Source: Streptomonospora litoralis (GTDB lineage: Bacteria; Actinomycetota; Actinomycetes; Streptosporangiales; Streptosporangiaceae). From it: DNA of 64,000 nt. Under the pieces are notes generated by a model that worked only from the letters and a program-made list of their open reading frames with translations, ran no database searches and was not told the DNA's origin. The number at the start of each line of letters is the position of its first letter. Positions within the stretch are counted from its first letter, which is position 1. The stretch spans positions 3,963,101 through 4,027,100 of the forward strand of contig NZ_CP036455.1 of NCBI RefSeq assembly GCF_004323735.1, given 5' to 3'. A program made the translations under genes and the position numbers. This document shows positions 1 to 64,000 of the stretch, one piece after another.

Positions 1-94
1 ACTACTCAGCAACTTCGGCGAAAAATTCGTTAACCCCCCAACTCTTGACGCGGCTCCACCCTCGGATCCAGCCTGTTGATAATCACGCAGTAGT

Positions 95-109
95 TTGCGT
101 TATGCGCAA
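95..109. promoter_or_regulatory. Candidate operator upstream of the demethylation operon
   Basis: A perfect inverted repeat, TTGCG-N5-CGCAA, lies about 35 bases before the first start codon in a locally AT-richer leader that also contains GATAAT at 78-83. The size suits an IclR-type or similar repressor site. No regulator for it is visible in the window, so the role is inferred. Confidence 0.3.
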
Positions 110-144
110 CCAAGATCGGGTTGTTCGCTCCGAGGGGGACGCAC

Positions 145-2634
145 ATGAGTACCGCCGCCGCTGCCGGACCGCCGCCCCGCACCCACCGATCCGCGCACCC
201 GCGCGTCGTCGTCATCGGCGCCGGCATCGTCGGCTGCGCGCTCGCCGACGAGCTGACCAGCCGGGGCTGGCGCGACGTCACCGTCCTCGACCAGGGCCCC
301 CTGTTCGCCACCGGAGGCTCCAGCTCGCACGCGCCGGGCCTGGTGTTCCAGACCAACCCGTCCAAGACGATGACCGCGTTCGCGGCCTACACCGTGGACA
401 AGTTCTCCCGCCTCAGCCTCGACGGCCGGTGGTGCTTCCGCGCGGTGGGCGGTCTGGAGGTGGCCGCGACCCGGCAGCGGTGGCACGACCTTGAGCGCAA
501 ACTCGGCCTGGCGCGGTGCTGGGGCGTGCGGGCCGAACTGGTGGACGCCCGGGAGTGCGCCCGGATGTGGCCGATGCTCGACCCCGAACGCGTCTACGGC
601 GGCCTGTACACCCCCGACGACGGCCTGGCCAAGGCGGTCCGCGCCGGCGAGGCCCAGGCCCGCGCCGCAATGGCGCGCGGCGCATCCTTCCTGGCCCATC
701 ACACGGTTGTGGGCATCGAGCGCGACGGCGGACGGGTGACGGGCGTGGTCACCGACCGCGGCACCTTCCCCGCCGACATCGCGGTCTCGGCGGCCGGCTT
801 CTGGGGGCCGGCGGTCGGGCGGATGGCCGGGGTCGAGGTCCCGCTGCTGCCGATGGCCCACCAGTACGCCTACACCGCACCCGTGGAGGGCGTCGACAAC
901 CCGCCGGAGCTGGAGGCGAGCCGCCCGCTGCTGCGCCACCAGGACCGCGACCTCTACTTCCGCGAGCACACCGACCGGATCGGCATCGGCTCCTACGCCC
1001 ACCGCCCGCTTCCGGTGCGCCTGGAGGACGTCGCGGAGTACGACCGGGCCGCGGTGATGCCTTCGATGCTGGAGTTCACCGCCGCCGACTTCGAGCCGAG
1101 CTGGCAGGACAGCGTGGAACTGCTGCCCGCGTTGGCCGACTCCAAGGTCGAGGAAGGGTTCAACGGCGTCTTCTCCTTCACCCCCGACGGTATGCCGCTG
1201 CTGGGCGAATCGCGTCGGCTGCCCGGCTTCTGGCTGGCCGAAGCGGTGTGGGTGACGCACTCGGCGGGTGCCGCCAAGGCCGTGGCCGAGTGGATGACCG
1301 AGGGGCGCACCGAGACCGACGTGCACGAGTGCGACGTGCACCGGTTCGAGGACGCCCAGCTCTCCCCCGCCTACGTGAGCGACCGCGGCAAGCAGAGCTT
1401 CGTCGAGGTCTACGACGTCGTCCACCCGCTGCAGCCCATGGAGCACCCGCGGCCGCTGCGCACCAGCCCCTTCTTCGCGCGCCAGCGCGAATTGGGCGCG
1501 TTCTTCCTGGAGGGCGGCGGCTGGGAGCGGCCGTACTGGTACGGCGCCAACGAGCCCCTCGTCGAAGCGGCCGACGAAGGGCGCGGCCGCGACCCCTGGT
1601 CGGCACGCTACTGGTCGCCGATCGTCGGTGCCGAGGCCCGCGCCACCCGCGAGGGCGTCGCCCTCTACGACATGACGCCGCTGAAGCGGCTTGAGGTCGC
1701 GGGCCCGGGCGCGCTCGCCTTTCTCCAGCACGCCACCACCAACCAGATCGACCGCAAGCCCGGCACGGTCGCTTACACCCTGCTGCTGGACCCGGGGGGC
1801 GGCGTGCGCAGCGACCTCACGGTCGCCCGGCTGGACGAGGACGCCTTCCAGGTGGGGGTCAGCAGCAACCTCGACGTCGACTGGCTGCGCACCCACCTGC
1901 CCGCCGACGGTTCGGTGGTACTGCGCGAGATCACCGCGGGCACCTGCTGCATCGGCGTGTGGGGGCCCCTGGCGCGCGACCTGGTGCAGCCGTTGAGCGG
2001 CGACGACCTCTCCCACACGGGCTTCGGGTTCTTCAAGGCCCGGCGTGTCCACATCGGGCACGTCCCCGTGCTCGCGATGCGGGTGTCCTACGTCGGCGAA
2101 CTCGGCTGGGAGCTTTACACCGACGCCGACCTGGGCCTGCGGCTGTGGGACACGCTGTGGGAGGCGGGGCGCGGCCTCGGCGCCGTCGCCGCCGGACGCG
2201 CGGCCTTCAACAGCCTGCGGCTGGAGAAGGGCTACCGGCTGGCCGGCACCGACATGACCAGTGAGCACGACCCCTACGAAGCCGGTCTGGGCTTCGCGGT
2301 GAAGCTCGAAAAGGGCGAGTTCATCGGCCGCGACGCCGCCGCGGCCGCCGCCGAGCGCGCGCCGCGGCGCAGGCTCGGCTGCCTGACCCTCGACGACCCC
2401 GACCGCGTGGTCATGGGCCGCGAACCCGTCCTGGTCGACGGGCGGCCCGCGGGCTACGTCACCAGCGCCGGCTACAGCACCACCCTCGGCCGCGGCGTCG
2501 CCTACGCCTGGCTGCCCGCCGAGGCCGCCGATCCGGGCACCGGGGTCGCGGTCGAGTACTTCGGCGAGCCGCTGGCGGCCACGGTCGCGGCCGAGCCCCT
2601 GGTCGACCCCGAGATGGCGCGCATCCGCCGCTGA
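145..2634 (+). CDS. GcvT-fused FAD-dependent dehydrogenase (dimethylglycine/sarcosine dehydrogenase family)
   Basis: The 829-residue protein should oxidatively remove a methyl group from a small methylated amine such as dimethylglycine and pass the one-carbon unit to tetrahydrofolate. The FAD-binding motif GAGIVG is at residues 25-30. SSSHAPGL follows, with His62 where this family links FAD covalently. The C-terminal half is a GcvT-like folate domain, including the stretch GELGWELY. The ATG at 145 is chosen because GAGGGGGA lies about 6 bases upstream; an in-frame TTG at 121 has no such signal. It opens an operon with a sarcosine oxidase-like gene 40 bases downstream. The exact substrate cannot be fixed from sequence. 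Confidence 0.88.
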
Positions 2635-2674
2635 GGGCCCGCCCCTCTCCCGCCGAACCGCAGGAGGCACCACC

Positions 2675-3850
2675 ATGCACGACTCCTACGACGTCGCCGT
2701 CATCGGCCTCGGCGCCATGGGCGGCGCCGCGGCCTACCACCTGGCCGCGCGCGGGCAGCGCGTCCTCGGGCTGGAGCGCTTCGACCCCGCCCACGACCGG
2801 GGGTCCAGCCACGGCGGCTCGCGCATCATCCGCCAGGCCTATTTCGAGCACCCCGACTACGTCCCGCTGCTGCTGCGCGCCTACGAGCTGTGGGAGGCCC
2901 TGGAACGCGACTCCGGAGCCGACCTGATGTCCCTGACCGGGGCGCTGATGCTGGGCCGGCCCGACAGCCGCACCGTCGCCGGCAGCCGCGAATCGGCCCG
3001 CCGGTGGGGGCTGCCGCACGAGATGCTGGACGCGGCCGACATCCGCCGCCGCTTCCCGACCCTGGCCCCGCGCGACGACGAGGTCGCCCTCTACGAGGCG
3101 CGCGGAGGGTTCGTGCGCCCCGAGGCCGCCGTGCGAGCGCACGTCGCCCTGGCCCGGCGGGAGGGCGCCGACCTGCGCTTCCGCGAGCCCGCGCAGACTT
3201 GGACGGCCCTGCCCGGCGGCCAGGGGGTGCGCATCACGACCGCCGCGGGCGCCTACACCGCCGAGAGGCTGGTGGTGTGCCCCGGCGCATGGGCTCCCGA
3301 ACTGCTGGCCGATCTGGGCGTGGAATTCACCGTGGAGCGCCAGGTGCAGTACTGGTTCGCCCCCCGCGGCGGCGCCGGCCCGTTCGCGCCCGAGCGCCAC
3401 CCCGTCTACGTCTGGGAGGACCCCGGCGGCGTGCAGGTCTACGGCTTCCCCGCCTACGACGGGCCCGAGGGCGGCGTCAAGACGGCCTTCTTCCGGCGCG
3501 GCAGCCCGTGCACCCCCGAGACGCTCGACCGCCGCATCCACCCTGAGGAGATCGCCGCGATCAGCGCCCATCTGGCCGACCGCATACCCGAACTGCCGGG
3601 CCCGCTGCTGCGGGGCGCCGCCTGCATGTACACCACCACCGCCGACGAGCACTTCGTGGTGGCGCCCCATCCCGAACACCCCCAGGTCACCGTGGCCTGC
3701 GGGTTCTCCGGGCACGGGTTCAAGTTCACCCCGGTGATCGGCGAGATCGCCGCCGACCTGGCCACCACGGGCACGACCGCCCACCCCGTCGACCTGTTCG
3801 ACCCCCGGCCGCGCCGGACCGCAGCGACCCAGCACGAGGTGACGCAGTGA
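2675..3850 (+). CDS. solA: Monomeric sarcosine oxidase / N-methyltryptophan oxidase family FAD enzyme
   Basis: This 391-residue flavoprotein is predicted to oxidise a secondary N-methyl amine, probably sarcosine, to the primary amine with formaldehyde and peroxide. The dinucleotide motif GLGAMGGA is at residues 11-18, followed by the family signature [15 protein letters not shown]. Cys317 in ACMYTTT matches the cysteine that carries covalent FAD in monomeric sarcosine oxidase. [10 protein letters not shown] near the C-terminus is also typical. A strong AGGAGG precedes the ATG. The stop overlaps the GTG start of the Rieske gene, so the two are translationally coupled. Together the three genes would take betaine stepwise towards glycine. 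The symbol follows the family, not a proven substrate. Confidence 0.85.
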
Positions 3851-5022
3851 CGACTCCCCTGGCAGCGACCGGCCCGGGCGCCGAGGCGGCCGCCGGACCG
3901 GCATCAGGCCTGCTCTCCACCCTGCCCGGCCACTACTACACCGATCCCGCACTCTTCGCACGCGAACAGGAGCGCATCTTCGAGGCGGGGTGGTTCTGCG
4001 CGGTGCGCAGCGCCGACCTCGCGCGGCCCGGCGCCTTCCGCACCGTGTCCGTGGGCCGGGAGAGCGTCCTGGTCACCCGCAACCGCTCCGGGGACGTGCG
4101 CGCGTTCCTGAACGTGTGCCGGCACCGCGGCGCCCGGTTGTGCACCGCCGAGACCGGGGAGGTGCGGCGCTCGCTGCAATGCCCCTACCACGCCTGGACC
4201 TACGACCTCGACGGGCGCCTCGTGGCCGCGCCGAACATGGCCGACATGGCTGACGTCCGCCGCGAGGACCGCGGGCTGATCGGCGTGCACGTCCGCGAAT
4301 GGCTGGGCTACGTGTGGGTGTGCCTCGCCCCCGAGCCGCCGTCGTTCGAGGCGACCGTGCAGGAGGCGGTGACGCGGCGGCTGGGCGACGCCGCGGCCGT
4401 CGAGCGCTACGGCGCCGCCGACCTGGCGCTGGGGAGGCGGATCAGCTACGACGTCGCCGCCAACTGGAAGCTCGTGATCGAGAACTTCATGGAGTGCTAC
4501 CACTGCGGCACCATCCACCCCGAGTTGACCGACGTGCTGCCGGAGTTCGCCGACGGCTACGCCGCGCAGTACTACGTGGGCCACGGTGCCGAGTTCGGCG
4601 CCGAGGTCGCCGGGTTCACGGTCGACGGCGGCGCGGGCTTCGACCGCCTCGACGGCGTCACCGAGGGCCAGGACCGGCGCTACTACGCGATCACGGTGCC
4701 GCCGCAGGTGTTTCTGAACCTGGTCCCCGACCACGTGATCGTGCACCGGATGTTCCCGCTGGCGCCGGACCGCACCCTGATCGAGTGCGACTGGCTCTAC
4801 CGTCCCGAGGTGGTCGAGGCGGGTGCCGACCTGTCGCGCTCGGTGGAGCTGTTCGACCGCGTCAACCGGCAGGACTTCGACGCCTGCGAGCGCTGCCAGC
4901 CCGCGATGTCCTCCCGCGCCTACCGCGACGGCGGCGTGCTGGTGCCCGTCGAGCACCACATCGCCGAGTTCCACTCCTGGGTGGCCGGGATGCTGGGCGA
5001 CTCCGCCGCGCAGCCGGACTGA
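3847..5022 (+). CDS. Rieske non-haem iron oxygenase, alpha subunit (betaine demethylase-like)
   Basis: This 391-residue oxygenase component resembles the GbcA, stachydrine and carnitine monooxygenase branch, which demethylates or cleaves quaternary amines. The Rieske [2Fe-2S] ligands are Cys91, His93, Cys112 and His115. The mononuclear iron site is His219 and His224 in [13 protein letters not shown], with Asp343 the likely third ligand. The GTG start overlaps the preceding stop (GTGA). Glycine betaine is a good guess because downstream dimethylglycine and sarcosine steps are encoded by the two genes before it. No ferredoxin reductase partner (GbcB type) lies in the operon, so electrons must come from a protein encoded elsewhere. 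Confidence 0.85.
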
Positions 5023-5033
5023 GCGGGCTTCGC

Positions 5034-5073
5034 CCTCCCCGGTCGGCGGGCCCGGATCCGCGGACCGGGGAGG
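5034..5073. terminator. Bidirectional terminator hairpin
   Basis: Perfect 11-base arms (5034-5044 and 5063-5073) pair around an 18-base loop, just after the Rieske gene and before the convergent fumarylacetoacetase-family gene. There is no T-tract, as is usual in these genomes. Confidence 0.6.
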
Positions 5074-5108
5074 CGTCCCCGCCGTTCGCGCCGCGGCCGC
5101 GGGACGGC

Positions 5109-6044
5109 TCAGTCGGGCACGGCGGCCCCGGGACCGCGGCGCGCCGGCTCGGCCCGGGCGGCCACGAGCCAGTCGAAGCCCTGCCGACCGCGCACGACCG
5201 GGTTGCGCAGCGCACCGACCCCGGAGATGTCGATGTCGACGACGTCGCCCGGCTGGAGGGTGAAGTCCATGCCGGGCACGATCCCGGTGCCGGTGGCGAG
5301 CACCGCGCCGTCGGGGAAGGGATAGCAGTCGAACAGGTAGCCCACCAGCTCACCCGGCTCGCGGCGCAGATCGGACAGGGCGACCTCGCCGGAGAACGCC
5401 TCCCGGCCGCCGCGCACGACGCTCATCCGCACGCGTCCGGCGCGCAGGTCGGGGACCTCCCAGACGGGGACGATGAACGGGGCGAGCGCGCAGCCTCCGG
5501 CGTAGACCTTGGCCTGCGGCAGGTAGAGCGCGTTCTCGCCCTCGATGGAACGGGAGCTGACGTCGTCGCAGACGCCGTAGCCGACGATCTCGCCGTGGGC
5601 GTTGATGTAGAGCGCCAGTTCGGGTTCGGGCACGTCCAGCTCGGAGTCGGCGCGGATGCCGATCGGCTCGCCGTCGGTGACCACGCGCCAGGCCACCGAC
5701 TTGAAGAACAGCTCGGGCCGCACCGCGTCGTAGACCCGGTCGTAGAGATCGGCGCTGTCGCTCTCCTCGCCGCGCGCGGCGCGGGAGCGCTCGTAGGTCA
5801 CGCCGCCGGCCCACACCTCGGTGCCGCCGTCGACGGGAGGCAGCGGGGCCGCCTCGTCGAGCCGCCCGGCGAGCTGCTCGCCGGATGCGGCCGCGACCAG
5901 CTCCCGGATCTCGGCCAGCGGCCTGCGCAGCAGGTCGGCCATGTCGGACACGCCCGGCAGCGGGCGGACCAGGCCCTCGTCATCGTCGCCGACCCCGACG
6001 CGTACGCGTCCTTCGGTGTCGGCGAAGCGGAGAATCCCGCGCAC
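5109..6044 (-). CDS. Fumarylacetoacetase-family 2-keto-3-deoxypentonate dehydratase
   Basis: This 311-residue FAH-superfamily enzyme carries DDVSSRSIEGENALYLPQAK around its middle. As I recall, that stretch marks the 2-dehydro-3-deoxy-D-arabinonate dehydratase group, which makes 2-oxoglutarate semialdehyde. Glu and Asp residues of the divalent metal site are present (for example PEPELALYI). The GTG at 6044 is preferred: it has GGAAGG about 8 bases upstream, and VRGILRFAD is the usual family beginning. An ATG at 6077 has no ribosome site and would overlap an operator-like repeat. The pentonate dehydratase and semialdehyde dehydrogenase nearby supply the steps before and after. Confidence 0.78.
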   Translation of the reverse strand: MRGILRFADTEGRVRVGVGDDDEGLVRPLPGVSDMADLLRRPLAEIRELVAAASGEQLAGRLDEAAPLPPVDGGTEVWAGGVTYERSRAARGEESDSADLYDRVYDAVRPELFFKSVAWRVVTDGEPIGIRADSELDVPEPELALYINAHGEIVGYGVCDDVSSRSIEGENALYLPQAKVYAGGCALAPFIVPVWEVPDLRAGRVRMSVVRGGREAFSGEVALSDLRREPGELVGYLFDCYPFPDGAVLATGTGIVPGMDFTLQPGDVVDIDISGVGALRNPVVRGRQGFDWLVAARAEPARRGPGAAVPD

Positions 6045-6068
6045 TGTTCGCTTCCTTCCCTCGACGGC

Positions 6069-6084
6069 GTTCAACATGAAGAAC
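6069..6084. promoter_or_regulatory. IclR-type operator copy 1 (dehydratase gene promoter)
   Basis: GTTCA-N6-AGAAC lies directly upstream of the GTG start at 6044. It is one base from the perfect repeat GTTCA-N6-TGAAC found upstream of the pentonate dehydratase gene (7223-7238), so a shared repressor is likely. Confidence 0.5.
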
Positions 6085-6094
6085 AGCGGACACT

Positions 6095-6110
6095 ATGCTG
6101 AACGTAGCAT
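6095..6110. promoter_or_regulatory. Palindrome upstream of the FAH-family gene
   Basis: A perfect repeat, ATGCT-N6-AGCAT, contains a TGAAC half site at its centre. It lies beside the IclR-like site at 6069-6084 in an unusually AT-rich patch and may extend the operator or overlap the promoter. Confidence 0.35.
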
Positions 6111-6200
6111 TCGGGACGCCTTCCCGTACATCGGCCTGGAAGAGGGATTTGACCTGCGCCACAGCGGCCGCTTAACGTCCCTTTCATCATGCTGACTAAC

Positions 6201-6216
6201 GTTCCACACGTTGAAC
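6201..6216. promoter_or_regulatory. IclR-type operator copy 2
   Basis: GTTCC-N6-TGAAC is the same 16-base architecture as the sites at 6069 and 7223, with one mismatch. It lies about 155 bases upstream of the FAH-family start. The rest of the 311-base gap (6045-6355) holds only the adjacent repeats and a small hairpin at 6332-6350. Confidence 0.45.
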
Positions 6217-6331
6217 GCTCGCGTCCAGGGCGCGCCGGGCCCCGGCCGTCAGCGGAGCCGCGGCCGTGAACGAGCCGACGAGACGCACGCGCCGGACGGC
6301 CGGCGCCGCGCCGGCGCCGCCCCGCAAGCGC

Positions 6332-6350
6332 CCGGCGGTGACCCCGCCGG
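6332..6350. terminator. Small hairpin after the IclR gene
   Basis: Perfect 7-base arms CCGGCGG/CCGCCGG with a 5-base loop lie just past the stop of the minus-strand IclR gene at 6356. It could end that transcript; the strength is uncertain. Confidence 0.35.
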
Positions 6351-6355
6351 CGGGC

Positions 6356-7156
6356 CTAGTGGGACTCCGCCGCGCCCATCCGGGCGCCGAGGTCGCGGGC
6401 GAGAGCGCGCAGCTCGGCCGCGCGCTCGCGCTGGCGGTCGGCGGATGCGGCGGTGGCCAGGCCGGTGAAGCTCACCGCGGCCGCCTGCCCGCGGGTGGCG
6501 GCGCCGGGCACGGTCGCCGCCAGGCACAGCAGCCCGTCGAGGGTCTCCCCCTCGTCCAGGGCGTAGCCCCGCTCGCGCACGGCGGCCAGATCGCGCCGGA
6601 GTTCGTCGGGTTCGCTGATGGAGTGCCCCGTCAGGCGCGGCAGCGGCCCCGCCGCCAGGCGCAGCGCGAGTTCCTGCGGCGCCAGTTCGGCCAGCATCGC
6701 CTTGCCGGTGGCGGTGGTGGTCGCGGGCAGCGGGCGGCCGATCTGCGAGGCCAGCACGACCGGGTGCCGTCCGTCGCGCCGGGCGAGGTAGACGACCTCC
6801 AGCCCGGTCTCGCTGAGCACGGCGAGCTGCACGGTCTCCTCCTGGGAGCCCGCCCGCTCGCGGCAGACGTCCTGGAACTCGCGGACGATGTCGACACCGG
6901 CGAGGTAGGCCTCGGCGTAGCCCACCAGGCGCCGCCCCAGCCCGAATCCCTCGGGGGTGCGCCGCAGCAGCCCCGACTCCACCAGCGCGTTGCAGATGTT
7001 GGAGACCGAGGACTTCGCCAGGCCGAGCCCGCGGGCCAGGTCGGCCAGCGGCACCGCCTGGCCGCGCCGTTCGGCGAGCAGGTCCAGAATGGCCGCCGCC
7101 CGCGTCACCGCCGGCGCCAGCGAGCGGTCGCGCTGCGCCGTCGCCTCGTTCTCCAT
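6356..7156 (-). CDS. IclR-family transcriptional regulator of the pentonate genes
   Basis: This 266-residue IclR protein has an N-terminal winged helix-turn-helix (LADLARGLGLAKSSVSN, about residues 38-54) and a C-terminal effector domain with VVYLARRDG and TATGKAMLA. The ATG at 7156 has GGGAGG about 12 bases upstream; longer in-frame extensions lack a ribosome site and run into the operator. It is divergent from the IlvD-family dehydratase gene. GTTCA-N6-TGAAC repeats flank it on both sides, so it probably represses both the dehydratase gene and the FAH-family gene until a sugar acid binds. Repressor rather than activator is an inference from the family. Confidence 0.85.
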   Translation of the reverse strand: MENEATAQRDRSLAPAVTRAAAILDLLAERRGQAVPLADLARGLGLAKSSVSNICNALVESGLLRRTPEGFGLGRRLVGYAEAYLAGVDIVREFQDVCRERAGSQEETVQLAVLSETGLEVVYLARRDGRHPVVLASQIGRPLPATTTATGKAMLAELAPQELALRLAAGPLPRLTGHSISEPDELRRDLAAVRERGYALDEGETLDGLLCLAATVPGAATRGQAAAVSFTGLATAASADRQRERAAELRALARDLGARMGAAESH

Positions 7157-7222
7157 GCTGGTGTCCGCCTCCCGCACTCGGCCCGCCGTCGCCGCGCGGC
7201 GCCGTTCGGCACCCCGCCATTG

Positions 7223-7238
7223 GTTCAACATACTGAAC
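7223..7238. promoter_or_regulatory. IclR-type operator copy 3 (divergent promoter)
   Basis: A perfect inverted repeat, GTTCA-N6-TGAAC, lies in the 197-base divergent region between the IclR gene and the pentonate dehydratase gene. Near-identical copies lie at 6069-6084 and 6201-6216. Confidence 0.6.
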
Positions 7239-7353
7239 GATGCGCACCGGTGCACACAGCGCCGCGGCACGGCGGGCACCGCGGCCGCCCCCGAGCACCG
7301 GTCCCCCCGCCGGTTCGATTCGCCCATCACCACACCGCAGAGGAGTTCCAGCG

Positions 7354-9090
7354 ATGAGCAGCGCCGACGAGAACGGATCGGCCCGACGCAGCACCCACTG
7401 GTTCGGCGCCCGCGGCCGCTCCGGGATGCTGTACCGGTCCTGGATGCGCAACCAGGGCTTCAGCGACGAGGTGTTCGACGGCCGCCCGGTCATCGGCATC
7501 GCCGTGTCCGGCTCGGAACTGGCCCCGTGCAACTCCCACCTCTCCCGCATCGCCGAGTCGGTCAAGCGCGGGGTGTGGCAGGCCGGCGGCTTCCCGCTGG
7601 AGTTCCCGGTCATGGCCCTCGGCGAGACCGTGCTGCGGCCCACCGCCATGCTCTACCGCAACCTGCTGGCCATGGAGGCCGAGGAGCTGATGCGCGCCAA
7701 CCCGCTGGACGGGGTGGTGCTGCTGTCGGGCTGCGACAAGACCACGCCCGGCCTGCTGATGGCGGCGGCCAGCACCGACCTGCCCTCGCTGATGATCACC
7801 GGCGGCCCGATGCTCAACGGCAAGTTCCGCGGGGAGGACATCGGCTCCGGCACCCACGTGTGGAAGTTCGAGGAGGAGGTCCGCGCCGGGCGGATGACCG
7901 AGGCGGACTGCGCCTTCGCCGAATCCTGCATGTCCCGCTCCAACGGCCACTGCATGACCATGGGCACCGCCTCCACCATGGCCTGCATGGCCGAGGCGCT
8001 GGGCATGCAGCCGCCCTACGCCGCGACCTGGCCCGCGGTGGACGCGCGCCGCTACGCCGCCGCGCAGGTGTCCGGCCGGCGCATCGTGGAGATGGTGGAG
8101 CAGGACGTGCGGCCCTCCTCGATCATGACCCGCGAGGCGTTCGAGAACGCGATCCGGGTCAACGCCGCGATCGGCGGGTCCACCAACGCCGTCATCCACC
8201 TGCTGGCGATCGCGGGGCGGCTCGGCGTCGAGCTGAGCCTGGACGACTTCGACGTGCTCGCCCGCGAGGTGCCCACCCTGCTGGACCTGATGCCCAGCGG
8301 CCGGTTCCTGATGGAGGACTTCTGCTACGCGGGCGGCCTGCCCGCGGTCATCGCCGAACTGGGCGAGCTGCTGCACACCGACGCGCCCACCGTCACCGGC
8401 GAAACCATCAGCGCGGCCGCGCAGACGGCCGAGTGCCACAACCGCGACGTCATCCGCGCCCTCGACGACCCGTTCCAGCCCGCGGGCACGGGCACCGCGG
8501 TGCTGCGCGGCAACCTCGCGCCCGGCGGCGCCGTCGTCAAGCAGTCCGCGGCAAGCCCCCACCTGCTCGCGCACCGCGGCCGCGCGAAGGTCTTCGAGTC
8601 GCCCGAGGAGTACAACGCGGTGGCCGAGGACCCGGAGTTGGACGTCGACGCCGACACCGTGCTGGTGCTGCGCAACTGCGGGCCGGCCGGGTACCCGGGC
8701 ATGCCCGAGGTCAGCAACGTCGCGCTGCCCTCCAAGCTGCTCGCCCAGGGTGTCAGCGACATGGTGCGGATCTGCGACGGCCGCATGTCGGGCACCGCCT
8801 ACGGCACGGTCGTGCTGCACACCTCCCCCGAGGCCGCGGCGGGCGGGCCGCTGGCGCTGGTGCGCGACGGCGACGAGATCAGCCTGGACGTGCCGGCGCG
8901 CTCGCTGACGCTGCACGTCGACGACGCGGAGCTGGAGCGCCGCCGCGCCGAGTGGACGCCGCCGAAGCCGCACTCCGACCGCGGCTGGGTGCGCCTCTAC
9001 ACCGAGCGCGTCCTCCAGGCCGAGCGCGGCGCCGACCTGGACTTCCTCGTCGGGTCCAGCGGACACGAGGTGCCGCGCGAGTCGCACTGA
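7354..9090 (+). CDS. L-arabinonate-type sugar acid dehydratase (IlvD/Edd family)
   Basis: This 578-residue enzyme should dehydrate an aldonic acid, most likely a pentonate, to the 2-keto-3-deoxy acid using a [2Fe-2S] cluster and Mg2+. Cys59 (APCNSH), Cys127 (GCDKTTP) and Cys200 (NGHCMTMG) are the cluster ligands; as I recall, the same positions serve in the Rhizobium L-arabinonate dehydratase. Ser479 in GRMSGTAYG is the expected catalytic serine. The opening RSGMLYRSWMRNQG favours the sugar-acid subgroup over branched-chain IlvD. The ATG at 7354 has AGGAG 8 bases upstream. Xylonate or a hexonate remain possible substrates. Confidence 0.87.
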   Translation: MSSADENGSARRSTHWFGARGRSGMLYRSWMRNQGFSDEVFDGRPVIGIAVSGSELAPCNSHLSRIAESVKRGVWQAGGFPLEFPVMALGETVLRPTAMLYRNLLAMEAEELMRANPLDGVVLLSGCDKTTPGLLMAAASTDLPSLMITGGPMLNGKFRGEDIGSGTHVWKFEEEVRAGRMTEADCAFAESCMSRSNGHCMTMGTASTMACMAEALGMQPPYAATWPAVDARRYAAAQVSGRRIVEMVEQDVRPSSIMTREAFENAIRVNAAIGGSTNAVIHLLAIAGRLGVELSLDDFDVLAREVPTLLDLMPSGRFLMEDFCYAGGLPAVIAELGELLHTDAPTVTGETISAAAQTAECHNRDVIRALDDPFQPAGTGTAVLRGNLAPGGAVVKQSAASPHLLAHRGRAKVFESPEEYNAVAEDPELDVDADTVLVLRNCGPAGYPGMPEVSNVALPSKLLAQGVSDMVRICDGRMSGTAYGTVVLHTSPEAAAGGPLALVRDGDEISLDVPARSLTLHVDDAELERRRAEWTPPKPHSDRGWVRLYTERVLQAERGADLDFLVGSSGHEVPRESH

Positions 9091-9123
9091 GGCCCGCGGG
9101 CCTCGGGCGGGGGCGTGCGGGTC

Positions 9124-9160
9124 GGGCGGGTGTGTGCGCGGCGGCGCGCACACACCGCCC
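9124..9160. terminator. Terminator hairpin after the dehydratase gene
   Basis: GTGTGTGCGCG (9130-9140) pairs perfectly with 9145-9155 around a GCGG loop. The flanking GGGCGG and CGCCC extend the stem with one bulge. Confidence 0.6.
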
Positions 9161-9180
9161 GCGGCCATGCCCGGCGTGTG

Positions 9181-9210
9181 CGATATATCGAATAATGTTC
9201 TATACTTCGG
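9181..9210. promoter_or_regulatory. Operator/promoter of the second IclR gene
   Basis: This AT-rich 30-base block contains two elements that recur 2.7 kb away in the permease/U32 divergent region. Its reverse complement matches GAACATNATTCGATATA at 11991-12007, and GTTCTATACTTCGG (9197-9210) matches 11835-11848 with one mismatch. It lies about 90 bases before the IclR start, which suggests autoregulation. Confidence 0.6.
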
Positions 9211-9298
9211 TGTGCAGCAGAACCGCGTTCGCGCCCGCGGCGACCGCGGCCGGTAGCCTCGGGAGCGATCCACCGCGCTCAGGGAGGACCGCACACCC

Positions 9299-10069
9299 AT
9301 GGCCCGCCGCACCCCCGCCCTTCTGCGCGCTCTGGACATCCTGGAGCTGTTCACCGACGGGCGGGAGTCGGTCAGCGCGCCCGAGGTCGTCGAGGAGCTG
9401 GACCTGCCCCGCACCACGGTGCACGAACTGCTGCACACGCTGGTCGACCGGCAGTACCTGAGCCTGCACCCCGAGATCCCCGGCCGCTACCGGCTGGGCC
9501 TGCAACTGTTCCGGCTGGGCAGCGCCTACGGCGAGGGCCTGGACACCGCGCGCACCGGCCAGCAGATCGCCCGCGAGCTGGTCGCGGCGTGCAACGAGAC
9601 CTCGCACGTGGCCGTGCTCGACGACGTGCACATCGTCTATATCGCCAAGGTCGACAGCTCGCACGCCGTGCGGATGGTCTCCACGCTGGGCGGGCGCATC
9701 CCCGCGCACTGCACCGCGCTGGGCAAGGTGCTGCTGTCGGCGCTGCCCGAGCACGAATTGCGCGCGCGGTTCGAGCGGGCACCGCTGCGCGCCATGACGC
9801 CGCGCAGCATCACCGACGTGCCCACGCTGCTGGCGGAGCTGGAGCGGGTGCGCGCGGCCGGGACCGCGGTGGAGATCTGCGAGTCCAATCCCGACGTGTG
9901 CTGCGTCGCGGCGCCCGTGCGCGACCGCACCGACCAGGTGGTGGCGGCGGTGAGCGTGTCGGTACCGCTGCACCGCTGGTCCGACGAGCGCCGCCCCGAG
10001 CTGGAGCGACTCGTGGCCGACGGCGCGCGGCGCTTTTCCGCGGCGCTGGGCGGCCGCGCCCGCCCCTGA
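9299..10069 (+). CDS. IclR-family transcriptional regulator (second of the locus)
   Basis: This 256-residue IclR regulator has an N-terminal helix-turn-helix (VSAPEVVEELDLPRTTVHEL, about residues 22-41). Its effector domain has VAVLDDVHIVYIAKVDS and the family motif HCTALGKVLLSALP. GGGAGGACC lies about 9 bases before the ATG. Its own promoter and the two divergent promoters upstream of the GntP permease and the U32-like gene share sequence blocks, so it most likely controls uptake and that gene while the other IclR controls the dehydratases. The ligand is unknown; a pentonate or its keto-deoxy product is a reasonable guess. Confidence 0.85.
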   Translation: MARRTPALLRALDILELFTDGRESVSAPEVVEELDLPRTTVHELLHTLVDRQYLSLHPEIPGRYRLGLQLFRLGSAYGEGLDTARTGQQIARELVAACNETSHVAVLDDVHIVYIAKVDSSHAVRMVSTLGGRIPAHCTALGKVLLSALPEHELRARFERAPLRAMTPRSITDVPTLLAELERVRAAGTAVEICESNPDVCCVAAPVRDRTDQVVAAVSVSVPLHRWSDERRPELERLVADGARRFSAALGGRARP

Positions 10070-10115
10070 GCACGGGCGCGCCCGGGCCGTGCCCGAGGCC
10101 GCCCCGGACACGGCG

Positions 10116-10148
10116 GTGCTCCCGCGCGCGTCAGGCGCGCGGGAGCAC
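10116..10148. terminator. Bidirectional terminator
   Basis: A perfect 14-base stem (10116-10129 with 10135-10148) and a 5-base loop lie between the convergent IclR and permease genes. Confidence 0.75.
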
Positions 10149-10232
10149 GGGGCAGCCGCAGGGGGCGTGCGCCCCCGGGTCGGACCGGGCCGGGCCGCCC
10201 GGCGCACGGACCGGGACTCGGCCGCGCCCCGG

Positions 10233-11675
10233 TCAGAACAGCAGCGCCGACGCCCCGTAGAGCAGGCACACCAGCGCGAACGCCATCACGCCGACCGCGG
10301 TGGCCTGCACGGTCCAGGTGCGCAGCGTCGTCTTGGTGTCCATCTCCAAGAAGCCGCGCACCAGCCAGAAGCCGGAGTCGTTGACGTGGGAGAGCACGAT
10401 CCCGCCGGCGCACATCGCGAGGACGATCAGCGCCAGTTCGAACGGGTTGTGCCCGCCGGCGGCCTGCACCGCCGGTGCCAGCAGGCCCGCCGCGGTCGTC
10501 GTGGCCACCGTCGCCGACCCCTGGGCCACCCGCATGACCACCGCGATCAGGAACGCGGCGACGATGAGCGGCAGGCCGAGCGTGTCCAGACCGTTGGCCA
10601 GCGCGTCGCCGATCCTGCTTTCGGCCATCACCGTGCCGAACATCCCGCCGGCGCCGGTGAGCAGGATGATCGTGCACACGGGCGCCAGCGCGCGGTCGAT
10701 GAGGCGCTCCAGCGCCGCCCCGTCGTTGCGGCGGCGCCAGCCCAGCAGGTACAGCGCCGCCAGGACGGTGATCAGCAGGGCGGCCGGAGTCTGGCCCACC
10801 GCCTGCAGCGACTGCACCCACAGCGCGTCCTTGCCGACGGCGCCCGCCGCGGCGAGGGTCTCCAGTCCGGTGTTGATGAAGATCAGCACCACGGGCAGGA
10901 GCAGCAGGAACAGCAGCACGGGCATGCGCGGCGGCGCGGGGCGGGCCTCGCCGTCTGCGCCGTCGGCCGCGGCGCCGCCGCCGCTCTCGGACTCGCCGTC
11001 GCGGGTCCCGGGACCGCCCAACAGCGCCGGGATGGGCACGTTGTGGCGGGCGCCCAGCCACCGGCCGAGCAGGTAGCCGGCGACGTACCAGGTCGGCAGG
11101 GCGACCAGGAGGCCGGTGAGGACGACGATGCCCATGTCGGCGCCGACCAGTTGGGTGGCGGCCACCGGTCCCGGGTGCGGCGGCAGCAGCGCGTGCATGG
11201 CCAGGAAGGCGCCGGTGGCGGGGAGCGCGTAGAGCAGCACCGAACCGCCCATGCGCCGGGCGACCGAGAAGATGATCGGCAGCATCACCACGAACGCCGC
11301 GTCCAGGAAGATCGGGAAGCCGAACAGCAGCGAGGCGACGCTCAGCGCGAGCGGCGCCCGCCGTTCGCCGAACAGGCGGGTGAGGCCGTCGCAGAGCACC
11401 TGGGCCCCGCCGGAGACCTCGATGAGGCGGCCGAGGATCGCGCCGAATCCGATCAGCAGCACGACCTCGCCGAGCGTGCTGCCCAGCCCGTCGAGCAGCA
11501 GGGGGACGAGTTTGTCCGGCGGGGTGCCGGTGGCCAGCGCGGTCGCGGCGCTGACCAGGATCAGCGCGAGGATCGCGTGCAGGCGCACCTTGATGATCAA
11601 GAAGAGCAGGGCGGCGATCGCCAGGACTGCGATGGCGATCAGCCACCCCATGGGAAGGTTCGCGGTTTCTGCCAT
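10233..11675 (-). CDS. gntP: GntP-family sugar acid:proton symporter
   Basis: This 480-residue protein has about 12 hydrophobic segments. It shows GntP family features: an early GFGAILGRLIE block, FGFPIFLDAAFVV, LPPHPGPVAA, and HVNDSGFWLV near the C-terminus. These permeases import gluconate and related sugar acids with protons. A Gly/Ala/Asp-rich cytoplasmic loop of about 30 residues lies in the middle. It is transcribed away from the U32-like gene, and its promoter region carries one arm of a mirrored operator pair. Given the neighbours, a pentonate is the probable cargo; the symbol indicates family only. Confidence 0.85.
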   Translation of the reverse strand: MAETANLPMGWLIAIAVLAIAALLFLIIKVRLHAILALILVSAATALATGTPPDKLVPLLLDGLGSTLGEVVLLIGFGAILGRLIEVSGGAQVLCDGLTRLFGERRAPLALSVASLLFGFPIFLDAAFVVMLPIIFSVARRMGGSVLLYALPATGAFLAMHALLPPHPGPVAATQLVGADMGIVVLTGLLVALPTWYVAGYLLGRWLGARHNVPIPALLGGPGTRDGESESGGGAAADGADGEARPAPPRMPVLLFLLLLPVVLIFINTGLETLAAAGAVGKDALWVQSLQAVGQTPAALLITVLAALYLLGWRRRNDGAALERLIDRALAPVCTIILLTGAGGMFGTVMAESRIGDALANGLDTLGLPLIVAAFLIAVVMRVAQGSATVATTTAAGLLAPAVQAAGGHNPFELALIVLAMCAGGIVLSHVNDSGFWLVRGFLEMDTKTTLRTWTVQATAVGVMAFALVCLLYGASALLF

Positions 11676-11834
11676 GGGTGGGGACCTGTCCGGGGATGGT
11701 GACTCGGGTGACGGGGGGACGCGGGCAGGGCACGGGGGCGCGGCCGCCCCACCACCGGTGCGGGGGCGGGCGGACGGCCGGTCGCGGTGCCGCGCCCGGA
11801 GCGGCGGGGGCGCCGGGATCGGACTGCGTGCGTT

Positions 11835-11870
11835 GTTCTATATTTCGGACATCGTCTGTTATTTCGTCAC
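11835..11870. promoter_or_regulatory. Mirrored operator arm, permease side
   Basis: This 36-base AT-rich block is an imperfect inverted copy of 11978-12013, ending in an identical 12 bases (TTATTTCGTCAC). Its first part, GTTCTATATTTCGG, also matches 9197-9210. It should cover the minus-strand GntP promoter. The divergent gap 11676-12076 holds no gene. Confidence 0.55.
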
Positions 11871-11977
11871 CCTAGAGTCGCACTGTGCGCCAGGTCAACC
11901 CGCCGGGTGTCGCGACTCACTCCGTAAACACCGCGGTACGCCGCCGTTGACCGGCCCGGACGTCCCTCGTAGAGTGC

Positions 11978-12013
11978 GTGACGAAATAAAGAACATCATT
12001 CGATATACCGAAC
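11978..12013. promoter_or_regulatory. Mirrored operator arm, U32-like gene side
   Basis: This block is the counterpart of 11835-11870 in opposite orientation. It contains GAACATCATTCGATATA, which differs by one base from the reverse complement of the block upstream of the IclR gene at 9299. It lies about 65 bases before the ATG at 12077. Confidence 0.55.
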
Positions 12014-12076
12014 GCCGAGGGTGCTGCGGCCGCGGCCGCAGCGCCGCGGACCCGGACCACCCCCGTAAGGACCGCC

Positions 12077-13045
12077 ATGACCGACCCCGCGCCGCACCCG
12101 GCCCCCGGACACGCGAGCCTCGCAGCGCTCGGCCTGCCCGCGATCGACGCCGACCCGCCCGCCTCGCCACTGGCCTTCCCCGACGGGGGCGCCTGGCGCC
12201 TGGAGATCCCCAGCGTCGAAGGACCCCGCGCGCTGGAAGCGGTCCTCTCCGCCGCACGCGAGTGGGACGTTCCCGTGCACCGCGTCTCACAGGGCTCGGG
12301 CGTGGGCATGCTCACCGACAGCGAGGTCACCGAAATGGTGCGGGCGAGCGCCGAAGCCGGCGTCGAACTGTGCCTGTTCGCCCGCCCCGGCGCCAACTGG
12401 GACATCGGCGCCGCCCACGCCAGCCCGGCCGGATCGGTCTGCGCCCGCAGCAGGGGCACGACCCAGCTCGCAGCGGGAGTGGCCGAGGCCGAGCGCGCCG
12501 CGTCCCTGGGCGTACGCAGCCTGCTCGTGGCCGACGAAGGGCTGCTGTGGGTGCTGCACAGCATGCGCCGGCGCGGTGACCTGCCCGCCGACCTGCAACT
12601 CAAGGTCTCGGTGATGGCCGGCCCCGTCAACCCGGCCGGACTCGCCGTACAGGAGCACCTCGGCGCCGACACGGTCAACGTCCCCTCGGATTTGACCCTG
12701 CACCAACTGGCCGAGCTGCGCGCGGCCAGCCCGGTGACGCTGGACTTCTACGTCGAGGCGCCCGACAACGTCGGCGGGTTCGTCCGCCACCACGAGATCG
12801 CCGGGATCATCCGCGCCGCGGCGCCGGTCTACGTCAAGTTCGGCCTGCGCAACGCGCCCGACGTCTACCCCTCGGGCGAACAGCTCAGCACCACCGTGCT
12901 CGCCTCCGCCCGCGAGCGCGTCCGCCGGGCCCGCCTGGGCCTGGACGCCCTCGCACGCACACCCCGACCCCCGCGGATGTCCCCGCTCGACCGCCGCGAC
13001 CAGCCGGCGGGCGTGCGCTTCGCCCGCCCCGGGTCGGCGGTGTGA
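12077..13045 (+). CDS. U32-peptidase-like TIM-barrel protein of unknown function
   Basis: The product is 322 residues, soluble, with no signal peptide. From memory, relatives are labelled U32 family peptidase, but I see no protease motif and would not call it a peptidase. Striking blocks are HRVSQGSGVGMLTDSE, VSVMAGPVNPAGL, DFYVEAPDNVGGFVRHHE and YVKFGLRNAPDVYP, spaced like beta strands of a barrel with acidic and histidine residues at strand ends. It shares an operator with the GntP permease and lies before the semialdehyde dehydrogenase, so an enzymatic step on a sugar acid is plausible. AAGGA precedes the ATG. The last 40 residues are Pro/Arg-rich and probably unstructured. Confidence 0.7.
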   Translation: MTDPAPHPAPGHASLAALGLPAIDADPPASPLAFPDGGAWRLEIPSVEGPRALEAVLSAAREWDVPVHRVSQGSGVGMLTDSEVTEMVRASAEAGVELCLFARPGANWDIGAAHASPAGSVCARSRGTTQLAAGVAEAERAASLGVRSLLVADEGLLWVLHSMRRRGDLPADLQLKVSVMAGPVNPAGLAVQEHLGADTVNVPSDLTLHQLAELRAASPVTLDFYVEAPDNVGGFVRHHEIAGIIRAAAPVYVKFGLRNAPDVYPSGEQLSTTVLASARERVRRARLGLDALARTPRPPRMSPLDRRDQPAGVRFARPGSAV

Positions 13046-13195
13046 GCCCGGCCCACCGAACGGGCGGCCGCGGCCGGAGGACCCCCGGGGAACCGTCCCG
13101 CCCGCAACCGGCATGGCCGCCGCACGGCGCGGGAAGGGGGTCGGCGCAGCACCCGTTCCGACCGCTGCGCCGATCGCCGCACCGGGACGCCCGGT

Positions 13196-13239
13196 CCCGG
13201 CCGGTTCACCGATCCCGGCCGGTTCGTCGATCCCGGCCG
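13196..13239 (+). repeat. Short tandem repeat, 18-base period
   Basis: CCCGGCCGGTTCACCGAT is followed by a second copy with two changes and then by a partial third copy. It lies in the 274-base gap before the dehydrogenase gene. No function is evident. Confidence 0.6.
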
Positions 13240-13319
13240 CCGGCGGGGGCGCCGACGTGGTAGGAGAGTAAGGGAAAGCGTATTCCACGCCAGCAGCATG
13301 CGACACGAGGAAGCACACC

Positions 13320-14801
13320 ATGACTGAGACAGCCATCCGCGACACCACCGAAGCGGATCTGGACCGCACCCTGGAATCGGCCGCTCAGGCGGCCGAGGGC
13401 TTCGCCGCTCTGGCTCCGCGCGAGCGCGCCGGCATGCTGCGCGCCGTCGCCGACGCCGTCGACGCCGCAGCCGCGGACCTGGTGCCGATCGCCCAGCGCG
13501 AGAGCCACCTGCCCGAGGCCCGCCTCAAGGGCGAACTCGCCCGCACGACCTTCCAGCTGCGGCTGTTCGCCGGAGTGCTGGAAGACGGCGGCTACCTGGA
13601 GGCCACCGTCGACCACGCCGACCCCGACTGGCCGATGGGCGCGCGGCCCGACCTGCGCCGCGTGCTGGAACCGCTCGGCCCGGTGGTCGTGTTCGGCGCG
13701 AGCAACTTCCCCTTCGCCTTCAGCGTGATCGGGGGTGACAGCGCCTCCGCACTGGCGGGCGGCAACCCCGTCGTCGTCAAGGCCCACCCCGGCCACCCCG
13801 AGTTGTCGGTGCGCACGGGCGAGGTCGTCGCCGCCGCACTGCGCGACGCCGGCGCCCCCGCCGGCACCTTCGCCGTGGTCCTCGGCGAGGAGACCGGACG
13901 CCGGGCCGTGCTGCACCCGCGCACGCGCGCGGTCGGGTTCACCGGGTCGATCCCCGGCGGCCGCGCACTGCACGACCTGGCGGCCGGGCGGCCCGACCCG
14001 ATCCCCTTCTACGGCGAACTCGGCAGCCTCAACCCGGTCTTCGTCACCCGCGCTGCGGCCGGGGCCCGCGCCGACGAGATCCTCAGCGGCTACGTCGACT
14101 CCTTCACCCTGGGCACCGGCCAGTTCTGCACCAAGCCCGGCGTGCTGCTGCTGCCGGAGAGCACCGAGGTGGACGCACTCGCCGCGGCGGTCCGGGAGCG
14201 CGCGGGCGCCCCGATGCTCAACGAGCGCATCGAGCAGGGTTTCGCGGCGGGCCTGCGCTCGCTGGCGGACCACCCCGCCACCGAGGCCGTCGTCGAGGGC
14301 GGACCGGGCGAGGGCGCCGACGGCACCACCGTGTGGACGCCGTCGCTGGTGCGCACCACGGCCAAGCGGTTCCTGGAGCACGCCGACGAACTGCTGGAGG
14401 AGCGCTTCGGCCCGGTCTCGCTGGTGGTGAGCTACGCCGACCCCGCCGAGGCGCTGGAGGTCGCCGAGCGCCTGCCCGGCCAGCTCACCGCCACCGTCCA
14501 GGGCGAGGACACCGACGAAGAGGCCGGCCCGCTGCTGGAGCGCCTGCGCCGCCGCGCGGGCCGCGTGCTGTGGAACGGCTGGCCCACCGGCGTCTCCGTC
14601 AGCCACGCCATGCACCACGGCGGTCCGTACCCGGCGACGACGTCGGTCCTGCACACCTCGGTCGGCAGCACCGCGATCCGCCGGTTCCTGCGCCCGGTGT
14701 GCTACCAGCAGGTCCCCCAGCACCTGCTGCCCGACTCCCTGCGCGAGGACAACCCGCTCGCCATCCCCCGCCGCGTCGACGGGGAGCTCCGCCTCCCCTG
14801 A
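13320..14801 (+). CDS. 2-oxoglutarate semialdehyde (2,5-dioxovalerate) dehydrogenase
   Basis: This 493-residue NAD(P)+ aldehyde dehydrogenase has the active-site Cys270 in GTGQFCTKPG and the general base Glu233 in YGELGSLNP. FGASNFPFAFSVIGGD and VVKAHPGHP are diagnostic, as I know them, of the class that oxidises 2-oxoglutarate semialdehyde (KGSADH type III), not of general aldehyde dehydrogenases. It therefore closes the oxidative pentonate route by making 2-oxoglutarate. GAGGAAG lies about 8 bases before the ATG. It follows the U32-like gene by 274 bases and could have its own promoter. Hydroxyproline catabolism also uses this step, but no proline genes are present. Confidence 0.87.
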   Translation: MTETAIRDTTEADLDRTLESAAQAAEGFAALAPRERAGMLRAVADAVDAAAADLVPIAQRESHLPEARLKGELARTTFQLRLFAGVLEDGGYLEATVDHADPDWPMGARPDLRRVLEPLGPVVVFGASNFPFAFSVIGGDSASALAGGNPVVVKAHPGHPELSVRTGEVVAAALRDAGAPAGTFAVVLGEETGRRAVLHPRTRAVGFTGSIPGGRALHDLAAGRPDPIPFYGELGSLNPVFVTRAAAGARADEILSGYVDSFTLGTGQFCTKPGVLLLPESTEVDALAAAVRERAGAPMLNERIEQGFAAGLRSLADHPATEAVVEGGPGEGADGTTVWTPSLVRTTAKRFLEHADELLEERFGPVSLVVSYADPAEALEVAERLPGQLTATVQGEDTDEEAGPLLERLRRRAGRVLWNGWPTGVSVSHAMHHGGPYPATTSVLHTSVGSTAIRRFLRPVCYQQVPQHLLPDSLREDNPLAIPRRVDGELRLP

Positions 14802-16035
14802 GGCTTCCGCCCCGCGGCCGCGCCCGGTTCCGCTACCAGTAGCGGGCGCGGCTGCCGGCGGGGGCGGCGAGGGGCGGCGACGGGCGGCCCGGGGCCGCCG
14901 GGCGGCCTTCATGGTCTGCCGGGCGAGGGGTGGACTTGACTGAAAAGCGGCGGCGACGGTGGCGGATGGCTGGGCCCGCGGTTGACGAGTCGGGGGCCCG
15001 CCGGTGACGCACCCGGCGAAGCGGCGACGGCGCCAGCAGGGCCAGCGGGGCCGGAAGGACCGAGTTCGCGGTGGTCGGAGCGACGATCGCCGGCCCCAGT
15101 TGCGGGTGGGCGGGCCCGGGGGCCGCCCAGTTGTCGGCGCGGGCCTGACGCGGGGCTCCCGGCGGGGGATGCGGCCGGGTCGGGGCCACGAGATGCACGT
15201 ACGTGCGGCGGCATCGGCCTCGGCGCCGCCCCGAAGTGCCGCCCCCGCACCCTCATTCCTCGATATGAAACAACACGGGGTATTTTGCCCAACAATGCCC
15301 GAATTCTCGGTCGGTCGGCCGCCGCGCTACGGCGGCGACGCCCCACGAAGCGCACCGAATGGCGCAAAAAACGCCCCCGACATCAACTTTTCGTGCGCCT
15401 CGTAGCCGCCACGACCGCCGACGCCGCCCGCAAAACGGGCATAGACCCACAAAAGCCCACCCCGTCGGGGGGGGGTTGAGCCCCCGGTGGCCGCGCCCGG
15501 GCGCCACGAGCGACGTATCGTCGCCCCCGACCCCCGATCCGGCGCACCACCGGGGGCGTGCGGGCACCCGCGGCCGGGCCCCGCCGCGCGGCCTCCGGCC
15601 TGCGCGGGCCCGGCCGGAACACGGCGGCGGCGCCTGCCCGTCCCCGCGCCCGCTATGTCCGAGGTTCCGGAGTCGGCCGCGGAGGTCTGGCGATCGTGGC
15701 CGAATTCCCAAAGAACGCCGCTGGATTTCGTCATACGGGCACGACCGTCCCGATGCCCTGCGACATAACGGGCACGCGAGCGCCTCCCGGCTCCCCGGCG
15801 TCCTCGCCGCCCCCGCCGGCCACCGTCACCCGCGAGCACCCGACCCGACGACCACGGGCCCAGCCGCCCACCGCCCTCGGCGCCGCTTTTCCGTAAGACC
15901 ACCCGCCACCCGGCAGACCAACAAGGCCCAACAAAGGCCCCAACGAGGCCGCCCAGCCTACCCGAGCCGCCCCTCCCCCACGTCGGCGGACGGAGTGCAT
16001 CGATCGGACGCCCTCGGCACGGGCCGCCGGCCCGC
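14802..16035. other. Gene-free 1.2-kb stretch with AT-richer patches and hairpins
   Basis: I find no convincing gene here. Frames that stay open are Arg/Pro/Gly-rich shadows of GC bias. Visible structure: a 7-base-arm hairpin at 15318-15336; GGCGCA plus an A run at 15360-15370 facing CTTTTCGTGCGCC (about 15388-15400); CCCCGTCGGGG followed by a long G run near 15462-15477; and AT-rich patches near 15260-15300, 15700-15740 and 15890-15960, the last with repeated CAACAAGGCCC-like words. It could hold an intergenic repeat, an ncRNA or gene remains. Confidence 0.4.
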
Positions 16036-16785
16036 TCAGGACTCGCCAGGCCAGCCGAGCTCCTCGCTGATGGCGGTGGCGGTGCGGCGGAGGTCGGGAA
16101 CGAGGGCGAGCAACCGGTTCCGGTCGACCACCATGTGGGGGGCCGAAACCGACACCGCCGCCACAACCCGGCCCGTGGCGTCCCGGATCGGGGCGGCTGC
16201 GCAGTGGATGAACTCTTCGTGCTCGAAGTCGTCGAGCGCCCAACCGCGCTCGGCGGTCTCGGCCAGGTCGGCGGCCAGGCCGCTGCGGGTCGTGCGGGTG
16301 TTGGGCGTGCAGCGCGGGTAGGGCGGATCGCCCAGCAGGCGGTCACGCTCCGATTCGGACAGGTCGGCGAGCACCGTCTTGCCGACGCCCGTGGCGTGCA
16401 TCGGGGCGGGCGCGCCGATGCGGGAGTACATGCGCACGGCGTGGCGCGACTCCACTTTGTCCAGGTAGACCATGCTGCCGTCCTCGGGCGCCGCGAGGTG
16501 CACGGTGTGGCCGCAGGCCGCACCGAGGTCGTGCAGGTGGGTCGATGCCGCGGCGCGCACGTCGAGCCCCTCCAGGGCGGCCTGGGCCAGGCTGGTCATA
16601 CGCGGGCCGATGCGGTAGCGGCCGTCGGCCGTGCGCCGCACGAAGCGCTCCTGCTCCAGGGTGCGCAGCAGGCGCAGGGAGGTGGTGCGGTGCACGTCCA
16701 GGCGCCGACCCAGCTCGCTGATGGTGGCCGGGCCGGAGGCCAGCTCGACCAGGATTCGCAGGGCGCGTTCGACGCTGCTGGACAC
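16036..16785 (-). CDS. IclR-family transcriptional regulator (amino-sugar-acid locus)
   Basis: This 249-residue IclR protein has a helix-turn-helix at about residues 20-40 (ISELGRRLDVHRTTSLRLL) and an effector domain with MVYLDKVESRHAVRMYSR and HATGVGKTVLADL. The GTG at 16785 is chosen because GGGGGAGG lies immediately upstream and it follows the kinase stop by only 10 bases. It is therefore the second gene of a kinase-regulator operon. Candidate target sites lie in the divergent region at 17858-18026. The effector is probably an intermediate such as 2-keto-3-deoxygluconate, inferred from the neighbours. Confidence 0.85.
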   Translation of the reverse strand: MSSSVERALRILVELASGPATISELGRRLDVHRTTSLRLLRTLEQERFVRRTADGRYRIGPRMTSLAQAALEGLDVRAAASTHLHDLGAACGHTVHLAAPEDGSMVYLDKVESRHAVRMYSRIGAPAPMHATGVGKTVLADLSESERDRLLGDPPYPRCTPNTRTTRSGLAADLAETAERGWALDDFEHEEFIHCAAAPIRDATGRVVAAVSVSAPHMVVDRNRLLALVPDLRRTATAISEELGWPGES

Positions 16786-16795
16786 GGCCTCCCCC

Positions 16796-17857
16796 TCAGC
16801 TGCCCGGTCGCCCGGGGGCGATCGGCCCGCCGGCCGCCGAGTGCCACGCCCTCTGACTGCCTTCGGCACCCGGTCCGGAGCCGTCGGAGCCGTTGAATCC
16901 GTCGCCCGTGTCGGACCGGGGCGGGATGTCGCCGGGCACCCCGAGGACGGCCCCGGCCAGTCGCGCGCCCTCGGCCAGACTGGCGGGCACGTCGGCGCCG
17001 ATGAGCAGGCCGTGCAGCACTCCGGCCGCGAACGCGTCGCCGGCGCCGGTGGGCTCGACGACGCCGACCTCCGGTGCCGGTTCGTGCCAGCTCTGTGCGC
17101 CGCGGAAGGCGGTGGCGCCGTCGGCCCCCTGCTTGACGACGACCAGCTCGGGACCTTCCAGCAGCGCGCGGACGGAGGCGGCGTCGACCGCCTCCCACAG
17201 GGCGGCGGCCTCGTCCAGGCCGCAGAAGACGACATCGGCGCGGCGGGCGGTCCGCAGCAGCACCTCCGCCTCGGCGGGCCCGTGCAGCGCCGGGCGGTAG
17301 TTGACGTCGAAGCTGCGCAGGGTGCCCGGCGCGGCGCCGTCCAAGAGGCCGTCGACCAGCTCGCGGCAGCTCGGCGAGAGGACGGCGGTGATGCCCGTGG
17401 TGTGCACGATCCGGGGCTGCTGCGCGCGGATCCGCGCGGCGTCCGCGCCGCCGAGGGCGGTGGCCGCCGAAGCGGTGCGGTAGTAGCGCACCAGCGTCCC
17501 GCCGGCGCCGTCGGGCTCCTTCACGTACAGGCCGGTGCGGCGGGCGGGATCGGTGGCCACCGAGCAGTCCACGCCCTCCGCGGCCAGCCGCGCCAGGACG
17601 TGGCGGCCGAACGCGTCGTCGCCCAGGGCGCTGTGCCAGGTGACGCGGTGCCCGGCCCGCGCAAGGTAGACGGCGACGTTGGACTCGGCGCCGCCGATCT
17701 CCAGCCGGTAGCCGGGCGCTGCCGCACCCAGGGCTTCCCCGCTCCCCGGCTCGGGGGTGCCGGGGTCGGGAACCAGTAGCGCCATGGTCTCGCCGGCGCA
17801 CACCACCTCCGGTCCGCCGGGCCCGTCGTGGACGGACGGCGCGTGGTCACTGCTCAC
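16796..17857 (-). CDS. PfkB-family 2-keto-3-deoxygluconate-type kinase
   Basis: This 353-residue ribokinase-fold enzyme has the family motif GGAESNVAVYLARAG near residue 54 and the ATP/catalytic motif PTGAGDAFAAG with Asp274. VRYYRTASAATAL and SFDVNYRPALHG are characteristic of 2-dehydro-3-deoxygluconate kinases within PfkB, which make KDPG for Entner-Doudoroff-type breakdown. The GTG start has GGGGAGG upstream. The last 45 residues are Gly/Pro/Ser-rich and probably a disordered tail. It is divergent from a deacetylase gene and co-transcribed with an IclR regulator. No KDPG aldolase is in the window. Other PfkB substrates are possible. Confidence 0.78.
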   Translation of the reverse strand: MSSDHAPSVHDGPGGPEVVCAGETMALLVPDPGTPEPGSGEALGAAAPGYRLEIGGAESNVAVYLARAGHRVTWHSALGDDAFGRHVLARLAAEGVDCSVATDPARRTGLYVKEPDGAGGTLVRYYRTASAATALGGADAARIRAQQPRIVHTTGITAVLSPSCRELVDGLLDGAAPGTLRSFDVNYRPALHGPAEAEVLLRTARRADVVFCGLDEAAALWEAVDAASVRALLEGPELVVVKQGADGATAFRGAQSWHEPAPEVGVVEPTGAGDAFAAGVLHGLLIGADVPASLAEGARLAGAVLGVPGDIPPRSDTGDGFNGSDGSGPGAEGSQRAWHSAAGGPIAPGRPGS

Positions 17858-17872
17858 GCGGGACCTCCCCGT

Positions 17873-17890
17873 GCGCTCCGGCCGGAGCGC
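17873..17890. promoter_or_regulatory. Perfect 18-base palindrome in divergent promoter
   Basis: GCGCTCCGG and its exact reverse complement abut, 15 bases upstream of the kinase start. This may be an operator or an mRNA leader hairpin for the kinase-IclR transcript. Confidence 0.4.
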
Positions 17891-17894
17891 CGTA

Positions 17895-17923
17895 TTGACC
17901 GTGATCTCGCCGGAATGCTAAGC
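17895..17923 (+). promoter_or_regulatory. Candidate sigma-70-type promoter for the deacetylase gene
   Basis: TTGACC (17895-17900) is separated by 17 bases from CTAAGC (17918-17923). The -35 is good and the -10 weak. It reads towards the deacetylase gene at 18027. Confidence 0.35.
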
Positions 17924-17936
17924 ACTTGCTGACACA

Positions 17937-17955
17937 TACGCAACATTGATGCGCA
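17937..17955. promoter_or_regulatory. Candidate IclR operator
   Basis: TACGCAAC-ATT-GATGCGCA is an inverted repeat with 6 of 8 pairs, just downstream of the candidate promoter, where a repressor would block transcription. A looser outer pair (TGCTG and CAGCA) surrounds it. Confidence 0.4.
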
Positions 17956-18026
17956 GAGTGCAGCATGCCGACATCCCCACCGTCGGCCCGCCTTTGCACC
18001 GACACCGCCTCGAAGGAGCCCCGAAG

Positions 18027-19307
18027 ATGTGGGATCTACTGCTGCGCGGAGGCCGCGTCGTCGATCCCGCCTGCGGGTTGGACGCCGTCGCCGACGTGGC
18101 GGTCCGCGGCGGCCGCGTCGCCGAGGTGCGGCCGCACGCCTCCGCGCCCCACGGCTCGGACGGCGCCGCGACCGACGCGGCCGAGGTCGTCGACGCGGGC
18201 GGCCGACTGGTGGTCCCCGGCCTGGTCGACATGCACACCCACCTCTGGCACGGCGCCACCTACTGGGGGCTGGACCCCGACCCGATCGCCTGGCGCACCG
18301 GGGTGACCACGTGGGTCGACGCCGGGTCCGCGGGCGCCTACAGCATGGACGGGCTGCACCGGTTCGCCGCGGATGCGGCGCGGGTGCGGGTGCACGCGCT
18401 GATCAACGTGTCGGCACTGGGCCTGGTCGCCGAGACGGGCGAGCACCACGATCTGGACAACCTGGACGTCGACACCGCGACGGCCGTCGCCGCGCGCCAC
18501 GGCGGGTTCGTGCGCGGAGTCAAGGCCCGGATCGACGCGCGCACGGTCGGTCGGCACGGGGTGGAGCCGCTGCGCCGCGCAGCCGAACTCGCCCGGCGGC
18601 TGGAGCGCCCGCTGATGGTGCACGTCGGCTACGGGCCGCCCGCCATCGCCGACATCGTGCCCTTTTTGACCGAGGGCGACATCATGACCCACTGCGCCTC
18701 GGGCTGCCCGGCCGACCTGGTCGAAGACGGGCGGCTCACCGACGCCACGCGCCGCGCGCTGGATGCCGGCGTCGTCTTCGACCTCGGCCACGGCTCCGGC
18801 GCCCTGGCGTTCGACGTGCTGGAGGCGGAGCTGGCCGCGGGCGTGCGCCCGGTCGCCTCTTCCGATCTGCACGCCCGCTCGGTGCACGGTCCGGCCTTCG
18901 ACCTGCCGACCGTACTGACCAAGCTGGTCGCCGCCGGAACCGACCTCGCCGAGGCCGTCGCCGCCGCCACGGTGCGCCCGGCGCGGGCCCTGGGGCTCGA
19001 CGCCGGAACACTGGCGCCGGGCGCGGTCGCCGACATCGCCGTCTTCGACGTCGAACAGGGCCGCTTCCCGGTCCTCGACGTGCACGGCGGCATGCGGGAG
19101 TCACCCGTGCGCCTGACGAACACCGCCACCTACGTCGGCGGCCGCCTCCTGCCTCCCTGCGCCGCCGAGGCGCCGCCGCCTTGGATCCCGCTCAGTCCGG
19201 CGCAGCACCGGGCCGAGCAGGAGCGCGTCCACAACATCCGATCGGCCGTCCGCCGCCTCGACCGCCCCGAGGACTTCGACGAGCCCTTCCCCAGGGCGGA
19301 CGCGTGA
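18027..19307 (+). CDS. Amidohydrolase/deacetylase family metallohydrolase
   Basis: This 426-residue dinuclear-metal amidohydrolase has DMHTHLWHG with His70 and His72 as first metal ligands, GVKARID with a candidate carbamylated lysine, histidines in MVHVGYG and MTHCASG, and the catalytic Asp in SSDLHARS. It resembles the deacetylase group that removes an acyl group from N-acyl amino acids or amino-sugar acids. The ATG at 18027 has GAAGGAG 8 bases upstream. With the KDG-type kinase, PLP dehydratase and RidA alongside, N-acetyl-D-glucosaminate or an N-acyl-D-amino acid is a plausible substrate; that is inference. It should act in the cytoplasm, as no signal peptide is present. Confidence 0.8.
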   Translation: MWDLLLRGGRVVDPACGLDAVADVAVRGGRVAEVRPHASAPHGSDGAATDAAEVVDAGGRLVVPGLVDMHTHLWHGATYWGLDPDPIAWRTGVTTWVDAGSAGAYSMDGLHRFAADAARVRVHALINVSALGLVAETGEHHDLDNLDVDTATAVAARHGGFVRGVKARIDARTVGRHGVEPLRRAAELARRLERPLMVHVGYGPPAIADIVPFLTEGDIMTHCASGCPADLVEDGRLTDATRRALDAGVVFDLGHGSGALAFDVLEAELAAGVRPVASSDLHARSVHGPAFDLPTVLTKLVAAGTDLAEAVAAATVRPARALGLDAGTLAPGAVADIAVFDVEQGRFPVLDVHGGMRESPVRLTNTATYVGGRLLPPCAAEAPPPWIPLSPAQHRAEQERVHNIRSAVRRLDRPEDFDEPFPRADA

Positions 19308-19478
19308 CGCGCCCGCCGCGGCGGCCCCGGACCCGGCGGGCCGCCCGGCGCCCGACCGGTCAGCGGACTCTTCGCCAGAGACCCGTGAAGCGGTGCACCC
19401 CCGGCCCGGCCCCGGCCCGGACCCTGCCCGCTCCGACGCCGCCGCGCGCGGCCGCCCGCGAACCCGCTCACCGCTTGC

Positions 19479-19513
19479 CCGCGGTGGCACCGGCGCCGCC
19501 GGTGCCACCGCGG
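19479..19513. terminator. Very stable hairpin, 16-base perfect stem
   Basis: 19479-19494 is the exact reverse complement of 19498-19513, with a GCC loop. It lies 170 bases after the deacetylase stop. It probably terminates that transcript, making the PLP gene separately transcribed or attenuated. Confidence 0.6.
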
Positions 19514-19597
19514 CTGTTCCCGGCTTTGGGCCCCGACCGGCCGCGCCGAGCCCCGTCTCGGACGCACGCCGGTGGACACCGGCCGCACGCGAGGTGT

Positions 19598-19633
19598 CTC
19601 GGCGCCGGGCCGGACGTCCGGCCCGGCGCCGAG
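19598..19633. repeat. Perfect 36-base palindrome
   Basis: Two abutting 18-base arms (19598-19615 and 19616-19633) are exact reverse complements, centred on GACGTC, about 140 bases upstream of the PLP-enzyme ATG. It can form a cruciform or RNA hairpin. It may be a second terminator or attenuator, or a protein-binding palindrome. Confidence 0.7.
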
Positions 19634-19770
19634 CGAGCGCCGTCTGCCGCTCGCCGCGAGCGCTCGGCACACCGGAGTGCTGCGCGGGTCCCCGAACCGT
19701 CTGTCGTGAAGGGAGGGAAGCGGCCTCAGCGCTCCGCCTCGCCGGAAACCGCTGCCGTGCCGCGCACCCG

Positions 19771-21099
19771 ATGACCGAATCCGCATCCTCCGCCACCCCG
19801 GCGGGGGGCTCCGCTGCCGTCGCCGGGACGGGGCTGCCCGCGGAGGAACTCGCCGCGCTCGACGCCGACCGCGTCGAAGCGCGCTCGCTGCCCGCGAGTC
19901 CCGTCAGCGCGGCCGAGGTCCGCGCGGCCGGGCTGCGGCTGGACGACCTGTGGCTGCCCGCTGTGGTGCTGCACGAGGACGCGCTGCGGCACAACCTGGA
20001 CCGGTTCGCCCGCTGGTGCTCCGAGCACGGGGCCGAACTGGCACCGCACGGCAAGACGACCATGTCGCCGCACCTGTGGTCGGCCCAGCTCGACCGCGGC
20101 GCCTGGGCCCTGACCGCCGCCACGGTCGCCCAGGCGCGGGTGATGCGCCGATTCGGCGCCTCCCGGGTGCTGATCGCCAACGAGGTCGTGGAGCCGGGCC
20201 AGCTCGCCTGGCTCGCCGAGGCGCTGGACGATCCGGACTTCACCCCGATGTGCCTGGTCGACTCCGAAGCGCAGGCGGCGGCGATGGAGACCGCGCTCGC
20301 GGCGGCGCCGCGCCCCCTGCCCGTCCTCGTCGAGATCGGAGTGGCCGGTCGGCGCACCGGCGTGCGCGACCCCGGCGACGCGCTCGCCTTGGCGCGCCGC
20401 GTGGCGGCGAGCGCCCGTCTGCGGCTCGCCGGCGTCGAAGGCTACGAGGGCGTCTTCCCGCAGCGCCGCGACGGCGACGCGCCCGAGCGTGCGCGCGCGT
20501 GGCTGGATGCGCTGGCGGAGTTCGCGGCCCGCGCCGACTCCGAGGGGCTCTTCGCCGCGGTGGAGGAGATCGTGGTCACCGCGGGCGGCAGTGCCTACCC
20601 CGACCTCGCCGCCGACGCACTGGCCGCCGTGCCCGCGCTGTCGCGCCCGCTGCGCCCGGTCATCCGCTCCGGCTGCTACCTCACCCACGACGACCTGTTC
20701 ATGGAACGCGCCTCCCCGCTGCGCAGCGCCGCCGACCCGGCACCGCTGCGCCCGGCGCTGACCTGCTACGCCCGCGTACTGTCGTGTCCGGAGCCGGGAC
20801 GCGCCCTGCTGGGGGCGGGCAAGCGCGACGTGTCCTTCGACATCGACCTTCCCCGCCCCCGGGCGGTGCTGCGCGACGGACGGCGCACGGCCGTGGGCGA
20901 GGGCGTGCGGGTGGTGGAACTCAACGACCACCACGCCTTCCTGGACGTGGCGGAGTCCGCGGGCGACGCGGTGCCGCAGGTGGGCGATGTGGTGGAGCTG
21001 GGCCTGTCGCACCCCTGCACGGTCTTCGACAAGTGGCCGCTCATTCCGGTCCTGGACTCCCGAAGGCGCGTCGTCGACGCCGTTCGTACCCTGTTCTGA
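19771..21099 (+). CDS. Fold-type III PLP enzyme, D-serine/D-glucosaminate dehydratase-like
   Basis: This 442-residue protein has an alanine-racemase-like barrel with the PLP lysine Lys95 in APHGKTTMSP and a C-terminal beta domain. LNDHHAFL and SHPCTVFD (His414, Cys416) are metal-site motifs. From known structures, HxC zinc ligands mark eukaryote-type D-serine dehydratases, whereas D-threonine aldolases use HxD, so ammonia-releasing dehydration is favoured. RidA directly downstream fits, since it hydrolyses enamine products. The ATG at 19771 has no clear ribosome site; no better start is seen. D-glucosaminate, giving 2-keto-3-deoxygluconate for the kinase next door, is an attractive but unproven substrate. 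Confidence 0.8.
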   Translation: MTESASSATPAGGSAAVAGTGLPAEELAALDADRVEARSLPASPVSAAEVRAAGLRLDDLWLPAVVLHEDALRHNLDRFARWCSEHGAELAPHGKTTMSPHLWSAQLDRGAWALTAATVAQARVMRRFGASRVLIANEVVEPGQLAWLAEALDDPDFTPMCLVDSEAQAAAMETALAAAPRPLPVLVEIGVAGRRTGVRDPGDALALARRVAASARLRLAGVEGYEGVFPQRRDGDAPERARAWLDALAEFAARADSEGLFAAVEEIVVTAGGSAYPDLAADALAAVPALSRPLRPVIRSGCYLTHDDLFMERASPLRSAADPAPLRPALTCYARVLSCPEPGRALLGAGKRDVSFDIDLPRPRAVLRDGRRTAVGEGVRVVELNDHHAFLDVAESAGDAVPQVGDVVELGLSHPCTVFDKWPLIPVLDSRRRVVDAVRTLF

Positions 21100-21186
21100 T
21101 TCCCGCCGCTTACTGCCGATCCTCGCGGTGCCGGACCCGGTGCCGCGAGGGTGCCCGACACACCAGAGTAGAAAGGCGCACCCCGC

Positions 21187-21564
21187 ATGCCCAAGCGAGC
21201 CGTCCACGCCCACGAGGCCGCCCCTCCCGGCGGCCCGTACTCCCACGCGGTCGTCGCCGGCGACTTCGTCTACCTCTCCGGAGCCACCCCGCACCTGCGG
21301 GACCGCTCATTGGTGGAGGGTCCGTTCACCGAGCAGGCCCGCACCACCTTCGACAACCTCGCCGCGGTCGCCGCGGCCGCCGGGGCGAGCCTGGCCGACG
21401 CGGTACGCGTCGGCGTGTACCTGCGCGACCTGGGCGACTTCGCGGCGATGAACGAACTGTTCGCGGATTACTTCCGCACCGAGCCGCCGGCGCGGACGAC
21501 GCTGCAGGCCGACCTGCCCGGCTTCGCGATCGAGGTCGACGCGGTGCTCTACCGGCCGCGGTAA
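21187..21564 (+). CDS. ridA: RidA-family enamine/imine deaminase
   Basis: This 125-residue protein has the usual RidA length. GPYSHAVVAGDFVYLSGA is the N-terminal signature and Arg103 in PPARTTLQ is the conserved substrate-binding arginine. RidA proteins form trimers and speed the hydrolysis of reactive 2-aminoacrylate-type enamines to keto acids plus ammonia. It follows the PLP dehydratase by 87 bases, with an imperfect hairpin between them (about 21121-21150). The pairing suggests clearance of that enzyme's product. GAAAGG lies about 11 bases before the ATG. Confidence 0.88.
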   Translation: MPKRAVHAHEAAPPGGPYSHAVVAGDFVYLSGATPHLRDRSLVEGPFTEQARTTFDNLAAVAAAAGASLADAVRVGVYLRDLGDFAAMNELFADYFRTEPPARTTLQADLPGFAIEVDAVLYRPR

Positions 21565-21579
21565 CGGTTTCCGCGGGAA

Positions 21580-21634
21580 CCTTCGCGGCGGAAAACCCGA
21601 AACCGGCCGAGTACCGGGGTTTCCACCGCGAAGG
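21580..21634. terminator. Long bidirectional terminator hairpin
   Basis: CCTTCGCGG at 21580-21588 pairs with CCGCGAAGG at 21626-21634, and the arms continue to about 19 pairs with two mismatches. The stem includes an A run opposite a T run. It sits between the convergent ridA and DeoR genes. Confidence 0.75.
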
Positions 21635-21658
21635 CCGAGGGGCCGACCGGGCCGGGTC

Positions 21659-22489
21659 CTATGCGCCCGTGGCCCGCCCTCCGCCATGGGCCGGCTCGTC
21701 GCGCTCCTGTTCCCGGTCCTCACCGGCGATCATCAGCCCGCCGACGCGGTCGGCGATCGCCTGGCGGGCGTCCTGTTCCAGCCCTGCGTCGGTGACCAGC
21801 ACGTCGCAGCGCTCCAGCGGCGCGATGGTGGAGATGCCCACCGTCGCCCATTTGGTGTGGTCGGCCACGACCACGAGCTTGCGCGCGGCCTCGACCAGCG
21901 CCTGGTCGGTCTCGCCTTCCATCAGGTTGGGCGTGGTCAGGCCCGCGCCGACGTCCATCCCGTGCACCCCCAGCAGCAGCGTGTCCAGGTGCAGGCTGCG
22001 CACGGCGGCGACGGCCAGCGGCCCCACCAGGGCGTCGGAGGGGGTGCGGAAACCGCCTGTCAGCACGACGGTCTGGTCGGGCCGGGCCGAACGGTAGAAC
22101 ACGTCGGCGACGCGCAGGCAGTTGGTGACCACCGTCAGGCCGGGGGTGTCGCGCAGGCGGTGGGCGACGGCGCAGGTGGTCGTGCCCGCCGAGAGGCCGA
22201 TGGCGCTGTGGGGTTCCACGAGGCGCGCGGCGACGGCGGCGATCGCCTGCTTCTCTTCCTCCTGGCGGGTCGCGTTGATCTCGAAGCCCGGTTCCTCGGT
22301 GCTGTGCCGGTGCGGAGCCACCGCCCCGCCGTGGACCTTGCGCAGCAGGCCGCGGGCCTCCAAGGCGTCGAGGTCGCGCCGCACGGTCATGTCGGAGACG
22401 TCGAAGCTCTCGACGAGCTCGGTGACGCGGACCCCGCCGGCGGCCCGCACCTGTTCGAGGATCAGTGCCTGTCGCTGCGCGGCCAGCAT
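21659..22489 (-). CDS. DeoR/GlpR-family transcriptional regulator
   Basis: This 276-residue regulator has the DeoR N-terminal signature (RQALILEQVRAAGGVRVTEL, then VSDMTVRRDLDALEARGLL at about residues 31-49) and a C-terminal phospho-sugar-sensing domain with GLSAGTTTCAVAHRL and VVVADHTKW. The ATG at 22489 has GGGGGA about 7 bases upstream. It faces away from the sodium symporter gene across a 633-base region with repeated TTGACACG words, so it probably represses that transporter and itself. Sugar phosphates are the usual effectors; KDPG or a related phosphate would fit the locus. Confidence 0.85.
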   Translation of the reverse strand: MLAAQRQALILEQVRAAGGVRVTELVESFDVSDMTVRRDLDALEARGLLRKVHGGAVAPHRHSTEEPGFEINATRQEEEKQAIAAVAARLVEPHSAIGLSAGTTTCAVAHRLRDTPGLTVVTNCLRVADVFYRSARPDQTVVLTGGFRTPSDALVGPLAVAAVRSLHLDTLLLGVHGMDVGAGLTTPNLMEGETDQALVEAARKLVVVADHTKWATVGISTIAPLERCDVLVTDAGLEQDARQAIADRVGGLMIAGEDREQERDEPAHGGGRATGA

Positions 22490-22615
22490 CGCGTCCCCCG
22501 TCGTCGGCGGGTCCGTCGGTCCGCGGACCCGTCGTCGGGGCGTGCACCCTTGGCGAGCCGCGGCACCGCGTGCCCGTGTTGGAAATTGTTGGGATGATAG
22601 TGACATACCACGCAA

Positions 22616-22623
22616 ACGTGTCA
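22616..22623 (-). promoter_or_regulatory. TTGACACG word, candidate DeoR promoter -35/operator
   Basis: CGTGTCAA on the plus strand is identical to the core of the inverted repeat at 22699-22750. As TTGACA it would also be a -35 for the DeoR gene, so a repressor bound here would exclude polymerase. Confidence 0.4.
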
Positions 22624-22698
22624 AGCCACCGATAGCTCAACCCCAGTATCCCGTATCCACGCGTATCCACCCTCACCCGGCCCACCCGGGGGGCCGAA

Positions 22699-22750
22699 GG
22701 GCGTGTCAACCGGGAGGCGCGGCATCCGTGATGCGACGCTTGACACGCCC
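22699..22750. promoter_or_regulatory. Inverted repeat with TTGACACG arms
   Basis: GGGCGTGTCAA (22699-22709) and TTGACACGCCC (22740-22750) are exact reverse complements 30 bases apart, with a small GCATC/GATGC hairpin between them. The arm sequence recurs at 22616-22623. It is probably an operator pair for the DeoR protein. Confidence 0.5.
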
Positions 22751-23122
22751 GGACTTCTGCACGAGGGTTACTCCGAATGTGCGCTAATGTTCGATTTCGT
22801 GAGAAATTGACGTTGCACCCGCACGACAACCGCATACGGATCGGGGCAGAGCCCGTTCGCCCGCCGGTCCCGCACCGCTGCCGCCGGGAGCACGGCGGCG
22901 TTCCGACGCCGCATCCTCCGGCGCGGGCGGCCCGGCAGCGGCCCGCGGGCGTCGCCCCGACATGCCGCGCACGCCCCTCGCCCGGCCCGCTCCGGCCGAG
23001 CGCGGCGGCGGCCCGCACCGCCCCCGCCGGCCGGCGCCACCCCGCACCGACCGAGGACCGCAAGTGTTCGCGGCTGCACCCCCGACGGGAAGGACCATCG
23101 TGTTCAGAGAGGACTGGCCGAA

Positions 23123-24805
23123 GTGACCGCCCTAGCACAAGAGCCACTGCGGCTGGACGCCACCGCCGTCGATTACACCCTGCTCGCGCTGTACTTCGTG
23201 TTCGTGCTGGGGATCGGCTTCCTCGCCCGCCGGTCGGTATCGACCAGCCTGGACTTCTTCCTGTCCGGGCGCTCGCTGCCGGCCTGGGTGACGGGCCTGG
23301 CCTTCATCGCGGCCAACCTCGGCGCCATCGAGATCATCGGGATGTCGGCCAACGGTGCCCAGTACGGCATGGCGACCATGCACTACTTCTGGGTCGGCGC
23401 CGTACCGGCGATGCTGTTCCTCGGCATCGTGATGATGCCGTTCTACTACGGCTCCAAGGTGCGCAGCGTCCCCGAGTTCATGAACCGGCGCTTCGGCAAG
23501 GCGGCGCACCTGGTCAACGGCATCAGCTTCGCCGCGGCCCAGATCCTGATCGCCGGCATCAACCTGTTCCTGCTGGCCACCATCGTCGACGCGCTGCTGG
23601 GCTGGCCGCTGTGGCTGTCCCTGATCGTCGCCGCCGCCATCGTGCTCAGCTACACCGCACTCGGCGGGCTCTCCGCGGCCATCTACAACGAGGTGCTGCA
23701 GTTCTTCGTCATCGTCGCCGCGCTGCTGCCGCTGACCCTGGCCGGGCTCAACCGCGTCGGCGGCTGGTCGGGGCTGGTCGATGAGATCACCAACAGCCCG
23801 CAGGGCGCGGAGCAGCTCTCCGCCTGGCCCGGCAACTCGCTGACCGGCTTCGAGAGCGACATCCTCAGCGTCTTCGGCATCGTGCTGGGCCTGGGCTTCG
23901 TGCTGGCGTTCGGCTACTGGACGACCAACTTCGTCGAGGTCCAGCGCGCGATGGCCTCCAAGAGCATGTCGGCCGCTATGCGCACCCCGATCATCGGCGC
24001 CTTCCCCAAGCTGTTCATCCCCTTCATCGTCGTGATCCCCGGCATGATCGCCGGCGTCACCGCCTCGGAGATGGTGGCCCTCAAGGCCGGCGAGAACGCC
24101 AACGTCGAGTACAACGACGCCATCCTGCTGCTGATGCGCGACCTGCTGCCCAACGGCCTGCTCGGTGTCGCGCTGGCGGGTCTGCTGGCCTCGTTCATGG
24201 CCGGCATGGCCGCCAACCTCAGTTCGTTCAACACGGTGTTCACCTACGACATCTGGCAGGCCTACGTCGTCAAGAACCGGCCCGACTCCTACTACCTGAG
24301 GATGGGTCCCTGGGTGACCGTGGTCGCCACCGTGGGCGCCGTGGGCACCGCGTTCATCGCCTCCGGCTACTCCAACCTGATGAACTACCTGCAGCAGCTG
24401 TTCTCGTTCTTCAACGCCCCGCTGTTCGCCACGTTCATCCTCGGTATGTACTGGAAGCGGATGACGCCGCACGCCGGCTGGAGCGGTCTGGTCGCCGGTA
24501 CCGCGGCGGCGATCATCGTGTTCATCCTCGGCGAGACCGGCGTGCTGGGGCTCTCCGCGCAGGGCGCCAGCTTCGTGGGCGCGGGTGCGGCCTTCGTCGT
24601 CGACATCGTGGTGAGCGTCGTGGTCAGCATGTTCACCCGGCCCAGGCCCGACTCCGAACTGGTGGGCCTGGTGCACTCGCTGACGCCGCGCGAGCAGCGC
24701 CGCCCGTCCCACACCGGTGAGGACGCCGGGTGGTATCGGCGGCCGGCCCTGCTCGCCGGTATCGCCCTGGTGATCACCATCGCCCTGAACTTCATCTTCG
24801 CCTAG
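23123..24805 (+). CDS. Sodium:solute symporter (SSS/SGLT-like)
   Basis: This 560-residue protein has about 14 hydrophobic helices. Family features include FFLSGRSLPAWVTGLAFIAANLGAIEIIG near residues 50-80, SYTALGGLSAAIYNEVLQFF, and ASFMAGMAANLSSFNTVFTYDIW in the sodium-site region. The resemblance is closest to the sugar-transporting branch. The GTG start follows the region controlled by the DeoR gene. A conserved-looking 90-residue membrane protein is encoded 51 bases downstream. Given the catabolic genes before it, a sugar or amino-sugar acid is the likely cargo, but the substrate cannot be read from sequence. Confidence 0.87.
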   Translation: MTALAQEPLRLDATAVDYTLLALYFVFVLGIGFLARRSVSTSLDFFLSGRSLPAWVTGLAFIAANLGAIEIIGMSANGAQYGMATMHYFWVGAVPAMLFLGIVMMPFYYGSKVRSVPEFMNRRFGKAAHLVNGISFAAAQILIAGINLFLLATIVDALLGWPLWLSLIVAAAIVLSYTALGGLSAAIYNEVLQFFVIVAALLPLTLAGLNRVGGWSGLVDEITNSPQGAEQLSAWPGNSLTGFESDILSVFGIVLGLGFVLAFGYWTTNFVEVQRAMASKSMSAAMRTPIIGAFPKLFIPFIVVIPGMIAGVTASEMVALKAGENANVEYNDAILLLMRDLLPNGLLGVALAGLLASFMAGMAANLSSFNTVFTYDIWQAYVVKNRPDSYYLRMGPWVTVVATVGAVGTAFIASGYSNLMNYLQQLFSFFNAPLFATFILGMYWKRMTPHAGWSGLVAGTAAAIIVFILGETGVLGLSAQGASFVGAGAAFVVDIVVSVVVSMFTRPRPDSELVGLVHSLTPREQRRPSHTGEDAGWYRRPALLAGIALVITIALNFIFA

Positions 24806-24856
24806 ACGACCGCAGGGCAGACATATGTTGAGAAAAGCTGGCAAGGAGGCAATCCG

Positions 24857-25129
24857 ATGAGTGCTGACACCCCTGCGGGCCGGCACACCGCCAAGGCCTT
24901 CGACGTCCGGACGATCATCGCGCTGCTGTTCGTCATCTACGGCGTGGTCCTGACGGCGATGGGTATCTTCCAGGGGGCCGAGAAGACCGAGGTGAACCTG
25001 AACCTGTGGTCGGGCCTGGGCATGCTCGTCTTCAGCCTCCTGATGGGCGGCTGGGTGCTGCTCAAGCCGCTGAACGTCCCCGACGGCGGCGAATCGGAGT
25101 CCGGGACCGGCTCCGGCTCGGAAAGCTGA
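24857..25129 (+). CDS. Small membrane protein paired with the symporter
   Basis: This 90-residue protein has two predicted membrane helices (IIALLFVIYGVVLTAMGIF and LGMLVFSLLMGGWVLL) and a Ser/Gly/Glu-rich tail. I do not know a function. The gene starts 51 bases after the symporter with AAGGAGG upstream of its ATG, so co-expression is likely. The arrangement recalls small partner subunits or stabilisers of larger transporters. Nothing enzymatic is visible. Confidence 0.75.
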   Translation: MSADTPAGRHTAKAFDVRTIIALLFVIYGVVLTAMGIFQGAEKTEVNLNLWSGLGMLVFSLLMGGWVLLKPLNVPDGGESESGTGSGSES

Positions 25130-25155
25130 CCGGCCCGCCGTCCGAATACCGGAAG

Positions 25156-25200
25156 CGACCGGTGCCCGGACCCGCCGAGCGGGGATCCGGGCACCGGTCG
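25156..25200. terminator. Bidirectional terminator
   Basis: 15-base perfect arms (25156-25170 and 25186-25200) surround a loop with its own CCCGC/GCGGG pairing, between convergent genes. Confidence 0.75.
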
Positions 25201-25246
25201 GCAGCCCGCTTCCGGGTACGCCCGCGCGCGTGCACCACCGGCCGCG

Positions 25247-25960
25247 TCAGCGCAGGCGCCGCAGAGCGAGCGCGAACATGAACCCGTAGACGGCCGCCAC
25301 GAGCAGCGCCGCGGTGAGAGCCACGGCCAGCGGCGGCAGTACCAGTGCTCCCGCGGCGGTGCCCGCGCCCAACGCGGCCGTCGCGAACCCGCCCGGCCGC
25401 TGGACGCGGTGCCAGGCCGCGGCCAGCCGCTTCAGTGCCGGATCCACCGGCTCGCCCGGCGGGCCGAGGCGGGGCACCAGGACGCCCACCCCCACCAGCA
25501 GCACGCCCACCGCGACCGCCGCGCCTCGCTCCACAGGCACCGCATAGCCGGCGAAGTGCATCAGCATGCCCACGTGCAGCAGCGCCATGAACGGCCCCAG
25601 CAGCCCCAGCACCGTGTTCGCACCCGCCGTCCGGGTACGCGGCGGCGGCGCGGCCCCCGCGAACGGCGTCGTGTGCAGGCGCCGCTGCAAGACCGCGTCC
25701 ACGCGCGCGCTCATCGCGAGGAGCGCCGCGACGAGCGCCAGCGCCGCGGGAAACGCGGCCGCCACCACCTCGCGCGGCACCCGCACCGCCGAACGGTGCA
25801 CCGTGCTTTCGCGCGTGGTCACCGCCTCGGGTATCCGGTCCCACAGCGCCGCGTCCGCCGCCGCCATGGCGGCCATGCTCACCGCCGCGACGGCGATGCC
25901 CGCCCAGGGCGGCGCGGCCCGCACGGGCTCCGCGCTCTCCGGTCGCTGTCGTTCCTCCAT
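25247..25960 (-). CDS. Integral membrane protein of unknown function
   Basis: The product is 237 residues. It has an N-terminal helix (about residues 20-40) and roughly five more hydrophobic segments, among them AAAFPAALALVAALLAMSA, LGLLGPFMALLHVGMLMHFAG and VAVGVLLVGVGVLVPRLG. The arrangement resembles DUF1648/SdpI-like membrane proteins, but the motif match is too weak to name. The ATG at 25960 has GGGAGG 7 bases upstream. It is divergent from a histidine kinase gene about 245 bases away and may be a target of that two-component system; this is only positional inference. Confidence 0.65.
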   Translation of the reverse strand: MEERQRPESAEPVRAAPPWAGIAVAAVSMAAMAAADAALWDRIPEAVTTRESTVHRSAVRVPREVVAAAFPAALALVAALLAMSARVDAVLQRRLHTTPFAGAAPPPRTRTAGANTVLGLLGPFMALLHVGMLMHFAGYAVPVERGAAVAVGVLLVGVGVLVPRLGPPGEPVDPALKRLAAAWHRVQRPGGFATAALGAGTAAGALVLPPLAVALTAALLVAAVYGFMFALALRRLR

Positions 25961-26204
25961 CGCCGCCTCCCTGGTCCACGGGCGGCCACGGCTCCCGTCC
26001 ACACCGCCGCGGCCGTCCGTTGTGCTGCGAACGCTAGGAGGCGGCACCCGCGGCCGGCATCGCCCCGACGTCACGGACCCGGCACGTCCCCGCGCAGCGC
26101 GTCCGAGGGGTGGGCACATGACCTCCGGCACGGCGCGGAACATGCCCCGGCCGTGCCGCGGGCGCCCTCCTCGCCCCGCCCTCCGCGGGCTAGGCTCGGA
26201 TGCC

Positions 26205-27485
26205 ATGGGCCACAGCGGAGTCCGCACCCCCCGGGATCTCAGCCGTTGGATCGCACCGCGCGCAGCGGGTCCGCCGTTGATCCTCGGCGTGCTCTTCTGG
26301 GGCACGGTCGCGGTCGTACTGGCCGTCAACGCCTATGCGACCTCGCTTGCGCCCGGGTTCGTGCCCGCCGGATGGCCGCTGCCCGACGCCCTCTACTACC
26401 TGGTGCCCTCCGCCCTGGCGGCGGCGTGCCTGCTGTGGCCGCGCATCGCCTGGAGCCGCTCGGCGCCACCGGTGCGCAAGGCGGCGTCCTGCGGCTTCCT
26501 GGCCGCCGCGCTGGGGGTCATGCTCAACGGCCAGCTCGTCGGCCTCCTGATGCCCGCCCTGGCCATCGGCAACGCCGCAGTGGTGTTCGGCGTCGCCGGC
26601 GGTCTGGCCTACGCCGCCTGCGCCTGGGCCGTCACGCTCGCCGTGAGCCTGGCCAACCCCGCTCAGCGGGTGCCGTCCGCGCTGCTGGACAGCGCACTGG
26701 TGCTGCTGCTGTGCCTGTTCATGCTGCTGGCGGCGGCCGCGCTGGCGGCCGCCTGGCAGCGATCCGAGCGGACCCGCCGCCTGCTGGCCGATCTGGAGGA
26801 CGCCCACGCCGAGCTGCGCCGCTATGCCGAGCGCACCCGGGAGTTGGCCGTCGCCGAGGAGCGTGCGCGCATGGCCCGCGACATGCACGACTCCGTCGGC
26901 CATTACCTGACCGTCGTCAACATGAGCCTGGCCAACGCGCAGCGGTTCCGCGACACGCGGCCCGAAGAGGCATGGCGGGAGGTCGCCGACGCCCAGCGGC
27001 TCACCCGCGACGCGCTGGCCGACACCCGCCAGTGGGTACGGGCGCTCAACCCGCTGCGCATGCGGGGACGCAGCGGAGTCGAAGCCATGCGCGCGCTGGC
27101 CGAGTCGTTCACCGGCCGCGGGACGGCGATCGGCTTCACAAGCCGCGGCGACTGGCCGGAGACCGCCGAGGAGACCGGCCTCATCTGCTACCGCACACTG
27201 CAAGAAGCCGTCACGAACGCGCTGCGCCACTCCGGCGCCGACCGGATCGACGCGGTCGCCGAGTGCAGTGGCACGGCGGTGGAACTGCGGGTGAGCGACA
27301 ACGGCCGCGGCGCCCGCGGCGCGGCGGAGGGATTCGGGCTGGGCGGGTTGCGCGAACGCGTCGAAACGGCGGGCGGGAGCCTGGCGGCCCGCGACCGCGC
27401 CGAGGGCGGGTTCGAGGTGGTCGCGCGCCTGCCGGTGCAGAGTCCGGCGGCACTCGGAGCGGACGCGGAAGCGGAGACGGCATGA
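26205..27485 (+). CDS. Sensor histidine kinase (HisKA_3/NarL-type)
   Basis: This 426-residue kinase has six or so N-terminal membrane helices, a short coiled linker (residues about 185-220, RRLLADLEDAHAELRRYAERTREL), the dimerisation/phosphoacceptor motif ARMARDMHDSVGHYLTVV with the phosphorylated His in RDMHD, and a GHKL ATPase domain (QEAVTNALRHSGA, VSDNGRG, FGLGGLRERV). The ATG at 26205 is preferred because upstream in-frame sequence is Arg/Pro-rich. TAGGCT just before it suggests a leaderless transcript; an ATG at 26118 is an alternative. The stop overlaps the response regulator start. The stimulus is unknown. Confidence 0.85.
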   Translation: MGHSGVRTPRDLSRWIAPRAAGPPLILGVLFWGTVAVVLAVNAYATSLAPGFVPAGWPLPDALYYLVPSALAAACLLWPRIAWSRSAPPVRKAASCGFLAAALGVMLNGQLVGLLMPALAIGNAAVVFGVAGGLAYAACAWAVTLAVSLANPAQRVPSALLDSALVLLLCLFMLLAAAALAAAWQRSERTRRLLADLEDAHAELRRYAERTRELAVAEERARMARDMHDSVGHYLTVVNMSLANAQRFRDTRPEEAWREVADAQRLTRDALADTRQWVRALNPLRMRGRSGVEAMRALAESFTGRGTAIGFTSRGDWPETAEETGLICYRTLQEAVTNALRHSGADRIDAVAECSGTAVELRVSDNGRGARGAAEGFGLGGLRERVETAGGSLAARDRAEGGFEVVARLPVQSPAALGADAEAETA

Positions 27486-28192
27486 CCGCAGCGGCCGTGC
27501 GCGTCCTCATCGTCGACGACCAGATCCTGCTGCGCCAGGGTCTGCGCAAGCTGCTGGAGGTCGAAGAAGGGGTGCGGATCGTCGGCGACGCCCGGGACGG
27601 CGTCGCGGCGCTGGACTTCCTCGACGGCGCTTGCGAGGGCGCCCTTCCCGATGTGGCGCTGGTCGACGCGCGCATGCCCCGGATGGACGGCGTGGCGCTG
27701 ATCGAACGGATGGCGGCGCAGTACCCCGGGGTGGCCGCGGTGGTGCTGACCACCTTCGACGACGACGACTACATCTTCGGCGGCATGCGCGCCGGCGCGA
27801 AGGGCTACCTGCTCAAGGACACACCGCCGGACGAACTGGTCGCGGCGATCCGCCGCGCGGCCCGCGGGGAGACGGTGCTGGGCGGGGCGGCCGCCGAGCG
27901 CATCGTCGGTGCGCTGCTGGCCGGCCCGGCGGATTCGGGCGCAGGCGAGGCGGCGGACTCCGGGGGCGGTGCCGAGCCGACCCCCGGCTCCCCCGCCGAG
28001 GCCGGGCTGTCCGAACGCGAGCTGGAGGTGGCCCGCCTCGTCGGCACCGGGGCCGCGAACCGCGAGATCGCCCGCGGCCTGTTCATCACCGAAGGCACCG
28101 CCAAGAACCACGTCACCAGCATCCTGCGCAAGCTCGGCCTGCGCGACCGCACCCAGCTCGCGGTGTGGGTGAACCGCCGCCCGCGGGACTGA
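27482..28192 (+). CDS. LuxR/NarL-family response regulator
   Basis: This 236-residue regulator pairs with the kinase upstream through an ATGA overlap. The receiver domain has IVDDQ at the acidic pocket, the phosphorylatable Asp in ALVDARMPRMDG, and Lys in LLKDTPPDEL. The C-terminal LuxR-type helix-turn-helix is SERELEVARLVGTGAANREIA through GTAKNHVTSILRKLGLRDR. The linker (about residues 140-175) is an unusually long Gly/Ala/Pro-rich segment. Targets cannot be named; the divergent membrane protein gene is one candidate. Confidence 0.88.
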   Translation: MTAAAVRVLIVDDQILLRQGLRKLLEVEEGVRIVGDARDGVAALDFLDGACEGALPDVALVDARMPRMDGVALIERMAAQYPGVAAVVLTTFDDDDYIFGGMRAGAKGYLLKDTPPDELVAAIRRAARGETVLGGAAAERIVGALLAGPADSGAGEAADSGGGAEPTPGSPAEAGLSERELEVARLVGTGAANREIARGLFITEGTAKNHVTSILRKLGLRDRTQLAVWVNRRPRD

Positions 28193-28391
28193 TCGCGGCG
28201 ACCGCCGACCTGGGCCGCCGGGCGCGCGACCGGCCGGGCGGCGCGCCGAACCCCGCTCCAGCCAGGTATTCCCCCGTTGCACGTTGCGTTTGCCACCCTG
28301 CGGCCGGGGTAGCGGCCGTCCGCCCCACGAGCACGGCGGTCCCGTCCGCGTGCCCGTCGGCCCGACCAGCGCAGCAGGCAGAGGAGAGGCG

Positions 28392-31300
28392 ATGGGCGTT
28401 CGCACGTTGATCGAGTCATGGCCGGTCTACCGGCAGCTGACCGGAAAAGACCCGTCCGGTCGCGGAGCCGCGGCCAAGTCCGCGGGCAGCCGCAATCTGC
28501 GGGCGCGCACGGCTGAGGCCGACCGGGTGGTCAAGTCGGTCTGCCCCTACTGCGCGGTGGGGTGCGGGCAGAACGTCTACGTCCGCGACGAGCAGGTCGT
28601 GCAGATCGAGGGCGACCCCGACTCCCCCATCAGCCGGGGCCGACTGTGCCCCAAAGGTTCGGCCAGCCTGCAGCTCACCACCGGCTCCTCCCGTCGGCAC
28701 ACGGTGCTCTACCGGCCGCCGCATGCCGCCGACTTCTCAGAGATCGGCCTGTGGGACGCCATGCACATGGTCGCCGACCGGGTGATCGAGGCCCGCCGCC
28801 AGGGCTGGCAGGACGAGCAGAACGGGATCCGGACCTCCCGCACCCTGGGTCTCGCGAGCCTCGGCGGCGCCACACTGGACAACGAGGAGAACTACCTCAT
28901 CAAAAAGCTGCTGACGGCGCTGGGCGTGGTGCAGATCGAGAACCAGGCGCGCGTCTGCCACAGCTCCACGGTGGCCGGGCTGGGCACCTCGTTCGGCCGC
29001 GGCGGCGCCACCACGTTCATGCAGGATCTGCAGAACTCCGACTGCATCGTCATCGAGGGCTCCAACTACGCGGAGGCGCACCCCGTCGGGTTCCAGTGGG
29101 TGATGGAGGCCAAGGCCCGCGGAGCCGTGGTCATCCACGTCGACCCCCACTACAGCCGCACCAGCGCGCTGGCCGACCTGCACGTGCCCATCCGCGCCGG
29201 CACCGACATCGCCTTCCTCGGCGGGATCATCAACCGCGTGCTCAGCGAGGGGCACTACTTCCGCGAGTACCTGCTGAACTTCACCAACGCCGCCACCATC
29301 GTCAACGAGGACTTCCGCGACACCGAGGACCTCGACGGGCTGTTCTCCGGCTTCTCCGAGGACGGGCGCAAGTACAACGTGCGGGACTGGCGCTACGAGG
29401 GCGTGGACATCGCCCCGGCCTCGGGCAAACGCGACGAGGAGTACTGGGACCGGGTCGAGCAGCCGCAGGAGACCGGGGCGGGCGCGCGGCCGGAATCCCA
29501 GGGTGCGGGCGGCGCCGCGGTCGGCGGCACCCCCGAGACCGACCCCACGCTGGAGCACCCCCGCTGCGTGTTCCAGATCCTCAAGCGGCACTACTCCCGC
29601 TACACACCGGAGATGGTCGAGGAGATCTGCGGCATCCCCCGCGAGACGTTCCGGCGGGTGTGCGACCACCTGACCGAGAACTCCGGGCGCGACCGCACGT
29701 CCGCCTTCTGCTACGCGGTGGGCTGGACCCAGCACACCGTCGGCGCCCAGTACATCCGGGCGGCCTCGGTGCTGCAGCTGCTGCTGGGCAACATCGGCCG
29801 GCCGGGCGGCGGCATCCAGGCGCTGCGCGGCCACGCCAGCATCCAGGGTTCCAGCGACGTGCCGACCCTGTTCAACCTGCTGCCCGGCTACATCCCGATG
29901 CCCCACGCCCACGAGGAGCAGACGCTGGAGGACTTCGTGACCGCCGACGCCGCGGTCAACGGGTTCTGGTCGGAGATGGACTCCTACCTGGTCAGCCTGC
30001 TCAAAGCCTGGTGGGGCGAGCACGCCACGGCCGACAACGACTTCGCCTTCGACCACCTGCCCCGCATCACCGGTTCGCACAGCACCTACGACACCGTCAT
30101 GGAGCAGATGCGCGGGGTGTGCAAGGGCTACTTCCTGATGGGCGAGAACCCGGCCGTCGGCTCGGCCAACGCCCGCGCGCAGCGCCGGGGCATGGCCAAC
30201 CTGGACTGGCTGGTGGTACGCGACTTCTCGCTCATCGAGAGCGCGACCTGGTGGAGGGACGGCCCGGAGATCGAATCGGGCGAGATGCGCACCGAGGACA
30301 TCGGCACCGAGGTGTTCTTCTTCCCCGCCGCCTCCCACACCGAGAAGTCGGGCACCTTCACCAACACCAACCGGACGCTGCAGTGGCACGACCGGGCGGT
30401 GCTGCCCGGCGGCGACGCCCGCAGCGACCTGTGGTTCATGTACCACCTGGGCCGCATCCTGCGCGAGAAGCTCGCGGGATCGACCGACCCGCGCGACCGC
30501 CCGCTGCTGGAGCTGACCTGGGACTACCCGCTGGAGGAGGGCGCCGAGCCCTCCGCTGCGGCCGTCCTCGCCGAGATCAACGGCTACGACGCCGAGGGCC
30601 GCCACCTCGACGTCTACACCCAGCTGAAGAGCGACGGTTCGACCACGTGCGGCTGCTGGATCTACTGCGGGGTCTACGCCGAGGGCGTCAACCAGGCCGC
30701 CCGCCGCAAACCCCACACCGAGCAGGACTGGATCGCCGCCGAGTGGGCGTGGTCGTGGCCCAACAACCGGCGGCTGCTGTACAACCGGGCCTCCGCCGAC
30801 GCCGACGGCGCGCCCTGGAGCGACCGCAAGGCGCTGGTGTGGTGGGACGAGGAGAAGGGGCGGTGGACCGGCCACGACATCCCCGACTTCGAGGCCGACA
30901 AGCGCCCCGACTACGAACCGCCCGAGGGCGCCCGGGGTGTGCAGGCTCTCAACGGCAGGGACGCGTTCATCATGCAGGGCGACGGCAAGGGCTGGCTGTA
31001 CGCGCCGGCCGGGCTCACCGACGGGCCGATGCCCACGCACTACGAGCCGCAGGATTCGCCGTTCGCCAATCTGCTCTACGGGCAGAGCCGCAACCCCACG
31101 CGCCTGGTCTACCCGCATCCGGACAACCGCTATCACCCCGATCCCGGCACGCCGGAGGCCGAGGTCTTCCCCTTCGTGGTGACCACCTACCGGCTCACCG
31201 AGCATTTCACCGCGGGCGGGATGAGCCGGTGGACGCCCTATCTCGCCGAGCTGCAGCCGGAGTTCTTCTGCGAGGTCTCACCCGAGCTGGCCCGTGAGCG

Positions 31301-31643
31301 GGGCCTGACGCACGGCGACTGGGCCACCGTCGTCTCGGCGCGCAACGCCATCGAGGCGCGGGTACTGGTGACCGACCGCATGGTGCCGCTGCGGGTGCAG
31401 GGCCGCACCGTGCACCAGATCGGGATGCCTTACCACTGGGGCCCCAACGGCTACACCACGGGCGACGCCTTCAACGAGCTGTCGTCGATCGCGCTGGACT
31501 CCAACGTGCACATCCAGGAGGTCAAGGCGCTGACCGTGGACATCCGGCCGGGGCGCCGCCCTCGCGGAGGCGAGCGCCGCGAGCTGGTGCTGGACTACCA
31601 GCGGCGCGCCGGAATCGACGACCGCACCGGAACGGAGGTATGA
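28392..31643 (+). CDS. Formate dehydrogenase-N-like alpha subunit (molybdenum/tungsten bis-MGD, Cys-type)
   Basis: This 1083-residue protein has a [4Fe-4S] binding site formed by Cys51, Cys54, Cys58 and Cys86 (CPYCAVGC, RLCPKG). ARVCHSSTV places Cys189 where E. coli FdnG has selenocysteine, and GGATTFMQDLQNSDC and EAHPVGFQWVMEAKA continue the FdnG match. It should oxidise formate to CO2 in a complex with the two following genes. There is no twin-arginine signal, so the catalytic subunit is predicted to stay in the cytoplasm, unlike E. coli FdnG. A Gly/Ala/Glu-rich insert lies at about residues 355-380. GAGGAGAGG precedes the ATG. Confidence 0.87.
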   Translation: MGVRTLIESWPVYRQLTGKDPSGRGAAAKSAGSRNLRARTAEADRVVKSVCPYCAVGCGQNVYVRDEQVVQIEGDPDSPISRGRLCPKGSASLQLTTGSSRRHTVLYRPPHAADFSEIGLWDAMHMVADRVIEARRQGWQDEQNGIRTSRTLGLASLGGATLDNEENYLIKKLLTALGVVQIENQARVCHSSTVAGLGTSFGRGGATTFMQDLQNSDCIVIEGSNYAEAHPVGFQWVMEAKARGAVVIHVDPHYSRTSALADLHVPIRAGTDIAFLGGIINRVLSEGHYFREYLLNFTNAATIVNEDFRDTEDLDGLFSGFSEDGRKYNVRDWRYEGVDIAPASGKRDEEYWDRVEQPQETGAGARPESQGAGGAAVGGTPETDPTLEHPRCVFQILKRHYSRYTPEMVEEICGIPRETFRRVCDHLTENSGRDRTSAFCYAVGWTQHTVGAQYIRAASVLQLLLGNIGRPGGGIQALRGHASIQGSSDVPTLFNLLPGYIPMPHAHEEQTLEDFVTADAAVNGFWSEMDSYLVSLLKAWWGEHATADNDFAFDHLPRITGSHSTYDTVMEQMRGVCKGYFLMGENPAVGSANARAQRRGMANLDWLVVRDFSLIESATWWRDGPEIESGEMRTEDIGTEVFFFPAASHTEKSGTFTNTNRTLQWHDRAVLPGGDARSDLWFMYHLGRILREKLAGSTDPRDRPLLELTWDYPLEEGAEPSAAAVLAEINGYDAEGRHLDVYTQLKSDGSTTCGCWIYCGVYAEGVNQAARRKPHTEQDWIAAEWAWSWPNNRRLLYNRASADADGAPWSDRKALVWWDEEKGRWTGHDIPDFEADKRPDYEPPEGARGVQALNGRDAFIMQGDGKGWLYAPAGLTDGPMPTHYEPQDSPFANLLYGQSRNPTRLVYPHPDNRYHPDPGTPEAEVFPFVVTTYRLTEHFTAGGMSRWTPYLAELQPEFFCEVSPELARERGLTHGDWATVVSARNAIEARVLVTDRMVPLRVQGRTVHQIGMPYHWGPNGYTTGDAFNELSSIALDSNVHIQEVKALTVDIRPGRRPRGGERRELVLDYQRRAGIDDRTGTEV

Positions 31644-31646
31644 CCG

Positions 31647-32594
31647 ATGGCCCTAGACGAGCAGTCCGGCGCGCGCACCGGAGTCCCCGGCGACACGGCG
31701 CAGACGCCCGAAGCGGAGGACGCCCGCCCCCGCATGGGCTTCTTCACCGACACCAGCGTGTGCATCGGGTGCAAGGCCTGCGAGGTCGCCTGCAAGGAAT
31801 GGAACATGATTCCCGAGGACGGCCTGGACTTCACCGCCATGTCCTTGGACAACAGCGGCGGTCTCAGCGCCGACACCTGGCGGCACGTGGCGTTCATCGA
31901 GCAGCGCAAGCCGATCGGCGTCCAGGAGACCGGCGTCGGCCGGCCCGAGGGCGCGCCCGACCCGGTCGATCTCGGAATGCCGTCCTTCGAGCTGCCGGGC
32001 GCCTCCGCCGGCGAGGAGGAGCGCGGCGAGTTCCGCTGGCTGATGTCGTCCGACGTGTGCAAGCACTGCACGCACGCCGCCTGCCTGGACGTGTGCCCGA
32101 CGGGGTCGCTGTTCCGCACCGAGTACGGCACGGTCGTGGTCCAGGAGGACATCTGCAACGGGTGCGGGTACTGCATCCCGGCCTGCCCCTACGGGGTGAT
32201 CGGCAAGCGCGAGGACGACGGCCGGGTGTGGAAGTGCACGCTGTGCTACGACCGGCTGGGCGAGGGCCAGGAGCCGGCGTGCGCGAAGGCGTGCCCGACC
32301 GACTCCATCCAGTTCGGCGACCTGGACGAGCTGCGTGAGCGCGCCGACGAGCGGCTGCGCAGCCTGCACGACGCCGGCATCGAGTCCGCGCAGCTCTACG
32401 GCCGCGATCCCGACGACGGGGTCGGCGGCGACGGCGCGTTCTTCCTGCTGCTGGACGAACCCGAGGTCTACGGGCTGCCGCCGGATCCCGTGGTGACGAC
32501 ACGGGACCTGCCGTCGATGTGGCGCCACGCGGGCGTCGCGGCGGCGGCGCTGCTGGCCGGAATCACCGCGACGTTCATCGGAGGTCGGCGTTGA
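31647..32594 (+). CDS. Formate dehydrogenase iron-sulfur (beta) subunit
   Basis: This 315-residue polyferredoxin has four cysteine clusters: CIGCKACEVAC (near residue 36), CKHCTHAACLDVC, CNGCGYCIPAC and CTLCYDRLGEGQEPACAKAC, each expected to supply a [4Fe-4S] cluster. A single hydrophobic helix near the C-terminus (VAAAALLAGITATFIGG) should anchor it to the membrane. It starts 3 bases after the alpha subunit stop and its own stop overlaps the TTG of the NrfD-like gene. It carries electrons from the molybdenum site to the membrane subunit. The first 27 residues are low-complexity. Confidence 0.88.
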   Translation: MALDEQSGARTGVPGDTAQTPEAEDARPRMGFFTDTSVCIGCKACEVACKEWNMIPEDGLDFTAMSLDNSGGLSADTWRHVAFIEQRKPIGVQETGVGRPEGAPDPVDLGMPSFELPGASAGEEERGEFRWLMSSDVCKHCTHAACLDVCPTGSLFRTEYGTVVVQEDICNGCGYCIPACPYGVIGKREDDGRVWKCTLCYDRLGEGQEPACAKACPTDSIQFGDLDELRERADERLRSLHDAGIESAQLYGRDPDDGVGGDGAFFLLLDEPEVYGLPPDPVVTTRDLPSMWRHAGVAAAALLAGITATFIGGRR

Positions 32595-33652
32595 GCACAT
32601 CGGACGTGACCAAGGAGGGCATCCGCGGTGCCCGGCCCGACCGCGAGGCGATGACCGGCGCGGCCTCCACCGTCGACGGGCATCGGCACACCGGGCCGGG
32701 CGACCGCGGCGCGGGCTCGGAGTTCCGCTCGTATTACAACCAGCCGGTGCTCAACCAGATCGTGTGGCAGCCGCGCGACATCGCCGGGTACTTCTTCCTG
32801 GGGGGTCTGGCCGGTGCCTCGTCCGTCCTCGCGGCGGGCGCCGACCTCACCGGCCGCCCCGACCTGGCCCGACCGCTGCGCTACACCGCGCTGGCGGGTG
32901 TCACCGGCTCGCTGGCGGCGCTGATCAACGATCTCGGGCGGCCCGCGCGGTTTCTGAACATGCTGCGGGTGGTGAAGTGGACCTCGCCGATGAGCGTGGG
33001 GACGTGGCTCCTGGTGGGTTACGGCCCGCTCGCCGGCGCCGCCGCGGTCTCGTCGGCCACCGGCCTGCTGCCGGGGCCGGGCAGGCTCGCGGGCCTGGGC
33101 GCCGCCGCCTTCGGCCCGGCCGTCGCGGCCTACACCGCGCCGCTGATCTGCGACACCGCGGTGCCCGCCTGGCACGACGGCTACCGGGAGATGCCGTTCG
33201 TGTTCACCGGATCGGCCGCGGCCGCGGCCGGAGGCATGGGCATGATCACGGCGCCGGTGGCGCAGGCCGGGCCCGCCCGGCGCGCGGGAGTCATCGGATC
33301 GGTGCTGGAGACGACGGCGATGGAGGCGATGGAGCGGCGCATGGGCATGGTCGCCGAGCCCTACAAGCAGGGGCGCAGCGGCACGGTCCTGCGGGTCGCC
33401 AAAGCGCTGACCGTCGGCGGAGCCGTGGGCGCGCTCGCGGGCGGCCGCAGCCGGACGGTCTCGGTCCTCGCCGGGGCCGCGCTGCTGGCCGGGTCGGCCT
33501 GCACGCGGTTGGGCGTGTTCAAGGCGGGGCAGGCGTCGGCGGCCGACCCCAAGTACACGGTGGTTCCGCAGCGCGAGCGCATCCGCGAGCGCGAGCGGGC
33601 GGCCGAGCACGGACGCGCCATTGGGGAAGGCGGTGCGGAGGAGGGCGCCTGA
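32591..33652 (+). CDS. nrfD: NrfD-like membrane subunit of the formate dehydrogenase complex
   Basis: This 353-residue protein is of the NrfD/PsrC type: several hydrophobic helices, including YFFLGGLAGASSVLAAG, SVGTWLLVGYGPLAGAAAV and ALTVGGAVGALAGG, after a polar 60-residue N-terminus. It should pass electrons from the ferredoxin subunit to menaquinone without haem, replacing the cytochrome b subunit (FdnI) found in enteric FDH-N. The start is taken as TTG at 32591, overlapping the preceding TGA, because GGAGGT lies 6 bases upstream; an ATG at 32651 is a weaker option. A charged Arg/Glu helix ends the protein. Confidence 0.82.
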   Translation: MSTSDVTKEGIRGARPDREAMTGAASTVDGHRHTGPGDRGAGSEFRSYYNQPVLNQIVWQPRDIAGYFFLGGLAGASSVLAAGADLTGRPDLARPLRYTALAGVTGSLAALINDLGRPARFLNMLRVVKWTSPMSVGTWLLVGYGPLAGAAAVSSATGLLPGPGRLAGLGAAAFGPAVAAYTAPLICDTAVPAWHDGYREMPFVFTGSAAAAAGGMGMITAPVAQAGPARRAGVIGSVLETTAMEAMERRMGMVAEPYKQGRSGTVLRVAKALTVGGAVGALAGGRSRTVSVLAGAALLAGSACTRLGVFKAGQASAADPKYTVVPQRERIRERERAAEHGRAIGEGGAEEGA

Positions 33653-33695
33653 GCCTTCCAGAGGCGTCGCTTCCGCCGCTTGTCTACCGTTGCTC

Positions 33696-33726
33696 CCGCC
33701 CCGCGCGCGTGAGGCGCGCGGGGCGG
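33696..33726. terminator. Terminator between the FDH and nuo-like operons
   Basis: A perfect 13-base stem, CCGCCCCGCGCGC (33696-33708) with 33714-33726, encloses the 5-base loop GTGAG. Confidence 0.7.
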
Positions 33727-33817
33727 AGCGATGAGGTTTCGTCTCTGGCGCGGTCTACTCTTCACACATAGCGCAGACGAGCACCTGGAGCAGTGGACAT
33801 GCGGCCCGCCGCCCATC

Positions 33818-33872
33818 CTTCGTGAAGAAATGGTCGCCTCCAGGCCCCGGGTCCGGCCATTTCTTCACGAAG
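33818..33872. repeat. AT-richer 16-base inverted repeat
   Basis: CTTCGTGAAGAAATGG (33818-33833) is the exact reverse complement of 33857-33872, with a 23-base GC-rich loop. The arms are about 44 percent GC against about 73 percent around them. It could be a second terminator for the minus-strand operon or a small mobile-element footprint. Confidence 0.65.
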
Positions 33873-33966
33873 ATTCCCGCAGATACCGGCATAGCAGACA
33901 TACCGATATCCGATCTCCGCCGAGGCTGGTCCCAGGGACACCGACGGCGCCGACTCCCGCACGGCC

Positions 33967-35406
33967 TCAGCCGGCGAGGGGGGCGGCATCGAGGAACTCC
34001 AGCACCGGTCCGGCGCCCGCTCCCAGCAGCAGCGACGCCGCGGCGGCCGCGATCGCCACGCCCGTGCTCCAGCGCCCGGCGGGCTCGGCGCCGGCGGCCG
34101 CGTCGGCGCCGCAGTCTTCGGCTCCCGGCCGCTGGAACAGCGGCAGGATCCAGCGCAGGTAGTAGAACAGGCTCGCCGCGGTCATGACCGCGGCGAGCAC
34201 AACCAGCCACACCAGCCCGGCGTCGAACGCGGCGGTGAACACGGTGAGCTTGCCGACGAACACCGCGGTCGGCGGGGTGCCGACCAGGCCGAGCAGGCAT
34301 ACCACGAGGCTGAGCGCGAGCCAGGGGCGGCGCCCGAACAGGCCCCGCCAGTCGCCGATCCGCTCCGCCCGGGGCAGCGCGCACACCGCGGCGAACGCGC
34401 CGATGTTGGTGACCGTGTAGGCCGCCAGGTAGTAGAGCAGTCCCCGCAGGGCCTCGGCCGATCCCGCGTAGGCGGCCGCGCCCATCAGCAGGAACCCGAC
34501 CTGGCCGACGGTGGAGTAGGCGAGCAGCCGGAGCACGCCGTCCTGGGCGAAGGCGGCGAGGTTGCCCAGCACCATGGTGGCCGCGGAGACGCAGGCGAGC
34601 AGCAGCGACCAGTCCCCCGCGGCCTCCAGCGGCAGGGCGGCGCCGATCCGGTAGGCCGCCACCAGGGCGCCGATCTTGGGCACCGTGGTGATGAAGGCCG
34701 CCACGGGCGCCGGCGCGCCCTCGGTCGCATCGGGCACCCAGAAGTGCGCCGGCACCGCCCCCGCCTTGAACAGCAGCGCTGCCAGCACCGCGATCGCCCC
34801 GGCGGCAGCGGCGGCGGGCGGCGCCTCGGGCAGCCCGGCACCCAGCGGCGTGTAGCCGGTCGCGCCGCCCGCCGCCAGCAGCACGGTCGTGCCGCCCAGC
34901 AGGACCACGCTGAACAGGGCGCCCAGCAGGAAGAACTTCAGGCTCCCCTCCGTGCCCGGGGCGTCCTTGGCCGCGGCCACCAGCGCATAGAGCGGGATGC
35001 TCGCCAGCAGGTAGCCGACCGCCAGCAGGAGCAGGCCGTTGGCCCCGGCCAGCACCAGCGAGCCCACCGCTGCCAGCAGCAGCAGCACATAGACCTCGGT
35101 CTCGCGGCGGGTTCCGGCGAACCGGTCGGCGGCGGTCAGCACCACCAGCCCGGTGCCCACCAGTACGGCGGCGCGCGCGGCGTGCAGTCCGGCGTCGACG
35201 GCGTAGCCGCCCGAGGCGACGGTCTGCGCCGCAGGGGCCGCCGCGGCGCCCGTGGCGGCCAGTGCCGCGGCGACGGCGGCCAGCGCGAGCGCGCGCACCA
35301 CCCACTGCCGCCGGCGCGGCAGCCAACTGCCCAGCAGCAGGCCCGCGACTGCGGCGAAGGCCAGTATCCCCTCGGGCAGGAGTCCGATGAGCGTCGTCGT
35401 GGTCAT
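33967..35406 (-). CDS. nuoN: NuoN-like antiporter subunit
   Basis: This 479-residue protein has about 14 membrane helices and the Mrp/NuoN family core. The central channel lysine is present in LLFKAGAVPAHFWVPDATEG, and YSTVGQVGFLLMG matches the second half-channel region. The helix-5 segment reads VGYLLASIPLYAL, where other NuoN proteins have a channel glutamate before SIPLY; here it is Leu. It is the last gene of the eight-gene minus-strand operon and starts 13 bases after NuoM. In complete complex I it pumps protons; in this reduced complex ion translocation is inferred. Confidence 0.82.
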   Translation of the reverse strand: MTTTTLIGLLPEGILAFAAVAGLLLGSWLPRRRQWVVRALALAAVAAALAATGAAAAPAAQTVASGGYAVDAGLHAARAAVLVGTGLVVLTAADRFAGTRRETEVYVLLLLAAVGSLVLAGANGLLLLAVGYLLASIPLYALVAAAKDAPGTEGSLKFFLLGALFSVVLLGGTTVLLAAGGATGYTPLGAGLPEAPPAAAAAGAIAVLAALLFKAGAVPAHFWVPDATEGAPAPVAAFITTVPKIGALVAAYRIGAALPLEAAGDWSLLLACVSAATMVLGNLAAFAQDGVLRLLAYSTVGQVGFLLMGAAAYAGSAEALRGLLYYLAAYTVTNIGAFAAVCALPRAERIGDWRGLFGRRPWLALSLVVCLLGLVGTPPTAVFVGKLTVFTAAFDAGLVWLVVLAAVMTAASLFYYLRWILPLFQRPGAEDCGADAAAGAEPAGRWSTGVAIAAAAASLLLGAGAGPVLEFLDAAPLAG

Positions 35407-35419
35407 GGCCGCCCCCCGC

Positions 35420-36979
35420 CTACCGCAGCACCAGGTCGGCCACGGCGGAGGCTGCCGGGGCGACGACGTCGAGCAGCGTATGCGGCAGCAGCCCGATGAG
35501 CACGGACAGCGCGAGCAGCGGCACGACGGCCGCGCTCTCCTCGGCCCGCAGGTCGCCGAAGCCGCCGCCGGCGCCCGGCGGCAGCCGGAGTCCGCCCAGC
35601 AGCAGCCGCTGGAGCGCGCGCAGCAGCAGCGCGGCGGTGATCAGGATTCCCGGCAGCGCCAGGGCCGTCTGCACGGGCAGCAGGCCCAGTCCGCCGGTGA
35701 AGATCTGGAACTCGGCGATGAACCCCGAGAGCCCCGGCAGCCCCAGCGAACCGAAGGCGGCCACCGCAAGCACCGCGGCGAAGCGCGGGGCCGGAGTGGC
35801 CAGCCCGCTGTAGGAGCCCATGTCGTAACCTCCGCCGCGCTCGTAGAGGACGCCGGCGAGCAGGAACAGCGCTCCGGTGAGCAGGCCGTGGCTGACCAGT
35901 TGCACCGCCGCCCCGCTGACGGCGAGCCCGGCTGCGGCCGGAGCGGCACCGCCGGATCCGGCCGCCGCCGTCCCGGCCGCGCCCAGGCCCAGCAGCACAT
36001 AGCCCATGTGGTTGACCGAGGTGTAGGCGACCATGCGTTTGAAGTCGCTCTGGGCCAGAGCCACCAGCGCGCCGTAGAGCACCGAGACGGCTCCCACGGC
36101 GGCGATGCCGGGCGCCCATGCGCTCCAGGCGTCGGGCAGGATCGGCATGGCGATGCGCGCGAATCCGTAGGCGCCCATCTTCAGCAGCACCCCCGCCAGG
36201 ATCGCCGATCCGGCGGCGGGCGCGTCGGTGTGCGCGGGCGGCAGCCAGGTGTGGAAAGGCACCAGCGGCGTCTTCACGGCCAGCCCGATCCCGACGGCCA
36301 GCAGCACCGCGCCGCCTGCGAAGGCGCGTCCGTCGAGCGGGGTCCTCCGCGCCAGCTCGACCATGTCGAAGGTGTGCGGGTCCGCGGCGAGGTACAGGCC
36401 GATGAACCCCACGAGCAGCGCGAGCGAGCCGACGAAGGTGTAGAGGAAGAACCGCAGCGCGGACCGAGCGGGGTTGCCGTGCCCCCATCCCGCGATGACG
36501 AAGTACATCAGCGCGATGGACAGGTCGAAGAAGACGAAGAACAGCAGCAGGTCGAGAGCGGCGAAGAGTCCGGTGGAGACGGTCTGCAGGGCCAGGAACA
36601 GCGCCGTGTAGCCGCGCATCCTCGGCTGCCGCGCGCGCAGCGAGTAGACCGCGCAGGCCAGGAACAGCACAGCGGTCATCGCCACCAGCGGCAGGGAGAG
36701 CCCGTCGACGCCGATGTGGTAGCCGGAACCGAGGCTGGGGATCCACTCCAGGTCCGTCTCATAGGCGATCGGTCCGGCGGGTCCGGCGGGGCGGTCGGCG
36801 GTGTCGGCGGCCCCGGGATCGGCAGCGGCGTAGTAGCCGATCCACAGCAGTACGACCAGCACCAGCTCGATCCCGGCCACCGCGATCCACACCGCCGCCA
36901 CGGCCCGGTCCGCGAGCCGCGGCAGCACCGCCAGCACACCTGCGGCCAGCAGGGGGAGGAAGACGACGACGGAAAGCAC
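35420..36979 (-). CDS. nuoM: NuoM-like antiporter subunit
   Basis: This 519-residue, 14-helix protein has the NuoM signatures TPLVPFHTWLPPAHTDAPAA with the adjacent LLKMGAYGFARI, and DFKRMVAYTSVNHMGYVLLG. In helix 5 the usual glutamate of FFELxxxPMYFLI appears to be Asp (FFDLSIALMYFVI), a conservative change. It lies 156 bases after NuoL, the longest gap in this operon. It belongs to the proton-translocating membrane arm. Length and helix count are normal for the family. Confidence 0.85.
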   Translation of the reverse strand: MLSVVVFLPLLAAGVLAVLPRLADRAVAAVWIAVAGIELVLVVLLWIGYYAAADPGAADTADRPAGPAGPIAYETDLEWIPSLGSGYHIGVDGLSLPLVAMTAVLFLACAVYSLRARQPRMRGYTALFLALQTVSTGLFAALDLLLFFVFFDLSIALMYFVIAGWGHGNPARSALRFFLYTFVGSLALLVGFIGLYLAADPHTFDMVELARRTPLDGRAFAGGAVLLAVGIGLAVKTPLVPFHTWLPPAHTDAPAAGSAILAGVLLKMGAYGFARIAMPILPDAWSAWAPGIAAVGAVSVLYGALVALAQSDFKRMVAYTSVNHMGYVLLGLGAAGTAAAGSGGAAPAAAGLAVSGAAVQLVSHGLLTGALFLLAGVLYERGGGYDMGSYSGLATPAPRFAAVLAVAAFGSLGLPGLSGFIAEFQIFTGGLGLLPVQTALALPGILITAALLLRALQRLLLGGLRLPPGAGGGFGDLRAEESAAVVPLLALSVLIGLLPHTLLDVVAPAASAVADLVLR

Positions 36980-37135
36980 GGATCACCTCACCACTTTCGA
37001 CACGACCGGAAACGCGAACCCGCGCCGGGCGCCCGCCGGCCCCACCGATGCCCTCGGCAGCGCCCCCCGTCCCCTGCGCAGCCTCGGCGGCCCGGTCGGG
37101 CGGGCCGCCGAGGGCGGATACACCGTGTCCACCAC

Positions 37136-39109
37136 TCACACCACCGCCGCGACAAGCACGAATACCAGCGCCACCGCCGCGAGGACGGTGACCGCCTGGG
37201 CGTAGTACTGATGGACCTGGCCGGTCTGCGGGCGCCTGGCCCGCGTGCCCAGGGCGCGGGCGCCGGCGGCGAGGGCGGCGATCGCGGACTCCACCGCCGG
37301 TTCGACACGGCGGGCCAGCGCGGCCGAGACGCGGGGGACTCCCGAAGCGGCCCCGTACACAGCGCGGTCCAGCACGCGGTCGTCGAAGGCGGCAAGACCG
37401 CGGGCCGTCGCGAGCACAGGGGTCACCACGGCGACCCGCGCGGCGCGTTCCAGACCCAGCCACGAGCGCGGCCAGCGCACCCACCGGCGATCCGCCGCCC
37501 TGGCCGCCGGTCGCCGAAGGCGCCACGACGTCACGGCACCGAGGACGAGTACCGCGAGCAGACCCGACCCCGCGGCCTGGGCGAGGCCGGGCACGGGCGC
37601 GCCGGGGTGGCCGAGCAGCGCGCTCCACCACGCATGGACTCCCGGCAGCGCGAGCGCGCCCAGGAGTACCGCGGCCGCGGCGAGCGCCGGAAGCGGCAGC
37701 AGCTCGCCGGGAGCCGGCCGGCGGATGCCGACCGCACCTCCACTCCCCGAGGGCACCGCGCCGCCGACCGCGGCCTGCGCACCACCCCCTTTCGGCTCCG
37801 GGCGGCGCCACACCGCGGCCAACGCCACGCCGGCATAACCGGCCGCCAGGGCGGACGCCGCGAGCCCCGCCGTGTGCAGGGCAGCGGGGGCGCCCGCCAG
37901 GACCAGGTCCTCGGCCACCCAAACCGACAGCGGCGGCACGCCGCCGAGCGCAAGCGCGCCGGCTGTGAAGCACCCGCCCGCCACGGGGTGGCGGCGGGCG
38001 GCTCCTGCGAGGCCGGCGAGATCCCGCGTGCCCAGTGCGGCCAGCCAGACGCCGGCGACCAGGAACAGCAGACTCTTGACCGCGGCGTGCGCGGCGAACT
38101 GGGCGGCGCCCCCGGACACTCCCCCGATCCCGGCGGCGAGCACGACGAACCCGAGCTGGGCGCCGGTCGAGGCGGCGAGCAACTGCTTGAGGTCGCGCTG
38201 CGCGCACGCGATTGCGCCCAGGACCACAGCGGTGAGCGCGCCGACCCAGGCCGCCGCGACGGCGGGCCACCCGGTCGCCGCCAGCGCCGGCTGGACGCGC
38301 AGCAGCAGGTAGCCGCCCGCAGCGACCATCGTCGCCGAATGCAGCAGCGCCGAGACCGGGCTGGGGCCGTCCATGGCGCGCGACAACCAGAAGCTGAACG
38401 GCAGCTGGGCGGACTTGCCCAGCGCGGCTACCAGAAGTCCGCCGGCAGCCACATGGTTCCACGGCGCCTCCAGCCCTGCCAGGCCGCTCAGGTCCAGGCC
38501 GGGGACGCCGCCGGCCAGGGCGGCGCCCGCGGCCGCGTACATGCCCAGGTCGGCGGTGCGGGTGGTGATAAAGGAGACGGCGGCGGAGCGCCCCGAGCGC
38601 GGTTCACTGCGGTGGAAGGCGATCAGCCCGTAGGAGGCGGCGCCCATGGCCTCCCAGGCCATGAGCAGAGTGAGCAGGTCGGTGGCGGTGACGGCGGCGG
38701 ACATCGCCGCCGCGAAGAGCAGCAGCAGCCCGTAGTAATGGGCGCCGTAGCGGCGCACGCCGTCCGGCGCCGCGCCGGAACGCCCGCCGCCCGACTCGGG
38801 CTCGCCGCGCTCTCCCGCGGAGAAGACCGCGACCGCGGCGAAGACGGCCGCCAGGGTGCAGACGCCGACCGCCGCCAGGCCGTCCACGGCCAGGCCGAAG
38901 GAGATCCCCGGCAGCGCCGGAGCCGTCGCCGTCGGGCGCTGCACGGCCGCGGCCGCGGCCAGGACGAGCTGCGCCGCAGCGGCCGCGACCGCCACCGCGG
39001 CGGCCGCCCGGTCGGCCCGGCGCCCGCACACGAGCAGCGCGGCGCCCGCGGCGGCGGGCAGGCCGACGAGCATCCACAGCAGCGCGTCCCCCGGCTGCAA
39101 CGCACCCAT
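37136..39109 (-). CDS. nuoL: NuoL-like antiporter subunit
   Basis: This 657-residue protein has the NuoL core intact: the channel glutamate in MAWEAMGAASYGLIAF, the lysine in ALGKSAQLPFSFWLSRAMDGPSPVSALLHSATMV, and DLKQLLAASTGAQLGFVVL. The C-terminal 120 residues contain a long amphipathic stretch and a final helix (AVTVLAAVALVFVLVAAVV), consistent with the lateral helix that ties the antiporter subunits together. It starts 4 bases after NuoK. Retention of channel residues argues that the complex still moves ions even though its redox arm is missing. Confidence 0.86.
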   Translation of the reverse strand: MGALQPGDALLWMLVGLPAAAGAALLVCGRRADRAAAAVAVAAAAAQLVLAAAAAVQRPTATAPALPGISFGLAVDGLAAVGVCTLAAVFAAVAVFSAGERGEPESGGGRSGAAPDGVRRYGAHYYGLLLLFAAAMSAAVTATDLLTLLMAWEAMGAASYGLIAFHRSEPRSGRSAAVSFITTRTADLGMYAAAGAALAGGVPGLDLSGLAGLEAPWNHVAAGGLLVAALGKSAQLPFSFWLSRAMDGPSPVSALLHSATMVAAGGYLLLRVQPALAATGWPAVAAAWVGALTAVVLGAIACAQRDLKQLLAASTGAQLGFVVLAAGIGGVSGGAAQFAAHAAVKSLLFLVAGVWLAALGTRDLAGLAGAARRHPVAGGCFTAGALALGGVPPLSVWVAEDLVLAGAPAALHTAGLAASALAAGYAGVALAAVWRRPEPKGGGAQAAVGGAVPSGSGGAVGIRRPAPGELLPLPALAAAAVLLGALALPGVHAWWSALLGHPGAPVPGLAQAAGSGLLAVLVLGAVTSWRLRRPAARAADRRWVRWPRSWLGLERAARVAVVTPVLATARGLAAFDDRVLDRAVYGAASGVPRVSAALARRVEPAVESAIAALAAGARALGTRARRPQTGQVHQYYAQAVTVLAAVALVFVLVAAVV

Positions 39110-39113
39110 CGGA

Positions 39114-39416
39114 TCAGCCCCGCAGGTCGCCGGCCGAGTCGGTCACGTCCACGTCGCGCGCCCGGAAGATCGCGATCGCCACCGCGAAGCCCATCGCCAT
39201 CTCGACCGCCATCGCGAGCATCGCCACCAGGACCAGCACCTGGCCGTCGGGCAGCTGGGGCGACACGTGGAACCAGACGGCGGCCGCGGCGACCATGACC
39301 GCGTTGACCATCAGCTCCAGGCCCATCATGACCATGACGATGGACTGCTGACTCAGCGCGCCGTAGAGGCCGACGGCCAGCAGCGCGGCGGCCAGCAGCA
39401 GGAACGCCTCCAGCAT
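39114..39416 (-). CDS. nuoK: NuoK-like membrane subunit
   Basis: This 100-residue protein has three membrane helices. The two buried glutamates typical of NuoK are kept, in MGLELMVNAVMVA and AMAVEMAMGFAVAIAIF. The ATG overlaps the NuoJ stop (ATGA). With NuoJ, NuoA and NuoH it would form the part of the membrane arm next to the hydrophilic module. The length is normal. Confidence 0.87.
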   Translation of the reverse strand: MLEAFLLLAAALLAVGLYGALSQQSIVMVMMGLELMVNAVMVAAAAVWFHVSPQLPDGQVLVLVAMLAMAVEMAMGFAVAIAIFRARDVDVTDSAGDLRG

Positions 39417-39982
39417 CACCGGCCGACACCTCCGCGGATCGGGTCGTCGCCGCGGCGGGCCCGCAGGTCGTCGCCGTAGCGGTCGTAGCGGCCGCGGTCG
39501 GTCGCGAGCACGACCCCGGCGACCATGGTCGCGAACAGCACCAGTCCGGCGACCATCATCACCAGCATGTGCGGCCCCATGATCGCCTCGCCCAGTTGGA
39601 GCGCGGGATCGGCCGGGGGAGGCGGCGCGGGCGCGCTCGGCCAGGGCACGAGCAGCGCGCCGGCGGCCAGGACGCAGAAGGCGCCGACGGAGATGATCGC
39701 CGCGCCCTTGTTGTTGTGCAGCATCTTCATCGGCATCAGACCGGCCGGGTTCATCATGAACATGATCATGAAGACGGCCATGACGACCATCTCCATGGTC
39801 ATCATCAACACGATCAGCACCCCGAGATAGGACAGGCCGAGCAGCAGCACCGGCACCGCGGTGAAGACGAACGACGCCAGCAGCGCGAACGTGGCCCGGG
39901 CCATGGAGTCGACGCGGAACACCGCGACCGCCGAGGCGACCGCGGCGAGCGCGCAGACGGCGAAGACGATCCACTCGGCCAT
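39416..39982 (-). CDS. nuoJ: NuoJ-like membrane subunit
   Basis: This 188-residue protein has about five helices. ATFALLASFVFTAVPVLLLGLSYLGVLIVLMM matches the NuoJ helix-3 region, usually the most conserved part, followed by a Met-rich stretch (MEMVVMAVFMIMFMMNP). A polar C-terminal tail is rich in Arg and Asp. It begins 8 bases after NuoH, so no room exists for the NuoI ferredoxin that normally sits between H and J. Confidence 0.85.
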   Translation of the reverse strand: MAEWIVFAVCALAAVASAVAVFRVDSMARATFALLASFVFTAVPVLLLGLSYLGVLIVLMMTMEMVVMAVFMIMFMMNPAGLMPMKMLHNNKGAAIISVGAFCVLAAGALLVPWPSAPAPPPPADPALQLGEAIMGPHMLVMMVAGLVLFATMVAGVVLATDRGRYDRYGDDLRARRGDDPIRGGVGR

Positions 39983-39989
39983 GGTTCGA

Positions 39990-40922
39990 TCACATCCAAC
40001 CCGCGAGGACGAAGACGGACACCGCGAGCGCCTGCAGCAGCACCAGCGGCAGCAGCACCAGCCAGCCGACCTCGGCGAACCGGTCCATGCGAAGTGCCGG
40101 AAGCCGGCTCCCCGCCCACACCAGCAGCGCGAGCACGGCGGCGGCCTTGAGCAGCGACCACGCCCAGCCCGGCAACAGCGGGCCGGCGCCGCCGCCCAGG
40201 AACAGCGGAACGGCCATCGCGGCAGCGGCGGCCAGCATCAGATGGCGCCCGGCGAGAAGCACCAGCCGGTCGGGACCGGCCGCCTCGGCGGCCGCCCCAC
40301 CCGCGATGTCAGCTCCTAGGGGCTGGTCGAACGGCGGCCGGAAGGACATGGCCAGTGCCGAGACCAGGTAGACGGCGAAGGCCACCGGCATCACGGCCGC
40401 GAACCACACGCCCTGCTGAGCGGCGACGACGTCTCCCACGCGCAGGGAGCCCGCGCCCAGCGCGGCCGTGGTCAGCGCGAACATGTGCGGCAGTTCGTAG
40501 GAGAGGCCCTGGATGACGAAGCGGTAGCCGCCCACCAGGCCCCAGACCGAGTTCGCGCCCCAGCCGGCCGTCCAGAGTCCGGCCCACAGCAGCACCTCCA
40601 TGGCGTTGAACCACACGACGCCGATGGACAGGTCCGCGATGGCGTACCCGCCGACGGGGACGACGAGCACGGCCAGCACCGCCGCCACGGGCACGCTCGC
40701 TGTGCCCAGGCGGCCCAGCAGCGCGTCCGCACCCGGCACCGTGCGGTGGCGGCGCAGCAGCAGGCCGGCGGCCTCCCGGGCGGGTTCGGCCGCCGCCGCG
40801 GCCGCGGGCGCACCAGCCGCCCTGGCCGCCAGCACCGCGGAGCCGGCGGCGGCCGCGTAGGCCAGTGCTGCGAGCAGGGCCGGGGCGATCAGCAGTCCCC
40901 ACCAATGCACGGGCTCAGCCAT
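39990..40922 (-). CDS. nuoH: NuoH-like membrane subunit with altered quinone-proximal loop
   Basis: This 310-residue, about eight-helix protein resembles NuoH in GGYRFVIQGLSYELPHMFALT and RPPFDQP. The segment after PFDQP, which in E. coli NuoH is glutamate-rich (EAEQELADGYHIEYSG), here reads LGADIAGGAAAEAAG, so most acidic residues linking quinone chemistry to pumping are gone. The ERK-type N-terminal loop motif before GPN is also missing. The ATG at 40922 overlaps the preceding gene by 8 bases. It fits the cofactor-free neighbour and suggests a complex that no longer reduces quinone. Confidence 0.8.
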   Translation of the reverse strand: MAEPVHWWGLLIAPALLAALAYAAAAGSAVLAARAAGAPAAAAAAEPAREAAGLLLRRHRTVPGADALLGRLGTASVPVAAVLAVLVVPVGGYAIADLSIGVVWFNAMEVLLWAGLWTAGWGANSVWGLVGGYRFVIQGLSYELPHMFALTTAALGAGSLRVGDVVAAQQGVWFAAVMPVAFAVYLVSALAMSFRPPFDQPLGADIAGGAAAEAAGPDRLVLLAGRHLMLAAAAAMAVPLFLGGGAGPLLPGWAWSLLKAAAVLALLVWAGSRLPALRMDRFAEVGWLVLLPLVLLQALAVSVFVLAGWM

Positions 40923-42327
40923 GGGGCGCCTCGTCTTCGGCGGGGCCGCCGGCCGCGTGGTGGGGCGGCGGGACCGCGGCGGGATAGGCGGCGAGCGCCT
41001 CCACGTCGGGGTCGAAGGACGCCACGATGAGCCGCACGGCCGCCAACTCCTGGCCGACGAGCAGCCGGGGCAGCACGTCCACGGCGGCTCGGGCGCCTAC
41101 GGCGCGCTCCCTGCCGAGCGGAGGCGGCTCCGGCGCGGTACCGGCGGCGGAGGCGGCCGTCGCGGGCGGAGCGGCCCCGGCCGCGCCGTCACCCGGTTCG
41201 CGCCCACGGCGGCCGGCGCGGGCGGAGAAGCGCGCACGGCGCGGCGACCGCCGCTGGATGGGCGGGGCCAGAAAGGTGTCGAAGGTGTCGGGCACGAGTA
41301 CCGCGGCGATGTCGTCCAGCCACCGCGCCATGCGGGCCGGCACATCCCCGCGCAGGCGTTCGGGAAGTTCGTCGGGAGCCGGCCCCAGTCCGCGCAGCGA
41401 CCACCGCAGAAGCCGCGACCCGCGCACCCGGCGCAGCCAGCGGGTGAAGCGCACCCGCCCGGTCACCCCGGCGTCCGGAGCGAGAAGGGTGTCACGCAGC
41501 AGCCTCCCGGTCGCGGCGGCGTCCGGCCAGCCGGCGACAGCGAGGAGCCGCTGCAGCGAATCGGCGGCGGCGGCCGCGCGGATGCGCTCCGGCACGAGTC
41601 CGTGGCCCGCCCGGGCGTCGTGGTCCCAGAAGGCCGCGACGCCGGGCGGCGCCGACAAGGTGGACACGCGTGCGTCCTGCACCACGTCCCCCTGCACCGT
41701 CAGCTCGGCCACCAGCCCCGCGGGCCAGTCGGCCTGGACGGGGCCGAAGGCGATATGCAGGCGGTCCAGCCGCAGCCCGTCCCGGTCGTCCCCGCGATCG
41801 GCCATCACCAGGCCGCCGGGCAGCTCCATGTCTGGGTGGCCGTGGTGGCCGTCGTGTTCGCCGTCGTGCTCGCCGTGTTCCCGGGCATCCGCGTGGTCGC
41901 CGCCGTCGTCGGTGCCCGGCTCGGCGTCCGCGTCGTGCGCGGGAGTGTGCTCGGCGCCCTGCTGATCACCACCGCCGCCGGGTTCGACCGCGCGCCGCGC
42001 CGCCGCGCGGCGCTGCTCGGAGGCATCCAGCAGTGCGGCGCGCGCCTCGTCGAGGCGGGTGGCGGCCTGGGCGGGCACTTCGACGCGGACGCGGGCGCGC
42101 GGCTCGCTCATCTGGTCCCAGACCCGGTCGGCCGCCTCGTCCAGCGCTGTGCCCGCGGGGCCGCACTCCACCAGCGTGTCCGCCTCGCTCGGGCCGAGTG
42201 CCCGCCGCACGCCGCTCTCACGCAGGACACGCTCCACGGCCAGACGGCTCGCGGTGCCGCCCGGGGCGGTCACCACCAGCGGCCGCGGGACCGAAGCGCG
42301 CAGCAGCCATCGGAGGGGACCCGTCAC
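40915..42327 (-). CDS. NuoB/NuoD-like fusion protein lacking cofactor and quinone-site residues
   Basis: This 470-residue protein lies where nuoB, C and D normally stand. The N-terminal part resembles NuoB: GPSEADTLVECG and VWDQMSEPRARVRVE parallel the NuoB segment leading to YDQMPEPKWVIAMG, but no CC pair, GxCA or GCPP cysteines for cluster N2 are present. After a His/Asp/Glu-rich linker (about residues 165-190), LDRLHIAFGPVQADWPAG parallels the NuoD GPQHPAAHG region without its histidines, and VLPRLLVGQELAAVRLIVASFDPDVEAL parallels the NuoD C-terminus. The GTG start at 42327 overlaps the NuoA stop. A scaffold role is inferred. Confidence 0.72.
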   Translation of the reverse strand: MTGPLRWLLRASVPRPLVVTAPGGTASRLAVERVLRESGVRRALGPSEADTLVECGPAGTALDEAADRVWDQMSEPRARVRVEVPAQAATRLDEARAALLDASEQRRAAARRAVEPGGGGDQQGAEHTPAHDADAEPGTDDGGDHADAREHGEHDGEHDGHHGHPDMELPGGLVMADRGDDRDGLRLDRLHIAFGPVQADWPAGLVAELTVQGDVVQDARVSTLSAPPGVAAFWDHDARAGHGLVPERIRAAAAADSLQRLLAVAGWPDAAATGRLLRDTLLAPDAGVTGRVRFTRWLRRVRGSRLLRWSLRGLGPAPDELPERLRGDVPARMARWLDDIAAVLVPDTFDTFLAPPIQRRSPRRARFSARAGRRGREPGDGAAGAAPPATAASAAGTAPEPPPLGRERAVGARAAVDVLPRLLVGQELAAVRLIVASFDPDVEALAAYPAAVPPPHHAAGGPAEDEAPHG

Positions 42328-42674
42328 GTCCACCTGAAGGCCCCCTCCCGCCAGGCGTAGACGACCGCGACGACCAGCACCGCCAGGAAGCCGAACATCT
42401 CGGCGACGGCGTGCACACCCTTCTCCGCGACGACGAGCACCCACGGGTACATGAAGACCATCTCCATGTCGAAGGCCAGGAAGAGCAGCGTCACGGCGTA
42501 CCAGCGGACGTGGAAGCGCGAGACCGCGTGCTCGGTGACCGGAACTCCCCCCAGGTACGGCTCCCGCGACAGCGGAGCTCCGCCGACGCCGACCAGCGCC
42601 GCGGCGCCGTAGACGCCCAGCACGCCGGCGACGGCGACGGCGAGCAGGGCGAGCGCGGGCCAGAAGGAGTCCAT
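42324..42674 (-). CDS. nuoA: NuoA-like membrane subunit
   Basis: This 116-residue protein has three helices. RFHVRWYAVTLLFLAFDMEMVFMYPWVL contains the conserved acidic pair of NuoA, and GGVPVTEHAVSRF matches the loop that reaches the quinone site, though the conserved Cys region there is absent. The ATG at 42674 has GGGAGG about 10 bases upstream; a GTG three codons earlier lies too close to that site. It is the first gene of the truncated complex I operon. No clear promoter is recognisable in the 197 bases upstream; a CACGATCGTG palindrome occurs at 42775-42784. Confidence 0.86.
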   Translation of the reverse strand: MDSFWPALALLAVAVAGVLGVYGAAALVGVGGAPLSREPYLGGVPVTEHAVSRFHVRWYAVTLLFLAFDMEMVFMYPWVLVVAEKGVHAVAEMFGFLAVLVVAVVYAWREGAFRWT

Positions 42675-42871
42675 CCGGATCACGCCTCCCGTCTCTGTCG
42701 GCGCCTGCGGCAGCACGCCGCCGCGGCGGCCGCCGTGCGCCGGGCCGCTATCCCCGCGCGGCACCGACTATGCCCACGATCGTGCCGCCCCTGGAGAGCC
42801 TTCCCCCGCCGACGCGCCGTATCGGGGACTCCCACTTGCTCGGGCCGCCCCCACCGCCGGAGGCTCGCGGA

Positions 42872-43330
42872 TCACTCCTGGTTGCGGAACTCCTGGATAC
42901 GGCGGGCGACGCTCATCTCCACCGCCGCGCCGAGCAGGTACACCAGGGAGCCGAGGAAGCCGCCTACCGGCCAGGCGAGCGTCGCCGGCAGCAGGACGCC
43001 CGCAATGGCGGCGGCGCCGACGGCCAGCCCGATGGAGGCGAAATTCAACGAACTGCCGAGGGCGATCACCTTGGTGGCCTCGGAGTCGTCGATGGGCCGG
43101 GTGAAGCCGCGCGTCGCCAGCAACTCGACCGCCGCGAAGCTCAGCACCGCCCCGAGCAGGAAGAGGAACACCTGGCCGATGTCCGGGCTGCGGTAGACGG
43201 CGCTCAGTATCGCCAGAGCCCCGGTGATCATCACGGAGTACCCGTATGCTCCCGAGTTGTTGCGCAGCGCCAGCCGCAGTTCGCGCAGATACAGCGCGTG
43301 GGAATCCCTCGGTCCGCTTCCGCCCGTCAC
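42872..43330 (-). CDS. Membrane protein of unknown function
   Basis: The product is 152 residues with four hydrophobic segments (SVMITGALAILSAVY, VFLFLLGAVLSFAAVELLA, VIALGSSLNFASIGLAVGAAAIAGVLL and PVGGFLGSLVYLLGAAVEMSVA) and a charged C-terminus. I do not recognise a family. The GTG at 43330 has GGAG 8 bases upstream; the longer open frame to 43432 is Arg/Pro-rich and probably untranslated. It is on the same strand as the nuo-like operon, 197 bases upstream of it, but probably separately transcribed. Confidence 0.65.
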   Translation of the reverse strand: MTGGSGPRDSHALYLRELRLALRNNSGAYGYSVMITGALAILSAVYRSPDIGQVFLFLLGAVLSFAAVELLATRGFTRPIDDSEATKVIALGSSLNFASIGLAVGAAAIAGVLLPATLAWPVGGFLGSLVYLLGAAVEMSVARRIQEFRNQE

Positions 43331-43564
43331 AGTGGTACTCCGTGCCTTCGTCGCGTGCGCCTTCGGCCCGGGATCGGGGCTCACCGCGCTCGCGCGCTCC
43401 GCGCGGAGCTCGGCGGGGCGCCGGCGGGGCACCCTATCCCGCGCCCAGCTTAGGAGGGCCGTTCACCGCGTGTCCGAATCCCGGCACCGTCGGTGTGGCA
43501 GCTAGGGCGGGTGCCGGTGGAAACCGCATCTCTATCGGTGGGCTGCACGGGTAGCGGGGCGACC

Positions 43565-44500
43565 ATGCGAGCTTTGGTCACCGGCTGGTTCGGCTTCCTG
43601 CACGGCGAGGCGACCGCGGGCGACGCGGGGGCGGCCGCGGCCGTCAGTGCGGCGCTGCGCGAGGCGGGTATCGCCCACGACGTCGGCCGCAGCCCCAACA
43701 CCCGTATCGACGGGCCGGTCCTGGACGACGTATCCCCTGACGACTACGACCACCTCGTCTTCGTCTGCGGCCCGGCGCACGGCCGGCAGGTACGCGAGCT
43801 GCACGCGCGGTTCGCCCGCTGCCGCCGCATCGCCGTCGGCGTCTCGGTGGTCGATCCGGCCGACGAGGCCGTGCGCGGATTCCACACCGTCGTCCCGCGC
43901 GACGGCGCCACCCACGCGCCCCTGCCCGACCTGGCCGTCGCCTCTCCCTACGCCCCGGAGGTACCGGTGGTCGGGGTGACGCAGGCCCCGGGCCAGCCCG
44001 AGTACGGCGACCGGGGTGACCACGCCGAGGTGCACGCCGAACTGGCACGCTGGCTGACGACGAAGGACTGCGCACGGGTCCCCCTGGATACCCGCCTGGA
44101 CACCTCGGATCCGGAGCACTGCGCCACCTACACCCAGTTCGACGCGCTCGTGCGCCGCGTGGACCTCGTCGTGACCACCCGCCTGCACGGCCTGGCGCTC
44201 GCGCTGCGCAACGGCGTCCCGGCCGTCGCGGTGGACCCGGTGGTCGGCGGCGCCAAGGTCAGCGCGCAGGCGTACGCGCTGGGCTGGCCCGCCGTCGTGG
44301 CGGCCGACGAGGAGAACCGGGGCTCGCTCGGCTTCCACGCGCGCCTCGACGCCCTGTGGGACTGGTGCCGCTCCCCGGCCGCGCGGACGCGCACCGGATG
44401 GGCCGCCGCGATCGCCCGCGGGCGCTCGCCGCTGGTCGAGGGCCTGCTGGACGCGCTGGCGCGGTCCGATGCCCGCCGCGGCGACCTGCAGGAGGCGTGA
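43565..44500 (+). CDS. Polysaccharide pyruvyl transferase family protein
   Basis: This 311-residue GT-B-like protein has the pyruvyl-transferase superfamily signature TTRLHGLALALRNGVPAVAVDPVVGGAKVSAQA at about residues 201-233 and an N-terminal glycine-rich strand-loop (GWFGFLHGEATAGDAG). Family members attach pyruvyl ketals to sugars of cell-wall polymers or act as related glycan-modifying enzymes. ATG 43565 follows a GGGG-rich site. It stands alone, 88 bases before an SDR gene. The substrate cannot be inferred; no wall-polymer cluster is nearby. Confidence 0.75.
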   Translation: MRALVTGWFGFLHGEATAGDAGAAAAVSAALREAGIAHDVGRSPNTRIDGPVLDDVSPDDYDHLVFVCGPAHGRQVRELHARFARCRRIAVGVSVVDPADEAVRGFHTVVPRDGATHAPLPDLAVASPYAPEVPVVGVTQAPGQPEYGDRGDHAEVHAELARWLTTKDCARVPLDTRLDTSDPEHCATYTQFDALVRRVDLVVTTRLHGLALALRNGVPAVAVDPVVGGAKVSAQAYALGWPAVVAADEENRGSLGFHARLDALWDWCRSPAARTRTGWAAAIARGRSPLVEGLLDALARSDARRGDLQEA

Positions 44501-44588
44501 ACGTACGGCCGCCGCGGGCACGGCTCGGCATAGCCGGTGAAGACCCGGGTAGCGGCCTGTGGCGTATTCGATGCGGAGGGGGCCGAGG

Positions 44589-45614
44589 ATGGCCGAACAT
44601 GCCAGAGTCGTGGTGATCACCGGGGCGAGCGGCGGAGTCGGCCGCGCCACCGCCCGGGAGTTCGCGTCGCGCGGCGACCGCATCGCGCTGCTCGCGCGCG
44701 GCGAGGAAGGACTCGCCGGTGCCGCCGAGGACGTCCGGCAGGCGGGCGGCACGCCGCTGGAGGTGCCGGTCGACGTAGCCGACGCCGCCGCCGTCGACCG
44801 CGCGGCCGAGCGCGTCGAGGCGGAACTGGGCCCCGTGGACGTGTGGATCAACGACGCTTTCACCGGCGTGTTCGCCCCGGTCCGCGACATCGAGCCGGAG
44901 GAGTTCCGGCGGGTCACCGAGGTGGCCTACCTGGGTTACGTCTACGGCACCAAGGCCGCGCTGGCGCGCATGCTGCCAAGGGACAGGGGCACGATCGTCC
45001 AGGTGGGTTCGGCGCTGGCCTACCGCGGCATCCCGCTGCAGTCGGCGTACTGCGCCGCCAAGCACGCGGTGCAAGGCTTCCACGAGTCGCTGCGGTGCGA
45101 ACTGCTGCACGACGGCTCCGGCGTGTCCACCACGATGGTGCAACTGCCCGCCATGAACACCCCGCAGTTCGAATGGGTGCTGTCGCGGCTGCCGCGGCAT
45201 ACGCAGCCGGTACCGCCGATCTACCAGCCGGAGATCGCCGCCCGTGCCATCGCCCGCGCCGCCGACCGCCCGCGGCCGCGCGAATACCTGGTGGGCGGTT
45301 CCACCGTGCAGACCGTCCTGGGCAACCGGCTGGCGCCGTGGCTGCTCGACCGGATCCTCGCCCGGTCCGGCTACGCCTCGCAGCAGACGGCCGAGAAGCG
45401 GGAGGCTCGTGCACCGGCCAACCTGTGGCGCCCCGCTGACAGCGCCGACGGCCGGGACTACGGCGCGCACGGCTCGTTCGACGACCGCGGCCGCGCCGTC
45501 AGCGTCCAGCAGTGGGCCGCCCGGCGCAGCGGGCGGATCGCCGCGGCCGCACTCGGCACCACGGCGGCCGCCGGCGCGGTCACCTGGCGCCTGCTGCGCC
45601 GATCGAAGAAGTAG
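44589..45614 (+). CDS. Short-chain dehydrogenase/reductase with C-terminal membrane helix
   Basis: This 341-residue classical SDR has the nucleotide motif TGASGGVG at about residues 12-19, the catalytic Ser in QVGSALAY, and Tyr154/Lys158 in YCAAK. The core is followed by a roughly 80-residue extension ending in a hydrophobic helix (IAAAALGTTAAAGAVTWRLL) and basic RRSKK, which would tether it to the inner face of the membrane. GGAGGGGG precedes the ATG. It belongs to the large group often labelled SDR family oxidoreductase; the substrate is unknown. Confidence 0.82.
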   Translation: MAEHARVVVITGASGGVGRATAREFASRGDRIALLARGEEGLAGAAEDVRQAGGTPLEVPVDVADAAAVDRAAERVEAELGPVDVWINDAFTGVFAPVRDIEPEEFRRVTEVAYLGYVYGTKAALARMLPRDRGTIVQVGSALAYRGIPLQSAYCAAKHAVQGFHESLRCELLHDGSGVSTTMVQLPAMNTPQFEWVLSRLPRHTQPVPPIYQPEIAARAIARAADRPRPREYLVGGSTVQTVLGNRLAPWLLDRILARSGYASQQTAEKREARAPANLWRPADSADGRDYGAHGSFDDRGRAVSVQQWAARRSGRIAAAALGTTAAAGAVTWRLLRRSKK

Positions 45615-45793
45615 CACACGCACGGCGCGCCGGGGCCGTCGCCGCGGGCGGCGCGCGGCCTCCGTTCCCACCGGGACGCGCTCAGTGCGTCCGGCCACCA
45701 CCGCGAAGTCGGCCCGGCTAAGCCTGCTATCTCCCGGTCCTGCGGGGAAGGGTAGCCAAGAGGCCGATCCCCCGATCGAAGGGAGGTCATCGG

Positions 45794-47626
45794 ATGCCCC
45801 TGCGTATCGAAGACTACGCACTCATCGGAGACACCCAGACCGCGGCGCTCGTCGGCACCGACGGCAGCATCGACTGGCTGTGCCTGCCCCGATTCGACTC
45901 CGGCGCCTGCTTCGCCGAACTGCTGGGCGACTCCTCGAACGGCTACTGGAGCATGGCGCCCGCGGGACCGCACCGGCTGCTGGAGCGCCGCTACCGCCCC
46001 GATACGCTGGTGCTGGAGACCGAGTTCGGCGACGGCGACGACGACGGCATCGTCCGCGTCACCGACTGCATGCCGGTCCGCGACGAGCACCCCGACCTCG
46101 TCCGCCGCGTCGAGGGCCTCCAGGGACGCGTACGGGTCCGCTCCGAGGCCGTGGTGCGCACCGACTACGGCGGCATCGTCCCCTGGACGCGCAGGTTCGG
46201 CCGCCGACTGCAGTTCGTCGCCGGACCCGACACCCTCTACCTCGACGCGGACGTCGAATTCGACCTCAGCGAGCACGGCCGCCCGTGGACCGAGTTCACC
46301 GTCGGCGAGGGCGAGACCGTCGACTTCCGGTTGGCCTGGATCGCCCCGCACGCCTCCTCCCCGGCGCGCGTCGACGTGGGCGAGGCCATCCAGCGCACCT
46401 CGAACTGGTGGCGCGAGTGGGCGCAGCGCTGCTCCTACGACGGCGAATACCGCCACCAGGTGGTGCGTTCGCTGATCACCCTCAAGGCGCTGACCTACTC
46501 CCCCAGCGGCGCCACCGTCGCCGCGCCCACCACCTCGCTGCCCGAGCAGCTGGGCGGGGTGCGCAACTGGGACTACCGGTTCTGCTGGATCCGCGACGCC
46601 ACCTTCACCCTGCTCGCGCTGCTGAACTCCGGCTACGAGGAGGAGGCGGTCGCGTGGCGGGAGTGGGCGCTGCGCGCGGCGGCCGGCGAACCCGCGCAGA
46701 TGCGCATCATGTACGGGATCGAAGGCGAGCGGCGGTTGCCCGAGGTCGAGCTGGACTGGCTGGCCGGCTACGCCGATTCCCGGCCGGTGCGCGCCGGCAA
46801 CCAGGCGGCGCGGCACTGGCAGCTGGACGTCTACGGCGAACTGATGGACGCGCTGCACCAGGCGCGCCTGCGCGGTATTCCGCCCGATCAGTCCGCGTGG
46901 AAGCTGCAGCGCGCCCTCATGGAGTTCCTGGAGCGCAGCTGGCGCGACCCGGACAACGGGATATGGGAGGTGCGCGGCCCCCGTCGGCAGTTCACCCACT
47001 CCAAGGTGATGGCCTGGACGGCCGCGGACCGCGCGATCAAGGCCGTCGAGGAGTTCGGCCTGGACGGCCCCGTCGACCGATGGAAGCAGCTGCGCCAGGA
47101 GATCTTCGACGACGTGTGCGAGCACGGCTTCGACTCCCGGCGCGGCACGTTCACCCAGTACTACGGCTCCTCGGCGCTGGACGCGTCGCTGCTGCTGCTC
47201 ACCACGGTCGGCTTCCTGCCGGCCGACGACGAGCGGATGACCGGCACGGTCAAGGCGATCCGCAACGAGCTCATGCAGGACGGGTTTCTGCAGCGCTACA
47301 CCATGGACGGGAACAGCAAGGAGGTCGACGCCCTGCCGCCGGGGGAAGGCGCGTTCCTGCCGTGCACGTTCTGGTTGGCCGACAACCTCATCATGCAGGG
47401 CCGCGTCGACGAGGGCCGCGAGCTCTTCGAACGCCTGCTGGAACGGCGCAACGACGTCGGACTGCTGTCCGAGGAGTTCGACCCCGCGGCCGGTCGGCTC
47501 GTGGGCAACTACCCACAGGCGCTCTCCCACATCGCGCTGGTCAACACCGCGATCCACCTGGAGCGCGAGCACGGCCCAATCGAGCAGCGCGCCTGGACCG
47601 GGCAGACCGCGGAGGACGGCGACTGA
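45794..47626 (+). CDS. Glycoside hydrolase family 15 (glucoamylase/trehalase-like)
   Basis: This 610-residue cytoplasmic enzyme begins MPLRIEDYALIGDTQTAALV and GTDGSIDWLCLPRFDS, the standard start of GH15 proteins in actinobacteria. The (alpha/alpha)6 barrel includes NWDYRFCWIRDATF and ends with a second acidic block, VGLLSEEFDPAAGRLVGNYPQ, holding the likely base. Mycobacterial members of this group are trehalases, so hydrolysis of trehalose or short alpha-glucans is the best guess. GGGAGG lies about 8 bases before the ATG. Length is typical. There is no secretion signal. Confidence 0.87.
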   Translation: MPLRIEDYALIGDTQTAALVGTDGSIDWLCLPRFDSGACFAELLGDSSNGYWSMAPAGPHRLLERRYRPDTLVLETEFGDGDDDGIVRVTDCMPVRDEHPDLVRRVEGLQGRVRVRSEAVVRTDYGGIVPWTRRFGRRLQFVAGPDTLYLDADVEFDLSEHGRPWTEFTVGEGETVDFRLAWIAPHASSPARVDVGEAIQRTSNWWREWAQRCSYDGEYRHQVVRSLITLKALTYSPSGATVAAPTTSLPEQLGGVRNWDYRFCWIRDATFTLLALLNSGYEEEAVAWREWALRAAAGEPAQMRIMYGIEGERRLPEVELDWLAGYADSRPVRAGNQAARHWQLDVYGELMDALHQARLRGIPPDQSAWKLQRALMEFLERSWRDPDNGIWEVRGPRRQFTHSKVMAWTAADRAIKAVEEFGLDGPVDRWKQLRQEIFDDVCEHGFDSRRGTFTQYYGSSALDASLLLLTTVGFLPADDERMTGTVKAIRNELMQDGFLQRYTMDGNSKEVDALPPGEGAFLPCTFWLADNLIMQGRVDEGRELFERLLERRNDVGLLSEEFDPAAGRLVGNYPQALSHIALVNTAIHLEREHGPIEQRAWTGQTAEDGD

Positions 47627-47666
47627 CCCGCCTGCCGCCCGGGCGGGGGCGGTCGGTCCAGGGCCG

Positions 47667-47688
47667 CGCTATGCCTTCGGGCATAGCG
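47667..47688. terminator. UUCG-capped hairpin
   Basis: CGCTATGCC-TTCG-GGCATAGCG forms a perfect 9-base stem with a stable TTCG tetraloop, 40 bases after the GH15 stop and 85 bases before the ABC gene. Confidence 0.6.
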
Positions 47689-47772
47689 GAGCGGCGACGA
47701 ACACCCGATGCGGTGCGGGTCCGCGCGTCCGTAGCGTCATCTGCCGCAAGCGGACGACGAGGGAGGACGCGC

Positions 47773-48807
47773 ATGCTGGCCGCACGACATCTGACGAAAC
47801 GCTACGGCGATACCACCGCCGTGGACGATCTCACCTTCGAGGTACACCCCGGCCGCGTCACCGGTTTCCTCGGCCCCAACGGGGCGGGAAAATCGACCAC
47901 GTTTCGGCTGCTGCTGGGCCTGGACCGGCCCAGCAGCGGCGAGGCGCTGGTGGGCGGCCGCCGCTACGCCGAGATCGCCCGGCCCGCCCAAGAGGTCGGC
48001 GCGCTGCTGGACGCCTCGGCCGCCCACCCGGGACGCAGCGCCCGCGCCCACCTGCTGGCACTCGCGCGCGGCAGCGGGATCGCGTCGCCGCGTGTCGCGC
48101 GGGTGCTGGAGACGGTGGGGCTTTCCGAGGTCGCCGGCAAGCGTGTCGGCGGGTTCTCACTGGGCATGCGCCAACGGCTGGGCATCGCCGCCGCCCTGCT
48201 GGGCGACCCGGCGACACTGGTCTTCGACGAACCCGGCAACGGCCTGGACCTCGACGGCGTGCTTTGGGTACGCCGTCTGGTGCGCGAACTCGCCGACGAG
48301 GGCCGCACCGTGTTCTTCTCCAGCCACCTGATGAGCGAGATGCAACTGGTGGCCGACCACCTCGTGGTCGTCGGACGCGGGCGGCTGGTCATCGACGCGC
48401 CGATGGCCGACGTCATCGACGCCTGGTCGCGCACCCGGGTGACCGTGCGCACCCCCGACACCGCGCTGCTGGCCGGGCCGCTGCACCGATCGCGCACCGC
48501 TGCGGGCGAGCCCGTCGAGGTGCAGGCCGGCGCCGGGGGCGAACTGCTGGTCCGCGGACTCGAACCGGAACAGGTCGGCGAACTCGCACACGCCGCGGGA
48601 GCGCGGGTGCACACGCTGTACCGCGAGCAAGGGTCGCTGGAGCGGGCCTACCTCGAACTCACGGAGAACGCACCGCAGTACCGCGCCGAGGGGGCAGACC
48701 ACCGGGACTCCGGCGGGGCGGGCGGCGCGGACCGTGCGGCACACGCCGGGGCGCACGATCCCGCGGCGACGGCCGTGCGGCAACCGGATCGGCAGGAGCA
48801 CCGATGA
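47773..48807 (+). CDS. ABC transporter ATP-binding protein (module 1)
   Basis: This 344-residue ATPase has Walker A GPNGAGKSTT near residue 37, a signature reading GGFSLGMRQRLG in place of LSGGQ, Walker B LVFDEPGNGLDLDG, and the switch SSHLMSEMQ. It resembles the ATPases of DrrA/CcmA-like exporters. The C-terminal 90 residues form an extra domain and a polar tail. It overlaps its permease by ATGA. It is a clear paralogue of the ATPase gene at 55606, with long shared stretches. Drug, peptide or lipid export is possible; the cargo is unknown. Confidence 0.87.
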   Translation: MLAARHLTKRYGDTTAVDDLTFEVHPGRVTGFLGPNGAGKSTTFRLLLGLDRPSSGEALVGGRRYAEIARPAQEVGALLDASAAHPGRSARAHLLALARGSGIASPRVARVLETVGLSEVAGKRVGGFSLGMRQRLGIAAALLGDPATLVFDEPGNGLDLDGVLWVRRLVRELADEGRTVFFSSHLMSEMQLVADHLVVVGRGRLVIDAPMADVIDAWSRTRVTVRTPDTALLAGPLHRSRTAAGEPVEVQAGAGGELLVRGLEPEQVGELAHAAGARVHTLYREQGSLERAYLELTENAPQYRAEGADHRDSGGAGGADRAAHAGAHDPAATAVRQPDRQEHR

Positions 48808-49646
48808 CCACCGAGACCGCATCCACGCAACCGGCCTTCTCCACCGACCCGGGCGCGGGCCCCTCGACCGCCCGCGCGCTCGCCCGCACTGCCGCCATGG
48901 AGTGGACCAAGCTCGCCTCGCTGCGCACCACGTGGTGGTGTCTGGGGCTGGGCGCGGCCGCCATGGTCGCGTTCGCCCTGATCATGGGGCTCTCCATGGC
49001 GGACCGGTTCGCCGAGGACCCTGTCGCGGCCGGCGAGTTCTCCTACGCGCAGCTGTCCTCGCAGGGCGTGTACTACCTGGTGCAGTTCGCCGTGCTCACG
49101 CTGTCGGCGCTGGCGGCCACCAACGAGTACGGTACTCGCGCGATAACCGGCACCCTGCTGACCGTCCCGCGGCGCGGCATGGTGCTGGCCGCGCGCACCG
49201 CCGTCACCGCCGGCTTCGCCTTCGCAACGGGCGCGGGGGCGACGGTGCTGGGGATGGCGGTGCTGTGGAGCGTCGTCGGCTCGTACGCGCCGCTGGACGT
49301 CGGTTTCGCGGCGCCGACCGTGCTCGGCGCGGGCCTGTGCATGGCGCTGTTCGCCGTGCTGTTCACGGGCCTGGGTACGGCGCTGCGCGGCACCGCGAGC
49401 ACCATCGGCGCCGGCTTCCTGCTGCTGATCGGCGTTCCGCTGGTGCTGCAGCTGAGCGGGCTGCAGGCACTGAACGACGCCGCCGCCTACCTGCCCGGTA
49501 CGGCCGGCATCGAGTTCTACGCTTTCGATGACGCCGGGTTCTACACCGCTCCGCACGGCGGTCCGGTGAACGTGGTGACCGTCCTCGGGTGGGCGGTGGC
49601 CGCGCAGCTCGTCGGCTACACCGAGCTGAGCGTCCGCGACGCCTGA
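48804..49646 (+). CDS. ABC-2 type permease (module 1)
   Basis: This 280-residue membrane protein has six helices. AMEWTKLASLRTTWWCL at about residues 31-47 is the amphipathic entry helix of ABC-2 permeases, and NEYGTRAITGTLLTVPRRGMVLAART is the cytoplasmic loop that touches the ATPase; the same loop appears in the module 2 permease. It is translationally coupled to the ATPase gene. It probably works as a homodimer with two ATPase subunits. A strong hairpin follows at 49666-49702. Confidence 0.84.
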   Translation: MTTETASTQPAFSTDPGAGPSTARALARTAAMEWTKLASLRTTWWCLGLGAAAMVAFALIMGLSMADRFAEDPVAAGEFSYAQLSSQGVYYLVQFAVLTLSALAATNEYGTRAITGTLLTVPRRGMVLAARTAVTAGFAFATGAGATVLGMAVLWSVVGSYAPLDVGFAAPTVLGAGLCMALFAVLFTGLGTALRGTASTIGAGFLLLIGVPLVLQLSGLQALNDAAAYLPGTAGIEFYAFDDAGFYTAPHGGPVNVVTVLGWAVAAQLVGYTELSVRDA

Positions 49647-49665
49647 GCGGAGATCCGCCGTATCC

Positions 49666-49702
49666 GCGGGCGGCCTCCGGCCCGGTGCCGGGGGCCGCCC
49701 GC
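49666..49702. terminator. Bidirectional terminator
   Basis: GCGGGCGGCC (49666-49675) pairs with 49693-49702, and inner CCGG words extend the stem. It lies between the convergent permease and hydrolase genes. Confidence 0.65.
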
Positions 49703-49707
49703 ACGTG

Positions 49708-50997
49708 TCAGCCCACGAACTCCACCGCGGGGTACTCGGCGGACGGCCCGTCGAGCAGCGGTGCCCCCTCGCCGCGCAGGTGGCGATCGAAGAAGGCGGT
49801 GATGTAGGCGCGCTGCGCGGCGACGCTCCGCTGCGGGTCGACGGTGCCCACCGAACCGGTCACCGCGTCCTCCCACTTCCGGCCGTTCAGCTCCAGTCGC
49901 CGGCCGACCTGCGGCAGGATCCACTGCGAGTCGGTGAAGCTCATGTGTTCGGCATCGGGTAGGTACAGCTCCGTGAACGGGCCGGTGGAGGCCCGGCGGA
50001 ACATGCGCCAGTCCGGTGCGTGCCCGCTGGTGTGCGGGTCGGCGCTGCCGCCGATCACACCGCCTCCCATGAGCAGGAACGGGCGGTCGACGCCCTCGAC
50101 GGTGGATTCCGCCCACTCCTCCTCGCCGACGTGGTAGGCGATGGTCCCGTCGAGGTCGGCTCCGGCGTCGATCCGGTCGTCGGCGAGTACCGCCTCGGCG
50201 ACCGTGAGGCCGCCCAGGGAATGGCCGTACATGCCCACGGCCGAGAGGTCGAGTGCTCCGCTCAGGCCGCGGGGCAGCGCCCGGCCGGCGGCGTCGGGGT
50301 TGCGGCCTTCGGCGATGTCCTCAAGGGCGTCCAGCACGAAGCGGGTGTCGGCGACCCGCACCCCGACCGCTGTCCGCAGCGCTTCCGCGCCGCTGCCCGG
50401 AGCGGCGTCGCGGACGATGCGCCCGCCGGGCAACTCCACCGCGGAGGTCTCGTAGGGGTGGTCCATGGCGACCGCTGCGTAACCGCTGCTCGCCAACTCC
50501 TCCAGCTGGGCCGTCGCCTGGTGGCGCGACTGCCGGAACCCGTGCGAGTACAGCACCACCGGCAGCTTCCCGGCGCCGGGGGCTGCATCGGCCCGGGCGA
50601 ACGCGTCGGTGTCGGACCCGGCGAAGTCGACGGCGTCGCGGGGCAGACCGAGCTGCTCCACCTGCCCCGCCATCACCTCGGCGACGGCGTCGGGCATGTA
50701 CGGGGCCCGCTCGCCCGAGGTGTCTTCGGCCGGATACCAGACCGACACGGGAACGTCCCTCTTCTCGGCTCCCTCGACCCAGGGGTGCCCGCGGCTCTCG
50801 TCGACGAGATGCAGGTCGGCACGGCCGACGGAGTAGGGGCCGGTGGGCTCGGGCGGATGCAGCCGGATCGGGTCGGGATCGGCGACGGCGGCCACGGCTG
50901 CGGGGACCGCGCAGCATACGGCGACGACGGCGGCTGCCGCGGGGTAGGCGGCCGCGCGGCGGCGCGCCGGTGAGAATCCGTGCTTACGTGCAGACAT
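49708..50997 (-). CDS. Secreted alpha/beta hydrolase (PAF-acetylhydrolase/lipase-like)
   Basis: This 429-residue protein has an N-terminal signal peptide (basic RRRAAAYP, then a hydrophobic AAAAVVAVCCAVPAAVAAV). The nucleophile elbow is GMYGHSLGGLT; the likely oxyanion region is VVLYSHGFRQSRHQ, and the catalytic His may be that of DAEHMSF. Chain order and spacing resemble platelet-activating-factor acetylhydrolase and related esterases. The start could be 50997 or an ATG a few codons upstream; neither has a strong ribosome site. It should act outside the cell on an ester or phospholipid. It interrupts module 1, lying between the exporter and its likely response regulator. Confidence 0.8.
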   Translation of the reverse strand: MSARKHGFSPARRRAAAYPAAAAVVAVCCAVPAAVAAVADPDPIRLHPPEPTGPYSVGRADLHLVDESRGHPWVEGAEKRDVPVSVWYPAEDTSGERAPYMPDAVAEVMAGQVEQLGLPRDAVDFAGSDTDAFARADAAPGAGKLPVVLYSHGFRQSRHQATAQLEELASSGYAAVAMDHPYETSAVELPGGRIVRDAAPGSGAEALRTAVGVRVADTRFVLDALEDIAEGRNPDAAGRALPRGLSGALDLSAVGMYGHSLGGLTVAEAVLADDRIDAGADLDGTIAYHVGEEEWAESTVEGVDRPFLLMGGGVIGGSADPHTSGHAPDWRMFRRASTGPFTELYLPDAEHMSFTDSQWILPQVGRRLELNGRKWEDAVTGSVGTVDPQRSVAAQRAYITAFFDRHLRGEGAPLLDGPSAEYPAVEFVG

Positions 50998-51171
50998 GCC
51001 CGGCATCATCGCCGCGAGCCGCCGGTCCGCGCATGAACCGGAGGTCGGCCGGATGTTACCCCTTTGGGCATAGGCAGGGGCCGCCGGTCGTCGTCTCACC
51101 CCGCGGAGAGGGGGTCCGGGCCGGCTGCGCAACGACCGCCCCCGGGGGCCCCGGGGGCGGGGTACCGCGGC

Positions 51172-51864
51172 TCAGCCGGACGAGCGGAACGGGTCTTCGG
51201 CGACCAGGCCCGCCTCGTAGGCGAGGATCGCCGCCTGGACACGATTGCGCACGTCCAACCGGGTCAGGATGGAGCCGACATGGACCTTTACGGTCCCGGG
51301 CACGATGCCCAGCCTCCGGGCGATCTCGTCGTTGGGCAGACCCTCGCCGATGAGTCCGAGGACGCCGCGTTCGCGCGCCGACAGCCGCTCGATCCGCTCG
51401 CGGGCGGCCGCGCCGCGCGACATGCGTCCGCCCGTTCCTGTCGCGCCGAGTTCGGTGATCAGCCGGTGGGCGATCTCCGGCGACAGGTAGGCGCCGCCCT
51501 TTGCGACGGCGTGCAGCCCGGAGACCAGCTCGCGCGGGTCGCCGGTCTTGAGCACGAAGCCGCCGGCGCCGCCGCTGAGCGCACGGGCGATGTAGGCGTC
51601 TTCGGAGAAGGTCGTCAGGATGACCACGGCGGTGCCGGGGAATCGGCGGGTGATGGTCTCGGTGGCTTCCAAGCCGCCGGTGCCGGGCATCTGCACGTCG
51701 AGCAGGGCGATGTCGGGGCGGTGCTCGCCGACCAGCTCGACGGCCGCGGCTCCGTCGGCGGCCTCGCCCATCACCTCGATGCCGGGGTCGGCCGAAAGGA
51801 TCGCGCGCATACCCGCCCGCACCATCGTCTCGTCGTCGGCCAGCACGACGCGGATCACCGACAC
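51172..51864 (-). CDS. LuxR/NarL-family response regulator (module 1)
   Basis: This 230-residue regulator has VVLADDETMVRAG at the N-terminus, the phosphorylated Asp in ALLDVQMPGTGG, and Lys in VLKTGDPRELV. The LuxR helix-turn-helix is LSARERGVLGLIGEGLPNDEIA to GTVKVHVGSILTRLDVRNR. GTG 51864 has GGGGGTG upstream. It is very like the module 2 regulator at 57531, including the shared C-terminal VQAAILAYEAGLV. Its probable kinase is 1 kb upstream on the same strand, beyond an oppositely oriented ArsR-glyoxalase pair. A likely target is the module 1 ABC exporter. Confidence 0.85.
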   Translation of the reverse strand: MSVIRVVLADDETMVRAGMRAILSADPGIEVMGEAADGAAAVELVGEHRPDIALLDVQMPGTGGLEATETITRRFPGTAVVILTTFSEDAYIARALSGGAGGFVLKTGDPRELVSGLHAVAKGGAYLSPEIAHRLITELGATGTGGRMSRGAAARERIERLSARERGVLGLIGEGLPNDEIARRLGIVPGTVKVHVGSILTRLDVRNRVQAAILAYEAGLVAEDPFRSSG

Positions 51865-51990
51865 GCTTGCGCACCCCCGAGCCGCTCTGTTTCCCGGCGA
51901 CGCACGCAGCCTATCGCCGATCGAGCGGCGCACGGCGCCGTCCCGGTTCTCCAGCGGTGCAGAGCGCGAAGGCGATGCGGCCACCCTTCC

Positions 51991-52020
51991 TTGACATGCA
52001 AGCAAGGACTTGCATATACC
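51991..52020 (+). promoter_or_regulatory. Promoter with embedded ArsR operator, leaderless gene
   Basis: TTGACA (51991-51996) and TATACC (52015-52020) are 18 bases apart. The spacer is the perfect repeat TGCAAG-N6-CTTGCA (51997-52014), extending one base each side. The GTG at 52028 lies 7 bases after the -10, where transcription should start. A bound ArsR dimer would cover both promoter elements. Confidence 0.65.
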
Positions 52021-52027
52021 TGGACAT

Positions 52028-52326
52028 GTGGACGCAGAATCCGGATTGTTCAAAGCTCTCGGCGACGCGACGCGACGAACCATCCTGGACGAACTGGCCG
52101 ACAAGGACGGTCAGACGCTGTTCGAGATCTGCGGCCGACTGACCATGAAGCACGGCCTGGCCTCATCGCGCCAGGCGATCTCACAGCACCTCGCCGTGCT
52201 CGAACAAGCCGGCCTGGTACACACCCGGCGGCAGGGCCGCTGCAAGTTCCACCACCTCGACACGGGCCCGCTGCGCTCGATCATCGAGCGGTGGCCCATC
52301 GACAGCATCCAGGAGGGACCGAACCC

Positions 52327-52330
<4 letters not shown>
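52028..52330 (+). CDS. ArsR-family repressor
   Basis: This 100-residue winged-helix repressor has LFKALGDATRRTILDELA at about residues 8-25 and the recognition region ASSRQAISQHLAVLEQAGLV. It is probably autoregulated through the palindrome in its own promoter. No cysteine metal site of the arsenic or cadmium type is visible, so it belongs with non-metal ArsR proteins (SdpR-like), which often control a glyoxalase-fold partner. The GTG at 52028 fits a leaderless transcript; the in-frame TTG at 52010 would fall inside the operator. The stop overlaps the start of the next gene (GTGA). Confidence 0.82.
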
Positions 52331-52716
<386 letters not shown>

Positions 52717-52825
52717 CCGCTCATCTTGTCGACAGCATCGACCGGACCGATCCACCGGCCGGGGCACGCCCGGCGGCAAGCGGTGCCTGCTCCGCGACGG
52801 GAACCGCCCTTCGGGTCGGCCACGC

Positions 52826-54562
52826 TCATCCGCGTGCGATGCGGTCCTTGGCGGCAAGGCGGTCGTCGGCGAAGCACAGGCGGTAGACCGGCGGCAGCCC
52901 GTTCTCCCATTCGACCAGGTAGTAGCGGCAGGTCGCGCCGGACGGGACCGGAGGCGGGTCGACCAGCTCGTCGGCCGGGTAGTCGAAGCGCGGCAGCATG
53001 CGCTCGACGGCGGCCCGCTCCTGGCCGATGCTCAGCCGCGCGTAGTCCTGCGGCGGCAGCACCGAGTTCGTCCCGAGGTACCAGAGCACCCCGAACCCGG
53101 CGACGGCGACCAACGCCACCAGGGCCGCCGGCACGGCCAGTGCCGCCGCCAGTCGCCGCCGGGCGCCGCGGCGCGCGCCGTGCAGCCGCCGGGCCGTCTC
53201 CGTTCCGGCCGGAGCCGGATCGGCCGGTGCGTCCGCGGTGTCGGGGATGCGGGCACTCACCCCGAAACCGCGCCGGCGGCCGGAGCCGCCGACCGCGCCG
53301 CCGGGCCCGCCGCCCTCGGCCTCGGTACTCCCACCGGCGTTGAAGTCTCCGCCCATACCCTCGACGAGGGTGCGCAGACCGGCCAGGCCCGACCCGCCCT
53401 CCGCCGCCTGTGGTGTCTTCGGCGACCCCGGGGAGCTTGCCGTAGCGCCGGTGTCGGAAACCAGCACGGTCGTCGAACCGCCCGAATCGCCGTCTTCGCG
53501 GACCATTCGGACGGTCACGGCGGCGCCCGGGGCGTGCCGGGCCGCGTTGGTCAGTGCCTCGCGGACGACGCGGTGGGCGGCGCGGCCGGCCGGGGATGCC
53601 GGGTCGGTGTCGGGGCCCTCGCGGATCAGGTGCGCGCTCAAGCCGGCGCGCACCGCGCGGTCGACGAGGACGGAGACATCCTCGACAGTTTCGCCGGACG
53701 TGGGCATGCCGGACATGCCGTGCTCGCCGGGTCGCTGAGCACCCTCGGGCTCCGAGTGCTCCGCGTTCTCGCGCAATACCCCGATGATCTCGCGCAGCCG
53801 CAGATTGGCCCCGTGCGCGGCCGCGCGGAGCTCCGTGGCGGCCCCGCGCGCTCCGTCGCCTTCGGGCGCCATCTCCAGCGCAGCGGCGCGTACCGCGATC
53901 AACGCCAGCTCGTGGCCCAGCGAGTCGTGCATCTCGGTTGCGATGCGGGAGCGCTCGCGCAGCCGCGCGCGTTCGGCGTCGAGGTCGCGGGCGCGTTCCA
54001 TGCGGTCGGCGATCTCCCAGCCGGCGGTGCGCAGCTCGGCGTGGCGGCGCCAGTAGCGGCCCATCAACCAGGGGGCGATCACGATGGCGACGAGCACCGC
54101 GACCGCGCCCGCCCAGTCGATGATCCCGGTCAGAGTCTCCCGCGCGTCGCCGAGGCGCGCCGAGGCGAGGGCGTAGGCCGCCAAGGCGGCCAGCGCCGCG
54201 GTGGAGACCATCGCGACGACGGGGACCGAGCGCTCCGACCGGCGCCCGGCCGAGAACGCGAGGACGGCACACGGCACCAGATAGGCCGTGACGAACGAGG
54301 TGGCCGGTGTAAGCGCGATCGCGACCGCCTGGGTGAGCAGCGCTCCCAGGACGATCCCGAGCGCGGTGAAGGGGCGCGGCCCGCGCAGCACGAAGGCCAC
54401 CGCGAGCAGCGCCGCGACCACCGCGACTTCGGGGACCGGAGCGGCCCGCACGTCCCCCGCCTCGACGCTGATCAGCCCGGTGCAGCCGCCCCACAGCACG
54501 ATGCCGACCACCACCCCTGCGCGGCCGGGCACAGCCGTCCGGGACAGCCATCCGTTTCGCAT
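52826..54562 (-). CDS. Sensor histidine kinase with C-terminal extracytoplasmic domain (module 1)
   Basis: This 578-residue protein has about six N-terminal helices, then the HisKA_3 motif RSRIATEMHDSLGHELALI, a GHKL ATPase (REALTNAARHAPGAA, VLVSDTGA, GSGLAGLRTLVEGMG), then unusually another helix (AVPAALVALVAVAGFGVLWYL, near residue 470) and about 85 more residues. That tail (YARLSIGQERAAVERMLP, CRYYLVEW, YRLCFADDRLAAKD) has a counterpart in the module 2 kinase and should lie outside the membrane. Two cysteines could form a disulfide. The ATG at 54562 follows a short leader. The likely partner is the regulator at 51172. Confidence 0.83.
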   Translation of the reverse strand: MRNGWLSRTAVPGRAGVVVGIVLWGGCTGLISVEAGDVRAAPVPEVAVVAALLAVAFVLRGPRPFTALGIVLGALLTQAVAIALTPATSFVTAYLVPCAVLAFSAGRRSERSVPVVAMVSTAALAALAAYALASARLGDARETLTGIIDWAGAVAVLVAIVIAPWLMGRYWRRHAELRTAGWEIADRMERARDLDAERARLRERSRIATEMHDSLGHELALIAVRAAALEMAPEGDGARGAATELRAAAHGANLRLREIIGVLRENAEHSEPEGAQRPGEHGMSGMPTSGETVEDVSVLVDRAVRAGLSAHLIREGPDTDPASPAGRAAHRVVREALTNAARHAPGAAVTVRMVREDGDSGGSTTVLVSDTGATASSPGSPKTPQAAEGGSGLAGLRTLVEGMGGDFNAGGSTEAEGGGPGGAVGGSGRRRGFGVSARIPDTADAPADPAPAGTETARRLHGARRGARRRLAAALAVPAALVALVAVAGFGVLWYLGTNSVLPPQDYARLSIGQERAAVERMLPRFDYPADELVDPPPVPSGATCRYYLVEWENGLPPVYRLCFADDRLAAKDRIARG

Positions 54563-54870
54563 ACCCGCAAGCGTAGGTGCGCTGCTACGAGGCACGCCTG
54601 CCCCACTGCTGCACCGCTGTGCACCGCAGGGTCCCGCAGTTGCAGACAAGGCGAGACCACGGCCCCGGCGGGTTCGGCCCGCGGTCTCCGGGTCAGTTGC
54701 CCGCCGGTAGCGGCCGACGGGGGCGACTCGGTCCGCTGTCCAGGAGCACCTCGTTGAAGTGGTGCGCACCCCGAGAGATCGGGTGCTACCGCCTCCGGCT
54801 CCCGACCGGAATCCGCACGGCCGTCCTCAAGCCGGGCCCCGAGCACCGCCGCCTGCGGGCAGGGCTCACC
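54563..54870. other. 308-base divergent gap
   Basis: I see no gene, strong repeat or recognisable promoter here, apart from the short leader of the minus-strand kinase. Confidence 0.4.
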
Positions 54871-55245
54871 ATGGGGGCGGGTGCGACGGCGAGCGGGGAG
54901 GAGGGCGGATTGTCCGATGGAACGGGGCGCCGCCGCGCGCGAAGATCCGCGCTGGGGCAGAAGGCCGTGTGGGCGGCGGCCGTGCTCGGTTGCGGGGCGG
55001 CCGCGGTGCTCGCCGTCCTCGCTCCGCGGCCGCCGGTCCTGTGGTGGTGCGCTGCCGCGGTGCTGCTGACCGTGCTGCCGCTGCTGGTTCCCGTGCGGAT
55101 GCGCCCGCTCACCGCCGGCGCCGCGGCGGTGGTGCTGCTCGCCGGTATCGGCCTCGCGCTGCTCTCCATCGGGCCCTACTTCCTGCCCGCCCTGGCGGCC
55201 CTGGCCGTCGGCGCCATCGCCGACGCCACCGCCCGGCGCCGCTGA
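54871..55245 (+). CDS. Small membrane protein of unknown function
   Basis: Up to 124 residues, with three hydrophobic segments (AVWAAAVLGCGAAAVLAVLA, VLWWCAAAVLLTVLPLLVPV and AAAVVLLAGIGLALLSIGPYFLPALAALAVGAIA) after a polar Arg-rich N-terminus. I do not recognise it. The ATG at 54871 is used, but a TTG at 54910 has the much stronger GGGGAGGAGG just upstream and would give 111 residues. It lies between the module 1 kinase and a permease fragment. Confidence 0.55.
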   Translation: MGAGATASGEEGGLSDGTGRRRARRSALGQKAVWAAAVLGCGAAAVLAVLAPRPPVLWWCAAAVLLTVLPLLVPVRMRPLTAGAAAVVLLAGIGLALLSIGPYFLPALAALAVGAIADATARRR

Positions 55246-55255
55246 ACCGCCCGGC

Positions 55256-55414
55256 TCAAGCGTCGCGGCGCCGCAGCACCGCCACCGCCGCCCCCAGCGG
55301 CAGCAGGACGTAGGCCGCCATGAGCGCCAGCGCGGCCGCCGGCGGCAGGAGCCCTTCGAAGGCCGGCCCGGGGTAGGTGTCACCGAGCCACTGGTAGGGG
55401 AGGTTGCCGGGCAT
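55256..55414 (-). pseudogene. Remnant of an ABC-2 permease C-terminus
   Basis: This 52-residue frame ends LPPAAALALMAAYVLLPLGAAVAVLRRRDA, which resembles the last helix and RRRD end of ABC-2 permeases; the module 2 permease ends with LLARRDA. No start signal or earlier helices remain upstream. It looks like the tail of a deleted permease gene on the strand opposite to the intact exporters. An unrelated small ORF cannot be excluded. Confidence 0.45.
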
Positions 55415-55605
55415 CGGGGCTGGTCGCACCCGCCGCGGGGGGCTGAGGGCCGCCCCGCGGCACCCGTCCTTCGGCGGTGCTCGGGCACCGCTCCCCCTGT
55501 CGAAAGTCGGTGTCGGCCGCTGCCGTTCGCGCACTGCGGCTTGCCGGGGCGACTCCGTAGTGTCGTCGGCGTCAACACAGCGAGGAGAACGAGGAGAGCG
55601 CCACC

Positions 55606-56574
55606 GTGATAAGCCTGCGGGACCTGACGAAACGCTACGGGGGCAAGGTGGTCGTCGACCGGCTCTCGGTTGACCTGGCGCCCGGCAAGGTGACCGGGTT
55701 CCTCGGCCCGAACGGAGCCGGCAAGTCGACCACGATGCGGATGGTGATGGGCCTGGACCACCCTTCGGCCGGCCAGGCGCTCATCGACGGCAAGCACTAC
55801 GCGGAGCTGCGCCACCCCATGCGCCGGATCGGCGCGCTGCTGGACGCCAAGGCGGTGCACCCCGGCCGCACCGCCCGCAACCACCTCACAGCGATGGCGC
55901 GCAGCAACGGGCTGCCGCTGCGCCGCGTCGACGAGGTGCTGGAGACGGTGGGCCTGACCGAGGTCGCCAACCGCCGGGCCGGCAAGTTCTCGCTGGGCAT
56001 GGGCCAGCGGCTGGGCATCGCCGGGGCGCTGCTGGGAGACCCGGAGATCCTCATGTTCGACGAGCCGGTCAACGGCCTCGACCCCGACGGTGTGCGCTGG
56101 GTCCGCGGGCTGATGCGCTCGCTGGCGGCGGAGGGCCGTACGATCTTCGTCTCCAGCCATCTGATGAGCGAGATGCAGACGACCGCCGACCAGCTCGTGG
56201 TCATCGGCAAGGGCAAGCTCATCGCCGACGCCCCCATCTCCGAGGTCATCGAACGCAGCTCGCTCACGGCGGTGCGGGTGCGCACGCCTTCGCCCGAGGA
56301 GCTGGAGAAGCAGCTGCTGGTGGCGGGTATGCGGGTGGAGAACCGCGGCAGTGACGAGCTGATCGTGCACGGCGGGACGCTGGACGCGATCGGCGGCGTG
56401 GCCCACCAGACGGGCGTGCGGCTGAACGAGCTCAGTCCGCGCTCCGCCTCGCTGGAGCAGGCGTACATGGAGCTGACGGCCTCCAGCGTGGAGTTCGGGG
56501 CGCCCTCGGCTCCGGCGGCCGACGGCGCGCAGAGCGGACATGCGGACGGCCTCGACGAGAAGGAGCGGGTGTGA
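55606..56574 (+). CDS. ABC transporter ATP-binding protein (module 2)
   Basis: This 322-residue ATPase has Walker A GPNGAGKSTTMRM near residue 37, signature GKFSLGMGQRLG, Walker B LMFDEPVNGLDPDG and SSHLMSEMQ. The C-terminal extension (about residues 220-322) matches the layout of its paralogue at 47773. The GTG start has GGAG 7-10 bases upstream. The stop overlaps the permease GTG. The adjacent kinase-regulator pair on the other strand is the likely control system, the arrangement typical of exporters that respond to envelope-active compounds. Confidence 0.87.
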   Translation: MISLRDLTKRYGGKVVVDRLSVDLAPGKVTGFLGPNGAGKSTTMRMVMGLDHPSAGQALIDGKHYAELRHPMRRIGALLDAKAVHPGRTARNHLTAMARSNGLPLRRVDEVLETVGLTEVANRRAGKFSLGMGQRLGIAGALLGDPEILMFDEPVNGLDPDGVRWVRGLMRSLAAEGRTIFVSSHLMSEMQTTADQLVVIGKGKLIADAPISEVIERSSLTAVRVRTPSPEELEKQLLVAGMRVENRGSDELIVHGGTLDAIGGVAHQTGVRLNELSPRSASLEQAYMELTASSVEFGAPSAPAADGAQSGHADGLDEKERV

Positions 56575-57380
56575 CCATGGCGGCGACGGCACAGGAGGGA
56601 CAGGTGCGGCGGAGCGCGCCGCAGCAGGAGAGCGGCGGCGGGCTGCCCGGCGCCGTGGCGGCGGAGTGGAGCAAGCTGTGGGGGCTGCGCTCCACCTGGC
56701 TGTGCCTGGCGGTGGCGGTGGCGGCCACCGGCGGCACCGCGCTGCTGGGGGCGCTGGCCATGGAGGCCAGCGACACCGTCGGCGACCGGGTGCAGGCCAA
56801 CGGGCTGGTCTCCATGTCGATCATGCTCTCGCAGTTCGCGATGGTCGCCGTCGCCTCGCTGATCGTCACCGGCGAGTACGCGACCGGAGCGATGCGCACG
56901 ACGCTGACGACGGTACCGCGGCGCGGCCGCATGCTGCTGGCCAAGACCGCGGTGCTGGGCGTCGTGTCGTTCGTGACCGGATGCCTGGCCGGGGCGTCGA
57001 CGATGGCTGCGGGCGTGGCCGTCTTCGGCGACGCGATGGTCTTCGAGACCGCGCCCGTTGTGCACGCGGTCGTGGGCACCGGCGGCTACATGGCGGGGGT
57101 CTCCCTGTTCACCATGGGCCTGGGTGTGCTGACCCGCAGCACCGCGGGCGCGATCACCGCAGCGATCGGCGTGCTGATGGCGCTCCCGACGATCAGCACG
57201 ATGATCGGCAACGAGACCGTCAGCGCGGTCGTCGACCGCATGCCCGCGACCGCCGGGCTGCCGCTGATGACCGGGATAGAGGACCCGTACGGCTGGGGTG
57301 TGGGCACGCTGTGGCTGGCGGGCTGGGCGCTGCTCGCTCTCGCGGCCGGCTGGGCGCTGCTGGCCCGGCGCGACGCCTGA
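56571..57380 (+). CDS. ABC-2 type permease (module 2)
   Basis: This 269-residue protein has about six helices. AEWSKLWGLRSTWLCLAVAVA is the entry region and GEYATGAMRTTLTTVPRRGRMLLAKTAVLG the ATPase-contacting loop, parallel to the module 1 permease. It ends with LLARRDA. The GTG at 56571 overlaps the ATPase stop and has AGGAG at a good distance; an ATG two codons later is equally possible. Confidence 0.84.
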   Translation: MTMAATAQEGQVRRSAPQQESGGGLPGAVAAEWSKLWGLRSTWLCLAVAVAATGGTALLGALAMEASDTVGDRVQANGLVSMSIMLSQFAMVAVASLIVTGEYATGAMRTTLTTVPRRGRMLLAKTAVLGVVSFVTGCLAGASTMAAGVAVFGDAMVFETAPVVHAVVGTGGYMAGVSLFTMGLGVLTRSTAGAITAAIGVLMALPTISTMIGNETVSAVVDRMPATAGLPLMTGIEDPYGWGVGTLWLAGWALLALAAGWALLARRDA

Positions 57381-57401
57381 GCCTCCCGAGCCGCCCGGAT
57401 C

Positions 57402-57437
57402 CGCGGCGGCCCGCCCGGGACGGTGCGGGCCGCCGCG
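57402..57437. terminator. Terminator of the module 2 exporter operon
   Basis: A 13-base perfect stem (57402-57414 with 57425-57437) and a 10-base loop are followed by TTT. It lies between convergent genes. Confidence 0.75.
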
Positions 57438-57530
57438 TTTCGTGGCGGGCCGTGCGGTGGCGGGGCTCCGGCGGCAACCCGCCCCTGAACCGACCGGAGA
57501 GTCCCCGCCCGTCCGTCCGGAAGGCAATGC

Positions 57531-58190
57531 CTACCCTTCAGCCTCCACCAGGCCCGCCTCGTAGGCGAGGATCGCCGCCTGGACGCGGTTGCGCAGGCCC
57601 AGGCGGTTCAGGATGGCGCTCACGTAGCTCTTGACCGTGCCTTCCACCAGGTACAGGCGGCCGGCGATCTCGGCGTTGGACAGCCCGGCTCCCACCAGCG
57701 CCAGCACGTCCTGCTCCCGCGCCGTCAGCTCGGCGGTGCGGGCGCGTGCCTCGGCGCCGCGGCTCATCCGGCCGCCGCTGAGCTCGTCGATGACGTGGCG
57801 GGCCACCCGCGGCGCGAGGTAGGCGGCGCCGTCGGCCACCGCGCGCACGCCCGCCACCAGCTCGCGCGGGTCGCCCGCCTTGAGCAGGAACCCCGCCGCG
57901 CCCTCGCTGAGCGCACGGGAGATGTAGGCGTCCTCGTCGAAGGTCGTCAGGATCACCACGGCGGTGTCGGGGACCTCCCGGCGGATCTCCGCGGCCGCGC
58001 TGAGCCCGTCGAGCCGGGGCATGCGGATGTCCAGCAGGGCGACATCGGGGCGGTGGGAGCGCGTCGTCTCGACGGCTTCGCGGCCGTCGGCCGCCTCGGC
58101 GACGACCTCGATGTGCTCGTCGGTCTCCAGGATCGCCCGCACTCCCGCGCGGATCATCGCCTCGTCGTCGGCCAGCAGCACCCGGATCAT
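57531..58190 (-). CDS. LuxR/NarL-family response regulator (module 2)
   Basis: This 219-residue regulator has RVLLADDEAMIRAG, the phosphorylated Asp in ALLDIRMPRLDG, Lys in LLKAGDPRELV, and the LuxR domain LTAREQDVLALVGAGLSNAEIA to GTVKSYVSAILNRLGLRNR. The ATG at 58190 has AAAGGA about 11 bases upstream. It follows its kinase by 110 bases on the same strand and is a close paralogue of the regulator at 51172. It probably activates the module 2 exporter, which it faces convergently. Confidence 0.86.
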   Translation of the reverse strand: MIRVLLADDEAMIRAGVRAILETDEHIEVVAEAADGREAVETTRSHRPDVALLDIRMPRLDGLSAAAEIRREVPDTAVVILTTFDEDAYISRALSEGAAGFLLKAGDPRELVAGVRAVADGAAYLAPRVARHVIDELSGGRMSRGAEARARTAELTAREQDVLALVGAGLSNAEIAGRLYLVEGTVKSYVSAILNRLGLRNRVQAAILAYEAGLVEAEG

Positions 58191-58300
58191 CGGGGCCAGT
58201 CCTTTCTTACGCCGTTGTGCCGATGCCCGTCGCCGCGGACGCCGGCCGGTTCTGGTCGGCTGCGCCGCCGCGCCGACGGGGCCGGGCCGGTCGGGGCCGC

Positions 58301-59971
58301 TCAGGGGTCGGCGTCGGGGTAGGGCCCCAACTCGGGCAGGGAGTCCTTCGCCACCAGTTCGCCGCCGCCGAAGCACAGCCGGTAGACGCTGTACTCACCG
58401 CCGGGGAACCCGTGGTAGGACCGGTAGTAGCGGCAGTCGTACCGGCCGGCGGCGGCGCTGTCGTCGCGTTCCGCCGCCGGATCGTACTGCTGCCAGGGCA
58501 GCTCGGGCTCCACCTGCGCCAGGGGGGCGCCCAACCGCAGCCCGGCGTATTTGTCGGGTTCCAGAGTCGCCGAGTTCAGGCGCAGGTACGTGCCGCCCGC
58601 GGCGAACCCGGCCCCGCATATCAGCAGCACCACGGCGGCCGCGGCCATCTGCAGGGTGCGGCGGCGCAGGCCCCGCTGGGCGGCGCGCATCTGCTCGTCG
58701 GCCGCGAAGGACTCCGCTTCGCCTGCTGGGTCGGCGGCGTCCGCGCCCGCGGGGCCGCCCGCGGCCGTGAACCGCGCGACGACGGTGAAGCCGCCGCCGC
58801 GCGCGCCCGCCTCCAGGGATCCGCCGGACAGCCGGACGCGTTCGCCCAGCCCGACGAGGCCGCGCCCGCCGCGCGCCGACTCCGCCGACTCCGCCGGCTG
58901 CGCGGCCGCCGCGGGCGGGGCGTTGTTGGCGACCGTGACGACCGTCTCATCGGCCGCGCGTTCCAGGACCACCCGCACCGGCGCCCCCGGCGCGTGCTTG
59001 GTGGCGTTGGTGATCCCTTCCTGCACGACCCGGTGGGCCGCCCGGTCGACCATGGGGGCGACGGCCTCCCAGTCGCCGCTGCGCTCCAGCACCACTTCGA
59101 CGCCGGAGCGGCGCGCGCGGTCGACGACCTCGGCGATCTCCTCCCCGGCGGGTGCGGTGGGCGCCGTCGGCGCGTCCTCGCCGGACTCCCGCAGGACGCC
59201 GACGATCTCCCGCAGCCGCTCGGTGGCCGTGGTCGCGCTTTCCCGCAGCTCGCCCGCCGCGTTGCGGTGCCGATCGGCCAGGTCGGGAGCCAATTCCAGC
59301 GCGCCCGCCCGCAGTGCGATGAGGCTCAACTCGTGTCCGAGGGAATCGTGCATGTCCTGAGCGATGCGGGAGCGCTCGCGCAGCCGCGCCTGGTCGGCTG
59401 CGATGCGCTGCTCGCGTTCCAGGTTGCGGGCGCGCTCCCAGCCCGCGTCGTCGAGGTTCTTGCGCTGGCGCCGGTAGCTGCCGACCATCCACGGCAGCAC
59501 GATCGCGAAGACGTAGGTGATCAGCATGCCCGGAACGTCGAGCAGCACCTGCGGATCGGCCGCCACCCGCACGGCGAGCGCCGCAGCCGCGACGCCGCAG
59601 GCCGCGCCCGCAAGCCACACGCGTGGATCGCGCAACCCGAGCAGGTAGCACAGCACCCACACGGCCGGCAGGAAACTCGGAGCCACCGACTCCGACAGCA
59701 CGAGCACCAGCAGCGCACCCGCGATCGGGAAGGGACGGCTCACCGCGATCGCGGTGGCGAGCACGGCCGAACCGATGACCGCCTCGGCGGGCGTGGCCAG
59801 CGAAGGGGCCTGCACCCCCGAGGAGCGTGCGGTGAGCTCCAGTGCCACCGGCAGGCACAGCGCGGCCCACAGCAGCAGGTCCAGCGCGACGGAGCGCAGC
59901 GTGGGACGGCCTGCCAGCGGCCGCACCACCTCGCGTCCCGCCCGTATCGCGGCCGCACCCAGCTGTCTCAT
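58301..59971 (-). CDS. Sensor histidine kinase with C-terminal extracytoplasmic domain (module 2)
   Basis: This 556-residue kinase has N-terminal helices, HisKA_3 motif RSRIAQDMHDSLGHELSLI, ATPase motifs (QEGITNATKHAPGAP, VTVANNAPP, GLVGLGERVRLSGG), then a further helix (AAAAVVLLICGAGFAAGGTYL, near residue 455) and an 80-residue tail with YAGLRLGAPLAQVEPELP, CRYYRSYHGF and YRLCFGGGELVAKD. The tail resembles that of the module 1 kinase in spacing and in the two cysteines. The N-box region lacks the usual DNG-type pattern (VANNAPP), so ATP binding may be altered. The start is ATG 59971. Confidence 0.84.
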   Translation of the reverse strand: MRQLGAAAIRAGREVVRPLAGRPTLRSVALDLLLWAALCLPVALELTARSSGVQAPSLATPAEAVIGSAVLATAIAVSRPFPIAGALLVLVLSESVAPSFLPAVWVLCYLLGLRDPRVWLAGAACGVAAAALAVRVAADPQVLLDVPGMLITYVFAIVLPWMVGSYRRQRKNLDDAGWERARNLEREQRIAADQARLRERSRIAQDMHDSLGHELSLIALRAGALELAPDLADRHRNAAGELRESATTATERLREIVGVLRESGEDAPTAPTAPAGEEIAEVVDRARRSGVEVVLERSGDWEAVAPMVDRAAHRVVQEGITNATKHAPGAPVRVVLERAADETVVTVANNAPPAAAAQPAESAESARGGRGLVGLGERVRLSGGSLEAGARGGGFTVVARFTAAGGPAGADAADPAGEAESFAADEQMRAAQRGLRRRTLQMAAAAVVLLICGAGFAAGGTYLRLNSATLEPDKYAGLRLGAPLAQVEPELPWQQYDPAAERDDSAAAGRYDCRYYRSYHGFPGGEYSVYRLCFGGGELVAKDSLPELGPYPDADP

Positions 59972-60071
59972 CGTGCCGACGCTATCGTCCGCCCGTACTG
60001 CACCGGCACTGCCGAAAGTGGTGGGCCGGCCCACCCTGCCGACCGGAGTGCGCGGCGCGCCGCACCGCGGT

Positions 60072-61313
60072 TCACAGCAGCGGGCGCAGCGGCACCAGCA
60101 GCATTTCGCACAGCTTGGCGACGAGCGGGCGCCCGGACCACTCCTCCAGGGTCAGCAGCCGGGTGTTGGTGGAGTCCTTCGCGAACACACGCTCCAGGTG
60201 GGCGGCCATGTCGTCGTCGAAGACCTCCACGTTGATCTCGTAGTTGCCGGTGAGGCTGATTCGGTCGACGTTGGCCGTGCCGATGGTCGACCAGCGGCCG
60301 TCGATGGTCGCGGTCTTGGCGTGCACCATGGCGTTCTGGAACAGGCACAGCTTCACGCCGCCGCGCAGCAGCTCGCCGTAGAAGCCGCGGGAGAGCCAGT
60401 CGGCGACGACGTGGTTGGAGTGCTCCGGCATCAGGATGCGCACGTCCACACCGCGCTGGGCGGCGCTGATCAGGGCGCGCAGGATCTCCCCGTCGGGGAT
60501 GAAGTACGCCTGGGTGATGTAGACGTGCGAGCGGGCGCGGTCGATGGCCTCCAGGTACATCCCGCGAATGGGATAGATCAGCTGCTCGGGCACGTTGCGG
60601 TAGGCGCGGATGGCCGGCGCCCACTCCGGGGTGCCGGTGTCGGGGATGCGCGGCTGGTCCTCGCCCGCCAGCATGTTCCAGAAGTCGCGGAACGCGTTCT
60701 CCAGTTCCCAGGCCGAGGGCCCGGCGACCCGCAGGTGGGTGTCGCGCCACTTGGTGGCGTACTCCGATCCGACGTTGTAGCCCCCGACGAAGGCCACCTC
60801 GCCGTCCGCGGTGAGGATCTTGCGGTGGTCGCGGCCGCCCTTGCGCAGGTCCAGCAGCAGCAGGCCGGGCCGCAGCAGCGGGTAGGCCAGCACGTGGATG
60901 CCCGGCGGGAAGCGGAAGAAGCTGCTCGGCACCACGAGGTTGGCGAAGGAGTCGTAGACCACGTAGACCTCGACGCCGCGGTCGGCGGCCTCGATCAGCG
61001 CGCGTTTGAACCGGCGCCCGGTGGCGTCGTTCTTGATGATGAACGACGCGAACATGATCCGGTGGCGCGCCCCGCGGATGGCCTCCAGCATGTCGCGGTA
61101 GAGGTCTTCGCCGTAGGTGTAGGTGGTGAGCTCGTTCGCGCCCACGGGGACCGCCTTGGGCGGGGTGCGGGGGAACCCGGAGCGCAGCGGCCGTACGCGC
61201 TTGCGCCACTGGTCGACGCCGATGAGGCCGAGTACCACTGCGAGCTGGGCGGCGAGGAACCCGAGGAGCGCGCGCGTGAGCACGGTGGTCACCGGGATGC
61301 TTTTTCTCGGCAT
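60072..61313 (-). CDS. Phospholipase D family cardiolipin synthase-like protein
   Basis: This 413-residue protein has two HKD motifs, DHRKILTADGEVAFVGGYNVG and MVHAKTATIDGRWSTIGTANVD, the signature of PLD-type cardiolipin synthases, which join two phosphatidylglycerols. An N-terminal helix (TRALLGFLAAQLAVVLGLIGV) anchors it. GGGAGG lies 8 bases before the ATG at 61313. It is transcribed alone, divergent from an alcohol dehydrogenase gene across about 300 bases with an AT-rich patch at 61408-61432. Phospholipid or another phosphodiester could be the substrate. Confidence 0.84.
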   Translation of the reverse strand: MPRKSIPVTTVLTRALLGFLAAQLAVVLGLIGVDQWRKRVRPLRSGFPRTPPKAVPVGANELTTYTYGEDLYRDMLEAIRGARHRIMFASFIIKNDATGRRFKRALIEAADRGVEVYVVYDSFANLVVPSSFFRFPPGIHVLAYPLLRPGLLLLDLRKGGRDHRKILTADGEVAFVGGYNVGSEYATKWRDTHLRVAGPSAWELENAFRDFWNMLAGEDQPRIPDTGTPEWAPAIRAYRNVPEQLIYPIRGMYLEAIDRARSHVYITQAYFIPDGEILRALISAAQRGVDVRILMPEHSNHVVADWLSRGFYGELLRGGVKLCLFQNAMVHAKTATIDGRWSTIGTANVDRISLTGNYEINVEVFDDDMAAHLERVFAKDSTNTRLLTLEEWSGRPLVAKLCEMLLVPLRPLL

Positions 61314-61609
61314 CGTGCTGCCTCCCGTCCGGACTCTGCCTGGTCGGCGCCGTCGGCGCGCCCTTCTCGGGAGCACCGGCGACCGCCCCGGGCGGCGGTG
61401 TCGAACGACGCATTACCGACTATTAACCGTACCCTGCCACCCGCGACCCGGCCGGTCAGGCGCGGCGCCGCCCGTGCGATCGCGCCGATCCGGCGGTCGT
61501 TCGGCGTTGCGCCGTGTCCGGTGCGCGCGGCCGCCGGACCATGGTGGCGGGTGTGCCCGGACGCGGCGCGCCTGCCGGAGCCCGGCCGACGCCGTAGAAG
61601 GGAGACGCC

Positions 61610-62644
61610 GTGCGCGCGGTGCAGTACATCAGGGTCGGAGAGGCCCCACGTGTGGTCGACGTCGAGGTGCCCGAGCCCGGACCCGGCCAGCTGCTGCTGA
61701 AGGTCACCGCCGCCGGCGTATGCCACTCCGACCTGGCGGTGATGAGCTGGCCGGCCGATCGGATGCCCTTCGAACTGCCCATGACGCTGGGCCATGAGGG
61801 CGCCGGACAGGTGGCGGCAGTGGGCGCCGGTGTCTCTCGGGTGGCGGTCGGCGATTCGGTGCTGGTCTACGGCCCGTGGGGCTGCGGGGTGTGCCGCGTG
61901 TGCGCGCAGGGCCGGGAGAACTACTGCCCGCACGCCGAGCAGTTGGGTATCTTCCCGCCCGGTCTGGGCGCCCCCGGCGCGCTGGCCGAGTACGTGCTGA
62001 TCGACTCCGAGCGGCACGTCGTGCCCATCGGCGACCTCGACCCGGTGCGCACGGTACCGCTGACCGACGCGGGCCTGACTCCCTACCACGCGATCAAGCG
62101 GTCGCTGGACCGGCTCACCGCGGGCAGCGTCGCCGTGGTGATCGGGGTCGGCGGACTGGGGCACATCGCCGTGCAGCTGCTGCGCCGGCTCTCCGCGGCC
62201 GCGGTGGTGGCCCTGGACGTGCGCTCGGAGAGCCTCGACCTGGCACTGCGCAGCGGGGCGCAGCACGCGCTCTCCAGCGACGAGTGGGCGATCGACGCCG
62301 TTCACGAGCTGAGCCGGGGCCAGGGCGCCGCGGCCGTGTTCGACTTCGCCGGCTCCGCGGCGACCACGTCGCTGGCCACGCACATGGTCGGCAGGGACGG
62401 CGACCTCACCCTCATCGGGATCGGGAACGGGAGCATCGACGTCGGGTTCGAGTCGGTGCCGTACGGCACCCGGACCGGCACCACCTACTGGGGCACCCGC
62501 TCGGAGCTGATCGAACTGGTCGACCTGGCCCGGCAGGGCGCACTGGATGTGCTCGTGGAGCGCTACGACCTGGAAAACGGCCCCGACGTCTACAAGCGGA
62601 TGGAATCCGGTCTGATCCAGGGGCGTGCCGTGGTGGTGCCGTGA
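61610..62644 (+). CDS. Zinc-dependent alcohol dehydrogenase (MDR family)
   Basis: This 344-residue NAD(P)-dependent alcohol dehydrogenase has the catalytic zinc site in AAGVCHSDL and GHEGAG, the four-cysteine structural zinc lobe CGVCRVCAQGRENYC, and the cofactor motif GVGGLGHIAVQLL near residue 182. The GTG start has GAAGGGAG about 8 bases upstream. It resembles the Adh group that interconverts aliphatic alcohols and aldehydes; the exact substrate is unknown. Nothing nearby defines a pathway. Confidence 0.87.
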   Translation: MRAVQYIRVGEAPRVVDVEVPEPGPGQLLLKVTAAGVCHSDLAVMSWPADRMPFELPMTLGHEGAGQVAAVGAGVSRVAVGDSVLVYGPWGCGVCRVCAQGRENYCPHAEQLGIFPPGLGAPGALAEYVLIDSERHVVPIGDLDPVRTVPLTDAGLTPYHAIKRSLDRLTAGSVAVVIGVGGLGHIAVQLLRRLSAAAVVALDVRSESLDLALRSGAQHALSSDEWAIDAVHELSRGQGAAAVFDFAGSAATTSLATHMVGRDGDLTLIGIGNGSIDVGFESVPYGTRTGTTYWGTRSELIELVDLARQGALDVLVERYDLENGPDVYKRMESGLIQGRAVVVP

Positions 62645-62701
62645 GGCGGCGGAAACCCGCGCGGGGGCTAGGATGCCGAAAAATCCCTTAGGAGCGCATT
62701 T

Positions 62702-62953
62702 GTGGGCACCGCCCCCCGCCAGCCGGCGGCCGATCACGAGAACGCCGAGCAATCCCCCTCCCTCGACACGTCGGTACCGCACTCGGCCCGTGTCTGGAAC
62801 TACTGGCTGGACGGAAAGGACAACTACGCCGTCGACCGGCGTCGCGCTGGCGCCCGAACGAGGGCACGCTCTACTCCGACCGCGACGTATCCCAGCTGTG
62901 CGGCGTTGCACGCAATCCCAGAAGCGGGGCAGTGGAGAACGCGGCGACCATGA
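62702..62953 (+). pseudogene. Truncated SAM-dependent methyltransferase (DUF574-like) gene
   Basis: A genuine-looking start (GTG with AGGAG 9 bases upstream) leads into PHSARVWNYWLDGKDNYAVDR. That is the opening of the actinobacterial methyltransferases whose relatives read PxxARVWNYWLGGKDNYxADR. After about 50 residues the frame turns into unrelated low-complexity sequence and stops at 83 residues, far short of the usual 270 or so. The following 235 bases to the next gene hold no recognisable remainder. A deletion or rearrangement after the DNYAVDR codons is the likely cause. Confidence 0.6.
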
Positions 62954-63188
62954 GCGCCCCGGCGGTCCGGCGACCGGGCCGCGGGAGTGCGGAGTGGCGA
63001 GGCTGCCCGCAGGCTGCATGCGGTCCAGGTCGGCGAGGAAGGCACGGCGGTACCGCCGTGTCTGTCTACGCTGACCGGAACCGGACGTCGGGGCGCGGAA
63101 TCACTCCTGTCCCGCCGATGCTGTTCCAGGGTGTGAATGCGGGCCGGCGCGGTCAGCCGGTCCGCGGTGACCGCGAAGGAGGGCGCCC

Positions 63189-63938
63189 ATGCCGAGTGAC
63201 AGCGAAGCGACCGAGCGGAACGCGCACACCAGCGGGATCGAGCGCGCGCTGGTGGTCATGGCCCATCCCGACGACGTCGACTTCGGCTGCGCCGGGACCG
63301 TCGCCGCGTGGACCGACGCAGGGGTCGAGGTCACCTACCTCATGGTGACCGACGGCGAAGCGGGCGGCGACGAGCGCACCCTCGACGGCGACGGGATGGC
63401 CGAGCTGCGCCGCAGCGAGCAGCGCAAGGCGGCGGCGGCCGTGGGTGTGCACGACGTCCGGTTCCTCGGCTATCCCGACGGCCGGGTGATGCACACGCTG
63501 GAACTGCGCCGCGACATCGCCCGCGTCATCCGCCGCGTGCGCCCCCAGCGCGTGGTCGTCCCCAGCCCGGAGCGCGACTGGTCGCACATCGCGCCCAGCC
63601 ACCCCGACCACCTGGCCACGGGCGAGTCCGGGATCAACGCGGTCTACCCGGACGCCCGCAACCCGCACGCCTACCCCGAACTGCTCACCGAAGAGGGCCT
63701 GGAGCCCTGGAAGGTGCCCGAGGTGTGGCTGGTGCACGGCCCTTCCCCCAACCGCTACAGCGACATCACCGACACCTTCGACCGCAAACTGGCGGCGCTG
63801 TCCTGCCACGCCAGCCAGATCGAGGACGCTGCAGGGATCGGGGAGATGCTGCGCCCGTGGCTGGCCGAGAACGCGGCCGCGGGAGGGCTGGCCGAGGGCC
63901 GTCTGGCCGAGGCGTTCCAACACGTCGACACCCGTTAG
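63189..63938 (+). CDS. PIG-L family deacetylase
   Basis: This 249-residue zinc enzyme has the metal motif MAHPDDVDFGCAG at about residues 24-36 and the partner APSHPDHLATG near residue 137. In actinobacteria the family includes mycothiol-pathway deacetylases and conjugate amidases as well as many of unknown role; this one removes an N-acyl group from a sugar or similar amine. AGGAGGG precedes the ATG. It stands alone in the window. I cannot choose between MshB-like, Mca-like or another role from sequence alone. Confidence 0.84.
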   Translation: MPSDSEATERNAHTSGIERALVVMAHPDDVDFGCAGTVAAWTDAGVEVTYLMVTDGEAGGDERTLDGDGMAELRRSEQRKAAAAVGVHDVRFLGYPDGRVMHTLELRRDIARVIRRVRPQRVVVPSPERDWSHIAPSHPDHLATGESGINAVYPDARNPHAYPELLTEEGLEPWKVPEVWLVHGPSPNRYSDITDTFDRKLAALSCHASQIEDAAGIGEMLRPWLAENAAAGGLAEGRLAEAFQHVDTR

Positions 63939-63982
63939 CGAACACGCCGATCTCGCGATATGCGTTGGGGTAGCAGGAGGCG

Positions 63983-64000
63983 CGGGGACGGACGTCCCCG
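63983..64000. terminator. Hairpin at the window edge
   Basis: CGGGGACG-GA-CGTCCCCG forms a perfect 8-base stem (tightest two bases probably open), 45 bases after the PIG-L stop. It may continue past the window. Confidence 0.45.

Follow-up and report, generated by a model that had tools for sequence, protein, structure and literature searches.

An eight-gene cluster related to respiratory complex I

The window, a 64,000-nucleotide stretch of the Streptomonospora litoralis genome, carries on its minus strand eight genes in the order nuoA-X-nuoHJKLMN, and on its plus strand a convergent set of formate dehydrogenase genes. X encodes a fused protein with a NuoB-like part, a linker and a NuoD-like part. 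The features are listed below.

28407-33652, plus strand: genes for formate dehydrogenase (FdhA, FdhB) and an NrfD-like protein, running convergently to the cluster, a linkage shared by some relatives only
33967-35406, minus strand: NuoN-like antiporter subunit; TM5 Glu lost, TM12 Lys kept
35420-36979, minus strand: NuoM-like antiporter subunit; retains TM7 Lys and TM12 Glu, with Asp in place of the TM5 Glu
37136-39109, minus strand: NuoL-like antiporter subunit; retains TM5 Glu and TM7 Lys, with Glu in place of the TM12 Lys
39114-39419, minus strand: NuoK-like subunit; both membrane Glu kept
39416-39982, minus strand: NuoJ-like subunit, Met-rich (composition and alignments)
39716-39736, minus strand: NuoJ loop after TM3 (residues 83-89); M83, M85, M87 and H89 invariant in 28 aligned sequences
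39752-39832, minus strand: NuoJ TM3 (residues 51-77); invariant Met 60, 61, 65, 68, 72, 76 and 77, and Glu 64
39990-40922, minus strand: NuoH-like subunit (Pfam NADHdh, 1.3e-42)
40915-42333, minus strand: X, fused NuoB-like/linker/NuoD-like protein, 472 amino acids, GTG start
40987-41802, minus strand: NuoD-like part of X (about residues 178-449), GPQHPxxHG histidines absent (profiles, fold, relatives)
41803-41982, minus strand: linker of X, rich in His, Asp and Glu (about residues 118-177) and modelled mostly with low confidence
42064-42288, minus strand: NuoB-like part of X (about residues 16-90), without N2 cysteines (profiles, AF2 secondary structure)
42324-42716, minus strand: NuoA-like subunit (the longer frame 42324-42764 matches Pfam Oxidored_q4 at 1.6e-24)

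An earlier note on this DNA had described X as one chain, and the peptides it quoted and the His/Asp/Glu-rich linker are all present on the minus strand. It read the frame as 40915-42327 (470 amino acids). The GTG at 42333 (472 amino acids) is the likelier start, because in 47 of 47 loci a start codon is available from which X overlaps the nuoA stop by the same 10 bases. This count comprises 38 of 40 loci in a first batch, scored by a script that favours starts close to this position, 7 of 7 in a second batch, and two loci (L094 and L095) that were misframed in the first count and corrected on re-reading. X is apparently translationally coupled to nuoA.

X was found in 27 of 394 sampled Actinomycetes, one of them with a fragment, and a scan of genome contigs returned a single locus. 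The complete A-X-H-J-K-L-M-N set is present in 42 of 47 loci, some clusters are located on plasmids, and three genomes hold two divergent copies. Relatives also occur in the Pseudomonadota (Halomonas, Sulfitobacter and Roseovarius). The NuoB-like and NuoD-like halves are split only in Sulfitobacter, whereas in Roseovarius both halves and the HMBD domains between them form a single open frame with an internal annotated start. An alignment of 39 X proteins contains 24 invariant residues, including the start methionine. The locus L094, with a run of N and a broken frame, was left out of the X alignments and linker counts; L097, a fragment without neighbours, was left out throughout, and L141 duplicates L087.

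X resembles NuoB and NuoD

X is almost certainly NuoB/NuoD-like. Searched against the PDB, the X profile retrieves NuoB chains with E-values starting at 3e-4. With matches accepted to E 1, the NCBIfam NuoB family is hit by 29 of the 39 X proteins, the best at 4.4e-5, and hhalign of X against NuoB gave 91.7%. Sequence and fold both place the N-terminal part with NuoB. The Pfam family Oxidored_q6 is matched by one of the 39 (0.29), and stays under its cut-off in the proteobacterial relatives too, where shown. For the C-terminal part, Complex1_49kDa is matched by 7 of the 39 at E up to 1; the best value of 0.013 is weak for the actinobacterial proteins alone, and the assignment is carried by Foldseek and by the relatives in Halomonas (2.7e-7), Sulfitobacter (4.4e-13) and Roseovarius (1.3e-12), all above the cut-off. 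The profile of the actinobacterial X proteins also recognises these three, with values between 1e-25 and 2e-6, whereas the best of 120 shuffled sequences reached 0.58. In the same Pfam scan, GGDEF_2 is matched by 3 of the 39 proteins (best 0.0036), without support elsewhere.

In the Foldseek check, 49-kDa/NuoD chains ranked first and NuoB chains were also listed; no match had E < 0.001 and TM-scores were low, though the probability was 1.00. Pfam returned no useful match for the window X alone, hhalign against actinobacterial NuoC and NuoD gave nothing significant, and neither did a PDB search with the C-half profile (best 0.66, an unrelated protein; MbhL 0.95). Chance similarity is ruled out by the profiles, the fold and the relatives taken together, so the likeness proposed in the earlier note stands.

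Mbh, formate hydrogenlyase and Fpo belong to the same superfamily, and the C-terminal half of X weakly matches MbhL (E 0.065) and FpoD (best 0.0014; 5 of the 39 proteins with E no higher than 1). Compared with [NiFe] hydrogenases, most X proteins have too few cysteines for NiFe or Fe-S sites, and none is invariant. Judged by cysteine number, the two NiFe CxxC motifs are lacking, as 40 of the 50 X proteins counted have fewer than four cysteines.

Redox sites are lost while most of the ion path is kept

Like respiratory complex I, the cluster encodes homologues of NuoA, H, J, K, L, M and N. Unlike it, the cluster holds none of NuoC, E, F, G and I (the NADH module and Fe-S chain), and the N2 cysteines and quinone-site motifs are gone, as the earlier note had observed for X. 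The single cysteine of the window X aligns to an alanine of NuoB, and no cysteine is invariant in the 39 X proteins. By alignment and scan, no histidine occurs in the stretch of the window X equivalent to the NuoD GPQHPxxHG motif; nine relatives have an unrelated histidine there, in the form GP...HWP. When 41 X-type NuoH sequences were aligned with canonical NuoH, both the GPNRxGP quinone loop and the ETNRxPFDLxE motif were found to be lost. A separate canonical nuo operon is present elsewhere in the same genome. We are confident that the complex is no longer an NADH:quinone oxidoreductase.

The lysines and glutamates of the ion path are retained in NuoL, NuoM, NuoN and NuoK with few exceptions. 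Across 41 X-type clusters, NuoL keeps its Glu and TM7 Lys in all and its TM12 Lys in 40, the window (Glu) being the exception. NuoM has Asp in place of the TM5 Glu in 41/41, with its Lys and Glu each kept in 41/41. The two membrane Glu of NuoK are found in 41 and 40 clusters, respectively. NuoN keeps the TM12 Lys in all 41 and the TM7 Lys in 37, and has lost the TM5 Glu (Leu in 40/41). The canonical set for this comparison omits L176, to which the gene caller gave a wrong order, and L174. These patterns support one of the two roles put forward for X in the earlier note, a NuoB/NuoD-like cap that lacks cofactors and sits on a membrane arm translocating ions.

Methionine-rich NuoJ and the insert of X

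NuoJ differs from its complex I counterpart in being rich in methionine. Its methionine content is 7.9-11.9% in the 41 X-type clusters and 1.7-4.1% in 13 canonical ones (means of 10.3 and 2.9, respectively), and 16 alignment columns are at least 85% Met in the X-type set compared with 2 in the canonical set. L176 was dropped from the canonical Met columns and range, but was still part of the canonical set in the calculation that gave the X-type mean. Fourteen methionines are invariant over 28 aligned sequences (taken from the 41 X-type clusters) with a mean identity of 57%, and Met 61, 65, 68, 72 and 76 share one face of TM3. The enrichment in all 41 clusters, including that of the window, favours a soft monovalent ion, Cu or Ag.

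The insert between the halves of X, a second difference from complex I, is apparently metal-binding, as judged from its composition. Linkers of many relatives contain MDHG-type Met/His repeats, and HMBD domains, five or two, stand at the same place in the alphaproteobacteria Sulfitobacter and Roseovarius; the two kinds of insert are mutually unrelated. They lend support to the suggestion of a metal-binding linker in the earlier note. At least five methionines occur in 19 of 49 linkers, and 13 of 49 have three histidines or fewer, which means that not every X has a metal-binding insert. The window linker has two methionines and is rich in His, Asp and Glu, a composition that would suit metals other than copper too. 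Linkers at copper-flanked loci have more methionines (median 6, n = 17) than the others (median 3, n = 32; p 5e-4, kinship ignored).

Copper genes in the neighbourhood of the cluster

No copper genes were seen beside the window's own cluster. At least one copper marker is found at 16 of 47 X loci and at 2 of 32 control stretches placed arbitrarily within X-bearing genomes (Fisher p 0.005, kinship ignored), a count inflated because the markers were chosen from the X loci themselves and some score themselves; one of the two positive controls (L173) shares a 45-kb contig with an X cluster. By type, multicopper oxidase occurs at 8, DUF305 at 6, HMA at 4 and CsoR at 3 of the 47 loci, and none of them in the 32 controls. 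Pfam annotation of 220 X-neighbour genes includes nine DUF305 and eight multicopper oxidase proteins; neither family is among the 25 listed, down to two members, for 126 of 127 control genes (the giant ORF of L151 was left out).

In a Curtobacterium, an HMA gene, a P-type ATPase and nuoA-X-HJKLMN follow one another on a single strand, and the clusters of Halomonas and Sulfitobacter lie in copper islands. Some X loci hold genes for ArsR/SmtB, a cadmium transporter or general heavy-metal ATPases. Among 12 plasmid loci viewed, three (L100, L102 and L194) have no annotated metal genes. On plasmids chosen because metal genes lie near X, such genes also turned up in two of seven control stretches. 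For Kocuria flava, the copD copper genes are reported to sit in a region apart from the nuo genes (PMC6002675). The copper-gene neighbours of many relatives, the Met-rich NuoJ, the lost NuoH quinone loop and the HMBD domains are the strongest evidence and go beyond the earlier note.

A putative proton-coupled, metal-handling complex

Taken together, these sequence features suggest that the complex probably handles metal, with copper the most likely ion. We lean slightly towards a non-redox, proton-coupled copper-handling complex built on the complex I membrane arm. The eight gene products would form an arm that has given up NADH and quinone chemistry and acts instead on a soft metal, with Cu(I) the likeliest ion. 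X would cap this arm at the place of NuoB and NuoD, its insert replacing cluster N2 and the quinone site. Cytosolic Cu(I) would be captured by the insert and cross a remodelled NuoH/X chamber before reaching NuoJ, with its Met-lined TM3 and Met/His loop. This movement would be coupled to proton flow through NuoL, NuoM, NuoN and NuoK. The direction would most likely be outward, because copper-detoxification genes lie beside the cluster in many relatives. Proton-driven export as such is a reading to which we give a little under even chances. More tentatively, the antiporter arm may drive, or be gated by, Cu(I) moving along the NuoJ methionine ladder, with the NuoB/NuoD pair as metal receptor.

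Known Cu(I) efflux systems include the CopA/CopB P-type ATPases with Met/His-rich N-termini; CusA has a methionine path, and Ctr1 an MxxxM helix. The cluster is like efflux systems in its Met/His or HMBD segments, its Met-lined membrane helix and its gene neighbours. No homology is claimed, and in contrast to them it would run on proton flow through antiporter subunits.

A different metal (Zn, Ni, Co, Cd or Ag), or different metals by clade, is unlikely: the Met-poor linkers of the window clade could bind Zn or Ni, and the ArsR/SmtB, cadmium transporter and general ATPase genes noted above would fit, but NuoJ is Met-rich in every cluster. A degenerate relic is highly improbable. The catalytic residues of NuoB, NuoD and NuoH are indeed lost, yet the eight genes stay together, the nuoA overlap is general, X and NuoJ hold invariant residues, and the cluster spreads on plasmids and persists as divergent copies; the 'structural relic' of the earlier note is contradicted by this conservation across the family and by the mobility and apparent coupling of the gene.

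It is quite improbable that the complex is a redox proton pump fed by a partner such as the neighbouring formate dehydrogenase (FDH)/NrfD, with X as docking cap. FdhA and/or FdhB-NrfD adjoin the cluster in the window and at L032, L033, L035 (same strand, directly upstream) and L093 (same strand, downstream), none of the 32 controls holds any of the three, and in a set of 60 relatives FDH occurs in 9 of the 10 genomes with X and in 25 of the 50 without it. However, within the stretches fetched, these are a few of 47 loci; in five X-bearing genomes (G005, G015, G021, G028 and G030) FDH is distant or on other contigs, and two members of the same genus, G002 and G003, have FDH but lack X. The Fe-S ligands, quinone histidines and NuoH quinone loop are also gone, and NrfD-type subunits can themselves serve quinone. 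As an obligatory partner, FDH is rejected.

A Na+/H+ or pH-homeostasis module that serves life in marine or saline settings is likewise improbable. In the parts of the literature consulted, nuoA, H, J, K, L, M and N are described as marine-adaptation genes, and a seven-gene partial NDH-1 operon as horizontally acquired in Salinispora (PMC3314556, PMC6002675, PMC4018334). This patchily distributed 'NDH-1 partial 2' (Penn and Jensen 2012, PMC3314556) has the same seven membrane genes, a list that recurs in Kocuria and Streptomyces (PMC6002675; PMC4018334), and compared by gene lists alone it is very probably the same cluster. The retained ion-path residues agree with the sodium/proton role proposed there, but the accounts, as far as consulted, mention no gene between A and H, and hence not X, and no metal link. 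Cluster-bearing isolates include soil, river-sediment and sputum sources, which rejects a marine-only role, and the Met-rich NuoJ, the HMBD or Met/His inserts and the copper neighbours are left unexplained. The open-access literature searched yielded no link of the operon to copper and no name for X.

How chemistry at NuoB, NuoD and NuoH is coupled to proton movement in the distant NuoL, NuoM and NuoN is a long-standing question for complex I. If the copper-handling reading is true, the arm has been kept while its redox head was swapped for a metal-binding one, and coupling can be driven by something besides quinone. It would also add a new bacterial route of copper handling, a secondary pump derived from complex I and spread by plasmids across Actinomycetota and Pseudomonadota. 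Such a route would be easily overlooked, since the records viewed annotate most cluster genes as subunits of NADH dehydrogenase or complex I, and X mostly as a hypothetical protein.

Protein X joins NuoB-like and NuoD-like parts

The gene for protein X lies between nuoA and nuoH in a cluster with the order A-X-H-J-K-L-M-N (hereafter X-type). The cluster genes, as delimited from reading frames, and the fdhA gene are as follows.

40915-42333, minus strand: X
42324-42716, minus-strand cluster: NuoA
after X, ending at 33967: NuoH, NuoJ, NuoK, NuoL, NuoM and NuoN
28407-31643, plus strand: FdhA

The genome (5.8 Mb, an actinobacterium) also carries a canonical nuo operon elsewhere.

The proposal that X is a fusion of NuoB-like and NuoD-like parts is borne out by several searches. 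Searched against the PDB, a profile of 11 X proteins picked up NuoB chains through residues 34-82 (E from 3e-4) and, over the C-half, MbhL (E 0.065). When 39 X proteins were scanned singly against family models (E up to 1), 29 matched the NCBIfam NuoB family (best 4.4e-5), 7 matched Complex1_49kDa (best 0.013) and 5 matched FpoD (best 0.0014); a further match, to GGDEF_2 in three proteins (best 0.0036), is backed by no other result. A profile built from all 39 had matches at E up to 0.001 in 287 of the 393 class genomes, a figure that takes in the X-bearing ones; most of the weak matches among those listed span positions 41-79, and many sit in frames of about NuoB length. With the AlphaFold2 model of X (pLDDT 81, pTM 0.78), Foldseek had 49-kDa/NuoD chains at the top (probability 1.00, E 8e-3) and NuoB chains also among its matches; no match had an E of 0.001 or better, and the TM-scores were low. 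Neither a PDB search with just the C-half profile nor hhalign of X with actinobacterial NuoD gave a significant match.

Relatives on proteobacterial plasmids settle the identity of X as NuoB plus NuoD. Roseovarius X is a single 672-codon open frame (L190:6186-8204) with two HMBD domains (2e-30) and Complex1_49kDa at 1.3e-12; the start annotated on the Roseovarius indicus plasmid is internal, and the frame opens 450 bases earlier, taking in the NuoB-like part (Oxidored_q6 0.036, below cut-off). Sulfitobacter X is split over two overlapping frames, the NuoB-like part (Oxidored_q6 0.0012, below cut-off) and a part with five HMBD domains and Complex1_49kDa at 4.4e-13. The fused Halomonas X matches Complex1_49kDa at 2.7e-7. 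The actinobacterial X profile matches these relatives at 1e-25 to 1.6e-6 (best of 120 shuffled sequences, 0.58). As the earlier note had observed, neither an N2 cysteine nor a quinone histidine is left in X, and it is certain enough that X is a cofactor-less NuoB/NuoD cap.

The ion path is largely retained

The NuoH proteins of X-type clusters have lost GPNRxGP and ETNRxPFDLxE and have gained the conserved segments WFNAM and YELPLMFAL. Among 41 X-type clusters, the ion path residues are present in NuoM (Asp, Lys and Glu, each 41/41), NuoK (Glu, 41/41 and 40/41), NuoL (Glu, 41/41; Lys, 41/41 and 40/41) and NuoN (Lys, 37/41 and 41/41). The TM12 Lys of NuoL is kept in 40 of 41 clusters, the window (37136-39109) being the only one with Glu in its place, and the TM5 Glu of NuoN is replaced by Leu in 40 of 41. 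Judged from these residues, the ion path is largely retained; as the redox motifs are gone, the arm should still move ions without the quinone-reducing parts, in agreement with the ion-translocating membrane arm suggested beforehand.

NuoJ is rich in methionine and the X linker may bind metal

Methionine makes up 7.9-11.9% of NuoJ in 41 X-type clusters (mean 10.3) versus 1.7-4.1% in 13 canonical ones (mean 2.9, or 3.0 if one misassigned entry is taken in). Columns with at least 85% Met number 16 versus 2 in NuoJ, 7 versus 3 in NuoK and 2 versus 5 in NuoH (X-type versus canonical), and the Met content of X-type NuoL, NuoM and NuoN is below canonical. Fourteen Met are invariant in 28 aligned X-type NuoJ proteins (mean identity 57%): M27; M60, 61, 65, 68, 72, 76, 77, 83, 85 and 87, located in TM3 and its loop; and M135, 139 and 142. 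E64 and H89 are likewise invariant. In the NuoJ model (pLDDT 73, moderate), residues 51-77 form a single helix, and Met 61, 65, 68, 72 and 76 fall within an 80-degree face at 100 degrees per residue. NuoJ proteins of Halomonas, Sulfitobacter, Roseovarius, Curtobacterium, Pseudonocardia and Pseudarthrobacter show a similar signature (8.5-11.6% Met). Some X-type NuoJ proteins carry a His-rich C-terminal tail (L073:11853-12497, L188:8895-9521, L191:11004-11672), a possible second metal-binding segment.

The linker that joins the two parts of X has His/Asp/Glu-rich runs in some proteins and tandem MDHG-type repeats in many relatives, and the alphaproteobacterial insert consists of the HMBD domains (five in Sulfitobacter, two in Roseovarius). 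Such unrelated, putatively metal-binding inserts at one site argue that metal binding would be the function. The earlier suggestion of a possible metal-binding linker gains in plausibility, but not as a universal trait: 13 of 49 linkers have at most 3 His. At least 5 Met occur in 19 of 49; at copper-flanked loci the median is 6 (n=17) versus 3 elsewhere (n=32; p 5e-4, kinship ignored).

Copper genes and formate dehydrogenase near the clusters

CopB, CusA and Ctr1 are Cu(I)-handling names that serve for comparison. The X-type complex likely handles a metal, with Cu(I) the most probable; proton-coupled export is our preferred, though unproven, mechanism. We searched copper markers by tblastn near 47 X loci and, as controls, in 32 stretches placed arbitrarily in X-bearing genomes.

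Copper markers near X loci and in control stretches
Marker: X loci; controls
Multicopper oxidase: 8/47; 0/32
DUF305: 6/47; 0/32
CsoR: 3/47; 0/32
HMA: 4/47; 0/32
P-type ATPase: 5/47; 2/32
Any marker: 16/47; 2/32 (p 0.005; biased upward because the markers were themselves drawn from X loci)

Independently of marker choice, Pfam places DUF305 in 7 of 135 upstream and 2 of 85 downstream neighbour genes and multicopper oxidase in 6 of 135 and 2 of 85; both are absent from the 25 families (listed down to 2 members) of 126 control genes. Short-chain dehydrogenases are equally common upstream (7/135). An HMA gene and a P-type ATPase lead directly into nuoA-X-HJKLMN in Curtobacterium; a metal-sensitive regulator, an HMA gene and a P-type ATPase stand 5' of the cluster in Pseudonocardia; multicopper oxidase and CopB occur at the Halomonas and Sulfitobacter loci. 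Twelve plasmid loci were viewed: copper or heavy-metal genes are clear at 7, weaker at 2 (L190, L191) and absent nearby at 3. A second stretch on the plasmids of the 7 held metal genes in 2.

The weak point of the copper reading is the window's own clade, which has formate dehydrogenase (FDH) instead of copper genes. FdhA, FdhB and NrfD-like genes lie downstream of the window cluster in convergent orientation, and FDH is linked to the cluster at four further loci (L032, L033, L035, L093). Of 60 relatives, 10 bear X and 9 of these have FDH, as do 25 of the other 50. Five of the X-bearing relatives have FDH at a distance or on different contigs, and two same-genus genomes have it without X. The window fdhA is a frame without a stop. 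Most full-length family matches at up to 73% identity have one in-frame TGA, likely selenocysteine; none at 74% or above has one.

The seven nuo genes have been published as marine-adaptation genes (PMC3314556, PMC6002675, PMC4018334); the available portions of these papers mention neither X nor a link between the operon and copper, and the Kocuria copD genes are placed in a different region in the portion of PMC6002675 available. A search of an open-access library listed no further paper on the operon.

Distribution and evolution

At E of at most 1e-20, X is carried by 27 of 394 genomes from across the class (one, G272, with a fragment), 10 of 60 relatives (one further weak match left out) and 9 of 120 genomes of the family of G419. 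The G272 fragment (L097:9369-10397) contains in-frame stops and stands alone: no nuo genes turned up in its surroundings. A search of genome contigs gave Streptomonospora sp. PA3 as the sole match. Plasmid occurrences comprise 12 records found via X, two Pseudonocardia plasmids via NuoJ, and Halomonas, Sulfitobacter, Roseovarius and Pseudarthrobacter via NuoM.

All eight genes are detected by tblastn at 42 of 47 loci. Of the other five, L086 and L135 are cut by contig ends, L102 is truncated, and L091 and L093 hold an X that has diverged beyond the reach of tblastn; some NuoL, NuoM or NuoN matches of L039, at a contig end, may be cross-hits. The 10-base overlap of X with nuoA recurs in Halomonas; it measures 4 bases in Roseovarius and in the Curtobacterium annotation. 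A NuoM tree unites the X-type clusters in one clade (support 0.71); the actinobacterial sequences group together within it (0.93), and the three from proteobacteria branch off outside that group. Three genomes have two divergent whole clusters each (G015, L036 and L037; G419, L076 and L077; G441, L138 and L139), the paired copies lying about 0.6 apart in this tree.

The cluster is truncated after X on Rhodococcus oxybenzonivorans pRB29 (L102:11959-13500), and an IS3 element lies within the X region of Pseudarthrobacter defluvii plasmid pA (L191:7608-10063). In the window, a small membrane protein gene lies 5' of nuoA, followed by polysaccharide pyruvyl transferase-like and short-chain dehydrogenase genes (42872-45614), a set kept beside the cluster in two same-genus relatives (L032, L033). 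Further on, two sets of an ABC transporter ATPase and a membrane gene (47773-54514 and 55606-59929), alike by eye, stand near a response regulator and a likely sensor kinase gene; they are possibly a duplication.
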